Positions 1 to 64,000 are shown, counted from the first letter of the stretch. The stretch: DNA of 64,000 nt from Desulfurococcaceae archaeon MEX13E-LK6-19 (GCA_029637525.1 CP072660.1:620001-684000); one strand, 5' to 3'. Notes: a model not told the origin generated them from the sequence alone. Made by a program: numbers and translations.

Positions 1-458
1 GCGGCAGACATGAGCATAGAAGGTTTGGTAAAGCAGAAGTACCTATTGTCGAGAGGCTTATTAACAAGCTTATGAGACCAGGCCGTAACATGGGTAAGAA
101 GCATTTAGCGTACAATATTGTGAAGAAAGCATTCGATCTTATTTACTTGAAGACTGGTGAGAACCCGATACAAGTACTCATACGTGCGATTGAGAATGCT
201 GCTCCTAGAGAAGAGACAACTAGGATCATGTACGGCGGTATAGTGTATCACGTTGCAGTAGATGTTTCTCCACAGAGAAGAGTTGATCTAGCGCTCAAGC
301 ACTTGACAGAAGGCGCTAGAGCAGCTGCCTTCAATAACCCGAAGCCTATTGAGGAAGCTCTTGCAGAAGAGATTATTGCTGCAGCGAACAACGACCCGAA
401 GAGCTATGCTATCCAGAGGAAGGAAGAGATCGAGAGGATAGCCCTAAGCAGCAGGTAG
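1..458 (+). CDS. rps7: Small ribosomal subunit protein uS7 (partial, 5' end missing)
   Basis: This is the C-terminal part of ribosomal protein S7, which binds the 3' major domain of 16S rRNA and nucleates assembly of the small-subunit head. The reading frame is open from the window edge (codons start at base 3) through an internal methionine at 72. The residues [18 protein letters not shown] are typical of archaeal S7, as is the ending rich in [16 protein letters not shown]. The gene therefore starts to the left of the window, and about 152 codons are visible. The neighbours aEF1A and S10 downstream match the conserved archaeal str-type order. Confidence 0.96.
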
Positions 459-566
459 CATACACCTACAATACCATATTTGGTTTCTTCAAACAAGATC
501 ATTTCTGTATATCCTGTATACACTACATGAAACCCATGTATTGATCAAGGGTATATCGTAGATAAC

Positions 567-574
567 TTTTATAA
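567..574 (+). promoter_or_regulatory. TATA box for aEF1A
   Basis: The stretch TTTTATAA lies about 67-74 bases before the preferred aEF1A start. A start site 25-27 bases downstream would leave a leader of roughly 40 bases. The spacing from rps7 (over 180 bases) fits a separate promoter for the highly expressed factor. This rests on sequence resemblance only. Confidence 0.5.
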
Positions 575-640
575 GCACTTTCCACCTTTAACTATATGCG
601 AACTTTAAAGTGTGAGAGTGATTAAGCTGGGTGCATGGGT

Positions 641-1960
641 ATGAGCAGCCAAAAACCACACCTAAACTTGGTAGTAATAGGGCACGTAGACCATGGTAAG
701 AGTACTCTTGTAGGACACATCATGTATCGTCTAGGTCTAATCGACGAGAAGACAATCAAGACACTAGAAGAGGAGGCCAAGAAGAAGGGTAAAGAGAGCT
801 TCAAGTTCGCATGGCTACTAGACAAGCTTAAGGAAGAGAGAGAACGTGGTGTAACAATTGCTCTAAGCTACCTAAAGTTCGAGACCAGGAAGTACTTCTT
901 CACAATTATCGACGCTCCTGGTCACAGAGACTTCGTAAAGAACATGATTACTGGCGCCAGCCAGGCTGACGCAGCACTACTAGTAGTCAGTGCTCGTAAA
1001 GGTGAGTTCGAGGCCGGTATGAGCGCTGAGGGCCAGACCCGTGAGCACGCCATCCTAGCCAAGACAATGGGTATCAATCAGCTAATTGTTGCCGTAAACA
1101 AGATGGACGCCACTGACCCACCATGGAGCCAGAAGAGATACGAGCAGATCAAGGAGATTATGAGCAAGTTCCTCAAGAGCCTAGGTTATGATGTCAGCAA
1201 GATACCATTCATACCAGTATCAGCATGGACAGGTGACAACTTAATCGAGAGAAGCCCCAACATGCCATGGTACAATGGCCCAACACTAGTAGAAGCACTA
1301 GACATGCTAGAGCCTCCACCGAAGCCAATCGACAAACCACTTAGAATACCAATACAGGACGTCTACGCCATCAGCGGTGTAGGTACGGTACCTGTTGGTC
1401 GTGTAGAGACCGGTGTACTAAAGGTTGGTGACAGAGTAGTATTCATGCCACCAGGTGTTGTAGGCGAAGTACGTAGCATCGAGACCCACCACGTGAGAAT
1501 CGAGAAAGCCGAGCCCGGTGACAACATCGGATTCAACGTACGTGGTGTAAGCAAGAACGACATTAGGAGAGGAGACGTAGCAGGCCACGTAGACACACCA
1601 CCAACAGTAGCAGAAGAGTTCACAGCACGTGTATTCGTGATATGGCATCCAACAGCCATAGCTCCTGGCTACACACCAGTAGTACACATCCACACAGCAA
1701 GCGTTGCTTGTAGAATACTAGAAATACAGGCCAAACTAGACCCAAGAACAGGTAAGGTAGTTGAGAAGAACCCAGCTTTCATCAAGCAGGGTGACGCCGC
1801 TATAGTAAGGTTCAAGCCAATTAAGCCACTAGTTGTAGAGAAGTACAGCGAGTTCCCACCACTAGGCAGATTCGCTATGAGAGACATGGGTAAGACTGTT
1901 GGTATTGGTGTAGTAGTAGACGTCAAGCCAATGAAGATCGAGATAAGAGCTAAGAAGTAA
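641..1960 (+). CDS. tuf: Translation elongation factor 1-alpha (aEF1A / EF-Tu)
   Basis: GTPase that carries aminoacyl-tRNA to the ribosomal A site. G1 is GHVDHGKST near residues 13-21, G3 is DAPGH, G4 is NKMD, and G5 lies near VSAWTGDN. Beta-barrel domains 2 and 3 follow. In-frame ATGs occur at 635 and 641. GGGTG at 629-633 is spaced 7 bases from 641 but only 1 base from 635, and starting at 641 gives [10 protein letters not shown], as in characterised archaeal factors, so 641 is preferred. The 439-residue product has the family's normal length. In archaea this protein also serves in ribosome rescue with aPelota. Confidence 0.98.
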
Positions 1961-2063
1961 AAACAATCATGTTTTTAAACATGCTTCATTTTACAAAATG
2001 GTTTTTCAACCCCAATACACAAGAGACTATGGTGGATGCTGGTAAGGAGGAAGGGGAACAAGA

Positions 2064-2372
2064 ATGTCAATGGTAAGAATAAAGATATGGAGTACCGATG
2101 TAGAAAAACTCAATGAGTTCGTGTCAAAGATAGTCGATATAGCCAAGAGAACTGGTGTAAAGATAAAAGGACCAATACCATTGCCTACGAAGAGACTCGT
2201 CGTTCCAACACTGAAGCTACCCCATGGCGAGGGTAGGAAGAAGTGGGAGAAATGGGAAATGAGGATACATAAGAGGATAATATACATAGCTGCTGACGAG
2301 CGTGCAATGAAGCAGTTGATCCGTATAAGAGTGCCCCCAGAGATCTGGATGGAAGCAGAACTCATGAGATAA
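2064..2372 (+). CDS. rps10: Small ribosomal subunit protein uS10
   Basis: Ribosomal protein S10 of the small-subunit head, 102 residues, the normal archaeal length. It contains the typical core KIKGPIPLPTKR followed by KWEKWEMRIHKRIIYI. A purine-rich stretch (AAGGAGGAAGGGG) lies just upstream of the ATG. It sits about 100 bases behind aEF1A on the same strand, a very common archaeal arrangement, and is probably cotranscribed with it. Confidence 0.96.
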   Translation: MSMVRIKIWSTDVEKLNEFVSKIVDIAKRTGVKIKGPIPLPTKRLVVPTLKLPHGEGRKKWEKWEMRIHKRIIYIAADERAMKQLIRIRVPPEIWMEAELMR

Positions 2373-2493
2373 CGAGTCTTGTTTTAAATCCTATCAATAT
2401 TATTTGTCTTTTAGATTATAGTAGTTGTTTCTGTTATCTAAAAGAAATAGTTTTTAGCTGAAGTACTCTTCTTTGTTTCACTAGTGGGAACCC

Positions 2494-3423
2494 ATGCCCC
2501 CTCGCCCTACATTATACAAGGAGCTTAACTATAATGGGAAAACAATAGTGATCCGCGAACCCTATTCTACTAGAGACTATCGCGAACTCATGGACGTCCA
2601 GCTCCGTATATGGGGTATGCCTGACTATAGCGAAGCAGTAACATACCACATGATTATTGCTGCTCATAGAAATGGTGGTGTTGTCCTGGGTGCTTTCGAG
2701 AAAGACACGGGTAAAGCAGTAGGTGTGATATACGGTGTACCAGCATACAAGGATGGCATGATCTATGTGTACAGCCACTTAGCCGGTGTTGTCCCAGAGT
2801 ATAGGTTTAAAGGCCTCGGCTATGAGATGAAGCTTATTCAGAGAAAAATAGCTCTTGAGAAAGGCTATAGGCTCATAAAATGGACTTATGACCCTATGCA
2901 GAGTGCTAACGCCTACTTTAACATATGTAAATTCGGTGTTGTTGTTAGGAAATTCTATGAAGATTATTACGGTGAGCTGCAAGACGAGATAAACCGTGGT
3001 ATGCCATCAGATAGGTTTGAAGCAGAATGGTGGATTAGTTCTAGACGCGTCGAGAAAGTACTTGCTGGAGAGGTAAAGCACCCTAGTCTCAACGATTTAC
3101 TAGAGCATGGTGCATATCTAGTCAATAACGTTGTATTCGAAGACAATATACCAAGGATAGAAGAGTACAGCCTGTCTAGTTCGAGCGACCTAGTACTTGT
3201 TGAGATACCCGGCAGTCTCGATGAAATAAGAAAGAAGAGCCGCGAGCTTGTTCTCGACTGGAGGATGAAGCTTAGAAGAATCTTTAACTACTACTTGAAT
3301 GAAATGGGATATATTGTTACGTGGTTTATTAGTTTTGTAGAGAATAATGTTAGGAGAAGCTACTATGTTTTATGGCGTAGGAGTCTAGAAAAAATACTCG
3401 AAGGAGAGCTACCATGGAGCTGA
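2494..3423 (+). CDS. GNAT-superfamily acyltransferase (COG3375-like)
   Basis: Predicted GNAT N-acyltransferase of 309 residues. The N-terminal half has the GNAT fold signature: VVLGAFEKDTGKAVGVIYG (strands), then GVVPEYRFKGLGYEMKLIQR, which corresponds to the acyl-CoA pyrophosphate-binding motif A (Q/R-x-x-G-x-G/A, here RFKGLG). The C-terminal part has no recognised motif. Its stop codon overlaps the next gene by 10 bases, so the two are translationally coupled. In Bacteria, GNAT enzymes next to N-acylamino-acid racemases succinylate D-amino acids. A matching role here is inferred from the pairing and not from active-site residues. Confidence 0.78.
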   Translation: MPPRPTLYKELNYNGKTIVIREPYSTRDYRELMDVQLRIWGMPDYSEAVTYHMIIAAHRNGGVVLGAFEKDTGKAVGVIYGVPAYKDGMIYVYSHLAGVVPEYRFKGLGYEMKLIQRKIALEKGYRLIKWTYDPMQSANAYFNICKFGVVVRKFYEDYYGELQDEINRGMPSDRFEAEWWISSRRVEKVLAGEVKHPSLNDLLEHGAYLVNNVVFEDNIPRIEEYSLSSSSDLVLVEIPGSLDEIRKKSRELVLDWRMKLRRIFNYYLNEMGYIVTWFISFVENNVRRSYYVLWRRSLEKILEGELPWS

Positions 3424-4535
3424 AGAAGATCACGTTTTATCATGTTGTAACAAGACTACGTGAATCTTTTGAAACTAGTTTCGGCAAGACTATTGATAGG
3501 CATTGTGTTATCATAGCTGTCGAGGATAACGAAGGTATTGTTGGGTGGGGCGAAGCACCGGTAGACGATGGGCCATGGTATAGTTATGAAACTGTTGATA
3601 CAACACTGTATGTGTATAAGGAATTCATAGTCCCGTTGCTTATGAAGAACCCTGTTCTCGAGAAACCAGTGGATTTCCCAGAGCTTGTTAAGAAGATACG
3701 TGGCTATCGTATGGCTAAAGCCGGGATAGAGTTTGCTCTCTGGGACCTGTATGCTAAAGAGAACAATATGCCTCTATACAAGATTATTGGTGGTGTCAGG
3801 AACCGTGTTGAGTCAGGTATAAGCATTGGTATCATAGGGGACATGAATGCCTTAATCAAAGCTGTCGATAAATACCTTGAGCGTGGCTATAGGAGAGTTA
3901 AAATAAAGATTAAGCCTGGATGGGATGTTGAGCCTGTTAAAATGATTAGGAAGGAATTTGGTGATATACCTCTACAAGTGGATGCCAACGCAGGGTATAC
4001 ACTGGCTGATAAACACGTGTTCATGGAGCTTGATAAGTATGATCTATTAATGGTTGAGCAGCCTCTGTTCTACGAGGACCTCTATGAACACTCTATACTA
4101 CAGTCACTGATTAAGACCCCGTTGTGTCTAGATGAGAGTATAAGAAGTCTACATGACGTAATGGCTGGCGCTAAACTAGAGAGCTTCCGGATAGTCAACG
4201 TCAAGCCTGCACGAGTAGGCGGTTTGCTGGAGACAATACTAATCCACGACTATACAATGCAGCACGGTATACCAATATGGATAGGCGGGATGCTAGAAAC
4301 AGGAATAGGACGAGGATTCCAAGTAGCAGCAGCAACACTACCAAACGTCAAGTACCCCAACGACATCTCGGAATCAGCGAGGTACTACGAGGAAGAACTA
4401 GTAGAACCACCATGGACACTAAACAAAGACGGGACAATAGCAGTACCGGAAAAACCAGGAATAGGAGTAGAAGTCCTAGAAGAAAGAGTAAAAAAGTACT
4501 CCAGGAAAACACTAGAATACAAACTAACAAAATAA
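3414..4535 (+). CDS. Enolase-superfamily N-acylamino-acid racemase / o-succinylbenzoate synthase family
   Basis: Member of the MenC/NSAAR branch of the muconate-lactonizing subgroup, 373 residues, normal length. The acid-base lysines are visible as KIK at 163-165 and K264 (NVKPARVGG). The metal ligands are D190 (QVDANAGY), E215 (VEQP) and D240 (CLDESIR). It overlaps the GNAT gene by 10 bases. OSBS makes menaquinone precursors, but no other men gene is visible. The GNAT partner favours N-succinylamino-acid racemase in D-to-L amino-acid conversion. The family is clear, but substrate choice within it cannot be read from sequence. Confidence 0.88.
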   Translation: MELKKITFYHVVTRLRESFETSFGKTIDRHCVIIAVEDNEGIVGWGEAPVDDGPWYSYETVDTTLYVYKEFIVPLLMKNPVLEKPVDFPELVKKIRGYRMAKAGIEFALWDLYAKENNMPLYKIIGGVRNRVESGISIGIIGDMNALIKAVDKYLERGYRRVKIKIKPGWDVEPVKMIRKEFGDIPLQVDANAGYTLADKHVFMELDKYDLLMVEQPLFYEDLYEHSILQSLIKTPLCLDESIRSLHDVMAGAKLESFRIVNVKPARVGGLLETILIHDYTMQHGIPIWIGGMLETGIGRGFQVAAATLPNVKYPNDISESARYYEEELVEPPWTLNKDGTIAVPEKPGIGVEVLEERVKKYSRKTLEYKLTK

Positions 4536-4544
4536 ACAGTTTTC

Positions 4545-4553
4545 CTTTAAAAC
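4545..4553 (+). promoter_or_regulatory. TATA-like element before tRNA-Ser
   Basis: CTTTAAAAC lies about 30-37 bases upstream of the first tRNA base, a reasonable position for an archaeal TATA box driving the tRNA. Confidence 0.4.
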
Positions 4554-4581
4554 CCGAATAAACAAAATACAATAGAGACGC

Positions 4582-4671
4582 GCCGGGGTGCCCGAGCCAG
4601 GCCCAAGGGGCCGGCCTGGAGAGCCGGTGGGCGCACAGCCCGCGCGGGTTCAAGTCCCGCCCCCGGCGCCA
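4582..4671 (+). tRNA. tRNA-Ser (anticodon GGA)
   Basis: Class II tRNA drawn by hand. The acceptor strands GCCGGGG (4582-4588) and CCCCGGC (4661-4667) pair fully. The anticodon stem CCGGC/GCCGG encloses loop CTGGAGA, which gives anticodon GGA and reads UCC/UCU. A long variable arm with a GGGC/GCCC stem fits serine. The T stem GCGGG/CCCGC encloses TTCAAGT. The discriminator is G4668, and CCA is encoded at 4669-4671. No intron is seen. Confidence 0.95.
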
Positions 4672-4769
4672 CTGTAATATTGTTAGTTTTACTCCTTGAG
4701 AAACAATCCATGGCGGAAGTTTTTCCCTTAGATGCCTTTAGCTTGTATTAACGAAGAATTGTTCTTCAG

Positions 4770-5861
4770 TTATTTTGAAGCAACGGTATCTATTAATGGT
4801 TTTTTACCAAGGTATTCTGCTGCTGTTAGTAGTTTCACTCCTTCTTTTTCTGCGGCTTGGAATACTTGTTTTACTCTTTCGCGCCATCTCTTTTCTCTTA
4901 AGAGGTGGTGGTCGTATATTATGAGTTGGGGGTGTGATTTTATGATTTCTATGGTGTTTTCTATTGCTCTGTTGAGGTTTATTTTGTTGAACATGTATGG
5001 GAATAGGTATGTTGGTGGTCCGTCGAGTATTATTGCGTCTGGTTTCTCGTTGATTATGTAGTATGCGTAGTCCTCGATGATTGGGCCCATTACATCGCTT
5101 GTATAGAATAGTTTCCAGTTATTCTTCTCTATGATGACTGGTGTTATCCAACCTGTTCTATCGTATTCTAGTCCATGGAACCATGGGCCCAGGATTTTTA
5201 TCCGTGTATCACCGCATTCAATAACCCTGTTTTCTCCCCATAGGATCCTTGTCCCATCGCTTAACTGTATCTCGGTAACCCACTTCTTCTTAGCCCATAG
5301 TTCCTTGGATAGTTTTTCGAACCATCGACGCCCCTTCTCGAGTAGTTCACGTCTCCTCTTCGTATAGTCTCCAAAGTCCCTCCTCAAAGAGATCTCCAGT
5401 TCGTCAACAGGGTCGGGGAAACTTGTCTCCAATGGTTCTATCAAGTAGTTTTCTAGACTAATATTATAGAAGCCCAAGAGTGCTTCAAGAAATATTCTTG
5501 CTCTACCCCACTGGCTCTCGTTGATATACTTGTTCGGGTTCTTTGCATAGATTGTTTTGCCTGCCAGAGGGTTTTCCTCGGGGAACTCGGGGTCTCCTGG
5601 TACAAAGTGATGGTCATAATGGTAGTGTGTTACAATCACTATCACAGCCTTCTTAAGCCACTCGTAGATAGCTTGTTTGGCCTTCCTCCTGAGCATAATT
5701 TTTTCTTCATCTGGCAGCGGGTAGCCTGGCTGCATAGCTGCTGCTCCAGGGTCTATAACAACTACTCCTCTGCTTGTCTCGACAGCTATAGATGAGCTCT
5801 TTGCACCAAGACTATCAAACCATATTAAATGGATACCATGTTCCTCAAGCATTTTCTCCAA
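4770..5861 (-). CDS. UPF0282-type metallo-beta-lactamase-fold hydrolase
   Basis: Predicted zinc hydrolase of the metallo-beta-lactamase fold, 363 residues, matching the archaeal UPF0282/COG2248 family. The metal motif reads THYHYDHH near residues 79-86, preceded by VVVIDPGAAAM. Later strands include YTSDVMGP and IILDGPPTY, which fit the remaining metal ligands. Start is TTG at 5861; an ATG three codons later is possible. It lies 28 bases downstream of the polysaccharide deacetylase and is probably in its operon. The substrate is unknown for this family; the fold is shared with RNA-processing and thioester hydrolases. Confidence 0.85.
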   Translation of the reverse strand: MEKMLEEHGIHLIWFDSLGAKSSSIAVETSRGVVVIDPGAAAMQPGYPLPDEEKIMLRRKAKQAIYEWLKKAVIVIVTHYHYDHHFVPGDPEFPEENPLAGKTIYAKNPNKYINESQWGRARIFLEALLGFYNISLENYLIEPLETSFPDPVDELEISLRRDFGDYTKRRRELLEKGRRWFEKLSKELWAKKKWVTEIQLSDGTRILWGENRVIECGDTRIKILGPWFHGLEYDRTGWITPVIIEKNNWKLFYTSDVMGPIIEDYAYYIINEKPDAIILDGPPTYLFPYMFNKINLNRAIENTIEIIKSHPQLIIYDHHLLREKRWRERVKQVFQAAEKEGVKLLTAAEYLGKKPLIDTVASK

Positions 5862-5889
5862 GATCCATTACACCTAAATTAGAAATAAA

Positions 5890-6681
5890 CTATGGTGTTG
5901 TTAAGCCAAGGGCTCTAAGTACATGGTTTGCCAAGTCTATCCCGCGAGGTATCCAAGCCCCTGTGTCAAGTGCTTTCTCTATGATTTTTCTTAGCACATT
6001 TATTCTGGCGCCACGCCCTATGCATTGTGGATGCATGGTTAACGCTAGATAGCCTTTGTTCTCATACGCGTACTCTATTTCTTCAAGCCACATTTCAAGT
6101 AGTTGGCTTGGCGTGAGACTCCTACGTTGCTCTAGGTAAGGCCAATCATCTAGTCTCCAGTCAACTGGAAGCTCCACTATGTATGTCCCGTTTCTTTCAA
6201 TCACATAGGGTTCATCGTCGTCCATGAGGCTGCTGTCATAGATATACCCTCTTGAGGCGAGTATATCTAGTGTTGAGTCGCTCCATCTCCAGTATGGTGC
6301 ACGGAACCCTGATGGTTTTGCACCAGTTACGCTGGCTATTGCTTTCTCCATTTTATCGAACACAGCTTCCTCATTCTCCTTAGGCTTGAGCTCGTCGAGG
6401 CGCTCATGTAGGTAACCGTGTCCAGCTACTTCATGTCCTCTCTTCATAATCTCAGCTATTGCCTCAGGGTATTTCTCGGCAACCCATCCCGGAACAAAGA
6501 ATGTTACCTTCAACCCGTATTCATCGAGTAAATCAAGTATCTTATATATTGCCTTGCGTGCACCATACCTTCCTTTGCTAAGCTCTACAGGGTCGGCACC
6601 ACGTAGTACCTCGGCTGTCTCTGCATCGAAATCAAAGCTCAGGAATAGGATGTAGTTGTAGCTACTGGGCAGGATTTCCAT
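5890..6681 (-). CDS. Polysaccharide deacetylase (NodB domain)
   Basis: Carbohydrate esterase 4 family protein of 263 residues. Motif 1 is SFDFDAET (metal Asp pair), motif 2 is HGYLHE (HxxxH metal ligands), and motif 3 is GFRAPYWRWS. A late TMHPQ matches the C-terminal His motif. There is no signal peptide, so it acts in the cytoplasm. PuuE-like members of this family act on small amides (for example ureides), so a sugar substrate is not assured. GAGGG lies just before the ATG. It follows the PadR gene by 67 bases on the same strand. Confidence 0.87.
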   Translation of the reverse strand: MEILPSSYNYILFLSFDFDAETAEVLRGADPVELSKGRYGARKAIYKILDLLDEYGLKVTFFVPGWVAEKYPEAIAEIMKRGHEVAGHGYLHERLDELKPKENEEAVFDKMEKAIASVTGAKPSGFRAPYWRWSDSTLDILASRGYIYDSSLMDDDEPYVIERNGTYIVELPVDWRLDDWPYLEQRRSLTPSQLLEMWLEEIEYAYENKGYLALTMHPQCIGRGARINVLRKIIEKALDTGAWIPRGIDLANHVLRALGLTTP

Positions 6682-6748
6682 GTGTTTTCCCTCTATGAGA
6701 AATACTATTTCAAGATAATACGTGTGGTTACAGATAGAGGTTATGCGT

Positions 6749-7204
6749 TTAAGTATTACTATATAGTGATAAATAGTTTTCTATAGCGTTATTTAGTTTA
6801 GTGAGTCTGTCTACTGCTTCTTTATTGAGCTTCTCTCCCCGTTCTTCAAGAAGCTTCTTGTATGCTTCGATGAATGTTGTAAGTATAGTAGACATCTTGA
6901 TTAATGTGGGTCTGCTTGTCTCGATAAAGACTTTCATGCCTTTCTCTGTTATAGTGTACTGGGATATCTTTCTGCCACTGGACTTCAGTATCTTCTTTTC
7001 TAGTAGACCTTCTCTATTCATTTCATTGAGAATCCTGTAGATCGTGCCTATGGAGGGTTTCCATTTTTCTTTCGTGTGGAAAACTATGTCCTTATATATA
7101 GCGTAGCCATGCATACTCCCCTTTACTACGAGTACTGCTAGTATCAGTAGTTTTAGGAATGGCGCTTTTCTTTTAGCCACAGTAGCCACCAATACATCCG
7201 TCAT
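6749..7204 (-). CDS. PadR-family transcriptional regulator
   Basis: Winged-helix DNA-binding protein of 151 residues. The PadR core is visible as HGYAIYKDI, then GTIYRILNEMNREGLLE and the wing KISQYTITEKGMKVF, followed by a C-terminal helix likely used for dimerisation. It is divergent from the hydrogenase operon with only 172 bases between them, and it leads the minus-strand cluster. Regulation of one or both divergent units is a natural inference, although the ligand is unknown. A TATA-like run (TTATAATATAG, about 7246-7258 on the minus strand) precedes the gene. Confidence 0.88.
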   Translation of the reverse strand: MTDVLVATVAKRKAPFLKLLILAVLVVKGSMHGYAIYKDIVFHTKEKWKPSIGTIYRILNEMNREGLLEKKILKSSGRKISQYTITEKGMKVFIETSRPTLIKMSTILTTFIEAYKKLLEERGEKLNKEAVDRLTKLNNAIENYLSLYSNT

Positions 7205-7315
7205 TTAGGTTCTCATAGTTTCTAAGTAATTCTTATTGTGACACACTATATTATAATAATTCTCTGAGGACATGTTGACAGAGTATGGTCTATGAACAAA
7301 TATTTGTTAGGACGA

Positions 7316-7341
7316 CCTATCTTGTGTATAGGTTTAATTTA
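7316..7341 (+). promoter_or_regulatory. Hydrogenase promoter with small inverted repeat
   Basis: The five-base inverted repeat CCTAT/ATAGG (7316-7320 and 7328-7332, 7-base spacer) abuts the TATA-like TTTAATTTA (7333-7341). A transcript starting about 26 bases on would begin near 7362-7366, giving a short leader to the TTG start. The repeat overlaps the expected TFB-recognition zone and could be a regulator site. Prediction only. Confidence 0.35.
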
Positions 7342-7376
7342 TTGCAAAACAATTCAGTACCATGAGGGTATAGGTA

Positions 7377-8564
7377 TTGGCAGCAGGGTTGTTGTCTAAG
7401 AAAATAGAATTACAGAGAATAGGTGGTGAGGCAGAGTACATAGTTTATCATAGCGATGGTGTTGTGCAAGAAGCATTCTTCGTTACAACAGCCCCCGTCA
7501 GGGGTTTCGAGAGACTTGTTAGAGGAAAAAACCCGTTGTTTGTTGTCGAAGCTGTTATGAGGATTTGCGGTATATGTCATGCTGCTCATGGGATAGCTGC
7601 TTCTGAAGCCATAGAGGATGCGGTCGGGGTTACACCGCCAGCCAACGGGAGGTTATTGAGGGAAACTATAGGTCTTCTAAATAGGGTTCAGAGTCATTTA
7701 TCTCATTTAGTATTGTTGGTGCCGGATATTGTTGTTAAAGAGAAAATTGTTGATATGGTCATCAAAGCTATTAGGATGGTTAACACGGTCAATGACGTGC
7801 TCACTAAAATTGGTGGTGCACCTACGCATCCACCGTATATTGTTGTGGGTGGTGTCGAGAAAGCTCCTTCGCAGAGTGTTCTAGGTGAAGCAAGGAATAA
7901 GACTATTAAGCTTTTGGAGGAATACCGTGTTTTTGTTGATGAGCTCTATAGGAATATTAATGATAAAGTAGGTATCCTCAAGGATAAGAAGATCACGGTT
8001 AAACCTCTTGCATCACATTTGTTCTACGGCGACAAGTACAACGTTAGAGCAGATGAAGTCACGACAATGCATTACCATGAGTACAAGAGTGGCGGTGTTC
8101 CCGAAGAAGCACGTAACACGACAAGCCTTATTGCTCTCTATAAGGGTGGCGTTGTCGAGACCGGTCCCCGGGCAAGACTCATGACCTACCGTGGATTCAA
8201 CGATAATAGCTTGTGGGGCTTACAGCAGGCTAGACTTGTTGAAATAGAGATTTGCCTAGAGAGAATAATAGAGCTGCTAGAACAGATTGATCCAGGAGAA
8301 CCAGTGAGAACCATTGGTATAGTGTATAGACGTGGAAAAGGAGTAGGCGTGTACGAGGCTCCACGTGGAACTCTTATTCACTATGTTGAACTAGATAGCG
8401 AGGGACGTGTTGCCAGCTATAAAATAATTGTTCCAACAATGTTCAACATACCATTAATAGAGGAGTCATCAAAGGGCTTGCCTGTAGAGCTGGCTGATAT
8501 TGTGCCGCGGCTATACGACCCATGTATACCTTGTTCAACTCATGTAGTCGAGGTAAAGAGGTGA
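7377..8564 (+). CDS. [NiFe] hydrogenase large (catalytic) subunit, Frh-like
   Basis: Catalytic subunit of a cytoplasmic group 3-type [NiFe] hydrogenase, 395 residues. The nickel site is complete: RICGICHAAH near residues 62-71 and DPCIPCSTH at the C terminus. The last six residues after that His are the expected tail removed by a maturation endopeptidase. Start is TTG at 7377, preceded by GAGGG and AGG; an ATG at 7362 in the same frame is closed by TAG after three codons. No maturation gene is visible. The gene order large subunit, small subunit, FrhB points to the coenzyme-F420-hydrogenase (FrhAGB) branch. Confidence 0.92.
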   Translation: MAAGLLSKKIELQRIGGEAEYIVYHSDGVVQEAFFVTTAPVRGFERLVRGKNPLFVVEAVMRICGICHAAHGIAASEAIEDAVGVTPPANGRLLRETIGLLNRVQSHLSHLVLLVPDIVVKEKIVDMVIKAIRMVNTVNDVLTKIGGAPTHPPYIVVGGVEKAPSQSVLGEARNKTIKLLEEYRVFVDELYRNINDKVGILKDKKITVKPLASHLFYGDKYNVRADEVTTMHYHEYKSGGVPEEARNTTSLIALYKGGVVETGPRARLMTYRGFNDNSLWGLQQARLVEIEICLERIIELLEQIDPGEPVRTIGIVYRRGKGVGVYEAPRGTLIHYVELDSEGRVASYKIIVPTMFNIPLIEESSKGLPVELADIVPRLYDPCIPCSTHVVEVKR

Positions 8565-8571
8565 TTTGGTT

Positions 8572-9267
8572 TTGGAGAAACCTAAGCTACTTGTATACGA
8601 TATAGGTGGTTGTGAAGGCTGCCCGTTATCTATAACTAGGGCTCTACCGCAGCTCACCAATGTTGTTGATGTTTATAGTAGTCATCTAGGCAATATAGAC
8701 CTAGATAAAATATATGACATTATTGTTGTAACTGGCTCGATTTGTATAAACGATCCTGTTAAAGTGGAGTTGCTTAAGAAACTACGTGATAAAGCATGTA
8801 TCCTCATAGCCTATGGGTCTTGTGCTAGTGTCGGTGGTATAACACTGTTTTGTCGTGGAGGACAAGAACCCAAGCCCGAGCACAGGACGTTTCAAGCTAT
8901 CTCGGCTGTTGTTGATGTAGACTATGCCATACCTGGTTGTCCTCCTGCACCAAACCTGCTCGTATCTCTCATAAACTCTCTCAAAATGGGGCGTGGTTAT
9001 TTCCTACAGTTATTCGCCAGCATACCTCGTGCAAGGAAGCTGAGTGGATTCGATTTAATGGACGAGATTGTTTTATCAGGTCTCTGCATAGGTTGTGGTG
9101 CTTGCGTACTTTCGTGTCCCACACATGCACTACATTTTGTCGACGGCAAACCCGACCTTATTGTCGAGAAGTGTATTAGATGTGGCACATGTTGTGCCCG
9201 TTGTCCACGTTTCACACAAATACTCGTCCGCAAATATGCTCCTAAACCAAAACTCCTTAGCAGGTGA
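8572..9267 (+). CDS. [NiFe] hydrogenase small subunit with C-terminal ferredoxin domain (FrhG-like)
   Basis: Electron-transfer subunit. The proximal [4Fe-4S] ligands are CEGCP near the N terminus, a Cys in YGSCASVGG and the PGCPPAP motif. The C terminus carries two further [4Fe-4S] motifs (CIGCGACVLSCP and CIRCGTCCARCP), as in FrhG. A perfect GAGGTGAT Shine-Dalgarno at 8558-8565 sits 6 bases before TTG 8572 but directly abuts TTG 8566, so 8572 is chosen. It follows the large-subunit stop without a gap. The protein would relay electrons from the nickel site to the flavoprotein partner downstream. Confidence 0.92.
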   Translation: MEKPKLLVYDIGGCEGCPLSITRALPQLTNVVDVYSSHLGNIDLDKIYDIIVVTGSICINDPVKVELLKKLRDKACILIAYGSCASVGGITLFCRGGQEPKPEHRTFQAISAVVDVDYAIPGCPPAPNLLVSLINSLKMGRGYFLQLFASIPRARKLSGFDLMDEIVLSGLCIGCGACVLSCPTHALHFVDGKPDLIVEKCIRCGTCCARCPRFTQILVRKYAPKPKLLSR

Positions 9268-9272
9268 AACCT

Positions 9273-10115
9273 ATGGCTACTTCTATGATACAACCAGATA
9301 AACCCCTTGGAGAGTATATAGCCATATACCTTGCTAGGGCAGCTGACCCAAATATTAGGGTTAAAAGAGTTGGTAGCGGGGGCGCAGTAACAGCTTTACT
9401 ACTATACATGCTCGAACATGGTGTTGTCGATGGAGTTGTTGTTGCAAAGAAAATCAAGGGGTTTACAGGTGAAATAGTTATTGCGAAAACACGTGAAGAA
9501 CTACTGGAAGCTGCTGGCGATAGATGGGGTGTGCTCCCATTTACAATGAAGCTTAAGGAGAAACTCCTCGAGGAAGATATCAAGAAGGTTGCTATCGTCG
9601 GTCTTCCATGCCAAGCCCAGTTCCTGTGGCAGATGAAGATGTTCCCTATGCTGGAGACAGATTTTAGTAACAAGATAAAACTAGTTGTAAGCTTGTTCTG
9701 TCTCGGCACATTTGCTACAGAAGCATTCCTAAGCTACTTAAAGACCATACATGGAATAGACCCTGATACGATTGAGACAATACGTATCATCGGTGACAAA
9801 ATAATTGTTGTACACGGTGGTGTTGAAAAGGAAATGCATATACGTGACGTACTACCATACATGCAGCTTGGATGCCTAGTATGCAATGATTATACAGGGG
9901 TTTTCTCCGACATATCAGCAGGTACAAGCGAAACCTATCCCGGATATACTGTCCTCATAACGCGTACAAGTGAAGCTGACAAGATACTCAATGAAGCATC
10001 TAAAGAAAAGTATGTTGAACTACAGAAAGCCCCACTTAGTATTATCGAGGAAATAGAGATGAAGGCTAAAGCAAAAATAATGAGGGCCCTAAAGTATATG
10101 AGTATTGTACTCTAG
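9273..10115 (+). CDS. FrhB-like flavin/Fe-S oxidoreductase subunit of hydrogenase
   Basis: Member of the FrhB/FpoF (COG1035) family, about 280 residues, the usual length. Family landmarks are SGGAVTALLLYMLEHGVVDG, the VGLPCQAQ motif, CLGTF, and a C-terminal LGCLVCND followed by FSDISAGTS. In methanogens FrhB carries FAD and an iron-sulfur cluster and reduces F420. AGGTGA at 9262-9267 is spaced 5 bases from ATG 9273, so that start is preferred over the overlapping GTG 9264. Whether the acceptor here is F420 or another carrier cannot be told. Confidence 0.88.
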   Translation: MATSMIQPDKPLGEYIAIYLARAADPNIRVKRVGSGGAVTALLLYMLEHGVVDGVVVAKKIKGFTGEIVIAKTREELLEAAGDRWGVLPFTMKLKEKLLEEDIKKVAIVGLPCQAQFLWQMKMFPMLETDFSNKIKLVVSLFCLGTFATEAFLSYLKTIHGIDPDTIETIRIIGDKIIVVHGGVEKEMHIRDVLPYMQLGCLVCNDYTGVFSDISAGTSETYPGYTVLITRTSEADKILNEASKEKYVELQKAPLSIIEEIEMKAKAKIMRALKYMSIVL

Positions 10116-10218
10116 ATCTTTTTTACAATAGTACATTACAGTGATCATTTGGTCTTCACTTTTTATTGTTAAAGAAACTAGTTTAAGGTTAAATAAACTG
10201 TATAGAAATAGTTCATAA

Positions 10219-10315
10219 TTTTTTATAAATGCATATATTGTTTTTACAAATAATGATAAGGTTTTTATAACTATTATGTAGTGTTTAAAACTAACGAGCG
10301 GTATGGGATAGGTGG
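10219..10315 (+). promoter_or_regulatory. Promoter and strong ribosome binding site for the giant surface protein
   Basis: Two TATA-like elements are present, TTTTTTATAAAT (10219-10230) and TTTTTATAA (10262-10270). AGGTGG at 10310-10315 lies 7 bases before TTG 10323. The second TATA box plus about 26 bases predicts a transcript start near 10290-10295, just upstream of that ribosome site. Both signals therefore favour translation from 10323 and not from GTG 10281. Confidence 0.5.
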
Positions 10316-10322
10316 AAAACTA

Positions 10323-13300
10323 TTGTACATACGTAACAAGATATTCTCTTCTCTAGCCATGTTATCACTAGTCATACTCTCTATAGCAGCGCCATTAACA
10401 AGCGTGTATGCCATAGGTGGAAATGAGAACACTATAGTTGATGAAGGTTTTAATGAATTGGCCGCTAGTAATGATCTCATAGAAACTTATGGTATTGCTG
10501 ATCATGAACCTATCGTTATTATTGGAGATGGGAACTTTACTGAAGAAAATGGTGTTGTGAGTGGCTCGGGTACTATTGATGATCCTTATGTTATAGAGGG
10601 ATGGAGAATATATGGTGGAGATGATGCGGGTATAATTATTATTAATACTACTAAGTATTTTATCATAAGAAACTGTAGCATTACTACCGGAGAGTATGGG
10701 AGCGGTATAATTTTCGATAACGTGTCTCATGCATGGATAAAAGATACTATTATCTCTGGGAGAGGATATGGTGTCGAAATATATGGTTCTAGGAATGTAA
10801 TGTTGGAGAATATTAGTATTCGTGGGGAAGAAGGAATTAATGTGTATGATAGCAATAATGTTAGTCTAGAACGCTTAGATGTATACACTCAATTTGAGGC
10901 ATTGTATGTTTACAATACGACTACTGTTAGTATAATGAGTAGCTATATAGCAAGCCGTTATGGGGATGTCGTTGGTTTTGACTATTGTGACGATGTAGTA
11001 TTCTATAACAGCACATTAGGCCTGACAAGCTATTATAGCGACTACATATACGTTATTATGTCCAGTAATATTGTCATGAAGAAGCTATATATTGAGGAGA
11101 TGAATTGGAACTACTTCCTGGAGCTATGGGATTCTTCCAATATTGTTGTAGATAATATCATTATAGATGATGTTGGATATACAGACAGACTATATGAACT
11201 CTATGATTCTGTAAACGTTAGTATTACAAATACTTATGCCTCAAATATCTACGAAGTACTATATGCAAAGAACATAAGCGGGTTACATGTGGTCAATAAT
11301 ACATTTACTAATGTAAGGTATGGCATATCTCTTATTGGAGTATCTCACGCCTATATGAGGAATAATAGTTTGACTGGAGACGATATCGAGGAGGCATTTT
11401 ATTTCAGAGGCTATAGTGATGAAGATTATTATACGAATTATATTGATGAATCAAATACTGTTAACAACCTCTCGATAATATACTATGTAAATAAAACAGG
11501 AGTTATTCTTAACGAGACATATGTTGCAGTAATACTTGTCGGAGTAGAAAACAGTACCGTATCATCAATTATTAAAGGACAACTATTGTTCTATAAGGTA
11601 GCCAATATCGTGGTTAATGATACTACTGTAGAAGAATTTAGTATGTATTCCTCGGAAAACGTAGTTATCGAAAATACTCTCTTCAAGGAATGGTTTGGAT
11701 ACGCCTACATAATTGACTCAAGAAATGTTTCATTACATAGATCGGTACTTGCTTGCGACATATACATTGGGTCTTCCAGTGGAGTTATTATTAAAGAAGA
11801 TCAATTATACTATAATTGGCGCAGTTCCTCTATCTTTGTGGTTAATTCCTCGCATGTGGTCATAACTGATATAATAAGTAGTTCTAAATACTCATACATA
11901 AGCATTGAAAATAGTAGTAATGTAAGTGTAATTGATGTTGTTCTAGAGAATAGCTTGAAAGGAATAGTATTGAAGAATTCACTAGACTGCATTCTCACTA
12001 ATATATCGATAACAGGACGAGGTAGGCTATGGATCTATGGTAGAGACTATAGATACTTTATACACACAATATCGTCTGTATACATAAATGAGTACCCGAT
12101 ATACTATGCTGTGGGATTGAATACTTCAGTGCCTGACTTCGGTAATTCTACTGAGGCAATACTTGTTAACTCGACGATAAGTATTAATGATATTGACATG
12201 ACTATAAATAATCCTACAACAGATCTTATACTAGCCAATACTGTAATCAATATAGACAATTCAACAGTCACGGTTAACGGTCTTAAATATATGCAGTTAT
12301 CAGCTGGTAGCATGCTTGTAGCCGATAATTCTAGTCTAATATTTGATACGATACCCAGTAGCTACGATGGCTTGATCTATGTGTATGACTTATCAAGTGT
12401 ACTCATTAACAGTACGCATATCATTAATAAAGCGTATGCGCCAATATTTTATGTATCCAAGGCAAGAATTGTTATAGAGAATAGTGATATAAACTTATTG
12501 TATGGTCCACTGCTACATGCTATATCCTATGAGGGCGGAGAAATACTGCTTATAAATAATACAATAGATTATGGATATTGGTATTTCATTATCTTAATGG
12601 GTAGTCATAGAGGGCGATGGAATGCAACGATCAATATAAGTAACAATAGTATAATAGGTACTGGTTTCTATTTCGTCCGTATCAATGGTAATATTAGTAT
12701 TACTAGAAACAATATTACTGGAACGGAATACGGGGAAACCTATGTATTATACGTTTATAGAAGCAGAAACATAGTCTTCTCAGATAATATAATATATAAT
12801 GGGCACATATATGCATACTATACATCAGACACTATATTTAGAAGAAACGTATTCAATAACACGCTTTATAGAATATTTTCATGGTATCCAGCACTCGAGA
12901 TAAGATATGGATACAACATTAGCGTTGAGCAAAACGTATTTCATGGAGTATATCATCATGTGATTTATGTCAGTGGTTCTTCGCAAAATCTTTATATTTC
13001 ATCAAATATCATTGACGCAGATATAAGGTATATAGGGATTTTTGCTACACATTCAGTGGTCTATAATAATACATTAAAAGGTATTGGAAACGGTATTGGT
13101 ATGATTGTAGAGGATTCTATTGTTGAAAACAATACTGTGAGTGGCTTCATTACAGGAGTGTTTAGTTTAGGAGACGCTGTCATTATGAGGAATAATATAT
13201 TCAATAACAGTATACTAAACCTCTTGGATTACTATGGGACTAGCATTATTGATTCAACGAATACTCTGGATGGAAGAAGAATTCTCGTGATCGAGAATGC

Positions 13301-16300
13301 TACTGGCGGAGTATATGATGCTAGCCAGTATGCTATGGTTATTATACGGAATTCCAGTGATGTCACGATAACTAACGTTAATTCATCGAAGAACTCGCCC
13401 ATAGTAAACATATATGGTTCCAAGAACATAGTCGTGAAAGAAGGTAATATCCAGTACTATAACATCAGTATTCTCGCTGAATTTGGTTACATTAAGCCCA
13501 TCAATATAATTTACTCGTCAAACGTAACAGTAGAGAATACCAACATAACTTCAGATTCAGTTACTAGTTTATGGGTTTTCAGCATTTATTCAAGCAATAT
13601 AAGCTATAAGAATATGATACTTGCCAATACATCTGTTAGTGCAGAATATTGTGATGGTCTTCTATACATTAGTGGAGTTAATGTAGAGAATAGTCTTGTA
13701 GAGTTCTATTCTGTGCAAAACATAATTGTTAAAGATACCTACATGGACGGTGTTTATATTACCGTCCAAGAAGCAAGTAATGTCACTATATACAACACGT
13801 ATATTGAGCCTAAGTGGATAATGTATAATCCTCCATCATTTAGTGTCGAGGATGTAGAGTACTTCTATGCGGAGAAACTCTTTGTCATCAAGGATTCCCA
13901 AGTGGGGTTAGACACGGTATTCTCTAACAATGAGTTGGTCTACATTAATGACTCCAAGCTAGATCGTATCGAAGGATCGTCCGATGTGTTGTTTATACAG
14001 AATTCTTCTCTCAATGAGCTGTATTGGAGGAATGGAGATAGAGTAGTAGTTGTGAATACAAGTGTTGGAAACGGTTTTGTTGATGTACGTCGTGTAGAAA
14101 ACGTGTTCTTTGATGGAGTGTATTGTAACGGGTTATCCGGAGGGATATTTATAGCATATGCAAGGGATCTTGCTGTAAATGAGTTGGTGATATACAATAG
14201 TAGTACTGGTTTGTACTTGTATAATGTTGAGAACACGTTTCTCAACGATATAGTCATGGATAACGTGACTTACGGTTTTGGGTTCTATTCAGAAGACCTG
14301 TATGATTATGGTAGAATCCATGTTGATAACGTTAGTATTAATGGTAGACAACTAGTCTACTATGCCAATACAACAATAGCTGATATAAGAAACATAGATG
14401 CTGTATCGATTATTCTCTACAATGTCTCTCGGGCTAGAATAGCCAATGTAGATATTGGCGAGACTGGTACAGGAATAGTTGTATTGTTTTCAGGTAAGGT
14501 ATTCATAGGAAACGTTAGCATGGGCGAGCTATCTTGGAGTATTGCTGGACTGTCTTCACTAGCTACAGGAATAAGCATCTACGATAGCTCTGTTTTCATC
14601 AGTAATATTAGTATAGAAAAAAGCTACAAAGGCATAGTGGTCAATGAATACAATAAGCGTAGTAGTATAGAAATAATAAATGCTTCAATATACGCGTTGT
14701 CAACAGGTATCGAGTTAAGTAATTGTATTTACTGTACTGTTTCCAAAAGCGATCTAAAGATTAGGGGTAGTGTTATAGGAGTCTACATTAACGGTGGCAC
14801 AGAGGAGTCATATGTAGGAATACATGATACTACGATTAGAGGCGTTGTTAGGTATACTGGTTCTAGAGGAATATTTATCGATAGGATAAAGGGTACTATT
14901 GATATAGACAATGTATCTATAATAAATCTCACCATAGGTATTGACGTCGACTACCCTACATCGAAGATAATAATTAGGAACTCTTTCATAGATACAAAAT
15001 ATTCAATACTCGGGAGTGCATTGGATAACACGTTCATATTCAATAATACGATCTCAGCATTGTATACTGCAATAAAGTTTAGAGAATCAACAAATGTTGC
15101 TATCGTAGCTAATAATATAACAGCTGGGAGAAGTGGTGTTATAGCTTATAGTAGCAATAACATACTTGTTGATGATAATATAGTGTATGGTGGATATGAA
15201 TCAATATACTTGCTGTTATGTAGAAACTTCGTAATATCGAGAAACAACTTGACTGTATCGAACCCGTCATCCTACTACAGTATGTATCTTTACAGAACAA
15301 GCTATGGATTAATCTACATGAACTCTATTTACGGTGGAGTGGGAATTTATGGCGACAATGTATCGCTTACAACACCATACAATGTGTCCTATGTCTATAA
15401 TGGTACTACGTATTATGGAGTACTTGGTAATTATTGGATCTGGTATTCTGGAAACGATACTGATGGTAACGGTGTAGGTGATACACCTTACATCATAGAG
15501 GGGTACAATGATACGGCACCACTAATAAAACCACATAACTACTACGTTGTCTCCAGGGACATTACGTTATCTAGTTTAAATGAGACAATCATTACGAAAC
15601 AAGATGAGCCGGAAAGAATAGTTGTTAATGTGACCAATAATGGGCCGTTATACGAGTTTGTTATTCTGGAGTGTGCCGAAGGATATGCTGGTATGTTTAA
15701 TGCTATTGTACTGGAGCCTTTTGAGAGCAGACTAGTAGACTTATGGTACTGGAATAGTGAGCCAGGTAATTATACTATTGAAGTTAAAGCATGCTTGCTT
15801 GGCCCCAATGGAGATATTGATAGAACTTATGTTGATGTTGTCGTCATAGAGAGAATAGTTGACTTCAGCATATCTCTGATCAGCCCATCTACCGAAGCCA
15901 GAGTATATGTTGGTGATACAGTTGAATTCAATGTGACTATAGAAAACAATGGCACTGAGCCATGGTGGTTCTATGCCATAACAAGTCACGGGGTAGTTAC
16001 TCCTGCTAAGCTATATCTCGAACCAAACGATACAGGTGTCTTCACAATAACATTCACGCCCACAGAACCATGTCTCTATACTATCAAGGTAGTAATATAT
16101 GCTCTTGATAAACCCGAGGTAAACAAAACTGTTGTACTGACCGTGGAGGCGATCGAGCCTATAGCCAGCTTTAGTGTTACTCCCCTAGAGAGTAATAAGA
16201 CAGTTCATGTTAATGAGACTATAGTCCATTTATTCAAGATCACTAATACCGGTAATATAGCTGACAACTATACGATCACGTCGGAGGGAGGAGTACTAAA

Positions 16301-16979
16301 TACAACGAGTATATCTCTGGCTCCCGGTGAAAGCAAGTGGTTTAGCCTAGAGTTTTCTTCAAGTAAACCAGGTGTCTACACAATAGCAGTAACAATAACA
16401 TCATCTCTAAACAGCTCTCTATCAGTAACTGTTTACGCTACGACAACAGTTTATGTAGTTAGAGTTATTGAGATAGAGAGTATAGTGCCTTCTGAGACTC
16501 AGGTAGTGGAGCAGGGAGAAGATGTCGTCTACAACATAACTATCGTGAACAAGGGAGAACAAGTAGAGACAATATATGGCTGGTCTAGCCGAGGTATTGT
16601 GGAGCCAGGACAATTAATCATAGAACCAAACGAGACTGGAGTATTCACAGTAACAGTGTCATCTGACGAGATAAGTGAGCCTGGTGAATACACTGTACTG
16701 TTTAGAGCGTATAGTGTTGATGAGGAGGTTATCGTAGAGAAGAACCTTACAATAATAGTCGTAGCACCACCAACTACTACCACAACCACGACCACCACTA
16801 CTACAACAACTATGACTACCGCGACAACGACAACGATGCAACCCAATACCGCGTCAACAACCACGACCACAACTCAACCAGAGGAAATGAGTACAGAAGC
16901 CTTGATAGCCATATCTTTAATGATGTTACTCGTAATTGCCGCGGCAGTAACATTTCTACGCAGGAAAAGACTGTTCTAG
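10323..16979 (+). CDS. Giant exported parallel beta-helix (NosD/CASH-type) surface protein
   Basis: Exported, membrane-anchored protein of about 2218 residues. It begins with a signal peptide (MYIRNKIF, then a hydrophobic run ending SVYA). The next roughly 1700 residues are short strand-turn repeats with many NVS/NIT/NNT ladders, typical of PbH1 right-handed beta-helices. The helix ends in a NosD-like motif (NYWIWYSGNDTDGNGVGDTPYI, nucleotides about 15430-15500). Three or four Ig-like/CARDB-like domains (about 15600-16760), a threonine-rich stalk (about 16770-16880), one membrane helix and RRKR follow. N-glycosylation sequons are extremely abundant. The start at 10323 is set by AGGTGG 7 bases upstream. 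The likely role is surface or quasi-S-layer binding of polymers. Confidence 0.88.
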   Translation: MYIRNKIFSSLAMLSLVILSIAAPLTSVYAIGGNENTIVDEGFNELAASNDLIETYGIADHEPIVIIGDGNFTEENGVVSGSGTIDDPYVIEGWRIYGGDDAGIIIINTTKYFIIRNCSITTGEYGSGIIFDNVSHAWIKDTIISGRGYGVEIYGSRNVMLENISIRGEEGINVYDSNNVSLERLDVYTQFEALYVYNTTTVSIMSSYIASRYGDVVGFDYCDDVVFYNSTLGLTSYYSDYIYVIMSSNIVMKKLYIEEMNWNYFLELWDSSNIVVDNIIIDDVGYTDRLYELYDSVNVSITNTYASNIYEVLYAKNISGLHVVNNTFTNVRYGISLIGVSHAYMRNNSLTGDDIEEAFYFRGYSDEDYYTNYIDESNTVNNLSIIYYVNKTGVILNETYVAVILVGVENSTVSSIIKGQLLFYKVANIVVNDTTVEEFSMYSSENVVIENTLFKEWFGYAYIIDSRNVSLHRSVLACDIYIGSSSGVIIKEDQLYYNWRSSSIFVVNSSHVVITDIISSSKYSYISIENSSNVSVIDVVLENSLKGIVLKNSLDCILTNISITGRGRLWIYGRDYRYFIHTISSVYINEYPIYYAVGLNTSVPDFGNSTEAILVNSTISINDIDMTINNPTTDLILANTVINIDNSTVTVNGLKYMQLSAGSMLVADNSSLIFDTIPSSYDGLIYVYDLSSVLINSTHIINKAYAPIFYVSKARIVIENSDINLLYGPLLHAISYEGGEILLINNTIDYGYWYFIILMGSHRGRWNATINISNNSIIGTGFYFVRINGNISITRNNITGTEYGETYVLYVYRSRNIVFSDNIIYNGHIYAYYTSDTIFRRNVFNNTLYRIFSWYPALEIRYGYNISVEQNVFHGVYHHVIYVSGSSQNLYISSNIIDADIRYIGIFATHSVVYNNTLKGIGNGIGMIVEDSIVENNTVSGFITGVFSLGDAVIMRNNIFNNSILNLLDYYGTSIIDSTNTLDGRRILVIENATGGVYDASQYAMVIIRNSSDVTITNVNSSKNSPIVNIYGSKNIVVKEGNIQYYNISILAEFGYIKPINIIYSSNVTVENTNITSDSVTSLWVFSIYSSNISYKNMILANTSVSAEYCDGLLYISGVNVENSLVEFYSVQNIIVKDTYMDGVYITVQEASNVTIYNTYIEPKWIMYNPPSFSVEDVEYFYAEKLFVIKDSQVGLDTVFSNNELVYINDSKLDRIEGSSDVLFIQNSSLNELYWRNGDRVVVVNTSVGNGFVDVRRVENVFFDGVYCNGLSGGIFIAYARDLAVNELVIYNSSTGLYLYNVENTFLNDIVMDNVTYGFGFYSEDLYDYGRIHVDNVSINGRQLVYYANTTIADIRNIDAVSIILYNVSRARIANVDIGETGTGIVVLFSGKVFIGNVSMGELSWSIAGLSSLATGISIYDSSVFISNISIEKSYKGIVVNEYNKRSSIEIINASIYALSTGIELSNCIYCTVSKSDLKIRGSVIGVYINGGTEESYVGIHDTTIRGVVRYTGSRGIFIDRIKGTIDIDNVSIINLTIGIDVDYPTSKIIIRNSFIDTKYSILGSALDNTFIFNNTISALYTAIKFRESTNVAIVANNITAGRSGVIAYSSNNILVDDNIVYGGYESIYLLLCRNFVISRNNLTVSNPSSYYSMYLYRTSYGLIYMNSIYGGVGIYGDNVSLTTPYNVSYVYNGTTYYGVLGNYWIWYSGNDTDGNGVGDTPYIIEGYNDTAPLIKPHNYYVVSRDITLSSLNETIITKQDEPERIVVNVTNNGPLYEFVILECAEGYAGMFNAIVLEPFESRLVDLWYWNSEPGNYTIEVKACLLGPNGDIDRTYVDVVVIERIVDFSISLISPSTEARVYVGDTVEFNVTIENNGTEPWWFYAITSHGVVTPAKLYLEPNDTGVFTITFTPTEPCLYTIKVVIYALDKPEVNKTVVLTVEAIEPIASFSVTPLESNKTVHVNETIVHLFKITNTGNIADNYTITSEGGVLNTTSISLAPGESKWFSLEFSSSKPGVYTIAVTITSSLNSSLSVTVYATTTVYVVRVIEIESIVPSETQVVEQGEDVVYNITIVNKGEQVETIYGWSSRGIVEPGQLIIEPNETGVFTVTVSSDEISEPGEYTVLFRAYSVDEEVIVEKNLTIIVVAPPTTTTTTTTTTTTTMTTATTTTMQPNTASTTTTTTQPEEMSTEALIAISLMMLLVIAAAVTFLRRKRLF

Positions 16980-17267
16980 AGTAGTGGCTTATAGAAGTCA
17001 TTATAAACTAGTTTTTTAAACCTAAACTACCTTAGAGAACCGGAAGTTCTATGAGAAAATCCTCGGTTATAGTCCCCCTAGCATACAGTTGCAGATCATT
17101 TACGTCTGCAATGTTTATATGGCTATCGTCAAGGGCTCTTTTGTTGTCTGTGTGGTGATTAGAGAATATTTGTGTAATGTCGTGTTTATTTAAAATAAAC
17201 TCTTTTTTCCTCTCTTCTATTCTATATTTGTTGAATACTCTGTGTGTATAGTGGGAGATGACAATCC

Positions 17268-17921
17268 TTGGTAGAGTATGGAGTATCTGTTGTTACAACA
17301 ACTTATAACGAACGGGCTTACGTTAAGCCTTTTGTTGAACGTGTGAGGAAAGTACTTAGTGGTATTGATCATGAGATAATTATTGTTGATGATAATTCTC
17401 CTGATGGAACATATGTTTTGGCTCGTGAATACGCTGATCGGGCATTGTTGAAGAAACGTGAAGGGCAGACCAAGGGTCTTCTCTATGGTATAAGGACAGC
17501 TAAGTACCCTATTGTTGTGACACTCGACGTGGACTTGGAGAACCCGCCTGAGCTGATTCCTGTGCTCGTTAAGGTTTTCTTGGAGAAGAACTACGATCTT
17601 CTTGTTGCATCGAGGACAGTGTTGCCTAGGTTCTCTGAGAGACTAGCTTCTAGAGTACTTGGTAGGATTATCGGTGTACATGATATTTTCTCTAACTACA
17701 GGGTGTATAAGAGAGATCTATTCATAGACATGAACCCGAGGTTCGGCGAGACTTTCGGTGCCGAGATGCTCGTCTATGCGAAGAAGAGAGGGTATAGGAT
17801 CGGGGAATACTTCTACAACCCGCCTCCTAGAAGGAAGAATCCACGGATAGGAGGTCGTGTAAGAGCTAACATAAGAATATTGTACGCGTTACTCAAGACA
17901 CTTCTTCTAGCATTGTCGTAG
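17268..17921 (+). CDS. GT2 glycosyltransferase, dolichol-phosphate-mannose synthase-like
   Basis: Soluble GT-A family 2 enzyme of 217 residues. The nucleotide-binding start is VVTTTYNE, IIIVDDNSPDGT follows, and the metal site is DVDLENPP. The catalytic end RVYKRDLF...GAEMLVYAKKRGYRI matches dolichol-phosphate mannosyl/glucosyl transferases, which load a sugar onto the lipid carrier for N-glycan or lipid synthesis. The TTG start is supported by GGAGATGA about 6 bases upstream. There is no C-terminal membrane segment. It lies alone, about 130 bases before the next operon. Confidence 0.88.
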   Translation: MVEYGVSVVTTTYNERAYVKPFVERVRKVLSGIDHEIIIVDDNSPDGTYVLAREYADRALLKKREGQTKGLLYGIRTAKYPIVVTLDVDLENPPELIPVLVKVFLEKNYDLLVASRTVLPRFSERLASRVLGRIIGVHDIFSNYRVYKRDLFIDMNPRFGETFGAEMLVYAKKRGYRIGEYFYNPPPRRKNPRIGGRVRANIRILYALLKTLLLALS

Positions 17922-18054
17922 TTATATTGAGTCTATTCTCAATGTATCGGAAACCGGCCAGTTTCCATTGTTCTTACAGGTACTGCAAAAGAATTAATTT
18001 TTGGGTTATATCGAGTAATTCTTATTGGTTGGAGTGCTTTGTACTGGTGGTTTA

Positions 18055-18621
18055 ATGACTTGGCTTGACGGTAGGCATGGTTTTCCGAGACCTGTTGGCG
18101 GCGGGGATATTGTTACTAATACTACGGGTTCTTTTGGTGTCTTTGAGGAGGTTATCAAGCATGTTAATGAGTCTGGTATTGTTGTTCCTTCTGTTCCATA
18201 TAATCTTAAAGATCTATTTACGCTTGTAGGTATGGCTGCTGGTTTGTTTCTAGTTTTCCTTCTCATATATGCTCTCGTTGTTGGGAAGTTTTTCTTTATA
18301 GAGAAGCCTATTAGGTTCATAGCTCCATTCGATAAGAAGGATGTGCCAACTTATAGTATTGTACGTGAATACTATTATACTGGGTTAAGAAGAATTATTA
18401 GGGAATTGTATCTAAGCTTTTTGGCTAGACTTCATAGTATTGGAGTCATGTTGAAGCCCGGCTATACTCCACGAGAAGTGGCTCGTGCAGCAAAGACTTT
18501 GATAGGCGACTTTGGGTACAAGGTTGCTAGACTCTATGAGGAGCTAATGTATAGTCGGAAACAGCCGACGACTCGTGATGTAGAGGAGTTCAAGAAGGTT
18601 GTTAGCCGTGATGAGCACTAA
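18055..18621 (+). CDS. DUF4129-type membrane protein of the MoxR cluster
   Basis: Single-pass membrane protein, 188 residues from ATG 18055. Upstream TTG 18025 and GTG 18034 are in frame, but GGTGG at 18046-18050 favours 18055. One strong membrane segment (LVGMAAGLFLVFLLIYALVVG) is followed by a cytoplasmic tail with the DUF4129 pattern YTPREVARAA...LYEELMYSRKQPTTRDVEEF. DUF4129 proteins recur in MoxR-DUF58 clusters. Its last 11 bases overlap the next gene. The role is not established for the family. Confidence 0.75.
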   Translation: MTWLDGRHGFPRPVGGGDIVTNTTGSFGVFEEVIKHVNESGIVVPSVPYNLKDLFTLVGMAAGLFLVFLLIYALVVGKFFFIEKPIRFIAPFDKKDVPTYSIVREYYYTGLRRIIRELYLSFLARLHSIGVMLKPGYTPREVARAAKTLIGDFGYKVARLYEELMYSRKQPTTRDVEEFKKVVSRDEH

Positions 18622-19768
18622 AGTATACGTAGCAGTATTCATACTATTCATTATGTTAACGATATTCAGTATCTACATGCCATTGCTCATAAAGCCCGGT
18701 GAAGAGAGTGCTAGTCCTTACAATAAGAAGCTTTTTGGGACATCGACACTTGTATCGCTTATAAGGAGCCGTGGATACAGTGTTGTCATCATCAATAGTG
18801 TTTATGAGTTAAAGAGTATTGATGGTAAACACGTTGTTTTCGTAGTGATTGCTCCGGATAAACCATTTACGCGAGGCGAAGTCAATTTCCTTAAAGAGTA
18901 TTCTAGTGAGAAAAAACTGTCTCTCCTCATAGCTGATGAGATCGGTGTTGTGAATAATGTTACAATGGAGCTGCTTGGTATCCGTATCTATGGTGAGCTC
19001 ATTAGGGATGTTGACCTCATTGGGAGTGGGTGGGAGGATTTTGTTAGAGTAAAATGCCGTATCGATAATAATGAGTACAAGGTAGCGTTTAGTAGGTCTT
19101 CAATAGTTGTTTCCGGGGAAGCTAGTGTACAGCCTATGTGTATTGCTATGGGTAGGATATGGGTTGATCTAGACTGGGATATGGATAAGGATCGTGATGA
19201 ACCGTATGTAGGTAATCCTGTTACAGGAGTCTATGGCTACTATAGTGGGGGCAAGTATGTTGTCGTGGCTGACTCAAGTATCTTCACGAACTATATGGTT
19301 GGCGGGTATGGTGGTATTCCTTCTACAAAGAAATTCGTGTTAGGGGTAATAGAGTGGCTTGCAGATGGTGATGATGTTGTTTTTGTTATAGACAATAGTC
19401 ATTATATTATGAGGGAAGATACTGGTGCTAAAGCGCTAGTCCTCTTCTTGACATCGCCGGTTATTGCAGCAAAACTGCTTGGTTTAACACTATGGGGTAT
19501 TGGTGTACAGAACATATTGCTCATCTCAATGTTCGCGGCAGTTATACTTGGTGCACTTCTCTACAAGCCTTTGAGAATACGTGTTGAAGGCTATTTCAGT
19601 TACATTGATGAGTGCCGTGTTAAACTGGCTAATGAGTCTATTAGACTTGGTAGAATACTTGGTGACAGATACTTGATTAAACTAGCTGGTAAAGCATGGA
19701 GGAGGAGAAGGATTGTTAATAAACTTGTCGGGTATATTTCTCGTTTAGAACGAAAAGGAGTTGGCTGA
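18611..19768 (+). CDS. DUF4350-like membrane protein
   Basis: About 385 residues. An N-terminal membrane anchor ([21 protein letters not shown]) precedes a Rossmann-like domain: [21 protein letters not shown], then [12 protein letters not shown] and LLIADEIG. This matches DUF4350, an intracellular-type GATase/DUF4159-like fold seen in MoxR clusters. A late hydrophobic segment ([20 protein letters not shown]) is followed by a basic tail. ATG 18611 lies inside the end of the previous gene and is preferred over earlier non-ATG codons. Overlap on one side and a 2-base gap on the other show a tight operon. Confidence 0.75.
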
Positions 19769-19770
19769 TT

Positions 19771-20691
19771 TTGTCTAGTGAAACACTTTATGAAAAAGTT
19801 GTATCTGAGGTATCAAGGGTTATCGTTGGTAAGAAGGAGGAGCTTAAGCTGATTATTGCTTCTATGATTGCCAACGGGCATGTAATGCTTGAGGGGGTTC
19901 CTGGTGTCGCGAAGACGACTATAGCTAAAGCTATTGCTTCTGCTTTCAACTTGGAGTTCAAGCGTATACAGTTTACACCTGATCTATTGCCAAGCGATAT
20001 CATTGGGACAATGGTTTACAAAGGAGGGGTGTTCGAGTTCCATAAAGGCCCTATTTTCGCGAACATAGTTCTTGTCGACGAGATTAATCGTGCTAGCCCT
20101 AAGACGCAGTCGGCTCTACTGGAGGCAATGCAGGAGAGACAAGTAACGGTATGGGGTAAGACCTACAAGTTACCCGACCCCTTCATCGTGCTTGCTACAC
20201 TTAACCCTGTAGAGTACGAGGGTGTCTACCCGCTCTCAGAGGCACAGATCGATAGGTTCTTGGCCAAGATAATTATTGGTTATCCCACGCGTGACGAAGC
20301 AGTGGAGATTCTCGATAGGCTAAAGACTATTGAGGAGTGGCCTATAGAGCCTATTGCATCCGGGAAAGACATTATTTATGCTCGTGAGAAACTATGGGAA
20401 GTCCATGTGGACCGTAATATAAAGTATTATATCGTTGATATTGTTGAGGAGACTCGTAGGCATCCGCATGTACGTCTTGGTGGTTCACCGCGTGCAGCAA
20501 TAGCAATAATGCAGCTTGCACGTGCACTAGCTTTCATCGAGGGAAGAGATTATGTTATACCAGATGACGTTAAGAGGGTTGCCAAGCCAGCTCTACGTCA
20601 CCGTATTATACTGAAGCCTGAGGCTCGTGTAGAGGGTATATCAAGCGATGACGTCGTGGATGATGTGCTTGACAAGATAAGACCCCCATAG
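19771..20691 (+). CDS. MoxR-family AAA+ ATPase
   Basis: MoxR-type AAA+ chaperone ATPase of 306 residues. Walker A is GVPGVAKTT near residues 42-50, Walker B is LVDEINRA, sensor 1 lies in [11 protein letters not shown], and the MoxR signature [11 protein letters not shown] is present. Start is TTG at 19771. MoxR ATPases work with VWA or DUF58 partners to mature or insert metal into target complexes; the DUF58 partner is the next gene. No client can be named; the hydrogenase and giant surface protein nearby are only positional suggestions. Confidence 0.93.
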
Positions 20692-20706
20692 AAGGGTTCC
20701 TGTCCC

Positions 20707-21996
20707 TTGCCTGTTATAACAACCCGTGGTATAGCACTATTCTTCGCCTCGGTGTTCCTAGTTATAGTTGGGCTTGCTGGTATCGGATGGCCTGTCACAC
20801 TGGTTGTTGGCTCCAGCCTCTTGGTGTTCATGTATATGGCCTATATACTGGCTAGAGGATACGAGGATGTTGTCGATAGTCTTGTTGTTGAAAGGTTTCT
20901 TAGTAAACAAAATGTTGTTGAAGGCGAGGAAGTTGATGTCATACTGAAGATCAGTGATATTCTGGGCTACGGTGTTCCTCGTCTAGACGTTGTTGATCAT
21001 GCTCCACGTCGTGTTAGGATCATAGGTAGGAACTATGGGTCTCTCTACATTGAGCGTAGAGGAACAGCTACTCTATCGTATAGAGTGAAGCCTTGTTTCG
21101 GGACAATATCTTTTAATGAAGTAGAGCTTGTTGCCCGCGACTTATTTGGCTTGTTCGGGTACAAGAAGATAGTTAATGTGCCCGGTGTGCTCAGGGTTAC
21201 ACCTTCCTATACTAGTGTCAAAGAACTAGTTGTTAAATCAACATACTATACTTTCGGTGTCTCACCGTCTAGGAGGAAAGGTGTAGGCTACGAGTTCTTC
21301 GAGTTACGTGACTATCAGCCTGGGGATGACTTCAGGAAGATAGTGTGGAGTGCTGTAGCTAGAACAGGAAAGCTTATCGTGCGTGAAGACGAGGCTGAAG
21401 TACAGTTGAAGACAATGTTGTTCCTTGATCTCTCGCAGGATACTTGGGTTGGTATAGAGTGTTGTATGGGTGCTGACTACGTTGTTAAGACAGCTCTCGC
21501 CATAACAGACCTCATGGCCAAGAGGGGTGATGTTGTTGGCTACACGTTGTTCCTAGGCGATAAATGGATCACGAGACCTCCCGCAAGGGCTCCAGAGGCT
21601 CTCGAGAAGCTATTGATCGACTCCTCTATAGTCTCTATGGAGGAGACTAGTGGACGCGACAATCTCGCCAGAGCACTCTATGATACCGTCGGGTATCTCG
21701 ATAATGGTTTACTAGTGGTCATTAGCTCGTGGGGGTTCTACAGGAGAAGTGTTGTAGATATTCTCGTCGATGTCTTGTCTAAGACAGGGTGTAGAGCTGT
21801 TGTATTAACTATAATGCCTGTGCTAGAGGGTATCAAGGTTCTAGAGGGCTTGTGGAGTATTGAGAAAATATACTATCGTATGGTTGGAGAGAAGCTGTTG
21901 TCTATAGGTGTACCGTTGTTTATTGCTAGGAACTGGAGCCAGGTAGCCGGGTTCCTCAGGTTCCTGGAAGAGGTGAGGACTAGTAGTGGATTATAG
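20707..21996 (+). CDS. DUF58 domain protein (MoxR partner)
   Basis: About 429 residues. Two N-terminal membrane segments (GIALFFASVFLVIVGLAGI and VVGSSLLVFMYMAYILA) precede a beta-rich region. The DUF58 signature ELRDYQPGDDFRKIVWSAVART with LIVREDE follows, then a degenerate VWA-like domain starting at MLFLDLS. Start is TTG at 20707. The following gene begins inside its last codons. DUF58 proteins are the standard partners of MoxR ATPases. Confidence 0.9.
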   Translation: MPVITTRGIALFFASVFLVIVGLAGIGWPVTLVVGSSLLVFMYMAYILARGYEDVVDSLVVERFLSKQNVVEGEEVDVILKISDILGYGVPRLDVVDHAPRRVRIIGRNYGSLYIERRGTATLSYRVKPCFGTISFNEVELVARDLFGLFGYKKIVNVPGVLRVTPSYTSVKELVVKSTYYTFGVSPSRRKGVGYEFFELRDYQPGDDFRKIVWSAVARTGKLIVREDEAEVQLKTMLFLDLSQDTWVGIECCMGADYVVKTALAITDLMAKRGDVVGYTLFLGDKWITRPPARAPEALEKLLIDSSIVSMEETSGRDNLARALYDTVGYLDNGLLVVISSWGFYRRSVVDILVDVLSKTGCRAVVLTIMPVLEGIKVLEGLWSIEKIYYRMVGEKLLSIGVPLFIARNWSQVAGFLRFLEEVRTSSGL

Positions 21997-22807
21997 GAGG
22001 GTTATCGCTCCTGTAGCTATGGGTGTGTTACTTGTACTCCTCTATGGCCCCAGCAACCATACTCTATTCCTAGGTATTGCTGTGCCAGTATTGTTTAACA
22101 TACTTGCAAGCGGGCTATGGATTATACCCATCGTCTTCCTCATAGTACTCTTGTCTCGTGGACTTATGTTGGTCTTGCTTCTACTGATGGTACTGCTGGT
22201 TTTCTTTCTCGAGGAGCTTTTTATTGAGAAGAGCTATCCGTTGAAGACAATAGTCCGCTACAACGATTTCTATGTACTGCTGGGCTGTATTGGTGTCTCC
22301 TTTACTGTGTTCCTGTACGTGTTGATGGTTGTCAACGCTTTTGTTTACACGAGCACTGGTCTAATGGCTGTTGTTGCGCAAATGTATTCTACGCGTGAGG
22401 GTATTACGGTTGTTTATCTTGTTGTGCTATTGCTTGCATCGGGTCTTTTAGAGAAAATAGTTACCCCGTGGAGGAAGTCTTTCCCTAGAGAAGGATTTGT
22501 GTCAAAATTAGCTCGTAGAATAGCTATTTACTCTAGTGATCCTGGTTTAGTGTTTTCACGGTCTATGTTCTTGTTAATGCTGGTTATTACAGTGTATTTG
22601 GGCTCTAGCTGCCTACCCGCTCTAGCCCTAGCCTACATTATCTACAAAGTATTTCCATACAAGAAATACGCTGGAGCACTAGCAGTCACTGTATTCATTC
22701 TCTATCTTATCGTAACAGGACTCTATACAGAACTCTATGGAATAAATGAGTGGCTGGAGACTATAGTTAAAAATATTGATGAATCAATAAAATATAGTAG
22801 TGGATGA
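21986..22807 (+). CDS. Polytopic membrane protein of the MoxR cluster
   Basis: Unrecognised integral membrane protein of 273 residues. About seven hydrophobic segments can be seen, beginning VIAPVAMGVLLVLLYG and ending AGALAVTVFILYLIVTGLY, with a short acidic soluble tail. The GTG start overlaps the DUF58 stop by 11 bases, so the two are translationally coupled. Membrane proteins of this sort end many MoxR-DUF58 operons and may hold the complex at the membrane. That role is inferred from position alone. Confidence 0.7.
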   Translation: MDYRRVIAPVAMGVLLVLLYGPSNHTLFLGIAVPVLFNILASGLWIIPIVFLIVLLSRGLMLVLLLLMVLLVFFLEELFIEKSYPLKTIVRYNDFYVLLGCIGVSFTVFLYVLMVVNAFVYTSTGLMAVVAQMYSTREGITVVYLVVLLLASGLLEKIVTPWRKSFPREGFVSKLARRIAIYSSDPGLVFSRSMFLLMLVITVYLGSSCLPALALAYIIYKVFPYKKYAGALAVTVFILYLIVTGLYTELYGINEWLETIVKNIDESIKYSSG

Positions 22808-22810
22808 GAT

Positions 22811-22993
22811 ATGAGCGTGAAACTACGTCTTGCAGTAGGCGTAGTATTGGTCGGCGTGGGGCTGGGATTCCTAATAGCAAGCATTTATCTAATGTATATC
22901 TACCACGTAATGGCATCACTGTTTTCAGCAATCCTAGGCTTTACAGTAACAAGCCTAGGTATTGATATGATTAAAGAAAAGAAACCAGTATAA
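22811..22993 (+). CDS. Small two-helix membrane protein
   Basis: A 60-residue protein made of two hydrophobic segments (RLAVGVVLVGVGLGFLIASIYLM and MASLFSAILGFTVTSLGIDM) with a basic KEKKPV end. It starts 3 bases after the previous stop, with GGATGAGAT just before the ATG, so it is the last gene of the MoxR operon. No family is recognised. Given its size it could be a stabilising accessory subunit. Confidence 0.6.
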   Translation: MSVKLRLAVGVVLVGVGLGFLIASIYLMYIYHVMASLFSAILGFTVTSLGIDMIKEKKPV

Positions 22994-23198
22994 GACAGTA
23001 GTTTATGGATAAAGTGTTTCTCAGGTTAGGTTTAACTGGTTGGCATATGTTTTAATAACTCAACATTGTTCTCCCGCAGTACTTGCATTACCTTTTTTGA
23101 ATAGTTTTATCTCCTAGTGTTCTTCAATACTTGAAACAGCTTTTTGATCAACATGTGGTGCAAGGTGGAAAAACTAGGTATGAAGAAGGGTTATTTCT

Positions 23199-26126
23199 TT
23201 ATTTTGATTTCATGCGGTATATCATCAGTATTGCTAGTGCTAGTAGTACCAGTATTATAGCTATTATTGTTGGGCTCTTCACTATGTCTTCTAATGAGAT
23301 TGTTTGTGTTTCAGTAGTTGTTGTCTCTGTTTCCTCGCTTATTGTTATGGGTTGTAGTTGTTCTATGGCTTTATTCCCGTTGTTGTCTATTGCTATTATT
23401 GTTATGTTATGTGTTCCTGGCTCTAGTTCTATTGTGTATTTTGTTTTGTTTGTTACGTCTACTGGTTCTCCATCAATGTATAATAGTACTTGTTTCACTC
23501 CAGATAGGTTGTCGTGGATGTTCCACTCTATGGTTAGCTTATGGTCTTCTAGTTTGGTGTCCTTGATCTCTATTACTGGCGGTGTTGTATCTATTATTAT
23601 CTTTTGCTTGATTATATACTGGTTACCTGAGGCATCTATAGCCGTTATTTCAAGAATGTAGAGTCCATCGCCCGGGACAGTTATATAGTCTTCTAGTAGT
23701 TGTGTTGTAGTGTTTGTAGTGAATGTTTTATTGTATACTATTCCCGTTACCGGGGTTTTCCTACATAGTCTGACTTCTATTCTCGCTAGTGGTACAATGG
23801 TGTTGTTAGTGTAGGCGATGACCCTATATGTTATTTCTCTGTCTCTAATGCTCAGTTTTTGTAGCTCTATTGATGGCGGGACAGTATTCATGTAGATCAT
23901 TATTGTACTGATAGAAGTCTTCCCAGTTGCGTCGACAGCTATTACTGTTACATTATTGTACCCAGGTTTGAGAGAGAATTCAATGGTCTTTTCTATTTTA
24001 TCCTTGTAGCCACTGGTGATTTTCTCTATTTCCACGTTATTGACAATGATTACGAGTGTTTTTAATGCATTGTTGTCTACTACCCTAATGTTTACGGGAT
24101 AAGGTTTCTCTTTATATGAGAGCCCCACGATTAATGTATTATTGACTATTATGTTGTATGGTGCTGAAATATTGATTGTCGGCGGTATGGTGTCTTTAAT
24201 ATAGTTTAATATGAGTGTTGATGTGTGTCCAAGCACGTCTACTACAATAACTTTTATCTCCAAAGCACCGTCGGGAAGACTGGTTAGGTTGACCAGGTAG
24301 TCAACGGGTTCATTGTATGTCAGCTTCTCGTACGTGTCATTTACGGTGATGACTCCATGGAGACTGTTGTTAACATATATTGTTATGTTCTTAAAGTGCG
24401 GCTCATTTATGTAGAGTCTTAGTTTAACGTATTCTCCCACATAGCTCTGGTTTCCTGGCTCGTAGAGTACTATCACTGGTGGTGTATTGTCTACGGAGAT
24501 CCTAATGGGGTTTGATGAGTAGTCTCCTATTCTCGCCAATAGAGTGTATTCTCCGTCATCAAGATCTGTTATTGTTGCTTCGAAGATATTGTCTTCTATG
24601 AGGCTCATTTCCTTTCTTGCAACGAGTTTGTCTTGAGAATAGATCTCTAGTACAGGGCTACTCGTGTAATTTCCTTCAACAACAACTCTTACATTGAATG
24701 GTGTTTCTACTATGGCGTTGTCAGTGGGTTCGATAATCTTTATGCTCGGGGGAGTAGTGGTCGTGTTCTCGACAATGCTTATTGCTTGTAGCTTGTATGT
24801 TTCATCGTTTATCTTTACTTGGACCATGTGTAGTCTTGTGTTGCTGTATATTATGGTGTTTCCATCGAATAACGTTATACTGCCTGGCATTCTCCCAAGA
24901 TAGTCTATTGAGCCATTGATTGACACAAGGTATAGTTTATCCGCAATTCCTACAAGCAAGTCATTAACATTGTCGCCCCATAAGTCACCTATACTCATGC
25001 TTGTAATGTTTTCTCCGCTGGGCACAGTGTTCATCTCTATTGTTTCTTCAAGTATACCATTGGTAGTGTTGTAGACGCGGAGTTCTCCTTGGCGTGTATC
25101 TTTGTCCACAATGTCTACAACAAGGTGTTCTCCCGCCAGAGACATCGTGTGTATCTCATATGAATCCAGGTTGTAGGATAGAGTATAGACTAGGCTCCCG
25201 TCTAGAAGATGGTAGGCTTCAATGACTAGTTTGTCTGCTGTACCTGTATCCATGTTTATGTGGACGAACAATAGCACTAGTAGATTATTTGTTTTCGTGT
25301 AGGGCTTGAATACTCCTATAGTGGTGTAGTCTGTTTTACTGATACTCCAGCTCCATGATCCATCAATGCTTGATACTGATACTGTGGTGCTTAGTGAGGG
25401 TGGGAGAAGTGATAATGTGGTATAGGCTTTAACGACTATGTCTCTTCTTAAGTCAATAAGTCCATCGCCATCAGTATCGGTTATGATATGGTTTGTCCAG
25501 ATACTATAGAGTTTCCCGGATGTAGTAGTTGAACTAATTAGGTCACCGTTACTTACATTGATTTTGTAGAGATAGTCTTTAAGCTCTATGGATAGGTATC
25601 CCTGTTTTATAGCTGGCACAATAATGTTGGCCACGTTGTCTCTAAGTATAGTGTTTTGTGGAATCCTAATGATGTCTCCGTCGATACTTATGCTGTAGGT
25701 TTTCTCGTATACAATACTGTTGGTGCCAGGCTCTATTAAGACTACTTTTAGGCTAGTCGACTTAAGGTATACTGCTAAGAGCTCGTTGTAGCTATCACGG
25801 TCGATATCGTCTAGTGGTATAAGTGAGTACAGCCCGGGATAGTCACCAGTGTATTTCATGAGGGTACTGTTTGTCAGTGGGTCAATAACCTCGATATCCT
25901 TATTGCCGATAATGACGACAACATCATTCACGTTGTCATTGTTATAGTCTCTGAGACAGGATGACAATAACTTTGAGCTGTATACTCTACTCCAGTTAAC
26001 ACTATACATCAAGTCGATGCTATTGTCTAACAACACATTGGAGACGAGTGTACTCTCCACAGTTACAGGTACAATTGCTGTAAACAACAGAGAGACCAAG
26101 AGGCAAAGAGTGAGTAAGCGTGACAT
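23199..26126 (-). CDS. Exported beta-propeller/Ig-like surface protein, copy A
   Basis: A 975-residue membrane-anchored surface protein. It starts with a signal peptide (MSRLLTLCLLVSLLFTAIVPVTVES). The N-terminal half has FG-GAP/VCBS-like repeats with calcium-loop sequences such as DYNNDNVNDVV, DIDRDSYNELL, DTDGDGLIDLR and GDLWGDNVNDLL, so a beta-propeller is likely. Several Ig-like domains of about 90 residues follow, each with a VDNTPPVI or DTTPPVIEI link. A short TE-rich stalk, one membrane helix and MKSK end it. GGTGG precedes the ATG. It is closely related to the protein encoded at 27433-30354. Binding or adhesion is likely, but the ligand is unknown. Confidence 0.85.
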   Translation of the reverse strand: MSRLLTLCLLVSLLFTAIVPVTVESTLVSNVLLDNSIDLMYSVNWSRVYSSKLLSSCLRDYNNDNVNDVVVIIGNKDIEVIDPLTNSTLMKYTGDYPGLYSLIPLDDIDRDSYNELLAVYLKSTSLKVVLIEPGTNSIVYEKTYSISIDGDIIRIPQNTILRDNVANIIVPAIKQGYLSIELKDYLYKINVSNGDLISSTTTSGKLYSIWTNHIITDTDGDGLIDLRRDIVVKAYTTLSLLPPSLSTTVSVSSIDGSWSWSISKTDYTTIGVFKPYTKTNNLLVLLFVHINMDTGTADKLVIEAYHLLDGSLVYTLSYNLDSYEIHTMSLAGEHLVVDIVDKDTRQGELRVYNTTNGILEETIEMNTVPSGENITSMSIGDLWGDNVNDLLVGIADKLYLVSINGSIDYLGRMPGSITLFDGNTIIYSNTRLHMVQVKINDETYKLQAISIVENTTTTPPSIKIIEPTDNAIVETPFNVRVVVEGNYTSSPVLEIYSQDKLVARKEMSLIEDNIFEATITDLDDGEYTLLARIGDYSSNPIRISVDNTPPVIVLYEPGNQSYVGEYVKLRLYINEPHFKNITIYVNNSLHGVITVNDTYEKLTYNEPVDYLVNLTSLPDGALEIKVIVVDVLGHTSTLILNYIKDTIPPTINISAPYNIIVNNTLIVGLSYKEKPYPVNIRVVDNNALKTLVIIVNNVEIEKITSGYKDKIEKTIEFSLKPGYNNVTVIAVDATGKTSISTIMIYMNTVPPSIELQKLSIRDREITYRVIAYTNNTIVPLARIEVRLCRKTPVTGIVYNKTFTTNTTTQLLEDYITVPGDGLYILEITAIDASGNQYIIKQKIIIDTTPPVIEIKDTKLEDHKLTIEWNIHDNLSGVKQVLLYIDGEPVDVTNKTKYTIELEPGTHNITIIAIDNNGNKAIEQLQPITISEETETTTTETQTISLEDIVKSPTIIAIILVLLALAILMIYRMKSK

Positions 26127-26622
26127 ACCCGCTAACCACCATGTAACAATAAGTGATCAATAATATAAATACGTTAAACAAATTCTGTTCTTTAAAACAC
26201 TACAAACTAGATAACAAAAAGTGTGTTTCGCAAGAACTCTGGATTACTGATATGTTCTCTATTACATCTCCTGGGTTTATGCACTTAAGTAGTGATGATA
26301 ATTTCTACATGGTATCACCGACTTCGTATAATGATCTTGTTGCCCCTGACGTTAAGTCTTACAATAGAATGCTCTTTAATGCCAGCAGCTTAAGCGATAG
26401 CCTCCGGGGTGTATAGTGTATTCTTCTTGCTAATCCTGTTTCCACCGACAGAGACATTGTTTTATTACTTCAAAGTAAATTTACATAGTCTGGGCAGCGA
26501 TAAGTTTCTGAGAAATGTCAATAAAGTCTGGATTATGTATGATTACGTGCTAAAGGATTTACTTCATTATTAACCATTAATGCAGAGAAGCAAATGTTTT
26601 GCAAATCAACCATACTTTTTGA
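26127..26622. other. Intergenic stretch without supported gene
   Basis: This stretch of about 500 bases separates copy A of the surface protein from vapC. Open frames here (for example a plus-strand frame at 26153-26416) have no recognisable domain and no ribosome site. On the minus strand, short protein-like fragments appear in different frames between about 26230 and 26450, so it may be a decayed gene. The promoter of the minus-strand surface protein should lie in 26140-26170. Confidence 0.4.
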
Positions 26623-26964
26623 TTAAATGTTCTCTGTTAATTTGAGATCGGGTGCTAGTTTTTCCTTTATTATCCTGAAGTGTTTATCCAGTGTTACGAG
26701 TTCTAGCTCGTTATTATATGCTTGTGCTGCTATTACTAAGTCTATTGCTGGTAGGGGAGTACCTATTTTACGTAGTTTTGTTTGCCACACTATAGCTAGT
26801 TTATAATCCTGTTTGCTTGGATACAGTATTTTTGCTACATGCATTATTACTGGTGGGTATTCTATGGTTGTTAGTATGGATACATATCCTGGTATCAGTT
26901 GCGTATTCCTATGTGCTATGAGCTCTATTACCGCGCTTGTGTCGTAGAGTCTATTCTCCTCCAT
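26623..26964 (-). CDS. vapC: VapC-type PIN-domain toxin ribonuclease
   Basis: PIN-domain endoribonuclease of 113 residues, slightly short for VapC. The acidic active site is complete: D8 (LYDTSAVIE), E35 (LTTIEYPP), D75 (PAIDLVIAA) and D93 (VTLDKHF). Its ATG lies inside the end of the antitoxin gene (37-base overlap), giving the typical antitoxin-first operon. It should cleave RNA when freed from VapB. The pair sits between two paralogous surface-protein genes. Confidence 0.9.
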   Translation of the reverse strand: MEENRLYDTSAVIELIAHRNTQLIPGYVSILTTIEYPPVIMHVAKILYPSKQDYKLAIVWQTKLRKIGTPLPAIDLVIAAQAYNNELELVTLDKHFRIIKEKLAPDLKLTENI

Positions 26965-27218
26965 TCCTTCTTCACCATCTCTTCATACAGCTTCTTCTCC
27001 ACGTTGTAGGGGAGAGGTTTTAGAGACTCCTCATCAACACCAAGCTCCTTTAAATCCTCAAGCAATTCATTTGAGGACTCGACGAGACGTGTCTCCTCTA
27101 GACGCCGCAAATACTCTTCAATACTCTTCCTCACAACTTCACTCCAATTAATCTCTCTATATCTCCTCATTTTCTCTGCAAGCCTGCGCGGTATACGAAC
27201 AGTTATGTTCACAGACAT
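26928..27218 (-). CDS. vapB: VapB-type ribbon-helix-helix antitoxin
   Basis: Antitoxin of about 96 residues. The N terminus SVNITVRIPRRLAEKMRRYREINWSEVVRKSIEEYL is a ribbon-helix-helix DNA-binding domain. The charged C-terminal part (ESLKPLPYNVEKKLYEEM) would wrap the toxin. ATG 27218 is preferred; GTG 27230 four codons upstream is possible because the predicted transcript start is close to it. It precedes and overlaps vapC, and the RHH domain probably represses its own promoter. Confidence 0.85.
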   Translation of the reverse strand: MSVNITVRIPRRLAEKMRRYREINWSEVVRKSIEEYLRRLEETRLVESSNELLEDLKELGVDEESLKPLPYNVEKKLYEEMVKKEWRRIDSTTQAR

Positions 27219-27250
27219 GCATGCACCCACATATACATACAGTAGAGAAC

Positions 27251-27258
27251 TATATAAA
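27251..27258 (-). promoter_or_regulatory. TATA box for vapBC
   Basis: The minus-strand sequence TTTATATA ends about 33 bases before ATG 27218. A start about 26 bases downstream would be near 27228, giving an almost leaderless vapB message. Confidence 0.5.
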
Positions 27259-27432
27259 CATTAGAGAGAACCTTGTCCAAACATGGTTCTTTGAATAGCT
27301 GGTTTTGTGAGATTTAGAAACTTCTTTAAGACGCCATCAAGTCTTTGTATTCTATGGCGGCTCCAGTAAGGTCTTTATTATAGCGGAAGAGGAAAGAATT
27401 GTTATTAAAAAGTAGTATGGTGTTTTTGTTTT

Positions 27433-30354
27433 CTACCTTGTTTTTATGCGGTATATTGCTAGTATTATTAGTACTAGTAATATTGCTGCTTTGGCTAGTA
27501 GTGTTGGGTTCTTCGTTATTTCTTCTATGATGTTTTCCTCTTCTATCGTCACTTGCGGCAGCTGCTTTACTGCCTTGTTCCCGTTGTTGTCTATTGCTAT
27601 TATTGTTATGTTGTGTGTTCCTGGCTCTAGTTCTATTGTGTATATGGTTTTGCCAGTGACATCAATAGGTTTCCCATCGACGTACAAGAGTATTTGCTTA
27701 ATTCCCGACACCTCATCGTATATGTTCCATTCTATCATGTACTTGTTGTCTTCTAGCTTTGTGTCCTTGATCTCTATTACTGGCGGTGTAGTGTCTACGA
27801 CTAGTTGTTTCTGCACTATCTTGTTGTTGCCTGTGACATCAATGACTGTTATCTCTAGAATGTACTTACCGTCTTCTTGTACAGTAATCTCGTCTTCTAG
27901 TGTGTATTCTAGTGTATCATCAACAGGTATGTTCTTACTATAGATGAGCTCCGGCTCATTGGGTGTTTCTTTGTAGAGCTTTATTTTAATTAAACTTAGT
28001 CTTGAGAAGTTCGTTTCCACTAGTGCTTTGACCTTGTAGGTTATTGTTTTACCGTCTACACTTGCTTCAAAAGATTCTATGACCGGATCCATTGTGTTTA
28101 GGTATATTATGTTTGTCTTGGACTCACTGTTACCGCCTGCATCATATGCTATAATAGTTATGTTGTTGAATCCCGGTTTGAGCCGGAACCCCACATGGAT
28201 GTTCTCTATACGGTTTATGCTGTAGTGTGTAGTGATGACTTTGTTGTTCACGATAACTATGATCTTGTCTACCCTGATATTGTCCTTGACTGTTATGTTC
28301 ACGTAGTAGTCTTGTTCACTATACTTCTTCCCTACAACATCTATGTTATTGATCCCGACTACATCAGGTAACGTGATGGTTATGGTTGGTGGCGTAATGT
28401 CTTTGTAAAGTATTATTCTGGCTGTTGTCTCGTGGCCGAGGAGGTCTGCGGCTTTTATCTCTAGGCAGTATACTCCATCGGGTAGCTTGCTGAAATCTAT
28501 TCTCTGTTCCAGGATATTATCGTGGAGTAGCTGCTGGACCTCTGTCTTGCTTAGTTTTGTGATTACAGTGTTGTTGATGCTAACAGTGATGTTTGCAAGG
28601 TTGTCATCTCCCACAAATGCTTTGAGGAGTACTTCATCTCTAACATAGCTCTTATTCTTCGGGGATATAACTAGTATCCTTGGTGGCGTATTGTCTACTC
28701 TGATCACCACGGGTTTCGATGTGTAGTCCCCTGTTCTTGCAATAATTGTGTAGTTTCCATCGGATAGAGTCTCTACTGTTGTTGTGAAGATGTTGTCTTC
28801 CAGAAGAGTCATCTCCTTCCTTAGAACAAGCTTGCCATCATTACTATATATTTCCAGTACTGGTACCTCCATATATTCTCCTTCGACAACTGTTTTTACC
28901 GTGAATGGTGTTTCTAGGAGAGTATTGTTCTTCGGTTTAGTGATGGTTAGTTCTGGTGGTGTTATGGTACTGTTTTCTCGTAGTGTTATTGCGTAGAGCT
29001 TGTATGTATAATCGTTTATTTTTACTTCAACTAGGTAGAGTCTTGACTCGTTGTCGTGGATTACGGTGTTTTTATTACGCAAGAATATCTCGCCGTTCAT
29101 TCTACCGAGGTAATCTATTGAGCCGTTGGTTGATACTAGGTATAGCTTGTCTCCAATGCTTACAAGTAGGTCACCGATATTGTCGCCCCACAGGTCTCCA
29201 ATGTTTGCTCCTGTAAAGATTTCTCCGCTACTGATCGTGCCCATGTTTATTGTTTTCTCTAGTACGCCTGTATAAGAGTCATAGATATCTATCCTAGCCT
29301 CCCCTGCATCGTTGTCAACCACTAGCAGGATAAGATAGTCTCTGAAAAGTAGTATTGAGTAGATACCGTATCTCCGCAGATCATAGGATATAGCGTATAG
29401 TGGTGTTCCATTGTAGAGATCATGGGTTTCGAACAACATTTCATTGTATGTTTTATGGATAATGTCTAGGCGGTTATACCGTATTGTTACTACCTCGCCA
29501 TGGCTTGTATTGTAGGTGAATGCTGAAAATGCTATGTAGTACCCTGTCTTACTGGTGTTCCAGCTCCACAATCCATTAATGTCTGATACTTCCACTACAG
29601 TGTTTATCCCGTTGTCCGAAGATGTAAAGTATGCTTTTACTACAGGGCTTGGGCTCCTTGTATCAGCAAGACCATCTCCATCAACATCTATTGGCTGGTT
29701 GTTGTACCAGATGGTGTATATTACATTGTCGTAGACTTTGATGTCTAGTAGATCTCCATTGGTTGCATTAATCTTGAATATGTATGTCCTAGTCTTGTAG
29801 TCTACCCTTGACGTCGATAATAACGTGAACTCTACTGTGTCGTTATATACTATACGGTTTGAGGTGAACGAGTAGAGCACTCCTTTGATGTCTATGGGGT
29901 GTCTCCTCTCATAGACAATAGTGTTGGTGCCTGGCTCAAGCAGTACCACTTTCAACAGGGTGTTGTTAGCGTATATGATCATTACTTCGGGGTATCCGTT
30001 GTGGTTTACATCATTTATTGGAGCGTATACGTACATCTTGGTTTCGTCGTTGCTTACGTACTTCATGAGTGTTTTATTGGTTAATGGATCGACGAACTCA
30101 ACGTCCTTAAACCAGCCTCCGCTAGTACCTATGAAGATAGTTATATCACAAACACCATCGCCATTGAAATCATCGATACAGGTATACTGGAGCTTGGAGC
30201 TATAGGTTCTACTCCAGTTAATAGCGTACGCGAAATCAATATCATCCAGCATACTGGCTCCAGTTGTATTATTGGAGACGCTATGTACTGGCACAACTAT
30301 AGAGAACAGCAGGATTAGTAGAATCATCCTGGAGAGAAGATTCTGCATACTCAT
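27433..30354 (-). CDS. Exported beta-propeller/Ig-like surface protein, copy B
   Basis: Paralogue of the protein at 23199-26126, with the same order: signal peptide (MQNLLSRMILLILLFSIVVPV), FG-GAP-like repeats (DFNGDGVCDITIF, DVDGDGLADTR, GDLWGDNIGDLL), Ig-like domains with DNTPPRI and DTTPPVIEI links, one membrane helix and a short basic tail. The open frame reaches TTG 30369, but ATG 30354 or 30348 next to the signal peptide is likelier. A minus-strand TATA-like TTTTTATATAATCG lies near 30387-30400. Some segments are nearly identical in DNA to copy A, which suggests recent duplication or gene conversion. Confidence 0.85.
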   Translation of the reverse strand: MSMQNLLSRMILLILLFSIVVPVHSVSNNTTGASMLDDIDFAYAINWSRTYSSKLQYTCIDDFNGDGVCDITIFIGTSGGWFKDVEFVDPLTNKTLMKYVSNDETKMYVYAPINDVNHNGYPEVMIIYANNTLLKVVLLEPGTNTIVYERRHPIDIKGVLYSFTSNRIVYNDTVEFTLLSTSRVDYKTRTYIFKINATNGDLLDIKVYDNVIYTIWYNNQPIDVDGDGLADTRSPSPVVKAYFTSSDNGINTVVEVSDINGLWSWNTSKTGYYIAFSAFTYNTSHGEVVTIRYNRLDIIHKTYNEMLFETHDLYNGTPLYAISYDLRRYGIYSILLFRDYLILLVVDNDAGEARIDIYDSYTGVLEKTINMGTISSGEIFTGANIGDLWGDNIGDLLVSIGDKLYLVSTNGSIDYLGRMNGEIFLRNKNTVIHDNESRLYLVEVKINDYTYKLYAITLRENSTITPPELTITKPKNNTLLETPFTVKTVVEGEYMEVPVLEIYSNDGKLVLRKEMTLLEDNIFTTTVETLSDGNYTIIARTGDYTSKPVVIRVDNTPPRILVISPKNKSYVRDEVLLKAFVGDDNLANITVSINNTVITKLSKTEVQQLLHDNILEQRIDFSKLPDGVYCLEIKAADLLGHETTARIILYKDITPPTITITLPDVVGINNIDVVGKKYSEQDYYVNITVKDNIRVDKIIVIVNNKVITTHYSINRIENIHVGFRLKPGFNNITIIAYDAGGNSESKTNIIYLNTMDPVIESFEASVDGKTITYKVKALVETNFSRLSLIKIKLYKETPNEPELIYSKNIPVDDTLEYTLEDEITVQEDGKYILEITVIDVTGNNKIVQKQLVVDTTPPVIEIKDTKLEDNKYMIEWNIYDEVSGIKQILLYVDGKPIDVTGKTIYTIELEPGTHNITIIAIDNNGNKAVKQLPQVTIEEENIIEEITKNPTLLAKAAILLVLIILAIYRIKTR

Positions 30355-30464
30355 CAACCAATAAAACAATATAGTATTCGATTATATAAAAATGGTGTAA
30401 TAAAACCCTATATAGAAAGGTAGTACATGTGGTTAAACGAGAGACACAATACCAAGGGTTCTCT

Positions 30465-31001
30465 TCAAACGTCTCTTCTGATTGTTCCTCGGGAGACATG
30501 TATCCTCGTTATCCTCTCCGTGATCTCTTGGACTACTTGTTTAAGCTTGTTCTCATCCTTGACCATAGCCACGGGGATGTTGATGTGGAACACTGGTTTA
30601 CGCCCAGTAATCTTCTCGACAACGCGTTCTATCCTAGAGTAGCTTGTCTGCAGTAAACTCGTCGTGACAACTACCAAGGGCTTCTCCACAGTAATGTGTC
30701 TCCTCAGGAACTCTTGAACAGGAGCAGCTAGTGTATCACACCAAATAGGAGAAGCCACGACGACAACATCGTATTTTTCAGCTCTAAACTCACAGGGCTC
30801 TATCTTTATGCTAGTACCCTTCCTCACGAGAGTATCGTAGAGAAGCCTAGGGTTAAGATGAAGAGGTCTCCCATACTCCCTCAAGGGCCTGACCACATAA
30901 AGGTCGACTAGAACGCCCCTACTAGACAAAGTCTCAGTCAAAACCCTGGCCACATGTTCAGTATTCCTGGTTCTAGAATAGTACACTAGTGCAATCTTCA
31001 T
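30465..31001 (-). CDS. Flavodoxin-family protein
   Basis: FMN-binding flavodoxin fold, 178 residues. The N-terminal phosphate loop reads YYSRTRNTEHVA (SxTxNT pattern), and the second FMN-contact region is VVASPIWCDTLAAPVQEFL. It is related to flavodoxin/NAD(P)H-quinone-reductase-like proteins in COG0716. It would be a cytoplasmic single-electron carrier or a small quinone reductase. No redox partner lies next to it, and it appears to be monocistronic. Confidence 0.85.
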   Translation of the reverse strand: MKIALVYYSRTRNTEHVARVLTETLSSRGVLVDLYVVRPLREYGRPLHLNPRLLYDTLVRKGTSIKIEPCEFRAEKYDVVVVASPIWCDTLAAPVQEFLRRHITVEKPLVVVTTSLLQTSYSRIERVVEKITGRKPVFHINIPVAMVKDENKLKQVVQEITERITRIHVSRGTIRRDV

Positions 31002-31168
31002 GATCTACCGCCACGGTGCAACATCTATATACAATGCCTAACGTATTCCTCTAGGAAACACTTACTACAATACCGCCTACATTAATACTATACCTGGCAA
31101 TCTCATCCACAGTCTCTCTGGCGAGAAAACAGTCCCCCAACACTACGGATGAAGGGAGCTAGCTGAGG

Positions 31169-31807
31169 TTATTTCCCTCTTATACTCGCTGAAACCTTAT
31201 CTAGAACCCTCTTTATCCGCGGCTCCTCCAGGAGCAGAAGTGCTAGTACTATAACTGCTATGGAGACTCCTGTTGGAGTAGCCACTGGAGCATCCACAAT
31301 ATCCCCAGGCTCCATTGTGAAATCTGTTACGTGAACCCTTAGCACGGGCTCTAGCGTTATCCCATTGGAGACAGTGTTATTAGCCGTCACCATCACCTCC
31401 ACGTAGAAGTCCTTCCACACTAGAGGCCACAGCACTGGCGTCGGCCCAGTAAACAAGTCCATAACAACATGGACACTATAAGCAAGCACGAACACGCCAA
31501 CAACCCAGGCAGCACTCTTACGCCCAGTCCTCCAGGCAAGCCATACGACAGCCAAGCCTACGACAAGAGCCACGAGGAGACTATGAGTAAAAGACCTATG
31601 AATACGGAACACAGCGTCAACATCAGGCAAAACACTAAACAAAACAACCAGGAACAGAAGCCACCACCTACGGACACCAAGCCAACGACTAACAACCAGA
31701 CCAACAACACCATGAATAAGAGGCTCCGGCAAATACTCTGCACCTCTTACACAAAGTATCGTAGAAGAGTAATGTGGTAAACAAGTATTAAATATTTGAG
31801 AAAACAT
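31169..31807 (-). CDS. YdjM-type membrane-bound metal-dependent hydrolase (DUF457)
   Basis: Integral membrane protein of 212 residues from the YdjM/DUF457 (COG1988) family. Metal-ligand motifs are HGVVGLVVSRW, LPDVDAVF, HRSFTHSLL and HVVMDLFTGPTPVLWP, between four or five membrane segments. A final hydrophobic segment (GVSIAVIVLALLLLEEP) is followed by a basic tail. The start codon choice is uncertain: the first methionine is followed by about 28 residues without a clear role, and a start nearer HGVVGL is possible. Bacterial homologues are called LexA-regulated hydrolases, but the substrate is unknown. Confidence 0.8.
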   Translation of the reverse strand: MFSQIFNTCLPHYSSTILCVRGAEYLPEPLIHGVVGLVVSRWLGVRRWWLLFLVVLFSVLPDVDAVFRIHRSFTHSLLVALVVGLAVVWLAWRTGRKSAAWVVGVFVLAYSVHVVMDLFTGPTPVLWPLVWKDFYVEVMVTANNTVSNGITLEPVLRVHVTDFTMEPGDIVDAPVATPTGVSIAVIVLALLLLEEPRIKRVLDKVSASIRGK

Positions 31808-32172
31808 GTATCGAGTTCACGTAGATGAACAGCTGGTCTCTAGATAATTCTTTCTTAAGCTTAATGTTCTTCATTAGATTTTCCTTTCTCTATAACTCTT
31901 GGTACTTTCTGTAAGTATCTAAATATCTTTTGTATCAAACTCTCTAGTATCATATACTTTTATCTTCATAGGATTGCTCATAGCTACTCCTACCATCCTA
32001 GCTATTTTATCGGGTGTATTGATTATGCTTTATTTTAGTTGTTAAGAGTAGTTGACACCTGGCGATGGGGAGTAGATTATTCGATGGAATTCTTTTTCAT
32101 AGTTTAAATACTGGTTTTTCGTAGATACATGTAGCAGTAGAGACATTGCTAGGGTTGGGTGTTGGTGGTATT
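31808..32172. other. Intergenic region with rmlA promoter
   Basis: AT-rich spacer of about 365 bases between divergent genes. A TATA-like TTTAAATA (about 32102-32109) lies 64-71 bases before the rmlA start. On the minus strand, a 25-codon frame at 31919-31996 (MVGVAMSNPMKIKVYD...) looks protein-like but is too short and has no ribosome site. It is possibly a remnant. Confidence 0.35.
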
Positions 32173-33255
32173 TTGAAGGGTGTTTTACTTCATGGTGGCT
32201 TTGGTACTAGGCTTCGTCCGTTGACTCATACTGGTCCTAAGCAGCTTATTCCTATTGCTGGTAAGCCTGTTAGCCAGTGGTGTCTTGAGGATCTCCGTGA
32301 CTCAGGTGTCAAGGAGATAGCTGTTATACTTGGTGAGCTTGCTCCGGAGAGAGTAATCGAGTACTATGGAGACGGTTCCTGGCTTGGTGTCAAGCTTACA
32401 TACATATATCAGGGATACCCCTATGGTCTAGCCCACGCCGTATATGTAGCTAAGGATTTTGTGGAAGAAGAGCCTTTTGTGGTTTATCTTGGTGATAATA
32501 TTCTTGTGGAGGGGATCAGGGAGTTTGTCCGCAGATTTGATAATAGTGATGCTGATGCCATGATTTTGTTGACGCAAGTCCCTGATCCACGTAAGTTTGG
32601 TGTAGCAGAATTTGATGAGAATGGGAGACTGAAGAGACTCGTTGAGAAACCCAAGAAGCCGCCGAGCAACTACGCACTTGTTGGCGTGTACTTCTTCCGT
32701 CCACCACACATATTCAGGGCTATCGAATCGCTCAAACCGAGTTGGCGTGGTGAACTAGAGATAACCGATGCAATCCAGAGGCTTATTGACTGGGGTTTGA
32801 GAGTAGACTATGCTGTTGTCAAGGGATGGTGGAAAGATACTGGTACACCCGAGGATATTTTGGAGGCGAATAGACTTCTCCTTGACTACAAGTACCATGA
32901 ACACATTGTTAAAGGCAAACTAGAAGAAAACGTACGCGTCGAAGGACGTGTCTACATTGAAGAAGGAGCTATTATAAAGAGCGGTAGTGTCGTAAGAGGA
33001 CCCGTCTACATTGGCGCCAACACTGTTATTGGGCCCAACACCTATATCGGGCCATATACCAGCATAGGCAAAAACTGTGTCATCAGTAATGTCGAGATAG
33101 AGAATAGTGTCATAATGGATAATGTGGTCATAAAAGACATCAGAGAAAGAATTGTTAACAGCTTGATAGGTTCTGGTGCAAAAATAACATGCAGGGCAAA
33201 GAGACCACACGGGCTAAGATTCATTGCAGGAGAAAACACCATAATAGAATGGTAG
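32173..33255 (+). CDS. rmlA: Glucose-1-phosphate thymidylyltransferase (long, archaeal type)
   Basis: Makes dTDP-glucose from dTTP and glucose-1-phosphate, the first step of dTDP-L-rhamnose synthesis. The nucleotide-binding motif HGGFGTRLRPLTHTGPKQ is followed by IPIAGKPVSQW, and VYLGDNI holds the metal-binding Asp. The C-terminal third is a left-handed beta-helix of hexapeptides (VYIGANTVIGPNTYIGPYTSIG). TTG 32173 is chosen because GGTGG at 32164-32168 precedes it and it yields the usual MKGVLLHGG start; a TTG at 32146 is also in frame. It heads the rml operon. Confidence 0.93.
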   Translation: MKGVLLHGGFGTRLRPLTHTGPKQLIPIAGKPVSQWCLEDLRDSGVKEIAVILGELAPERVIEYYGDGSWLGVKLTYIYQGYPYGLAHAVYVAKDFVEEEPFVVYLGDNILVEGIREFVRRFDNSDADAMILLTQVPDPRKFGVAEFDENGRLKRLVEKPKKPPSNYALVGVYFFRPPHIFRAIESLKPSWRGELEITDAIQRLIDWGLRVDYAVVKGWWKDTGTPEDILEANRLLLDYKYHEHIVKGKLEENVRVEGRVYIEEGAIIKSGSVVRGPVYIGANTVIGPNTYIGPYTSIGKNCVISNVEIENSVIMDNVVIKDIRERIVNSLIGSGAKITCRAKRPHGLRFIAGENTIIEW

Positions 33256-33273
33256 TAGCCTAGGTGGATATAG

Positions 33274-34278
33274 ATGAGGTTCTTTATCACTGGTGGAGCA
33301 GGCTTCATGGGCAGCAACTTTGTTAGATACATCATCAACAAGTATAGTGACGCAGAAGTACTTGTTTACGATAAACTAACGTATGCTGGTAGACTAGAAA
33401 ACCTCCAGGACATAAGAGATAACCCGAGATTTCATTTCGTCAAAGCCGATATATGTGACGAAGAAAAACTATTGCAGGTTCTCAAGGAATTCCAGCCTGA
33501 TGTCATAGTGAATTTTGCTGCTGAAACACATGTAGACCGTAGTATCAACGAGCCAGCACCATTCCTTAAAACAAATGTCCTTGGGGTCTTCAATATACTT
33601 GAGGCAACAAGAAAACTAGAGATACCACTGGCAATTCATATCAGTACCGATGAAGTCTATGGCGATCTATGGGGAAAAGAACCAGCTAGCGAGGAAACAC
33701 CCTTCAGACCAAGCAGCCCATATTCGGCAAGCAAGGCTTCTGGAGACTTGCTTTGCCAAGCTTACTGGAGAACATACAGGCTACCAGTAATAATCGTGAG
33801 ACCCTCAAACAACTATGGACCATATCAGTTCCCCGAGAAACTAATACCAAAAACAATCATTAGAGCACTACACGACAAACCCATACCAGTCTACGGTAGA
33901 GGAGATCAGGTGAGAGACTGGCTGTTTGTTGAAGACTTCTGTGAAGCACTTGACACGGTGATAAACAAGGGGTCTAAAGGCGAGGCATACAATATACCTG
34001 GGCTTAACGAGAAAAAGAACATAGAAGTCGTGGAAACCATCCTGAAGCTCATGGGCAAGCCCCTATCTTTAATCAAATTCGTCGATGATAGACCAGGACA
34101 CGACAGGAGGTATGCTATGAAGGGAGATAAGATACTCTCTCTTGGTTGGAAGCCCAAGACACCATGGGTTAAAGGATTGGAGAAAACAATCAAGTGGTAC
34201 CTCGATAACAAATGGTGGTGGAAGCCCTTGTTAAGCGATGATTACTTCCAGCTTGATACACCTTGGAAAAAGAGGTGA
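33274..34278 (+). CDS. rmlB: dTDP-glucose 4,6-dehydratase
   Basis: Extended short-chain dehydrogenase of 334 residues that converts dTDP-glucose to dTDP-4-keto-6-deoxyglucose. The NAD site is GGAGFMGSNF, the substrate-specific region is NFAAETHVDRSI, and the catalytic motif is STDEVYG with YSASK. The REF-type dehydratase contacts AETHVDRSI and STDEVYGDL distinguish it from UDP-hexose epimerases. It lies 18 bases after rmlA and 7 bases before rmlD. Confidence 0.95.
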   Translation: MRFFITGGAGFMGSNFVRYIINKYSDAEVLVYDKLTYAGRLENLQDIRDNPRFHFVKADICDEEKLLQVLKEFQPDVIVNFAAETHVDRSINEPAPFLKTNVLGVFNILEATRKLEIPLAIHISTDEVYGDLWGKEPASEETPFRPSSPYSASKASGDLLCQAYWRTYRLPVIIVRPSNNYGPYQFPEKLIPKTIIRALHDKPIPVYGRGDQVRDWLFVEDFCEALDTVINKGSKGEAYNIPGLNEKKNIEVVETILKLMGKPLSLIKFVDDRPGHDRRYAMKGDKILSLGWKPKTPWVKGLEKTIKWYLDNKWWWKPLLSDDYFQLDTPWKKR

Positions 34279-34285
34279 CCATGAA

Positions 34286-35185
34286 ATGAAGGTTCTTGTA
34301 ACAGGTGCGAGCGGTCTCCTCGGCAAAAAACTTGTTACAGAACTACTAGCTAACGGACACCAGGTTATAGCAATCTATAACCGTAATCCTGTGCCAATAG
34401 AGGATCCTAGCCTAGAGAAATACCGGATAGACATCTCCGATACTGTTCTACTGGAAGACCTTATACTAAAAAAGAGACCCGGCGTCATAGTCCACGCGGC
34501 CGCATATACCGATGTTGATGGATGTGAACGAGACAAGAAGAAAGCTTGGCTCGTGAATGTCGAGGCAACACGTAGTATCGTCCGAGCAGCACGAGTAGTA
34601 AGAGCACACTTGATCTATATCTCAACAGACTACGTATTCGATGGAGAAAGAGGATACTATAAAGAAACAGATATCCCTAACCCAGTAAACTACTATGGAC
34701 TAACAAAGCTTATCGCGGAGGAACTCGTAGGCTCAAGTGATCTATTGTATACTATTGTCCGTCCCAGCGCTATCTATGGCATTGGAGGGAGCAAGAAGAG
34801 TTTCGCAGAATACGTTGCCGAGAAGCTGTCAAAAGGAGAAAAAGTCTATGCACTAGTAGACCAGTATGTCTCACCAACACTAAACACCTTGTTGGCAAAA
34901 GCTGTTGCAGAAATAGTCGATATGAGGCCTATGGGTATATTCCATGTAGCTGGGGAACGTATGAGCCGTTACGAGTTTGCCATAAAAATAGCGGAAAAAC
35001 TAAACCTGCCTGTAGACCTAGTCGAGAAAGCAAGCATCAATGATATGAAGCATTGGCTAGCCAGAAGACCCAGGGACTCAAGCCTGGACACAAGCAAGGC
35101 TAGACGTCTCCTCAAAACAAGATTCTACGATACAAACCTAGCACTAGAACTATTTAGAAACGAGTGGACAGCTAAAACAAGGTGA
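34286..35185 (+). CDS. rmlD: dTDP-4-dehydrorhamnose reductase
   Basis: Short-chain reductase of about 299 residues that performs the last step to dTDP-L-rhamnose. The NADPH site is GASGLLGKK, then HAAAYTDVDGCE, and the catalytic motif is STDYVFDG with YYGLTK. ATG 34286 is chosen because GAGGTGA at 34273-34279 is spaced 6 bases before it; earlier in-frame codons would fall inside rmlB. The order rmlA-rmlB-rmlD-rmlC is common in Crenarchaeota. Confidence 0.95.
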   Translation: MKVLVTGASGLLGKKLVTELLANGHQVIAIYNRNPVPIEDPSLEKYRIDISDTVLLEDLILKKRPGVIVHAAAYTDVDGCERDKKKAWLVNVEATRSIVRAARVVRAHLIYISTDYVFDGERGYYKETDIPNPVNYYGLTKLIAEELVGSSDLLYTIVRPSAIYGIGGSKKSFAEYVAEKLSKGEKVYALVDQYVSPTLNTLLAKAVAEIVDMRPMGIFHVAGERMSRYEFAIKIAEKLNLPVDLVEKASINDMKHWLARRPRDSSLDTSKARRLLKTRFYDTNLALELFRNEWTAKTR

Positions 35186-35192
35186 GAAACAC

Positions 35193-35723
35193 ATGCCACT
35201 AAAAAACGTGAAAGAATTATGGCTACCCGGTATGAAGCTAGCAGAGATAGAGCGCTTCATCGATGAACGGGGAATGTTCCATGAGATAATGAGAAGCGAC
35301 TGGAAGGAGCTACTAGGAGACGATGTCATAGTCCAGTCAAACATGTCAATAACATACCCCGGGATAATACGGGCATGGCACCGCCACTTGCGGGGACAAG
35401 TAGACTACTTTTTCGTAGCCCGATGAACAATAAAAGTATGCGCCTACGACGATGAGACCCAACACCTCGTAGAAGTAGTACTCAGTGATGCCAAACCACA
35501 AATACTACGGGTACCCGGACACTACTGGCACGGATTCAAAGCCTTGGGAGTAGAACCAGCAATACTAATATACTTCACAACAAGGCTATACGACTACAAG
35601 AACCCGGACGAAGAAAGAAGACCATGGAACGACCCAACAATAGTACCAAAAAAGATCAACGGAAAACAAGACGACCCAAGATGCAACAAACCATGGAACT
35701 GGAACCACCCACCACATAAATAA
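35193..35723 (+). pseudogene. rmlC: dTDP-4-dehydrorhamnose 3,5-epimerase with in-frame TGA
   Basis: RmlC cupin epimerase, read as one frame of 176 codons plus stop except for TGA at 35424-35426. Before it are IERFIDERGMFHEIMR, SNMSITYPGIIRAWHRH (catalytic His region) and QVDYFFVAR. After it the same frame continues as TIKVCAYDDET, HYWHGFKALG and YNPDEERRPW-type residues (YDYKNPDEERRPWN), with no other lesion to TAA 35721. Relatives have Gly at the TGA position, so one change GGA to TGA explains it. AGGTGAG is spaced 6 bases before the ATG. It could be a fresh nonsense mutation, readthrough or a base-call error. Without epimerase, dTDP-rhamnose cannot be made. Confidence 0.88.
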
Positions 35724-35902
35724 CCACTAAGGCATTATTTTAAGGCATAAGTAATCAATATCGATTAAGTATTCTCTCTAACTTAAGTCAATTAAATTAA
35801 CATATTTCAAGTATATAACATATCGAGTTTTCATACAGTGATGCAATAGGAAGCCTTATATTCCCTGTCTTGCATCCCATACTAACACTGGACACTATCT
35901 TG

Positions 35903-36058
35903 GGGCCCGCCTGAAAATGACGCTCCTAGCACAACTAGTAGCTCAGCAGAAAGACCCTAGTGAAGAAGTTAAGCAAAGAGCAGAGGAGATACTCAAGGAG
36001 ATTCTTCTCCCCAAAACACTTGACCGAGTGGTTCTTCTGAGGTATCTCAGGCGGGCCC
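35903..36058. repeat. 12-bp inverted repeat with GGGCCC cores
   Basis: GGGCCCGCCTGA at 35903-35914 is the exact reverse complement of TCAGGCGGGCCC at 36047-36058. Further GGGCCC copies lie at 36089-36094, 36203-36208 and 36209-36214. The cluster sits at the left edge of the AT-rich island. The first arm overlaps the area just before the start of the next gene. Confidence 0.6.
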
Positions 36059-36360
36059 TAAACAATGGTGCTTGGTACACGTTGGCCCGGGCCCAAAGAG
36101 CCCTACTATGGCTGGTAGCCAAGACAATAGACCATGTAAGGAGCCCCGTGCTAAACCAAATACTCAAAAACATACTCCTACGAATTGAGCTAACAACATT
36201 CCGGGCCCGGGCCCTATACTACGGCATCATACTTTATATACAAAAACATTTGAATTACATTCTTATAAAAGTAGGACATATATTGGAAAAACTTAATGAA
36301 ATATTCTATTTAGGATTAGATTATTTAAACAAACCATTAATATACAGGACATATAGTTGA
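35917..36360 (+). CDS. Unrecognised alpha-helical protein at island boundary
   Basis: No family is recognised for this 147-residue frame. It is predicted to be mostly helical, with charged helices (DPSEEVKQRAEEILKEIL) and repeated ARA/RRA elements (LARAQRALL, FRARALYY). Up to about base 36215 the codons are GC-rich (GCC CGG GCC); afterwards the last roughly 48 codons are distinctly AT-rich like the island. That split suggests an older gene whose 3' end was replaced at a recombination junction. The ATG at 35917 follows an arm of the GGGCCC inverted repeat. It may be a non-functional chimera. Confidence 0.5.
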   Translation: MTLLAQLVAQQKDPSEEVKQRAEEILKEILLPKTLDRVVLLRYLRRALNNGAWYTLARAQRALLWLVAKTIDHVRSPVLNQILKNILLRIELTTFRARALYYGIILYIQKHLNYILIKVGHILEKLNEIFYLGLDYLNKPLIYRTYS

Positions 36361-36367
36361 AACAAAA

Positions 36368-37471
36368 TTGTTTAACATATTTGATATCATAGCCTTAATT
36401 ATTGCAGGATTGCATTTCGGAGTACCAATAATTTATTACTTTTATCTTAAAGTAAGATGGTTACAAAGATCTTGGAATATAAGAATGAACTTAAACTATA
36501 AACCAAAAGTTACTATAGTAATACCTACATATAATGAAGCGAGATATATAGAAAAGAAACTAGAAAATATTTATCAACAAAGATATCCTAAAGAAAAGAT
36601 GAAGGTTATAGTGGTTGACTCGAATAGTAATGATGGAACAGTTGATATTGTCAGGAAATGGAGTAGAAAACATAACGACTTACCTATAGAAGTAATTCAA
36701 GAAAATAAAAGGGAAGGAAAACTAAAAGCTATTCTCAAAGCCTTACCCAAAGCTATTATAGATAGCGACTTAATTATTCTGACAGATGCTGACGCTTTTT
36801 GGGACAGAGACGCTATTACTAACGCAGTCAAGTATTTCGCTGATCCACAGGTTGGTGTTGTAACTGCATCAATGAGATATTTACAGAAAAGACATGTAGA
36901 AGATAAGTACAGGATGTTCTACAATATTGTACGTATTTGCGAATCTAAAATACATAGTACGCCAGTACATAATGGCCCCTTTCAAATGTTTCGTTCTAAC
37001 TTGCTTAGAAGATATTTTATTCCCGATTTTAGTGGTGCAGATGATAGTTCGTTCGGATCCTATATAGCCTTTACAGGATACAGAGCAATTCAAGTAGATG
37101 ACGTGATTGTATACGAACCACTAAGACATAGTACTTTCAGAAGAAAGGTTAGAAGAGCACAGCATCTTATAGTAAATTTTATGAAGACAAAAAAATTCGC
37201 TATTAGAAAAGGTGTTTACAAAAAATCTATCTTTGATAAAATATGGAAAATTGAGTGGTACCTAAATATTATTAATCCTTGGCTCTTACTTACTGCCACA
37301 ATAATGTTAATCTTTAATGCAGTATACAACAAAAGTGTAGCATCGGTTTTAACTCTAATTTTTGGAGGTCTCTTTATGTTCGTAGATACGTTTTCTGTGT
37401 GGATCACTCAACAAATTTATTTAATAATAGCATTGATAAAGAACTTACATTCCATACCAGAAACTTGGTAA
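36368..37471 (+). CDS. GT2 glycosyltransferase with membrane segments
   Basis: Family 2 glycosyltransferase of 367 residues, membrane bound. An N-terminal anchor (IFDIIALIIAGLHFGVPIIYYFYL) precedes the GT-A domain: VTIVIPTYNE, VVDSNSNDGT, and DxD motif LTDADAFWD. The end of the domain has GADDSSFGSYIAF and the RKVRRAQHLI motif like the QxxRW box of processive enzymes. Two C-terminal membrane segments follow. TTG start. It is the first complete island gene and 7 bases behind the preceding frame. The sugar is unknown. Confidence 0.88.
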   Translation: MFNIFDIIALIIAGLHFGVPIIYYFYLKVRWLQRSWNIRMNLNYKPKVTIVIPTYNEARYIEKKLENIYQQRYPKEKMKVIVVDSNSNDGTVDIVRKWSRKHNDLPIEVIQENKREGKLKAILKALPKAIIDSDLIILTDADAFWDRDAITNAVKYFADPQVGVVTASMRYLQKRHVEDKYRMFYNIVRICESKIHSTPVHNGPFQMFRSNLLRRYFIPDFSGADDSSFGSYIAFTGYRAIQVDDVIVYEPLRHSTFRRKVRRAQHLIVNFMKTKKFAIRKGVYKKSIFDKIWKIEWYLNIINPWLLLTATIMLIFNAVYNKSVASVLTLIFGGLFMFVDTFSVWITQQIYLIIALIKNLHSIPETW

Positions 37472-37492
37472 TATTTACTGTTACCTAAAGTA

Positions 37493-38584
37493 ATGTTGAA
37501 AATACTATTCATTACACCTAGGTACTACCCTCATATAGGTGGAGTGGAGTACGTTGTCAAATCAGTAGTCGAAGAATTAGTCAAGATGCCTATATTTGTA
37601 CAAATAAAAGTTCTGGCAGGCTCCCATAGTATCTCGAAAGTTAAAATAATAAAGAAAGGTAATATGGAAGTCATTTATTGGCCTACAATTGTTTACAGGG
37701 AATCTTATTTTATACCTAAATATAAGTTATTGTTTGAAAAATATTTGCTTAAACTAAGTAAAGATATTGATATAATACACATACACAATGTACATTCTGT
37801 TTTTGCGGTGCAATCATATCATGTATTGAAAAAATGCAATTACAAAGAGAAAGTTCTCGTGGTTACTCCATACTATCATGGTAAAGCTCATAGTTTCTTT
37901 AGAAATATTTTATGGCCTTTTTGGAAAAAAATGGTAAAGGAGCTTCTTCTTAATGCAGACAAAGTTCACACAGTATCTAAATATGAGGCTTATTTAGTGA
38001 AAAAAGATTTCAATGTTAAAGCTATTCCTATAGAAAATGGTGTATCCGACATTGTTTTCAAATATAAATGGTGCCCTGAAAATTATGTATTGTATTCTGG
38101 TAGAATAGTTAAATATAAAAACATACATATTTTAGGAAAACTTGTAGCAATATTGAATAAAGAGTATGGTTATGATCTCGAATTCAAAATTATAGGAAAT
38201 GGTCCTTATCTAAAGGATCTTGTAAAATATCTAAAGAAAATAAACATAAAATATTCAATATATGGATATAAGCCTTACAAAGAATATCTTGAAGTGGTTT
38301 CTAAAGCTAAATTTATGGGTTTACTCTCATCTCAGGAATCTTTTCCGCAAAGTGTAAATGAAGCCAATGCTATAGGTACGCCTGTAATAGTTAATATGCC
38401 TTGGGGAATAAACTTCAAAAACCGTCCACGGACGTTAGTAGTTGATCTCTATCATCAAAATATAATTCAGGTTGCTAATAAAGTGCAAAACTTTATGCTT
38501 TCATGTAATAAACAGCCAAGACCTATCGTTAAATCATGGAAAGAGATCGCTAAGATGTATGTAGAAAAACTATATAATCTATAA
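37493..38584 (+). CDS. GT4 glycosyltransferase
   Basis: GT-B family 4 enzyme of 363 residues. The N-terminal glycine-rich acceptor loop is YPHIGGVEYVVKSVV, the domain link includes VHTVSKYEAYLVKK, and the C-terminal nucleotide-sugar domain has YSGRIVKYKNIHIL and the SSQESFPQSVNEANAIGTPVI motif. The usual EX7E first Glu appears as E in SSQESFPQ with E in VNEANA. Cytoplasmic, adding a sugar to the lipid-linked glycan. It lies 21 bases behind the preceding GT2 gene. Confidence 0.9.
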   Translation: MLKILFITPRYYPHIGGVEYVVKSVVEELVKMPIFVQIKVLAGSHSISKVKIIKKGNMEVIYWPTIVYRESYFIPKYKLLFEKYLLKLSKDIDIIHIHNVHSVFAVQSYHVLKKCNYKEKVLVVTPYYHGKAHSFFRNILWPFWKKMVKELLLNADKVHTVSKYEAYLVKKDFNVKAIPIENGVSDIVFKYKWCPENYVLYSGRIVKYKNIHILGKLVAILNKEYGYDLEFKIIGNGPYLKDLVKYLKKINIKYSIYGYKPYKEYLEVVSKAKFMGLLSSQESFPQSVNEANAIGTPVIVNMPWGINFKNRPRTLVVDLYHQNIIQVANKVQNFMLSCNKQPRPIVKSWKEIAKMYVEKLYNL

Positions 38585-38662
38585 AGATCTGAATACTCAT
38601 AACTGCTTATCTGTCTGTAAGAAAGGAATGAATAGAATAGATTTGGTAATTTGGTGAAAGAA

Positions 38663-39613
38663 ATGCAATATAATGTCTTGGTTACCGGGGGCGCAGGTTT
38701 CATAGGTTCTCACTTAGCTGAACGCCTTGCAAAAAAAGGCATGTTTGTTAGAATCATAGATAATTTTAGTACAGGGTCTTGGGATAATTTAAAGTTTTTG
38801 AAACAAAAAAATAATGTTGAAATAGTAAACGGTGATCTAAAGAATGATGAACTTTATCAAAGAAATATACTTGATAATATTGATGTAGTATTTCATTTTG
38901 CAGCAAATCCTGAAGTACGTATAAGTAGTACATTACCTGAGGTACATTTTAATGAAAATATAGTTGCAACATTCAAATTGCTTGAAGCAATAAGGAAAAA
39001 GGGTAACGTTAAGACGATTGTTTTTGCGTCATCGAGTAGCGTCTACGGGGAACCAAAAACAATTCCTGTAACTGAAGACGCTCCAATAAGACCCGTTTCC
39101 GTTTATGGTGCAAGTAAAGCCGCCTGTGAGGTACTCATACATTCTTATAGTACTTTATATGGTATAAGAGCTATTATATTAAGATATGCTAACGTAGTTG
39201 GTCCAAGATTAAGACATGGCGTCATATATGATTTTTATATGAAGTTAATGAGAGACCCTTATGAATTGGAAATTCTTGGTGACGGATTACAAGTCAGAAG
39301 TTTCATATATATTTCTGACGCTATAGATGCAACTTTACTAACTGTAGAAAAAACAAAAACTATGTTTGAAGTTTTTAATGTTGCATCGGAAGATTGGATC
39401 ACTATAAATGATGTCGCAAACATTGTACTTAGAGTCCTAGGTCTTAATCGTACAAAAATACGGTATAAACCACTTTATCATGGAATTGGATGGCCTGGGG
39501 ATGTTAAAAAGATAGCGTTGTCTATCTCTAAAATTAAAAAGCTTGGATTTAAGCCAAAATATACTAGTAAAGAGGCAGTGGAACTTACAATAAAAAGTTA
39601 CTTGGAAGACTAG
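38663..39613 (+). CDS. NAD-dependent sugar epimerase/dehydratase (UDP-glucose 4-epimerase-like)
   Basis: Extended SDR of about 316 residues. The NAD site is GGAGFIGSHL, then FHFAANPEVRIS, and the catalytic motifs are SSSSVYGEP and YGASKAACE. The substrate-binding end has GDGLQVRSFIYISDAIDATL. This pattern fits GalE-like UDP-hexose 4-epimerases, although related archaeal SDRs act on other sugars. ATG 38663 is preferred because GGTGA at 38653-38657 is spaced 5 bases before it; TTG 38651 is in frame. Confidence 0.9.
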   Translation: MQYNVLVTGGAGFIGSHLAERLAKKGMFVRIIDNFSTGSWDNLKFLKQKNNVEIVNGDLKNDELYQRNILDNIDVVFHFAANPEVRISSTLPEVHFNENIVATFKLLEAIRKKGNVKTIVFASSSSVYGEPKTIPVTEDAPIRPVSVYGASKAACEVLIHSYSTLYGIRAIILRYANVVGPRLRHGVIYDFYMKLMRDPYELEILGDGLQVRSFIYISDAIDATLLTVEKTKTMFEVFNVASEDWITINDVANIVLRVLGLNRTKIRYKPLYHGIGWPGDVKKIALSISKIKKLGFKPKYTSKEAVELTIKSYLED

Positions 39614-39669
39614 AAAATATCTGGGAATCATGATTCAAACAAAATTAATCATATGGTTAAATAATAAGA

Positions 39670-40506
39670 ATGAAAATTAGTATAATAATACCTACTAAGA
39701 ACTCTGCAAAAACTCTTAGTCTTTGTCTTAAGAGTATAGTAATGCAAACGTATCCAAAAAGAAAATATGAAGTCATTATTGTTGACGGATATAGTACTGA
39801 CGGTACTATAGATATAGCGAAACAATATGGATGCAAAATTATTTTCTCAAATAAAAAACCTCTAGGAGCACGGTTAGAGGGGCTCAAGGTTGCTAAAGGT
39901 GATATAATAGTTTTTCTGGATGCCGATCACATAATTAAAAGACCTAATCTGTTGGATGATATTGAGAGAACAATTGATAAAGGAATAGATATGGTTCACC
40001 TCGAAGAACATACTTTTAAACCTAGGACCTTGATTCAGAAACTCATAGCTGCTGATAAGAAAACCATGCAAGATATTTCATATAGACTAAATCCTCTACA
40101 TGGGGTATTGTATCCTCGTGTATTTAGAAGAAACGTTGTGGAGAAAGCTTATAAAAACATCCCATTAGTATTTTTGTGGAACGTTTATGAACATGAAGAA
40201 GCTATATTATTTTATGAGTGCTTAAAGATCTCTAAAAAGTTTGCTTCAATAAAAAACGCTCTTTATCACGTAGATGTGGATACCTTTGTTGAATTCTTCA
40301 AAAAAATATCTAAATACGGAAGTATGGATATGCAGGTTAAGAGATTCTCTAGATACATACCTATAATTAGACGTAAGCAGTTCTTTAGGTTAAAGGAAAT
40401 ACCATATTTGTTGTTATATAAAGAAGATGGAGTGAAAACATTAATATTACTAATGTTAAGAGTTATTGCATATAATTACGGGAAAATAAGAAGGCATGGT
40501 CTCTAG
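39670..40506 (+). CDS. GT2 glycosyltransferase
   Basis: Soluble-looking GT-A family 2 enzyme of 278 residues. ISIIIPTKNSAKTL opens the Rossmann fold, VIIVDGYSTDGT follows, and the metal motif is FLDADHII. The C-terminal half is rich in basic and aromatic residues and may lie on the membrane surface. Its end overlaps the next gene by 11 bases, so the two glycosyltransferases are coupled. Sugar specificity is not readable. Confidence 0.88.
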   Translation: MKISIIIPTKNSAKTLSLCLKSIVMQTYPKRKYEVIIVDGYSTDGTIDIAKQYGCKIIFSNKKPLGARLEGLKVAKGDIIVFLDADHIIKRPNLLDDIERTIDKGIDMVHLEEHTFKPRTLIQKLIAADKKTMQDISYRLNPLHGVLYPRVFRRNVVEKAYKNIPLVFLWNVYEHEEAILFYECLKISKKFASIKNALYHVDVDTFVEFFKKISKYGSMDMQVKRFSRYIPIIRRKQFFRLKEIPYLLLYKEDGVKTLILLMLRVIAYNYGKIRRHGL

Positions 40507-41749
40507 AATTCTCGTTGTTAGCGAAAGATATCCTCCTGAGGGTACCGGAGGATCATATGCTACACATATGATCGTTAAATTGCTTGCAAAAACAAAAAAA
40601 TATCGAATAACAGTACTTACAGCAACATTAAATCCATATAGACTTCAAAACGTACAATATATCAGCATACCTTATACACTATCTTCCTCAAAATATTGTA
40701 TATGGGCAGAGCAAATTATAAAGTCTAATCTTATTAGAAAGCTTATAAATAAACATGACATAATTTACATAACAGATCATTCGTATATATTAATCCCACT
40801 GGCTTGGAAAGAAGAAAAGAAAATAATAGTCCATCTACATGATTATCAACCAATTTCAGCATCATCTGTATTAATTTACTGGAATGGGCATACATTAAAC
40901 TCTAAATACTCAACTTTATACTATGAAATTCTTCAAAAACGAAGCTTGGCAAGAGGCATTGTTTCGTTTTTACTAAGTTTTGTCAATGATGTTGTCTCGC
41001 AACATATAGCTCTAGCTGATCAAATAATATGTGTCTCCAATAGACAAAAAGAACTGTTGATTTCATATATGAATGGATTAAAAAATAAGGTTGCTGTTAT
41101 TTATAACCCTATTCCGGATGATCTAAAGAATATTAATTCTAAAATAAACTATAGTGATTACCCAATTATAGCTTATATGGGTGGTAGTAATGTAATCAAA
41201 GGAGCTTATATAGCGTTGAAAGCTGCTATTGATGTATTACGTAAAACCAACAATATTAAAAGCAAAAAGGTAACTTTCTTTATGAACATTCTAGGTAAAC
41301 GTGACAGTTCTCTAAAATGGCAAATGGGGGTTGGTCCGATAGAGATAGTTGATAGAATAAAAAATATACTGGCTGGAAATGAGAATCTAGTAATTACAGG
41401 ATGGATTGATAGAAAACAGTATATTAATTTACTTCAAAAAAGTTGGGCAGTACTTGTTCCCTCATTATGGGAAGAACCTTTACCATATGTTGTGATGGAA
41501 GCCATGGTTACAGGAACTATACCATTGGCTTCAAGAGTTGGTGGTATACCCGAAATGGTCTATAATACACCAGCATATAGATTTCTTTTCAATCCCTATA
41601 ATTATAATGAACTTCAAAAAAATATAGAATCTGTAACATCATTAGAGAAGAAAGAAATAGAAGATATAGGTAATGAATTAATAGAGAATGCGTATAAAAA
41701 GTTTAATGAACATATTATTTTAAATAAATTAGAAAACGTATTTAATTAA
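40496..41749 (+). CDS. GT4 glycosyltransferase
   Basis: GT-B family 4 enzyme of 417 residues. The N-terminal domain begins RILVVSERYPPEGTGGSYATHM and has IIVHLHDYQP. The C-terminal domain shows IAYMGGSNVIKGAYIAL, ITGWIDRKQYINLL and the EX7E-type VPSLWEEPLPYVVMEAMVTGTIP. Its start overlaps the preceding GT2 and its stop shares a base with the next start, so three genes are tightly coupled. Confidence 0.9.
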   Translation: MVSRILVVSERYPPEGTGGSYATHMIVKLLAKTKKYRITVLTATLNPYRLQNVQYISIPYTLSSSKYCIWAEQIIKSNLIRKLINKHDIIYITDHSYILIPLAWKEEKKIIVHLHDYQPISASSVLIYWNGHTLNSKYSTLYYEILQKRSLARGIVSFLLSFVNDVVSQHIALADQIICVSNRQKELLISYMNGLKNKVAVIYNPIPDDLKNINSKINYSDYPIIAYMGGSNVIKGAYIALKAAIDVLRKTNNIKSKKVTFFMNILGKRDSSLKWQMGVGPIEIVDRIKNILAGNENLVITGWIDRKQYINLLQKSWAVLVPSLWEEPLPYVVMEAMVTGTIPLASRVGGIPEMVYNTPAYRFLFNPYNYNELQKNIESVTSLEKKEIEDIGNELIENAYKKFNEHIILNKLENVFN

Positions 41750-43464
41750 TGAACTTCATATCATTCTTAGCAAGTATTTCGTCAATCCTTACAATACTTT
41801 TCCTATTGCTCTATAGTGTTAGCGGAAAATATACAAACATAATTAAAAAGGGTGTAAGTAATTTAGACTATGGTAAGAAATATCTATTAATAATAAATAT
41901 TTTTTTAATGATATTATTAATAATAGCTTCTATAAAATCAATTATTTATAGACCTAATTATTGGTACTACATTTATGTGCTGATAACAAATACTTTATTT
42001 ATTTATTATTTATTATCGCTGGTAAATGAATCTAAAATACATAAATCATATTTTTTGCTTACTATTCAAATTGTTGTATTTTCTTTAGTGATACTAACAA
42101 CATTTAATGTAGTTGGCTGGGTTCCTATAACAAGTGATGAAGGCAGGTATATAGGGTATGCCTACAGGATAGTTAAGGAGCATAAATGGTTTCCTTATAA
42201 GTATCCTGAGCATGAATATTATCAACCATTTCATGTTATACCATATCTAAGAGCAGTGTTTTCTCTAATTACTTGTCTTCCTATAGAGACTATTGCTCAT
42301 GTTTTGTTCGTTTTATGTATTAATATAATTTTCATGATGTTAATTTACATTCTGTCTAAAAGAATTTCAAACAATATAATTATAGCATTATTATCCATGG
42401 CTTTATTTTATGTTTCTCCAGCTACATCAGTGATTAATTTCATACCACGAGTATTAAGCAATATGCTCTTCTTTACTATGGTTACTGTTCTCCTGAAAAA
42501 AGATATTAAAATAGAAGTGAATGATTTAATAGTACTGCTTATAATAATAATTTCAGGGACGCTTATACATCCAACTTTTTCTTTACTTTCAGGACTTTTT
42601 ATAGTAATTTTCATTGTTTTTATTAATCATAATAAGAAAAGAATATTTCATATAATACTCATAATGTTTGTATTTATAACCCTGACGTACTGGCTTATTA
42701 CAGCTGGCTTAATTATAACTGTTAAATCGAGCAGGAACTTCTTCTATGGCTTGGTTTCAATCTTTAATGTTCTATCAGGCGAGAGTACGCAAAATATTAC
42801 TAGTGGCATAAGAGAACCCCATTACAGTAGAGCTCCATTACATTTAGCTTACTCTTGGGCATTCCTTCCTGCAATTTCTGCGGCATTCTTATTGAGTAAA
42901 CTTATGCGTTTGGATAAAAAGAAAAACCTATATGGTAATTTTTTTGGTGCCCTGTCTTTTGTGAGTATATCATTAATTATATTAGGTTATGCGATACGAT
43001 TTACTAGTGAACAATCAGTATATATAGGATATCCTTCATACTTACTGGCACTGCTAGTGGCTATAAACTATGTGTATAGACTATGGCGTAAGGGGTTTAT
43101 GAACATAATCTTGTTTATAATTCTATTGTCTGTGGGGGTGAATGTTGCCATTCTTGATCCATCATATTCCCCTGACGTATACAACTTAGTACCTATACCG
43201 GATAATACATATTGGAATATAGGAAAGAGTTTATCATTTTTAATAACTGGTGAATATACAAAACAAGTAGATAGAGAAATTAGGCTTGGTTTAAATGCGT
43301 ACATAATTGCTAATAAACCACAGCTCTTTGAGTTTTATAATGTACGGATAAAATCCAAACAAATCCTATATGTAAAAGTTTACGGTAAAAATGAATATTG
43401 TTGCGATCTTAAATTCAATATTCTAGTATATAATTGCTTAAAAGTAATAGTATTACTTAATTAA
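41749..43464 (+). CDS. Polytopic membrane protein, GT-C (GT39-like) fold likely
   Basis: Integral membrane protein of 571 residues with about a dozen hydrophobic segments and a short soluble C-terminal domain. Between the early membrane segments lies a loop WVPITSDEGRYIGYAYRIVKEHKW with an acidic DE pair, followed by EHEYYQPFHVIPYL. This is the place and form of the catalytic acidic motif in GT-C enzymes of the PMT/ArnT type, which use lipid-linked sugars. A polymerase-like role is the alternative. The gene context of glycosyltransferases supports glycan assembly. Confidence 0.65.
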   Translation: MNFISFLASISSILTILFLLLYSVSGKYTNIIKKGVSNLDYGKKYLLIINIFLMILLIIASIKSIIYRPNYWYYIYVLITNTLFIYYLLSLVNESKIHKSYFLLTIQIVVFSLVILTTFNVVGWVPITSDEGRYIGYAYRIVKEHKWFPYKYPEHEYYQPFHVIPYLRAVFSLITCLPIETIAHVLFVLCINIIFMMLIYILSKRISNNIIIALLSMALFYVSPATSVINFIPRVLSNMLFFTMVTVLLKKDIKIEVNDLIVLLIIIISGTLIHPTFSLLSGLFIVIFIVFINHNKKRIFHIILIMFVFITLTYWLITAGLIITVKSSRNFFYGLVSIFNVLSGESTQNITSGIREPHYSRAPLHLAYSWAFLPAISAAFLLSKLMRLDKKKNLYGNFFGALSFVSISLIILGYAIRFTSEQSVYIGYPSYLLALLVAINYVYRLWRKGFMNIILFIILLSVGVNVAILDPSYSPDVYNLVPIPDNTYWNIGKSLSFLITGEYTKQVDREIRLGLNAYIIANKPQLFEFYNVRIKSKQILYVKVYGKNEYCCDLKFNILVYNCLKVIVLLN

Positions 43465-43479
43465 CATAGGTGCGATACT

Positions 43480-44928
43480 ATGGGTAAGCTAGCATTAATA
43501 GGACTTGATGGCATGTCGTGGCATGTATTGCTCTCTTACCAGGATGCATTCAAAAGCACCTTAAAACTAGCTTCAAATGGTATGAGGGGTATTTGTTGGA
43601 GTATACCGCCATATACTCCACCTTCCTGGATATCTATATCGACGGGTGTTCACCCCCTAAAGCATAAAATACTGGGATTTACAAAACCCTTAATAGACAA
43701 AAAGGGTAATGTTAAAACAGTACTAATCAAAAGTACTGATATAAAGTATCCTCGCCTAAGTGAAATACTATCAATGAATGGAATGAAAAGTCTTGTCATA
43801 AATCATATATTTTCATATCCTTTAACGGGATGGTTTCTGTTTAATCACGTAATAGTGAGTGATGATACATCGCCGCAAAAAATAATCTTTCCTCGAAAAT
43901 TTAATATGTTCCTTAAATACTTTCAATGTTCAATTAAAGGCAGTAAAGAAAGTGATAAATGGATAGTAGATTTGGCGCAAAAACTTGAAGCAAAGATTGA
44001 AGGAATACATAAATTAATTCAAGAAGTAGAACCAGACTTCTTATGGGTTATGTTTAAGGAACCTGATATTATAATGCATTATTTGCAGTTTGTCGCTGCT
44101 GGTTTACATAATGATAAGGTTATGGAAGTATTTTCACTAATAGATGACTTCATTGACTATGTGAAAAAACAATTTGATTATGTAGTTATTGTCTCTGATC
44201 ATGGTTTTAATGTATATATAAACAGGTTAAACGTTTACAGTATATTGGCCAAAGGTCTTCATTTAGAAGAAACGAAAAGAGCTATCTTGCTGAAAATATT
44301 TGTTCTCCCTTTATCTAAGTATGTAACATGGTTTCTCTTAAGTTCAATGTTTAAACAGAGCCTTTGGTATAAGCTTAGGCATTACATATCGTTATATTTT
44401 GGATCACGAAAGAAATTCTGTAATAAAATAAATAATGTAAACAATAGTACCATATTTTTTGATGAAGTTGATGCTGATGATGCTTTTATTGTATATATAC
44501 TTGATGATGAAATATTTAAAAAAGCCATTAGTATATTAAAGAGACATAAATTAATTGAAGACGCTACACCTTTTGATATAGGAGGTATAAAAGGAATTCT
44601 TGTTGTACCTAAAAAAGGTTTACATTTTATCAATAATCGTGCGTACAAGGAGGAACTTATTTACTTTGCAGCATCACGTCATAGTCCAGCAGGATTATAT
44701 ATAATATATGGAAAACATTTATCCTCCGAAGTACGAAATATCAACAACTATGACATAGCTCCAACAGTATTATCTCTTTTGAAAATTCCTTTAGCAACCC
44801 ATTTTGATGGTAAACCATTGGTTTTACAACCTCAACTTGAGAAAAAAGACTATCTTAGCAAATATTATCTGTTAAAGAAATTGTACAAAATAAAAGAAAA
44901 AGTTTCTTTAGGAGGGATATATGGGTGA
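43480..44928 (+). CDS. Alkaline-phosphatase-superfamily phosphodiesterase/pyrophosphatase
   Basis: A 482-residue protein of the type I phosphodiesterase/nucleotide pyrophosphatase (COG3379) group. The metal site begins LIGLDGMSWHVL, the nucleophile region is PPSWISISTGVHPL, and later ligands are VVSDHGFN and ASRHSPAGLY. There is no signal peptide or membrane helix, so it is cytoplasmic or peripheral. GGTGCGAT precedes the ATG. COG3379 members recur in archaeal glycan clusters; the substrate may be a phosphodiester on the glycan or carrier lipid. A second, distant superfamily member is at 56057. Confidence 0.82.
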   Translation: MGKLALIGLDGMSWHVLLSYQDAFKSTLKLASNGMRGICWSIPPYTPPSWISISTGVHPLKHKILGFTKPLIDKKGNVKTVLIKSTDIKYPRLSEILSMNGMKSLVINHIFSYPLTGWFLFNHVIVSDDTSPQKIIFPRKFNMFLKYFQCSIKGSKESDKWIVDLAQKLEAKIEGIHKLIQEVEPDFLWVMFKEPDIIMHYLQFVAAGLHNDKVMEVFSLIDDFIDYVKKQFDYVVIVSDHGFNVYINRLNVYSILAKGLHLEETKRAILLKIFVLPLSKYVTWFLLSSMFKQSLWYKLRHYISLYFGSRKKFCNKINNVNNSTIFFDEVDADDAFIVYILDDEIFKKAISILKRHKLIEDATPFDIGGIKGILVVPKKGLHFINNRAYKEELIYFAASRHSPAGLYIIYGKHLSSEVRNINNYDIAPTVLSLLKIPLATHFDGKPLVLQPQLEKKDYLSKYYLLKKLYKIKEKVSLGGIYG

Positions 44929-46097
44929 GTCCTTTAATTAGAGTATTAAAAGTATTATTTGTGATCCCGCATAATCCTATATGGATTGGATCAGAAAAAA
45001 CTAGTATATTAAATCACCCTGCATTATTTAGGAAACTTCTATTATTTCGGGACTCTTTCGATAAAATAATAGTTTTCCGAGGGTATTATGATAAATATAT
45101 CAGTAAGAAAATCAAGATAGAACACTATAAAAATGGTTATTTCCTTGATAAAGTAATAGACGTAGCAATACCTTATTCTAATATTTTGTTTTACAGTTTT
45201 AGAATTATTGTAATAACTTTATCATTGTTAATTAGTATAGTATTATTTTTTAATAAAAGGATAAAAATAGTGTTTCTGTTCTTCGATCATACTCATATAT
45301 TTACACTGGTATTACGGTTATTTGTCAAACTATTTAATATACCTATAATTTCTTTCTATGTAAATACACCAATAAATGTAAAAGAATATTTCTGTTATTT
45401 ATTTTCTAAACTATGTGATTCATTCAGTCTTGTTAATCATCCTTTGATATCATTAAGGCTACGTTTGAAGAAATTTTTAGTCATACCTAACATACCCGAT
45501 CAGGAATTTTTTCAAGATGTTGACATAAGAAATAGAGATAAGAAAACAATAATAGTTGTATCTAGACTTACACCAGAAAAGAGAGTAGAATTGGCGATAC
45601 CTGTTATGAATAAGCTTGGAAAAATTTTTCCTGAGACAAAGCTTTTTGTGATTGGTGATGGTCCTCTTAGAAAATATCTTGAAAAATTGGCTTTTAAATA
45701 TAATTTACTTAACAAGAACATCTTTTTCCTAGGTCATAGACATTTACATGAGGTTTTATCGATTATGAAAAAAGCAGGCTTTTTATTGCATTTTTCACGT
45801 CATGAATATTTTCCTAACGTCATTGTTGAGGCTATGGCTTGTAATTTACCTGTAATAACCTTTGCCGTTCCAGCTTATTGTTGGATTTTAGGTGAAGCAG
45901 CATCCATTCCTTTGTATCCTCAAAATCTAGAGGACATTGTGAAGTCAATAATATATTTATCAAATGACGATAAAATGTATTATAATAAAGTGCTTTATCA
46001 AAAACGTAGGCTACAATATATAATTGATTTATATAATAAACAAATTTATTTACTCAAGAATTATATTTCAAAATTGATTAATAAGGGATATGTTTAA
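44925..46097 (+). CDS. GT4 glycosyltransferase
   Basis: GT-B family 4 enzyme of 390 residues. The N-terminal domain includes a hydrophobic stretch (YSFRIIVITLSLLISIVLFF) that may anchor it to the membrane. The nucleotide-sugar domain has IIVVSRLTPEKRVELAI, FVIGDGPLRKYLEKL and FFLGHRHLHEV, and the EX7E motif appears in SRHEYFPNVIVEAMACNLPVI. The GTG start overlaps the preceding stop by 4 bases. Confidence 0.9.
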   Translation: MSPLIRVLKVLFVIPHNPIWIGSEKTSILNHPALFRKLLLFRDSFDKIIVFRGYYDKYISKKIKIEHYKNGYFLDKVIDVAIPYSNILFYSFRIIVITLSLLISIVLFFNKRIKIVFLFFDHTHIFTLVLRLFVKLFNIPIISFYVNTPINVKEYFCYLFSKLCDSFSLVNHPLISLRLRLKKFLVIPNIPDQEFFQDVDIRNRDKKTIIVVSRLTPEKRVELAIPVMNKLGKIFPETKLFVIGDGPLRKYLEKLAFKYNLLNKNIFFLGHRHLHEVLSIMKKAGFLLHFSRHEYFPNVIVEAMACNLPVITFAVPAYCWILGEAASIPLYPQNLEDIVKSIIYLSNDDKMYYNKVLYQKRRLQYIIDLYNKQIYLLKNYISKLINKGYV

Positions 46098-46149
46098 ATT
46101 CTCGACAACACCTCTCATTATTGTCGATTAAGCTATTAGGGGTAAAGAT

Positions 46150-46845
46150 ATGGGTGTTCTAATATCGTTTTGCGGCCCCGATGGTGTAGGTAAAACAACA
46201 ATGTATAGAATGTTAAAACATGTCTTTCAATTATATGCGAAAATATATAAAGTTGATTATGTATGGTTAAGATCACCCCATACTTTTGCTTTTATTCTGT
46301 ATAATTTCTATAGAAAAATAGGCTATGCTCGTCCAATACTTAAGACGAAAGTTTCAAAATACTTGTGGATATACATAGAGTTTGTAAGTATTCTTCCTAA
46401 GTTGATTATGATACTGATTAAACAACTATGTACGAAAAGAATAATTATTGCAGAAAGGTACCTACTTGATTCCATTGTTACCATTCTTGTCTATTTTGTC
46501 AGAGATATTAGTTTTATGAATTCATTGCCAATACGTTTTTTACTACTGGTTTCTTTTAAAAGCGTAACTAAAGGAAAGACTGTATTTATATGTTTAGATG
46601 CGGATGAAAAAACAATAATTGAAAGAAGAACAAAAAGATTATCTGATACTGATATTCATCTTCTCGTTCCTATAATTAGGGAAAAAATTAGGCCTTATAT
46701 AGTTGTGCAACGCATCATGTATAGAAAACTTGTCAAGTATCTAGGTGGATTCATTGTAGATAACACCGAAAAAACACCAATAGATACACTACACGAGGTC
46801 TTGACAATATTAAACAAAGTTTATAAATGGGAGCTTATACTATAA
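46150..46845 (+). CDS. Thymidylate-kinase-like P-loop kinase, paralogue 1
   Basis: P-loop protein of 231 residues with Walker A FCGPDGVGKTT near residues 7-17, WLRSPHTFAF, a DR-like motif IIIAERYLLDSIVTI, and a lid-like ERRTKRLSD. The fold matches the thymidylate kinase family, but the DRY motif is ERY and the interior is divergent, so dTMP is an unlikely substrate. Its sequence parallels the protein at 49609 (RGTHTFAS versus RSPHTFAF). Homologues occur in surface-polysaccharide clusters; phosphorylation of a sugar or glycan is an inference. Confidence 0.78.
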   Translation: MGVLISFCGPDGVGKTTMYRMLKHVFQLYAKIYKVDYVWLRSPHTFAFILYNFYRKIGYARPILKTKVSKYLWIYIEFVSILPKLIMILIKQLCTKRIIIAERYLLDSIVTILVYFVRDISFMNSLPIRFLLLVSFKSVTKGKTVFICLDADEKTIIERRTKRLSDTDIHLLVPIIREKIRPYIVVQRIMYRKLVKYLGGFIVDNTEKTPIDTLHEVLTILNKVYKWELIL

Positions 46846-47032
46846 AGTGGTATAAACCTTAAATTTTATCTATATACAACTTTTTCCTTCTAATTGGCCA
46901 GAGGAGAAGTTGTTTCTGTTAAGAAGGAATATTAATAACATTAAGATAATTGACTATGTAAGGTAAAAAATAAATAGCAAAACTTTAAGGATTACTATCT
47001 ATAATTGGTTATCTATACTTTGGGGGCGTCTA

Positions 47033-48046
47033 ATGATGAATGAGTATATGGAATACAAAGTAGGCATTGTTGGTGGAAGTGGATATATAGGTTTTGAGTT
47101 GGCCAGATATCTAAGTAATTTTATAAAGGTGAAAATAATAGACATAAAGCCTCCTATAAATCTTCCAGCAAATATAGAGTATGTTTATGGCGATGTCCGT
47201 GATTATAATTCGATTAAAAAAGCATTGAAAGACGTGGATGTAGTAGTACATTCGGCAATAATACAAATACCTAGAATAAATAAAGAAAAGAAATTAGGTT
47301 ATGAAGTCAATGTTATTGGTACACAAAATGTCTGTAAGGTTACTGAAGAAAATGAAAGGATAAAAGGTATGGTCTTGACAGGAACGTGGCATGTTTTTGG
47401 TGAAAGGGAAATTACTGGCATTATCAATGAGGAATTCGGTTATAGGCCAGATAAGGTTGAAGAACGAGCAAAATTATATGCTCTTTCTAAGGTTATTCAG
47501 GAAAGTATAGTTAGATTTTATGATGAAATGTCTGAAAAAGTTTTTGGTGTTATAAGGTTAGGGACAGTACTAGGTGAAAGAATGCCTGAAAAAACTGCGG
47601 CTAATATATTTATCAACAATGGACTTAAAGGTAAACCTTTAACGCCATATAAACATAGTATGTATCGTCCAATGTTATATATCGATATCAACGATGTATG
47701 TAGAGCCTTTAAAATATTTATTGATAAAATATTAAATGAGGAATTCAAGGAAACTTCGTATCATATAATTAACTTAGTTTATCCTGAGCCTGTAACAATA
47801 ATAGAGTTAGCTGAAATAATTAAAGAAGTTATAACAGAGATTACTAATGGAAAAATATCTCCCCCTATACAAATTGTTGACAAGGGCTTACCGATGATGT
47901 TCTCTCCTGAAGATAAAAAGAAGTTCCAAGTAGATCTAAGTAAGTTAGAGAAAGTATTAGGGATAAAATCTCTCATAAGTGTAAAGGATTCAATTAGACG
48001 AATTATTAGTTCTAGACTTAGAAATACAGTGTTTAATATCCAATAA
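47033..48046 (+). CDS. NAD-dependent epimerase/dehydratase (SDR)
   Basis: Extended SDR of 337 residues. The NAD site is VGGSGYIGFELA, then DVDVVVHSAI and VLTGTWHVFG; the catalytic Tyr-Lys pair is within KLYALSKVIQE. The late IDINDVCRAF is the usual substrate/loop element. It is divergent from the epimerase at 38663, and its TGTWHVFGE replaces the common SSSSVYGE, so it may act on a different nucleotide sugar. ATG 47033 or 47036 both fit. Confidence 0.85.
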   Translation: MMNEYMEYKVGIVGGSGYIGFELARYLSNFIKVKIIDIKPPINLPANIEYVYGDVRDYNSIKKALKDVDVVVHSAIIQIPRINKEKKLGYEVNVIGTQNVCKVTEENERIKGMVLTGTWHVFGEREITGIINEEFGYRPDKVEERAKLYALSKVIQESIVRFYDEMSEKVFGVIRLGTVLGERMPEKTAANIFINNGLKGKPLTPYKHSMYRPMLYIDINDVCRAFKIFIDKILNEEFKETSYHIINLVYPEPVTIIELAEIIKEVITEITNGKISPPIQIVDKGLPMMFSPEDKKKFQVDLSKLEKVLGIKSLISVKDSIRRIISSRLRNTVFNIQ

Positions 48047-48301
48047 TTAGATTATGTTTTACTATCTAGTGATGGTTCAAATTAAATTTCTAGCTAAACT
48101 TTATTAGTAATCACATAATTATGTTCAATAGAGTAATAGCTATGATATGTAATTATTAATTGGTTGTTACTTAATTAATAACCTTTTAACTTTTATCTTT
48201 ACTTTTAGTATAGATAGGTGAATACACCTAGGTGGTCTGTAGGATTAGGATAATGACAAATATATTGTATTGAAATAAATACATAGAATTGGTGCATGTC
48301 C

Positions 48302-49312
48302 GTGGGGAGAACGTGTAAAGTTAGCGTGATAATCCTCACGTACAATAGTGTATCTAAGTTAGGTAAATTGTTTGATAAAGTACTATCAAGTATATTTATG
48401 CAAGATTACCCCAATTTAGAGGTAATAGTAGTTGACAATAATTCAAATGATGGAACATTTGAATATGTAAAGAAAAAATATAGTTCTAAGTACAATCTTA
48501 AAGTTTTACGATTAAAGAAAAACTATGGATGGGGTGGAGGAAATAACCGTGGTGCTTTATTGGCTAAATATTCCGACTTCCTATTATTCGTAAATGATGA
48601 TGCTATCCTTGGGCCTAACTGTGTAAGCAAGCTTGTAAAGGTATTGAATGAACATCCTAATTTAGCGGCGGTTCAGCCATTAATTATTGAAGGTAATGGA
48701 AATATTATTTGTGGTCTTGATATGGGTTTTTCTGGTTTTTCCAGTATAGTTTCACACATACGAAGCTATCCTTTATCTGAGGCTTTTTATGTTAGTGGAG
48801 CTGTTTTCTTAACAAGAACTGACGTCTTTTTCCGGTCCGGAATGTTTGACGAAGATTTATTTGTATATCATGATGATACTGATTATTGTTGGAGGTTAAG
48901 GCTTATCGGTTATAAAGTTGCTTGTATAGCTGATGTTTATGCTTATCATTTTGGAAGTGTAACATGGGGTTCGGGCAGTCCTTTGCAGGTTTATTATATA
49001 ATAAGAAATAATTTTTTAGTTATTGCTAAAAATTCTTCACTTAAATGGTTAATACCTAGAATAACACTATCTTTAATAGTATCAATAATGTTTGTTTTCC
49101 GCTTCCTATACAACAAAAATAAGGCCTGTCTTGTTGCGGCGATAAAAGGTATAATAGATGGTTTAAGAGAATTAAAAATAGGGATAATGAAAAGGGCTTA
49201 TATTAGAAAAATTAGAAAAATAAGCGATGAAGAAGTAAATAAGGCTCTTAATAAGCGTGTCGATGTAAACTTATTACTCCCCCAAAGTGTGAGAAAAATA
49301 CTCGGGCTCTAA
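48302..49312 (+). CDS. GT2 glycosyltransferase, rhamnosyltransferase-like
   Basis: GT-A family 2 enzyme of about 336 residues. VSVIILTYNS and VIVVDNNSNDGT open the fold, followed by the subgroup mark NYGWGGGNNRGALLA and metal motif FVNDDAIL. FDEDLFVYHDDTDYCWRLRLIGYKV is the acceptor/catalytic end. This architecture is that of WbbL/RfbN-like transferases that often use dTDP-rhamnose, in keeping with the rml genes upstream. GGTG at 48291-48294 favours GTG 48302 over ATG 48296. Confidence 0.9.
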   Translation: MGRTCKVSVIILTYNSVSKLGKLFDKVLSSIFMQDYPNLEVIVVDNNSNDGTFEYVKKKYSSKYNLKVLRLKKNYGWGGGNNRGALLAKYSDFLLFVNDDAILGPNCVSKLVKVLNEHPNLAAVQPLIIEGNGNIICGLDMGFSGFSSIVSHIRSYPLSEAFYVSGAVFLTRTDVFFRSGMFDEDLFVYHDDTDYCWRLRLIGYKVACIADVYAYHFGSVTWGSGSPLQVYYIIRNNFLVIAKNSSLKWLIPRITLSLIVSIMFVFRFLYNKNKACLVAAIKGIIDGLRELKIGIMKRAYIRKIRKISDEEVNKALNKRVDVNLLLPQSVRKILGL

Positions 49313-49608
49313 TTCAATTTCTAGCAATAATAAACGATAATCTATATTTAATTAAATTTTTAATTCTACATAGAGAACCAATACAGCTCAATAATTGGGA
49401 CAGTGATATCTCTGCTACGAAATATTATTGACGTTTCTTTTCGATTAATGAAAAATAGTTTTCATATGCTTAATTTTGTTAAAGAACAAGCAGTATTATT
49501 GTTCCCCTTTAATAAGGAACCTAAAAACATTTAGTTCTCTATAAATAAAATATTAGAAAGGCTCGTGGGCTAAGCCTGTAGAATAAAATTAGTTTTGGTT
49601 GAAGAAAT
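49313..49608. other. Intergenic stretch with possible gene remnant
   Basis: AT-rich spacer. The plus-strand frame 49364-49534 is open for 56 codons (..VISLLRNIIDVSFRLMKN.. then VKEQAVLLFPFNKEP), looks protein-like but has no plausible start, and may be the tail of a lost gene. TATA-like CTATAAATAAA (near 49537-49549) could serve the kinase gene downstream. Confidence 0.35.
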
Positions 49609-50232
49609 ATGTCGCCACAAAAAATTATTTGTTTCTTCGGTCCCGACGGTTCAGGTAAAACTACGCTCGCAAGAGAGTTGGCGCAATTATTTGCACACAA
49701 AGGTATTAAAACAAAAATTTCTTGGATGAGAGGTACTCATACCTTTGCAAGTGTCCTCGCAAGGTTTCTTAATAAATTTAAGTACTTTAAAGGTCATGAT
49801 AACCCCTATTATGGTATTAAAATTCCATCAAATTTTGTATTTTTGTGGCAGTTTATAGAGGTTATTTCAATTATTCCTATATGGTTCTTTAGATATGTCT
49901 TTCCTAGACTATTGGGCTATGTTGTTATTGGTGAGCGAAGTCTAGTAGACTTTATTGTGTGGATGATCCTAACGACACATGACTATAAGTTTATTACAAG
50001 TTTCTTAGGCAAAATTATTTTGTCGTTAAACAATAAATTGTGTCAAAACATATATATAACAGCAAATAAAGATATTTTGATTCAGCGACGAAAAGATATA
50101 ACTATTTATACCATACCTATGCAGTTGTTATTGTATGATGTTATAGCTAGAAATATCAAGGTGCCAATAATTGATACATCTAATAAGGATATTTCATCAT
50201 GTATGAAAGAATTAATTTCTATCATATTTTAA
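49609..50232 (+). CDS. Thymidylate-kinase-like P-loop kinase, paralogue 2
   Basis: P-loop kinase-like protein of 207 residues. Walker A is FFGPDGSGKTT near residues 9-19, then KISWMRGTHTFASVLARFLNKF, the GERSLVDF motif in place of DRY, and IQRRKD as a short lid. It resembles paralogue 1 and is adjacent to a nucleotidyltransferase-like gene, which begins 17 bases after this stop. A decayed copy of the same pair occurs at 53904. A role in modifying sugars or glycan ends by phosphate or nucleotide transfer is inferred from that pairing. Confidence 0.78.
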   Translation: MSPQKIICFFGPDGSGKTTLARELAQLFAHKGIKTKISWMRGTHTFASVLARFLNKFKYFKGHDNPYYGIKIPSNFVFLWQFIEVISIIPIWFFRYVFPRLLGYVVIGERSLVDFIVWMILTTHDYKFITSFLGKIILSLNNKLCQNIYITANKDILIQRRKDITIYTIPMQLLLYDVIARNIKVPIIDTSNKDISSCMKELISIIF

Positions 50233-50249
50233 TTGCATTGGTGATCAAA

Positions 50250-51116
50250 ATGAATGAATATTTTAAAATAGTTTATGAAGTAGTGGTTCATAATAAGAAG
50301 AATGTATTTGACTTAAATAAGCATGTCCTACGGAACGCGAAACATAATAAAGTTTTACTTCATTTTCTAAGAGTAACGGAAATGGATAATGAAGTTAGAA
50401 ATAGTGAAGAAAGAAAATTTAAGTTAACAATTGAAATGATTGAATTAATTAAAAATAAGCTGAAAAAATTTGAAGGAAAGTATGTATTTTTTAAATTAGT
50501 AAAACCTGTTGTATATGTTCCTTCAGATATAGATCTTTTAGTAAAACGCAATATTTTGGGAGACATTGTTTCAAGCCTTAAAGAGCTTGGTTTTTTCATA
50601 GAGGTTGTTGAACCGTACTGCGTTACTTTAAGATCATCATGTTGTGTAATTGATGTTTATGTACATCCAACCCTTGGTGGAATGATCTATCTTAATGGAG
50701 ACCTACTTTTAGAACATAGTAGGGTTACTTCTTTCCATGGTACTGAGATCCCAACGCTTGAAACTTTTGCCGAAGCCCTAGTATGTGTTTCACATGCAAT
50801 CTACAAGGAAAGAATATATACATTAAATGATTACATTACGGTGAAGAAATGGTTTTCATATAAATCTAATATATTATGTGACTTGCTTAGGTGTAGAGAA
50901 GCAGCCTTATTAGCTTTTCATATTAACAAAATGGTTGAACAACAGAAAATTGAATTACCGTTTAGAATACCTTTATCTTTATGGATTAATATCTTATTTT
51001 CAAAAATAAAAAACGACAACATTTCACGTGCAACATCACTTAACTTAATCAAGGCATTGAACGATAAAAGAATTGGTAGATTGATTCTTTCAAAGTTAAC
51101 TAGGAAATATTATTAA
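50250..51116 (+). CDS. NTP_transf_5-like nucleotidyltransferase
   Basis: About 288 residues. The core VFFKLVKPVVYVPSDIDLLVKR contains a DxD metal motif after a beta strand, typical of the nucleotidyltransferase fold (NTP_transf_5, uncharacterised family). CCVIDVYVHPT supplies the third acidic residue, and SHAIYKERIYTLNDYITVKKW is a helical tail. ATG 50250 is preferred since GGTGATC at 50240-50246 precedes it; an earlier ATG at 50199 would overlap the kinase. The transferred group is unknown. It is paired with the TMK-like kinase. Confidence 0.75.
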   Translation: MNEYFKIVYEVVVHNKKNVFDLNKHVLRNAKHNKVLLHFLRVTEMDNEVRNSEERKFKLTIEMIELIKNKLKKFEGKYVFFKLVKPVVYVPSDIDLLVKRNILGDIVSSLKELGFFIEVVEPYCVTLRSSCCVIDVYVHPTLGGMIYLNGDLLLEHSRVTSFHGTEIPTLETFAEALVCVSHAIYKERIYTLNDYITVKKWFSYKSNILCDLLRCREAALLAFHINKMVEQQKIELPFRIPLSLWINILFSKIKNDNISRATSLNLIKALNDKRIGRLILSKLTRKYY

Positions 51117-51500
51117 TGTATCGTTTTTGTTAATACAAATAATATAAAATTTAAGACTATAAAAATGGTTCATAAATCAGTCTTAATGAATAGTATTAAG
51201 AATACTGTAAATAGAGATTTGATTCTTTCTTTTAAGAATTATATTAATTATCTTTGATTCCAACAATGATATTTTTAATTATATGTGTTATAAATCCTTT
51301 ATTTTTCAGAATAATATTACTTATAAAGAGATTAAATGATAATGAGATTGTTGAGGCTATAGTTAAGGTTATTGGTAGAAAGAGAGTTTCGTAACAATGC
51401 TAGAAGGACTATCTAGAAGCACTACTCAACGGGAGTCATTGCTGAATGCGTACGTAGGATCTTAGAATCTTAGAAGCATTATTACCATAGGTGATCTCAT
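51117..51500. other. AT-rich spacer before decayed GT2 gene
   Basis: About 380 bases of mostly AT-rich sequence without a supported gene. Short plus-strand frames near 51330-51470 are broken by stops and may belong to a lost gene. AGGTGAT at about 51490-51496 is an intact ribosome site for the pseudogene that follows. Confidence 0.35.
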
Positions 51501-52215
51501 ATGCAGAGGGAGATAGTTATCATAGTACTTAACTATAACGGATTACATGCGCTCGGAGCGAGGATACCGGGCAAATGCTTGAGGAGCATACTTGAAACCT
51601 ATTATGAGAACTTAGTCACAATATTTGTAGACAACGGGTCTGTAGATAACAACGTACACTTTGTCTCAAGATATTTCCAAAATTCATTGACGAGGGATAA
51701 CTAGACGTACTGCCATTGAAGAAGAATTGTGGTTGATCTGAAGGTAGTAATCGCGGAGCTGTATATGCTTTTAAAAGTATAGGACACATTACCTAGTATT
51801 TCTTAACAATGATGTATATATGCCTCAGAAGAGTGAGTTAAGGTTATTAATTGGAGCTGTGAGTCGGCATAATCTTTACGTGGCTTTACCCTAGTATATG
51901 AGGTGAAGTCGAAGAAGTATAATCTCTGAGATACTATTAAGAGTGATGATAAAAGTATACCTATAATCTTGGACTATGAGGGCTTAAGACGTATTAAGAA
52001 GGGAACCAAAGACGTGATTTACTTGCGTTCAGTACATTGAATAGCCCTTATTATTGTCAGTTATATATTTGCTCTCTTGAAGGATTTTAATGAAGGTTAT
52101 GGAGTGTACTATGATAGGGTTGACTTTTGTCATGGAGCCATTAAGCATATGTTCAGAGTAGGTATTGCCTTAAATGTTATTGTCTACCATTATAGAGGAG
52201 GTACAATTGAGCATA
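51501..52215 (+). pseudogene. Decayed GT2 glycosyltransferase
   Basis: The first 67 codons read as a GT2 start: IVIIVLNYNGL, GKCLRSILETYYENL and IFVDNGSVDNN, preceded by a good AGGTGAT site. The frame then ends at TAG 51702-51704. Recognisable later pieces occur in shifted frames: EGSNRGAVYAF and FLNNDVYMP near 51740-51820, and FNEGYGVYYDRVDFCH with IALNVIVYHYRGGT near 52090-52205. All the landmarks of a WbbL-like GT2 are thus present in order but broken by several indels and stops, so it is a pseudogene. Confidence 0.85.
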
Positions 52216-52390
52216 TAATTTGCTTAATAAACCCATTTTGCATTTAATAGTTCTTCTGTTATGAGATCTTCCAAATTTTAAATAATTCTTTGACTTGTAA
52301 GAGTAAATACGTTTATTGAAGTATAAAGTAATTAAATACTTGCAAATAGGTATATCATCATTGAAGAACATATGTTGGGTGTTGGAAACC

Positions 52391-53884
52391 TTGAGAGCAG
52401 AAGAAGTTAGTGTGGGTAGAATTGTTCGTGGTGGTTTCTGGCTTTATGTTAGCGGTGTTGTTAATAATTTGTCTGGTTTCCTGTACTGGATGGTTATTTC
52501 AGTTATTGCTGGTCCTGGCGTTGTTGGTGTTGTTAGTGCCGTTGTTAGTTTTGCATCTCTAGTTGCTGGTTTGTTGAACATAGGTATTGATGTGGGTGTT
52601 CAGAGATTCTATGGTATGGCTATTGGTAGAAATGACAAGATAAGGCTTTCTCAATATTTTTGGAGCGCCTTCTTTTACACCTTACTCATCTACTGTTTAG
52701 CGTTTCTATGTATTTTTTCCTTATCTCTCTTAGGCTACGGGTTTAGCGGCTTAACTCCTTTAATGTTAATGTTCAGTAGCATATTTATCTTATTTAATAT
52801 TAGTATCTGTATCAATGCTTTAATAATCTCTCTTCTGAGAACCGATATCTACTTCCTAGCAACTATTGTGGGTAATATTTTAAAGTTTATTGTTGGTACT
52901 GGTCTTGTCTTATTTGGTTGGGGTTGGATTGGTGCTGTTTTAGGTTATATGTGTTCCAGTTTTGTGGGATTAATTATCGGTTTTGTATTTTCTCTTAAAC
53001 ATATTATTAGGAGGTTTATGTTTTCCCTTAACGCTCTTCGTAGTATTCTAATTGCTGGGTTTGCTTCTTGGTTACCTAAGGTTATTGGCTTGTTTGGTAA
53101 GTGGCTTGGCGTGCTTGTCGTTTTCAGTGTTGCTGGGGCTGTCGAGACTGGTTATTACTACGTTGCTTTTGCTATAGCAAGTGTAGTTCTAATGATTGCT
53201 ACTAGCATGCTTCGTTTACTACTTCCAGTTCTATCTGGTATGAGTGATGGTAGGAAGAGGGCAGCTAGTCGAGTACTTAGAGTTAGTGCTGCGCTCATGT
53301 CTCCCCTAGCCGTATTCCTCATGTTTTACTCATACTTACCCTTGGCGTTGCTTGGTGAAGAGTATGTTAAGGCCTCTCTCATATTATCCGTACTTTTGCT
53401 TCCTTCATTATTGATGATCGTGAATTCATGTATTAACAGTCTTATATATGCTTATGGGTATTATAGGCTAGTATTAATATTAGGTTTGGGTGCTAACATT
53501 CCTAGAATCATTCTTTACTATATACTTGTTCCCCTGTATGGTGGACTTGGTGCGGCTGTTTCATTTGTTTTTGGCGCTTTCACTGGTTTTATCACGGCGT
53601 TGGTTATTGCTCGTAGAATAAGTTTCTACATAGGTTTTCGAGATCTCATATTAATATATAGTATCCCTTTAGTTTCTACACTTTTAGCCTACATTAATAA
53701 TGTGCCATGGTATATTAGCGGAATTTTAATCCTGATAGTATGTTCCATTGGATACTCCTTATTTGGAATCATTACAAGAAACGATCTTAAAGAGGTATCT
53801 CAAGCCTTTCTTAGTAGGGAAAAAACAATTTGGCTATATTATAAGTTTAAACCATTAATTGATATTTTATTTAAAGAAGATTAA
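52391..53884 (+). CDS. Polysaccharide flippase (Wzx-like, MOP superfamily)
   Basis: Integral membrane protein of about 497 residues with 12-14 hydrophobic segments. It opens GRIVRGGFWLYVSGVVNNLSGFLYW, then GVVGVVSAVVSFASLVAGLLNIGIDVGVQRFY, the pattern of RfbX/Wzx lipid-linked-oligosaccharide flippases. It would move the assembled lipid-linked glycan across the membrane. TTG 52391 is preferred because GGGTG (52377-52381) precedes it; the frame is open to 52316. Its GC content looks higher than that of neighbouring island genes. Confidence 0.88.
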   Translation: MRAEEVSVGRIVRGGFWLYVSGVVNNLSGFLYWMVISVIAGPGVVGVVSAVVSFASLVAGLLNIGIDVGVQRFYGMAIGRNDKIRLSQYFWSAFFYTLLIYCLAFLCIFSLSLLGYGFSGLTPLMLMFSSIFILFNISICINALIISLLRTDIYFLATIVGNILKFIVGTGLVLFGWGWIGAVLGYMCSSFVGLIIGFVFSLKHIIRRFMFSLNALRSILIAGFASWLPKVIGLFGKWLGVLVVFSVAGAVETGYYYVAFAIASVVLMIATSMLRLLLPVLSGMSDGRKRAASRVLRVSAALMSPLAVFLMFYSYLPLALLGEEYVKASLILSVLLLPSLLMIVNSCINSLIYAYGYYRLVLILGLGANIPRIILYYILVPLYGGLGAAVSFVFGAFTGFITALVIARRISFYIGFRDLILIYSIPLVSTLLAYINNVPWYISGILILIVCSIGYSLFGIITRNDLKEVSQAFLSREKTIWLYYKFKPLIDILFKED

Positions 53885-53903
53885 ATTATATGGACTGAGA
53901 ATC

Positions 53904-54640
53904 GTGACAAACAAAATAATTTGCTTCTTCGGACCCGATGGTTCTGGTAAAAACTGCTCTTGCAAGAGAGCTGTTCCAGTTATTCAATTACAGAGGTGTC
54001 AAGGCAAGAATTGCGTGGCTTAGGGGTACACATACTATTGCTAGCATTCTTGTTAAGCAAGTAATGAAGAAAAAAAGACTTGGTAAAGCTGTGAGTATGG
54101 TAGAGAGGATCTCACGTGAGCTTAAGGATTTAGATTACATGTTCTTTAAACTTGTTAAGCCTATTGTTTATGTATCATCTGATATAGACATTCTTGTTAA
54201 TCGAAATCATATAGCACAAGTGGTTTCTAAACTTAAAAATCTTGGTTCAAATATAGTAGTTCATGAACCTTACTGTATAATCATGAGTTTGTGTGGAGTA
54301 ATTATAAATGTTTATGTAAATTCTACTATAGGCGAAATAATATATCTTGATGAGAAAGTCTTCTCGAGCATAAGAGAATAGCTAACTATAATGGAGTTGA
54401 AATTCCGTCTCTGGAGAAATATGCTAAAGCTTTAGTAAGTATAGCACAAGCTATTTACAAGGAAAGAATTTATACATAAATGATTATGTTACCGTAAAGA
54501 AGTAATTATCTAAAAAATCAATTACGCTTGCTAAGGAACTTAGATGTTCAAATGCCATCAAGTTTGCAGTGTACATACGTGAGGCAGTTGAAAAAACAAA
54601 ATCATTTTATTGTACAAGATACCATTATCTTTATGGATCG
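53904..54640 (+). pseudogene. Deletion fusion of TMK-like kinase and NTP_transf_5 genes
   Basis: The GTG at 53904 opens TNKIICFFGPDGSGK, like the kinase at 49609. A run of five A at 53949-53953 (four in the intact paralogue) shifts the frame, and the next frame continues ALARELFQLFNYRGVKARIAWLRGTHT. After about 55 kinase residues it joins directly to NTP_transf_5 sequence: YMFFKLVKPIVYVSSDIDILVNR, as in the gene at 50250. Further shifts and stops follow after 54380, with remnants IPSLEKYAKALVSIAQAIYKERIYT and NDYVTVKK. An internal deletion of a kinase-NTase pair plus later decay explains it. Confidence 0.85.
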
Positions 54641-55176
54641 AAATAATGACATCTAAGATAATTCATGATAAAAATTTCAAGAGCATCGTTGTTTGTTTCT
54701 GATGTGTATACTAGTTAGGTATAAAGTTAATATTTCTTATAATACTTATTTTAATTTTAAGTAATTAAATTATATTCTATGAACAAAGAATATTTTTAAA
54801 TGTTTTAATTGGTACTCTTATTTACTAATTAATTATGAGACAGAAACTGTAAAACTGTAAATTAGTAATTTAAGGCAGAAATCGATAGTTATTTTAAACT
54901 AAAGAACTCTAGAATAAAGACCTTCACTATTCATTATAATTATCATATACATGTTATAAAGATAACTTGTATATGTTTCCGTACTTCTTAGGGAACTATA
55001 TTTTATTATACTCGTAATAAAAACAACACAAAAACACTTATAGTTATTATAGTTATTACGGAAGATAACTCTTAAAATCTAAAACTAATATTTATACCCT
55101 GTTGTTGTAGGAAACGCTAAATTATTAAATAAATCAAAATCAATAAATAGGATATACAAGGGGTCGGGTCCTCGGC
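54641..55176. other. Very AT-rich gene-free stretch
   Basis: About 535 bases of strongly AT-rich DNA behind the decayed kinase/NTase fusion. I see no frame with a ribosome site or recognisable domain. Several TATA-like runs occur near the end (for example AACACTTATAG near 55032), one of which could drive the methyltransferase. Confidence 0.4.
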
Positions 55177-55917
55177 ATGAGGTATGCTGCTAAGTTCCTA
55201 AGGTTTGCCGTAAATTTTTATCGTTACATAGTTGTTTCTAGGCTGGCTGCTCGTAAGCTATCTCGTCTGGCACATAGTTGCCAAAATAATGTAGAATGTA
55301 TCGTCAAGTTAGCATTCGAGTTCAATTATAAGTTTCCGCCTTTGCCCTCCATAACGATAAAACCCGCGCAGATTTATGAAGAAATAGTCAAGTTGGCCAA
55401 AATTTTTGCAAAGCTTAGACCTAGATACGTAATGGAGATCGGTACTGCTAATGGTGGAACGTTATTCCTATGGTGCATGTTGGCCTCGGATGATGCCACG
55501 ATCATAAGTGTAGATTTGCCGGGAGGAAATTTTGGTGGAGGCTATCCTCGGTGGAGAATACCATTATATAAATCATTTAGAAAAGTCTCACAAAAGTTAT
55601 ATCTTATAAGAGCTGACTCACATGATATAAGAACACTTGAGATCGTCAAGAATGTTCTTCGCGGAAACAAACTAGATTTCCTATTTATAGACGGTGATCA
55701 TACATATGAGGGTGTAAAGAAAGACTTTAATATGTATGTTCCTTTAGTTAGAGATAATGGAATAATAGCACTTCACGATATAGTGCCTGGACCTCCAGAG
55801 AATGTAGGTGGTGTCCCAAGGTTTTGGCGTGAAATTAAGAAGAGATATCGATACATCGAGATTGTGAAAGATTGGAGACAAGGAGGCTATGGAATAGGCT
55901 TAATATATAAGGAATAG
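55177..55917 (+). CDS. SAM-dependent methyltransferase (CmcI/Methyltransf_24-like)
   Basis: Class I methyltransferase of 246 residues. Motif I is VMEIGTANGGTLFLW, the strand after it holds IISVDLPGG, and the metal/substrate motif is FLFIDGDHTYEGVKKDF, followed by GIIALHDIVPGPPENVGGVPRFW. This is the pattern of the CmcI-like/Methyltransf_24 group, found in polysaccharide and antibiotic clusters. The cluster context suggests O-methylation of a glycan sugar. ATG start. Confidence 0.85.
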   Translation: MRYAAKFLRFAVNFYRYIVVSRLAARKLSRLAHSCQNNVECIVKLAFEFNYKFPPLPSITIKPAQIYEEIVKLAKIFAKLRPRYVMEIGTANGGTLFLWCMLASDDATIISVDLPGGNFGGGYPRWRIPLYKSFRKVSQKLYLIRADSHDIRTLEIVKNVLRGNKLDFLFIDGDHTYEGVKKDFNMYVPLVRDNGIIALHDIVPGPPENVGGVPRFWREIKKRYRYIEIVKDWRQGGYGIGLIYKE

Positions 55918-56056
55918 AAGAAAATTAATGATATTATAAGGCTATGCTAATTGGTTGTTTGCCTTATAGCTCAGTTACTTATATAAGCTTCCTACTGTCT
56001 CGTACTAAATATTATGTGATGGGTATGTTACTTAGTCTTAAAAATTGGTGGTTTTT

Positions 56057-57484
56057 ATGAGTAAACTGAGAGGCGTAATTCTTATTGTTATGGATGCTTT
56101 AAGGTATGAGTCATTTAAACGTGCTTTGGAACTTGGTTTACTGAATAATCTTGCTTATATAGTGTCGAGGGGGATAACATTTGATAGGGCGTATTCTTTG
56201 ACTAATGCTACAGATCCATCGTTGACAACCATTCTAACAGGTTTACATCCTCTTGAGCATGGGATCATAAACCATGGGCCTAAAGTTAGTCCTCACGAAT
56301 ATGCTAAGGCCTTGAACACTCCTTCGATGACTGAAGTTTTAGCTAAGAGAGGGTGGTTTAATGTAGCTATAGACTTTCTAGAGAGGTGGTTTCTTAGATG
56401 GTTCAACCTATACTCTTCAGTGCACGATCCTTTGCTTTCATCTTTCTCTGGAAAAATTACTTTATTAGTTAAAAATGTTATTAGAGAAGGATATGATGGT
56501 ATTGAGAGAGTATTAAAGCAAGTACTTTTAGGAAAGAATTTTGTGTCCTTGAGTACTTTGCTAAGAAATCCTGGTATAGTCACGGATTTAGCATTAAGAT
56601 ATCTTGTATATGCGTTGTATAGAAAAAGAAAGTTCTTCATAATGATTCACTATTGGAGTACACATAGTCCTTACTATGCATCTAAGCAATTCTTCAAACA
56701 ATTAAAGGCATTAAAAAGCGTACTACTACCTTATGGTGTTAAAGATCTACCTTTAGATCGTGTACTTAAGACTATAGGTAATCCGTATTGGCGGGAATAT
56801 TTAGCAACATGGTTTAGTGAGGCAGGATATACTAAAGTATCTGATGTGGTGTTAGCTTATTATGCTGCTCTTCTATTTATTGACAAGGAACTTGGCAGAC
56901 TTATTAAGTTTCTTGAATATAATGGTCTTCTGGACGAGATTGCAATTATTGTGACTGCTGATCATGGTGAATCGCTCGGTGAACATGGAATTTACTTTGA
57001 TCACCATGGTCTCTATGAGGTTAGTTTGCGTATACCGTTGATATTTTATTACGAGCCCATTGGTAGCAGTAAAGCTAAAGGTGTTGCATTACATAATGAT
57101 ATAGCTCCTACGATTTTAGAGCTTGCAAACGTAGAAAAGAGTATGATCGTAAATAAATACAATCTTCTCAATATACTAGATTATGACCCTAGACAGGAGG
57201 AGCCAGTAATATTTCTTGAAACTTTTACAGAAGCAAAACTAGGAATAAAAATTGGAAACTATAAGTTCATTAAAGCGCTAAATATGAAGGATGCCATATG
57301 TAGGTACTGCCTTAGAGTCCATGGTGGAATAAAGGAGCTATATGATCTTAAGAAAGATCCTAATGAGATGATAAATATAGTTAATGAAGAGAAGGATCTT
57401 GTTAGGCGTCTTGAAAGAAAGTTCTCAAAAGTCTTCCTCAAATTCAAGACAAGACTTATTGCCTCGAGGATTTTCTCACATTAA
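56057..57484 (+). CDS. Sulfatase/phosphatase-like alkaline-phosphatase-superfamily protein
   Basis: About 475 residues. LIVMDALRYESF holds the first metal Asp, NATDPSLTTILTGLHPLEHGI is the nucleophile region (no Cys, so a true formylglycine sulfatase is unlikely), and IVTADHGESLGEHGIYFDHHGLYE supplies later ligands. The end KELYDLKKDPNEMINI is typical of sulfatase-type folds. GGTGG (56047-56051) favours ATG 56057 over TTG 56045. Likely hydrolase or transferase of a phosphate or sulfate ester on glycans. It is distant from the protein at 43480. Confidence 0.82.
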   Translation: MSKLRGVILIVMDALRYESFKRALELGLLNNLAYIVSRGITFDRAYSLTNATDPSLTTILTGLHPLEHGIINHGPKVSPHEYAKALNTPSMTEVLAKRGWFNVAIDFLERWFLRWFNLYSSVHDPLLSSFSGKITLLVKNVIREGYDGIERVLKQVLLGKNFVSLSTLLRNPGIVTDLALRYLVYALYRKRKFFIMIHYWSTHSPYYASKQFFKQLKALKSVLLPYGVKDLPLDRVLKTIGNPYWREYLATWFSEAGYTKVSDVVLAYYAALLFIDKELGRLIKFLEYNGLLDEIAIIVTADHGESLGEHGIYFDHHGLYEVSLRIPLIFYYEPIGSSKAKGVALHNDIAPTILELANVEKSMIVNKYNLLNILDYDPRQEEPVIFLETFTEAKLGIKIGNYKFIKALNMKDAICRYCLRVHGGIKELYDLKKDPNEMINIVNEEKDLVRRLERKFSKVFLKFKTRLIASRIFSH

Positions 57485-58110
57485 TATTCCTCAAGCTAAA
57501 ACTTTTGGCTTATTACATGAATAGCTTTTATTCTGTTTGTGTATCAGCGTAAATATGTTACTTATCGCTTTATTTGTGTGGTAGATAAAACAGTTAAGCA
57601 AGATCCTATTACCTTGGTTTGTTTCTTTTGGAAGTGTTTATAGGTGATTATGTATATTATATGCTTATGATTCGTGCTATTGTCGAGTATTTTAGTAGAC
57701 TAGATCTTGAGAAACGTAATATTAATCTAGTACTTATTTTCAATGAGCGGCTTAGGATTAACTGTAAAATGTTTAATGAAAAATACATAGTGGCATAGCC
57801 AAAAATGAATCCATAGATGCTCTAATCCCCAACCCTAGTGTAATATGTCATAAGACCTATGGTTATTCCATCAAGATGTATAAGCAGAAGATAACTAGTG
57901 GCGAAATAGAGTATCACGTGTTTTAGACTACATCTTCTTTTCATAATCGTTGTTATCAAGAATAACAGTAGTACGCTTAGACATACAAACACCTAGTATA
58001 AAATTCTTAGAATAAAATTAAGGAGTTGTTTCTTGTAGAATCATGTAGAGGCTATGAGTTAAGGAATAAATTTATTTGGATCGAGATAGTAATTATTATT
58101 TTGTTTCATT
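57485..58110. other. Island right border with gene remnants
   Basis: A 626-base spacer. On the minus strand, 57928-57984 encodes 18 residues beginning MSKRTTVILD, like the start of a ribbon-helix-helix antitoxin, then stops at once. On the plus strand a 45-codon frame (57661-57798) has no recognisable domain. Composition moves back towards that of the host genes. TATA-like AAATTTATTTGG (58067-58078) could serve the next gene. Confidence 0.45.
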
Positions 58111-59097
58111 GTGTGGTTTTTCTATGGTGTGGCTGCTGTGGCTGGTTTGCTCTATATTGTCTCTAGTGATGTTGGTATAGAAGTTGTTGTGGATAATAGT
58201 GATGCCGATGTTGTAAAGGGTTTTGAATCCTCTTTTGCCGGCCGATATATACCGTCTTTCACGATAGAGTCTAGTAGACCTGAAGGTGTTTTTGTTGGCG
58301 CCCGGGTTGAGTGGAAGCTTGCCGACAAAGGGTTTAAGGTAGAGTCCTATGGGCTTTATTCCGGTGATGGTGTAGATATATATAGTATTGTTTCTGCCCC
58401 ACCTGCACCCTACGTAAATGAGTCACCATACTTCTTTATCCTCCAGGTACTGGCTAGGCAGTACGCTAGACGAGGCAAGATAGTCTTTACTGATGCTGTC
58501 TCCTTCATGAACGATAACGGAGAGGCTGTTATGCTTCTGGGCTACCCACATACTGGGAAGAGTACCTTGACAGCCTTGGCCCTAGATAGAGGATTTGTGC
58601 CTCTCACTACAGAGAACACGATCGTAGAGTTAAGGAATGATAGTGCCTATATTGTTGGCGGCACAGGGATCCTAGTCTACGACCCTGCTATAAGGAGGCT
58701 ATACGGAGTCGCCATCCCTGTTCACGAGGAAACGAGGCACGGGTACCACATAGTAGACCTAGACAAGGTTAGACCCGAAAGAAGAGAAGCGCTAGACAAA
58801 GGAGTCCCCATAGACAGGATCTATGTGCTACATTGCTCATACTCCTCGGCGGGAGCAGACTACAAGCCAGTCAAGGGGAGAAAGATAGTGAAAACACTAT
58901 GGTACTTTGCGACAGCGCTTATTAAGGGGGTAGACTACTATGAGCCAGCACCACTAGACCTAAGCACAGATCAGGAAACCATGCAGAAAATAGCAGAAAA
59001 CATTAAGACAATAGCAGAAACCTACACCAACAGGTTCTATGAAATATTCGGAAAACACGACAAAGCATTCCAACTAATAACACGAGAACAAAAATAA
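58111..59097 (+). CDS. HPr-kinase-like (HprK) P-loop protein
   Basis: A 328-residue protein with an HprK-type core: Walker A LLGYPHTGKSTLTALAL near residues 144-160, then GFVPLTTENTIVE, a likely acidic cluster as in HPr kinase/phosphorylase. The first roughly 130 residues form a separate N-terminal domain. Archaea lack the classic PTS in most lineages, so HPr itself is unlikely as substrate. HprK-like proteins also occur in peptide- and polysaccharide-related clusters. GTG start, about 30 bases after a TATA-like element. Confidence 0.72.
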   Translation: MWFFYGVAAVAGLLYIVSSDVGIEVVVDNSDADVVKGFESSFAGRYIPSFTIESSRPEGVFVGARVEWKLADKGFKVESYGLYSGDGVDIYSIVSAPPAPYVNESPYFFILQVLARQYARRGKIVFTDAVSFMNDNGEAVMLLGYPHTGKSTLTALALDRGFVPLTTENTIVELRNDSAYIVGGTGILVYDPAIRRLYGVAIPVHEETRHGYHIVDLDKVRPERREALDKGVPIDRIYVLHCSYSSAGADYKPVKGRKIVKTLWYFATALIKGVDYYEPAPLDLSTDQETMQKIAENIKTIAETYTNRFYEIFGKHDKAFQLITREQK

Positions 59098-59315
59098 CAA
59101 CAGGAGTACATGGATTATTCGCGTATATTTGAGTACTAAATCTCCTAGGGAGCCAGTATAAGACTTCTCTTTACCAAGAATTAGTTAAGGCTCGATTACC
59201 TTAATATAGGATGGGATGGACAATCTTTCTTCATGTATTCATGTTTTTGATCAAGTCTTTTAAGCTAATGGTATTAACTATTTTGTTTGCTCTTGTTTGT
59301 TCTTTTTCTTGGTTT

Positions 59316-59876
59316 CTATGGTAGTAGCTCGTGTAGGCTCAGTGGGCGCTTCTTCTTCATATGTATAGTGACCGCTATTATGGCTAGAGCTGCTCCTACT
59401 ATCTGTGTCGCCAAAACATATGCTAGTGTGTTCGTATCGACTATACCATGGCCTATGGTGAGTGTGTAGTGGTGTGTAATATAGCTATGGGCTAATGAGA
59501 CACTTCTGCTGACAACGACATATGTAAGTCCTAGGACGTCGAGAGATAACGTCGTAGATACACTGTACTCGATCTTGTAGACATAGAGCTCGAGTGCTGT
59601 AGGAAGTGCTATGAGTACTGTAGAACACCAGATAATGTAGTCGGCAACAACGAGATCAGCAGCATCATACAAGAATGCAGCAAACAAGAAAACTAGCAAA
59701 CCAAGTCCAAGACTAACAAGGAAGATACGAAATCTATACACCACTTCAAGAACCCGAGGTAGCACCGACCCACACACCCACAGCGACAAGATAATATAAT
59801 TATAGAGGGAGTACATAGAAGTAACTATTCTATGTACATGTAATAGTAATGATAACAAGTAGGGATAATACGTCAT
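59316..59876 (-). CDS. Polytopic membrane protein, unrecognised
   Basis: A 186-residue protein with four or five hydrophobic segments, including FRIFLVSLGLGLLVFLFAAFLY, IIWCSTVLIALPTALELYVY and LAYVLATQIVGAALAIIAVTI, ending in a basic KKKRPLSLHELLP tail. I recognise no family. The first 20 codons are weak and ATG 59816 is an alternative start. It stands alone, with no operon partner. Confidence 0.55.
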   Translation of the reverse strand: MTYYPYLLSLLLHVHRIVTSMYSLYNYIILSLWVCGSVLPRVLEVVYRFRIFLVSLGLGLLVFLFAAFLYDAADLVVADYIIWCSTVLIALPTALELYVYKIEYSVSTTLSLDVLGLTYVVVSRSVSLAHSYITHHYTLTIGHGIVDTNTLAYVLATQIVGAALAIIAVTIHMKKKRPLSLHELLP

Positions 59877-60087
59877 TTGTCAATTAATACTAGTAACAAC
59901 TTCTTCTAGCTTAATTTCCTTTTCTCAAAAGACTATACAGATAAAGAAAAAACTTTTCCAAGAACCTGGCTCTTCTCCCTGTTAATGAGATTCCAAATCG
60001 AAAAGCATTTTGCGTAGAGTAGCACTTATACAGTTCAATTAGAAATAATATCCATGAAACATTGGTGTAAAACACTAAGATACAAGA

Positions 60088-60816
60088 CTAACAGCAGCTA
60101 CTGGAATTTGTTTCAATATCGTAGGCTAGTATTCTTTCTTTCCATGCTTTATAGAGTACCTCTAGTACTTCTCCCTCGGATAAATCATGCCATTTAATGT
60201 ATGCATCTGCCACAGCATATGGTGTTTCCTCTCTAGGGTTTAAACAATATATTTTATCGGCGTGTTCTTGCAGTCTCCTAGCCGCTTCAAGATGGCATGT
60301 TGGTACAGCCACTATTACCTCCTTAGGCTCCTTCTTTTTAACGAAACCTAGTGCAGCCATCATAGTGTATCCAGCTGCTATACCGTCGTCTACAAGGAGG
60401 ATACGCTTCCCACTAATACCCCCATAGTCCTTGCTGCCACGAAAAACAACAATCCTTCTCTCTATCTCCAAGACCTGCTTCTCGACAGCCCTCCTGATAT
60501 CTTCCTCGGTTAAACCAAGGTATAGAGCGAGTTCCCTGTCAACAAAATAGTTCCCATCAGGATCCACAGCACCAAAACCAGCCTCAGTATTCCACGGGAT
60601 CAAAAGCTTCCTGCATACAAGGACGTCAAGCCTAGAACAAAGAATCTTGGCAACCATATATCCCACGGGGACTCCTCCAGAAGGGATAGCATACACTACA
60701 TCAACGCTGACATTGTTATCACGAAGCCACTCACCAAGCTTCTTGCCAGCATCAAATCTATCCTTAAAAACGAAATGATTGTTAAAGTATTTCTCATTAA
60801 CAATAAGTGAGCCCAC
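60088..60816 (-). CDS. Phosphoribosyltransferase-family protein
   Basis: A 242-residue type I phosphoribosyltransferase. The PRPP loop is ILLVDDGIAAGYTMMAAL and an early loop is AIPSGGVPVGYMVAK; LVCRKLLIPWNTEAGFGAV follows, as in the COG1926 group whose substrate is not established. Start is GTG at 60816, inside the end of the preceding membrane-protein gene (20-base overlap), so the two are translationally coupled. The CxxxxxxxSSCC-like cysteine end (NSSSCC) is unusual. Confidence 0.85.
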   Translation of the reverse strand: MGSLIVNEKYFNNHFVFKDRFDAGKKLGEWLRDNNVSVDVVYAIPSGGVPVGYMVAKILCSRLDVLVCRKLLIPWNTEAGFGAVDPDGNYFVDRELALYLGLTEEDIRRAVEKQVLEIERRIVVFRGSKDYGGISGKRILLVDDGIAAGYTMMAALGFVKKKEPKEVIVAVPTCHLEAARRLQEHADKIYCLNPREETPYAVADAYIKWHDLSEGEVLEVLYKAWKERILAYDIETNSSSCC

Positions 60817-61105
60817 AGAACAGCACCTTCTCTAGACTTCCTGTAAGGAACAGTGCATGCCATGCACCTCGTATGGGTAACGGTATGATCTTGAATACTA
60901 TGACTAGAAGGAACACTATGAACAATATGATGGTGATCAATACTATGAAGATCACTAATGTAATCAATACTATAAGTATAGGGGCAAACACTGCTCCAAG
61001 CACACCAGCAATAAGCAAGCCAGCCTTACTCCGAACACCAAGAAGATAAGCAATCAATGCACCGAGAATAAAACCTATGACACCTATGACAATACCAGCA
61101 AACAT
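60797..61105 (-). CDS. Small membrane protein coupled to phosphoribosyltransferase
   Basis: A 102-residue protein with three hydrophobic segments: GIVIGVIGFILGALIAYLLG, AGLLIAGVLGAVFAPILIV and a long IVLITIILFIVFLLVIVFKII. It overlaps the phosphoribosyltransferase start by 20 bases and would be made with it. No family is recognised. The opposing plus-strand frame over the same bases has no recognisable features. Confidence 0.6.
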   Translation of the reverse strand: MFAGIVIGVIGFILGALIAYLLGVRSKAGLLIAGVLGAVFAPILIVLITLVIFIVLITIILFIVFLLVIVFKIIPLPIRGAWHALFLTGSLEKVLFCGLTYC

Positions 61106-61196
61106 AGACGATCAAGCCTCTACAGCGTAGTATGTTCCTACGTAGATAGTTATAACTAGGCCCTCTTATACAGTATTACCTATGGTGTGAAAATAC

Positions 61197-61505
61197 ATGG
61201 GTGTCCTCATATCATTCTATATAGTACCACTTGGTGAAGGAACTAGTATCTCTAGGTACGTCAGTGAAGTAGCCAAAACCCTCAAGGAAAAGAACGTAAA
61301 ATTCATGATGACACCAGAATCCACGATCATTGAAGCAAAAGACGTTAATGAAGGACTCAAGATCATAGCTGAAGTACACAATAAGATCATGTCTATGGGC
61401 GTAAACAGGATGGTCACGGTAATAAAAATAGATGATAGGCGTGACAAAGAACTAACGCTAGAGATCATGAAGAATAAGGTAGACAAGATACTAACCGGAA
61501 AATAA
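61197..61505 (+). CDS. MTH1187/YkoF-type thiamine-binding-fold protein
   Basis: A 102-residue protein of the MTH1187 (COG0011, DUF77) family, a ferredoxin-like fold that forms tetramers. Landmarks are FYIVPLGEGTSISRYVSEVAKTL, then FMMTPESTIIEA, and a C-terminal TVIKIDDRRDK. Some members bind thiamine pyrimidine or thiamine; the function is not established. GGTG at 61184-61187 is a suitable distance before ATG 61197. It stands alone between two minus-strand genes. Confidence 0.88.
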   Translation: MGVLISFYIVPLGEGTSISRYVSEVAKTLKEKNVKFMMTPESTIIEAKDVNEGLKIIAEVHNKIMSMGVNRMVTVIKIDDRRDKELTLEIMKNKVDKILTGK

Positions 61506-61577
61506 GTATACTCCGTCAAAACATTATACTGATATTTTATTGAGAATATAAGAGAGTATGAAGACCCCTATGGTTTG

Positions 61578-64000
61578 CTATATGTTTTGCTGGTATAGTA
61601 TTATGGTTAGTGATGTAGTTAATGCTACATGGTCTAGTACATAATCTCCTCCAAGAGTTGAAACAACTAGGGAGCTGCTCCTAGTTTCTATAATGAATAC
61701 TGAAGTGTATTGTTCTCCCTGGTCTAGATAGTAGACTTGAAGTCTAGGTAACTGACTATATGATGTAGGGCGAGGCAAGTATTCTCCAGGAATCCACTTG
61801 GGCGGATATAGTAGTTTGTATTTTTTAGTATAATCCGGTTGTGTTGGGTACTCGCTAGGGCTTCCATTATCCATGTAGCTTATCTGTAGATCGTCTACAG
61901 GGATCTCTAGAAGATACTTTAACCAGGCCCATCCATTTTCTCCAACAATATATTTCCCGTTTACTCCATGGATGCCGTCTCCAACATAATAGAATGGATA
62001 GCCTTTAAGACTACACCAGTTCCATCTATGCCTCCATATATTCCATGCTATAGTAGCGTAGAGAGACCTCCATCTATACCCAGTGCCCGGTATCCCGTAG
62101 ACACTCCAGTCTATTGAATCCCAGTTGCTTGGAGTAGCATTGAATACTAGTCTCCATTTCCCGCCACGGTATATCTGGAACTCAAGGTACTTTACAACAT
62201 AAGATGCATCCCAGCCGCTGGGAACACCCCATATTCCAAGAGACAAGTACGTTATATCTCTGTAATCTAGAGACCCTGGGTCAATAACGCCTTCATGGTA
62301 TGCTATAAGGGAGCCTGTTTCATTAAATAATGCTACCTTCAATGTATTGTTATCATATATAGTGAGCTCCATGACATACCAGCTATGAGGATTAATATAT
62401 GGAACACCAAGACCCTCAGCCATTACTCTACCGTTATACCATACTACAAGATCGATATTGTTGTGTAGATCATTATTTGGAAGCCTTAGTTCGCTTGTAA
62501 AAACACGTACATCAGTATTGTTTATTGGTGGGCGTGTGATAAAACCTATGCCGAAGGAATGGACTGGCGCCAAAGGTGATATAGCAATCCTTACTCTTAG
62601 AGCATCACTACTACGTGCGTAACTAAATATATTAGTATACAATGTAAACTCGTGGTCAGCGAATGTATGGAGCTCGACTACGCTCTGATTATCAAACATG
62701 TGTATAGTATAGAAACTAGACCCATTACTATACCATGTTGGAGGCGATGGAACAAGCTCGCCGTGGAGATTGACGACAGTAATGTTATCTCGTGGCTGAA
62801 GCAACAGTGTCTTAAACGCATCGAGAGAGTCAATAATACTATAATTAAATCCTAGAATACCAGACAAATAATCAATGGCATCAACGTATTCTTCCAGTAA
62901 ACCAGGGGCTGTAGACAAGTTCTCGTCGCTACCAATCCAAGAGGCAGGAACAGAAGGGATGCCAACCAGGTATACATGTGTACCAAGAGGAGCAGTTGGA
63001 GGCCTCGTGACACCAGGTTTCTTCATGGCAGTGTAGAGTGCTGTAGCAACAGCTATCTTTGCAACTACATCATCAGACATCTCGCCTGAACCCGACAAGC
63101 CATTAACTATAATAAATCCCTTGCCCAACCGATATGCAGCAGAAGCATAGAAAGTATTTGATCCACTTCTATAACTGTAAAACACATAAGCAGGCTCTAA
63201 ACCACTAACCAATGTTGATTGACGAGAGGCATTCACTGCATCAGGGAGAGAAAGTCCCGTATAGTAGTATACCTCGTCTACAAGATCTGATGCGTAGGCT
63301 GAAAGAACACCATATCTGTCGCTCCAAAAAACAGCCGATCCACCTACACAAGAAGCCACAATACTAAACCCTTTATCGCCTACAGTATACCTACTAGACC
63401 CGTTGTCAACGTAGAAGAACGGGTAACCACGTATCGAAACCCAGATCCATCCGTGATCCCTTATGTTCTTACCTATGTTCCTCAAGTAATCATACCATGT
63501 ACCATTCCAAGAGGGAGGTATGGGTACTACTTCATCGTGAGCATTAATAACAATAGCATCCTCAGGAGGATTACGGATAAGATCCTCTAGTTTATCCCAA
63601 GAATCAATAGTTATAACCAAGGCTTTCTCATTAAGATAATTGTAAACATAATAGGGAACGCCCCAGCTACCCGGAACATCAGGTATGTAGATAAGATAAA
63701 CTCTAAACACGTTCATGAGTACTGGGCGGACATAACGTGGGGGAGACAAACCCTGGAGACCACCAGCATATACATAAACTGGTTTCCCGGAAATCTTCTC
63801 ATAATCACTATCCGGGACAAGAACAGTAACCATACGCATTTCCCCGGGCTTAAGTACAACAGGTTCCTCAAGCTCATAAAAGAGATCTATTGAAGTGAAA
63901 GGCTCTAGTAAACGTACGTAATGTATTGTAACATTAGAATCAGCAGTACTAAGAATAATTACGTGTAGAAGATATGGATCAGAAACCTTGTCGAAATAAG
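61578..64000 (-). CDS. Large exported-type protein, partial at right window edge
   Basis: An unfinished minus-strand gene. An ATG exists at 63839, but the frame stays open beyond it to the window edge, reading FTSIDLFYELEEPVVLKPGE before it, so the start lies outside. At least 806 codons are visible. The protein contains a duplicated unit: VINAHDEVVPIPPSW, GWIWVSIRGYPFFYVDNG and YTVGDKG are matched later by VNLHGELVPSPPTW, WNWCSLKGYPFYYVGDG and YIVGENGW. In the second copy about 200 residues of a beta-rich, concanavalin-like module (VELHTFADHEFTLY to WDSIDWSVYG) are inserted between the matching parts. The C-terminal DYVLDHVALTTSLTIILYQQ could be a membrane anchor. The function is unknown. 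Confidence 0.7.
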   Translation of the reverse strand, partial: YFDKVSDPYLLHVIILSTADSNVTIHYVRLLEPFTSIDLFYELEEPVVLKPGEMRMVTVLVPDSDYEKISGKPVYVYAGGLQGLSPPRYVRPVLMNVFRVYLIYIPDVPGSWGVPYYVYNYLNEKALVITIDSWDKLEDLIRNPPEDAIVINAHDEVVPIPPSWNGTWYDYLRNIGKNIRDHGWIWVSIRGYPFFYVDNGSSRYTVGDKGFSIVASCVGGSAVFWSDRYGVLSAYASDLVDEVYYYTGLSLPDAVNASRQSTLVSGLEPAYVFYSYRSGSNTFYASAAYRLGKGFIIVNGLSGSGEMSDDVVAKIAVATALYTAMKKPGVTRPPTAPLGTHVYLVGIPSVPASWIGSDENLSTAPGLLEEYVDAIDYLSGILGFNYSIIDSLDAFKTLLLQPRDNITVVNLHGELVPSPPTWYSNGSSFYTIHMFDNQSVVELHTFADHEFTLYTNIFSYARSSDALRVRIAISPLAPVHSFGIGFITRPPINNTDVRVFTSELRLPNNDLHNNIDLVVWYNGRVMAEGLGVPYINPHSWYVMELTIYDNNTLKVALFNETGSLIAYHEGVIDPGSLDYRDITYLSLGIWGVPSGWDASYVVKYLEFQIYRGGKWRLVFNATPSNWDSIDWSVYGIPGTGYRWRSLYATIAWNIWRHRWNWCSLKGYPFYYVGDGIHGVNGKYIVGENGWAWLKYLLEIPVDDLQISYMDNGSPSEYPTQPDYTKKYKLLYPPKWIPGEYLPRPTSYSQLPRLQVYYLDQGEQYTSVFIIETRSSSLVVSTLGGDYVLDHVALTTSLTIILYQQNI

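Follow-up and report, generated by a model that had tools for sequence, protein, structure and literature searches.

The logic of a kinase acting together with a nucleotidyltransferase (NTase) is already known from lasso peptides. For the lasso peptide pseudomycoidin, as described in two reviews (PMC9266682, PMC8498205), PsmK phosphorylates the C-terminal serine, and PsmN, an annotated nucleotidyltransferase, is required for the presence of one or two hexoses on the PsmK-made phosphate. The first review leaves the PsmN chemistry unsettled between hexose transfer by PsmN itself and nucleotidylation followed by the action of a host glycosyltransferase (PMC9266682). Lasso-peptide kinases of the PsmK kind are HPr-kinase homologues (PMC8498205). 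In our literature search, which reached few subscription papers so that absence is no proof, PF14907/NTP_transf_5 was named in no paper found, and nothing relevant was found on NTP_transf_5 together with thymidylate kinase, archaea, or glycosyltransferase.

Heptose and fucose kinase/pyrophosphorylase pairs are known, from families unrelated to the kinase K2 and the NTase described below, and the bifunctional fucokinase/pyrophosphorylase is one enzyme with both activities. WbdD phosphorylates the non-reducing end of a polysaccharide. LicD and FKRP are NTase-fold enzymes of glycan pathways which move phospho-groups from CDP donors.

The window, the whole stretch of 64,000 nucleotides analyzed here, corresponds to bases 620001-684000 of a genome assembled as one contig of 1.91 Mb, and its sequence relatives are archaea of the phylum Thermoproteota. 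Profile searches of the window genes delineate a surface-glycan locus at about 32-57 kb. Between 36 and 52 kb, the G+C content declines from about 0.44 to 0.30, a feature shared with many loci that are variable or acquired. An earlier note had described two thymidylate kinase (TMK)-like kinases in a glycan locus, one of them adjoining an NTase, and this arrangement is borne out (46150-46845, 49609-50232, and about 50250-51116). The main features are as follows.

32146-35185: PF00483 nucleotidyltransferase (PF00483 copy at 32146-33255) and RmlB/RmlD-like enzymes
46150-46845, plus strand: K1, TMK-like kinase of 231 aa with no adjoining NTase; P-loop GPDGVGKTT, ERYLLD motif
47033-48046, plus strand: sugar epimerase/dehydratase (SDR) between K1 and K2; PF01370 2.2e-21
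48296-49312, plus strand: GT2 glycosyltransferase; PF00535 4.1e-24; NCBIfam rhamnosyltransferase subfamily 3.4e-24, under that model's cut-off
49609-50232, plus strand: K2, the module's TMK-fold kinase (207 aa); AlphaFold2 pLDDT 91.7, Foldseek TMK matches, (D/E)RxxxD motif
50250-51116, plus strand: NTase, divergent NTP_transf_5 with pol-beta fold, 288 aa; PF14907 E 9.7e-4, Foldseek
52316-53884, plus strand: flippase-like polysaccharide exporter; PF13440 2.1e-16
about 53905-54690, plus strand: decayed second kinase-NTase copy; tblastn with K2 and NTase
55177: methyltransferase

Further genes of the glycan locus encode several GT2 and GT4 glycosyltransferases and sugar dehydratases, identified by profile searches, and the locus also contains a PF01663 phosphodiesterase-family protein and a sulfatase-family protein. 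No lasso-peptide enzyme was found among the scanned window neighbors.

K1 and K2 are 27% identical (tblastn E 5e-17). K1 scores E 3.4e-60 against the module kinase profile, of which K1 itself is part, and its placement in the kinase tree is not firm. The best Foldseek matches of the K2 model are thymidylate kinases (Sulfolobus ST1543, TM up to 0.71). The kinase profile aligns to TMK over the P-loop and the C-terminal half, and the acceptor-binding middle part has diverged from that of dTMP kinase. The fold and these alignments would fit ordinary dTMP or nucleotide kinases that lie in a glycan locus by chance, but we consider this explanation very improbable. The scores of K1 and K2 are below the cut-offs of both PF02223 (13.0 and 19.2 bits against 27) and TIGR00041 (16.9 and 22.6 bits against 83.25), and the same genome has a separate gene for a true TMK, which scores 153.7 bits (G000:C1:599014-599550). 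Because of this separate gene and the scores far under the TMK cut-offs, the two kinases do not appear to be the dTMP kinase of the cell. Two fused relatives pass the PF02223 cut-off (31.8 and 46 bits).

The sequence motifs point in the same direction. DRYxxSSxAYQ or a near variant is present in 18 of the 19 TMK-profile proteins from relatives, and the remaining one, a divergent second copy (L198), has DRYVYTAYA instead. Every module-family kinase in which the motif could be located has (D/E)RxxxD, where Asp replaces the Ser/Thr that dTMP kinases have at the fourth residue past the DR arginine. The upstream AADR arginine and the AYQ signature of TMKs are absent from the module kinases. K1 and K2 have the TMK fold but, judged from sequence, seem not to be normal dTMP kinases, in agreement with the earlier view that they are unlikely to act on dTMP. 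The replacement of DRY by ERY or ERS, also pointed out earlier, is correct for K1 and K2 but is not diagnostic; both D and E occur and close relatives read DRG or DRY, which rules it out as a mark of the family. 'Thymidylate kinase' annotations within glycan loci can be wrong. A second, more distant kinase is found at some loci (e.g., L042, L055, L127, L121, and L137), and these two-kinase loci resemble the K1-plus-K2 layout of the window.

The longest open reading frame of the NTase begins at 50199, but its start is more likely at 50250, because the alignments of relatives begin there and GGTGAT lies just upstream. The window NTase is a weak match to PF14907 (19.2 bits, cut-off 31.2), and the cut-off is exceeded by several relatives and by all three proteins in which kinase and NTase are fused (59.0, 66.7, and 50.9 bits). 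The predicted model (pLDDT 92.6) has a pol-beta-type NTase fold, and its best solved Foldseek matches are TM1012, the MenT1 toxin, the lincosamide adenylyltransferase LnuA, and ANT(2'')-Ia, with E values of about 2e-4 to 1e-3. A sequence search of solved structures gave no convincing relatives of the NTase, and a profile search gave no match to PF04991, the LicD family.

K82, P86, D93, D95, and D135 are invariant in the aligned NTase members, including the DxD...D triad. At the lysine, the window NTase reads FKLVKP; glycine follows in 0 of the 22 aligned TMK-linked members, which have L, T, F, Y, or S after the lysine, a proline, and a short loop to DxD. L145, a PF14907 protein that adjoins an HPr-kinase-like protein in a further archaeon of this phylum, reads FKGVLL and has a longer loop. 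Since the glycine is absent and the loop is shorter, the TMK-linked NTases are a distinct branch on sequence grounds, a contrast drawn from a single HPr-kinase-linked protein, and they may use a donor other than a plain NTP. Nucleotide use by the window NTase is not certain, because its score is under the PF14907 cut-off and no glycine follows the lysine. The HPr-kinase-like neighbor of L145 belongs to the class that is also reported for the kinases of lasso-peptide clusters (PMC8498205).

We surveyed 229 genomes of the same class as the source for both families with a match threshold of E <= 1e-6. The NTase family was found in 33 genomes, the kinase family in 40 (33 without short matches), and both in 26. 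At 29 of the 37 NTase places a kinase lies within 3 kb, and at 19 of these within 100 bp, whereas a simple estimate (1.5 Mb genome, random placement, kinship of the genomes ignored) predicts about 0.18 such places by chance. A linkage so far over chance also argues against ordinary nucleotide kinases. The kinase is usually directly upstream on the same strand, and the genes often overlap. Pairing is also seen in records of Bathyarchaeota, Vulcanisaeta, Thermofilum, and Nitrososphaeria and across the phylum sample. The linkage that the earlier note had proposed to look for in other archaeal genomes is strong and phylum-wide.

There are three natural fusions, one per genome: L135 (540 aa) and L146 (537 aa) in the kinase-NTase order and L149 (602 aa) in the NTase-kinase order. 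Fusions in both orders are strong evidence for a shared task of the kinase and the NTase. The kinase and NTase protein distances are correlated (r = 0.88, 18 pairs, permutation p = 0.0002), and part of this correlation is common descent of the genomes. The kinase and NTase pair is a real conserved module. The two enzymatic steps seem separable, because an intact NTase without a kinase is present in the one-contig genome G112 and unpaired kinases such as K1 occur.

The decayed fused copy mentioned in the earlier note is present, but outside 46150-51116, and it was fused by a deletion. Its P-loop carries a disrupting frameshift near 53950, the deletion joins kinase residue ~58 to NTase residue ~54, and stop codons appear from about 54380. 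In tblastn, K2 matches it with 1.3e-14 (57% identical over the main piece) and the NTase with 8e-25; among the NTases compared, its nearest is the window's own. The fusion in this copy is a deletion product, and true fusions exist elsewhere. Since the decayed and live pairs share only about 46-58% protein identity, the decayed pair is an old relative and no fresh copy, and the idea that the window's pair was recently duplicated in tandem is not supported.

The glycan setting of the pair also holds among its relatives. The 88 neighbors of eleven tight pairs include ten group 1 glycosyltransferases, ten GT2 glycosyltransferases, and seven sugar dehydratases/epimerases, and group 1 glycosyltransferases make up 23 of the 64 neighbors of seven more divergent loci. 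The kinase-less NTase of G112 is near a glycosyltransferase, a polysaccharide pyruvyl transferase, and a sugar epimerase. This steady placement among glycosyltransferases speaks against the possibility that the kinase regulates the NTase, or that the pair is a toxin-antitoxin system like TakA-TglT, where phosphorylation by a kinase silences a toxin of pol-beta fold. TakA-TglT is an established example of a kinase paired with an NTase (PMC7205606). In its favor, Foldseek places the NTase fold close to that of the MenT1 toxin, and TglT itself matches with E 0.021. Also against it, an NTase remains intact without the kinase in G112, both domains are fused in natural proteins, and TakA is the atypical kinase of a COG5340-DUF1814 pair and not TMK-like (PMC7205606). 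A PADLOC defense-system scan gave nothing of note, and searches for plasmid and viral relatives found none. With the PADLOC result, the missing viral relatives, and the context of the kinase-less NTase, a defense or toxin-antitoxin role has little support, and we regard it as quite improbable.

The catalytic motifs and folds are intact in both K2 and the NTase, as seen in sequence motifs and predicted models. We propose that K2 and the NTase are the two enzymes of a tailoring module within surface-glycan synthesis, in which phosphorylation is followed by the joining of a second group via the phosphate; to us, the chances for and against this proposal are evenly balanced. With ATP, the TMK-fold kinase would place a phosphate on a sugar, an alditol, or the end of a glycan. 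The pol-beta-fold NTase would then join a second group through the kinase-made phosphate, and this group could be a nucleotidyl, a sugar, or a phospho-alditol from a nucleotide donor. The product would be a phosphodiester-linked decoration of the surface glycan. We infer the sequential action, with the kinase first, and the phosphodiester product by analogy with pseudomycoidin PsmK/PsmN, which suggests that the archaeal pair may phosphorylate a sugar or a glycan and build on the phosphate. Phosphorylation followed by nucleotidylation or phospho-transfer, as supposed earlier, fits both folds and this precedent. One possible archaeal pathway, for which our search gave no earlier description, would begin with phosphorylation of a surface glycan, or of its precursor, by the TMK-fold kinase; the glycine-less NTase, no longer a true nucleotidyltransferase, would then move a sugar or alditol from a nucleotide donor onto the phosphate to give phosphodiester-linked glycans. 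This version is tentative and, in our view, rather doubtful.

The main rival to the tailoring module is a sugar-activation pair, in which the kinase would make a sugar-1-phosphate and the NTase an NDP-sugar for the neighboring glycosyltransferases. A kinase and a nucleotidyltransferase beside glycosyltransferases and sugar dehydratases are the usual layout of such pathways, and the natural kinase/NTase fusions recall the bifunctional fucokinase/pyrophosphorylase. However, the sugar-1-phosphate nucleotidylyltransferases known to us have the PF00483/MobA-type fold, and the characterized pol-beta-fold NTases that we know of use hydroxyl acceptors. The different fold of such enzymes, one copy of which is already in the locus as the PF00483 gene at 32146-33255, makes NDP-sugar synthesis less likely; we consider it unlikely, though not strongly so. 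The pair could also cap chains, the kinase phosphorylating the non-reducing end of a polysaccharide and the NTase modifying the phosphate, which would end chain elongation and flag the polysaccharide for export. The flippase after the pair and the methyltransferase at 55177 would suit such a role, but no export or methyltransferase partner recurs among the neighbor families listed, and we find this explanation improbable.

The proposed tailoring module has consequences beyond the window. PF14907 is labelled 'uncharacterised', and its conserved and sometimes fused kinase partnership suggests a two-step reaction for this family. If the proposal is true, phosphate-containing surface glycans are predicted on hyperthermophilic archaea. 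The same logic may hold for the surface glycans of archaea and the lasso peptides of bacteria, in which a kinase of either fold is followed by an NTP_transf_5-like enzyme acting on the phosphate. New to our knowledge are the setting in archaeal glycan loci and, in the pair itself, the TMK fold of the kinase, the branch of NTases without the glycine, and the fusions.

Compared with known systems, K1 and K2 share the fold, the P-loop, and the (D/E)R motif with dTMP kinase (PF02223/TIGR00041) but differ from it in the Ser/Thr-to-Asp change, the absence of AADR and AYQ, and the diverged acceptor-binding middle. TakA-TglT and MenAT have the NTase fold in common with the archaeal pair, and TakA-TglT is likewise a kinase/NTase pair; the kinase there is not TMK-like, whereas the archaeal module lies in a glycan context and its NTase also occurs intact without the kinase. 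FKRP has weak fold similarity to the archaeal NTase (Foldseek E 0.03, TM 0.28). NTP_transf_5 (PF14907) is linked to the archaeal NTase by the profile match, the fused relatives over the cut-off, and the DxD...D triad, although its member L145 keeps the FKG glycine that the TMK-linked archaeal NTases do not have. The closest precedent for the archaeal pair is PsmK/PsmN, where a single cluster likewise encodes both a kinase and a 'nucleotidyltransferase', and the two work on the same product. PsmK/PsmN has an HPr-kinase homologue, a peptide substrate, and a lasso cluster, whereas the archaeal pair has a TMK-like kinase and belongs to a glycan locus.

Decayed or frameshifted copies of the pair formed by the TMK-fold kinase and the NTP_transf_5-like nucleotidyltransferase (NTase) are also frequent outside the window, in other genomes (G103, G125, G169, L057, L058, L059, and L061). 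This frequent decay of the pair suggests a fast turnover of the glycan feature that it would make. Sequencing errors may be the source of some of these cases.

In the window, a further broken gene lies beside the pair:

51501-52250, GT2 glycosyltransferase pseudogene, with the NTase on one side and the flippase (a polysaccharide exporter) on the other

Its 67-aa remnant matches PF00535 (E 8.9e-5), and the reading frame is broken after the remnant. Together with the dead kinase-NTase copy, a decayed second pair, this places two pseudogenes at a short distance.

The glycan locus also encodes two alkaline-phosphatase-superfamily proteins (PF01663, PF00884):

43480-44928, first protein
56045-57484, second protein

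They are possibly transferases or hydrolases of phospho- or sulfo-groups, and would be of interest if the glycan bears phosphate. A 571-aa protein of the same locus (41749-43464) had no match in Pfam or NCBIfam.

Elsewhere in the window, likely surface proteins, one of them giant, are encoded:

10281-16979, giant 2232-aa protein with a beta-helix and NosD repeats, low G+C
23199-26126 (minus strand), 975-aa protein that carries Ig-like domains and, at its C-terminus, a hydrophobic segment
27433-30369 (minus strand), its adjacent 978-aa paralogue (44% identity), with the same features

NTP_transf_5 is also found with a different kinase class. In the genome of another archaeon of the Thermoproteota (L145, 3-824 and 1078-2514), NTP_transf_5 (130 bits) adjoins an HPr-kinase-like protein whose PF07475 score is below the cut-off. 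This kinase class has been reported for lasso peptides (PMC8498205).
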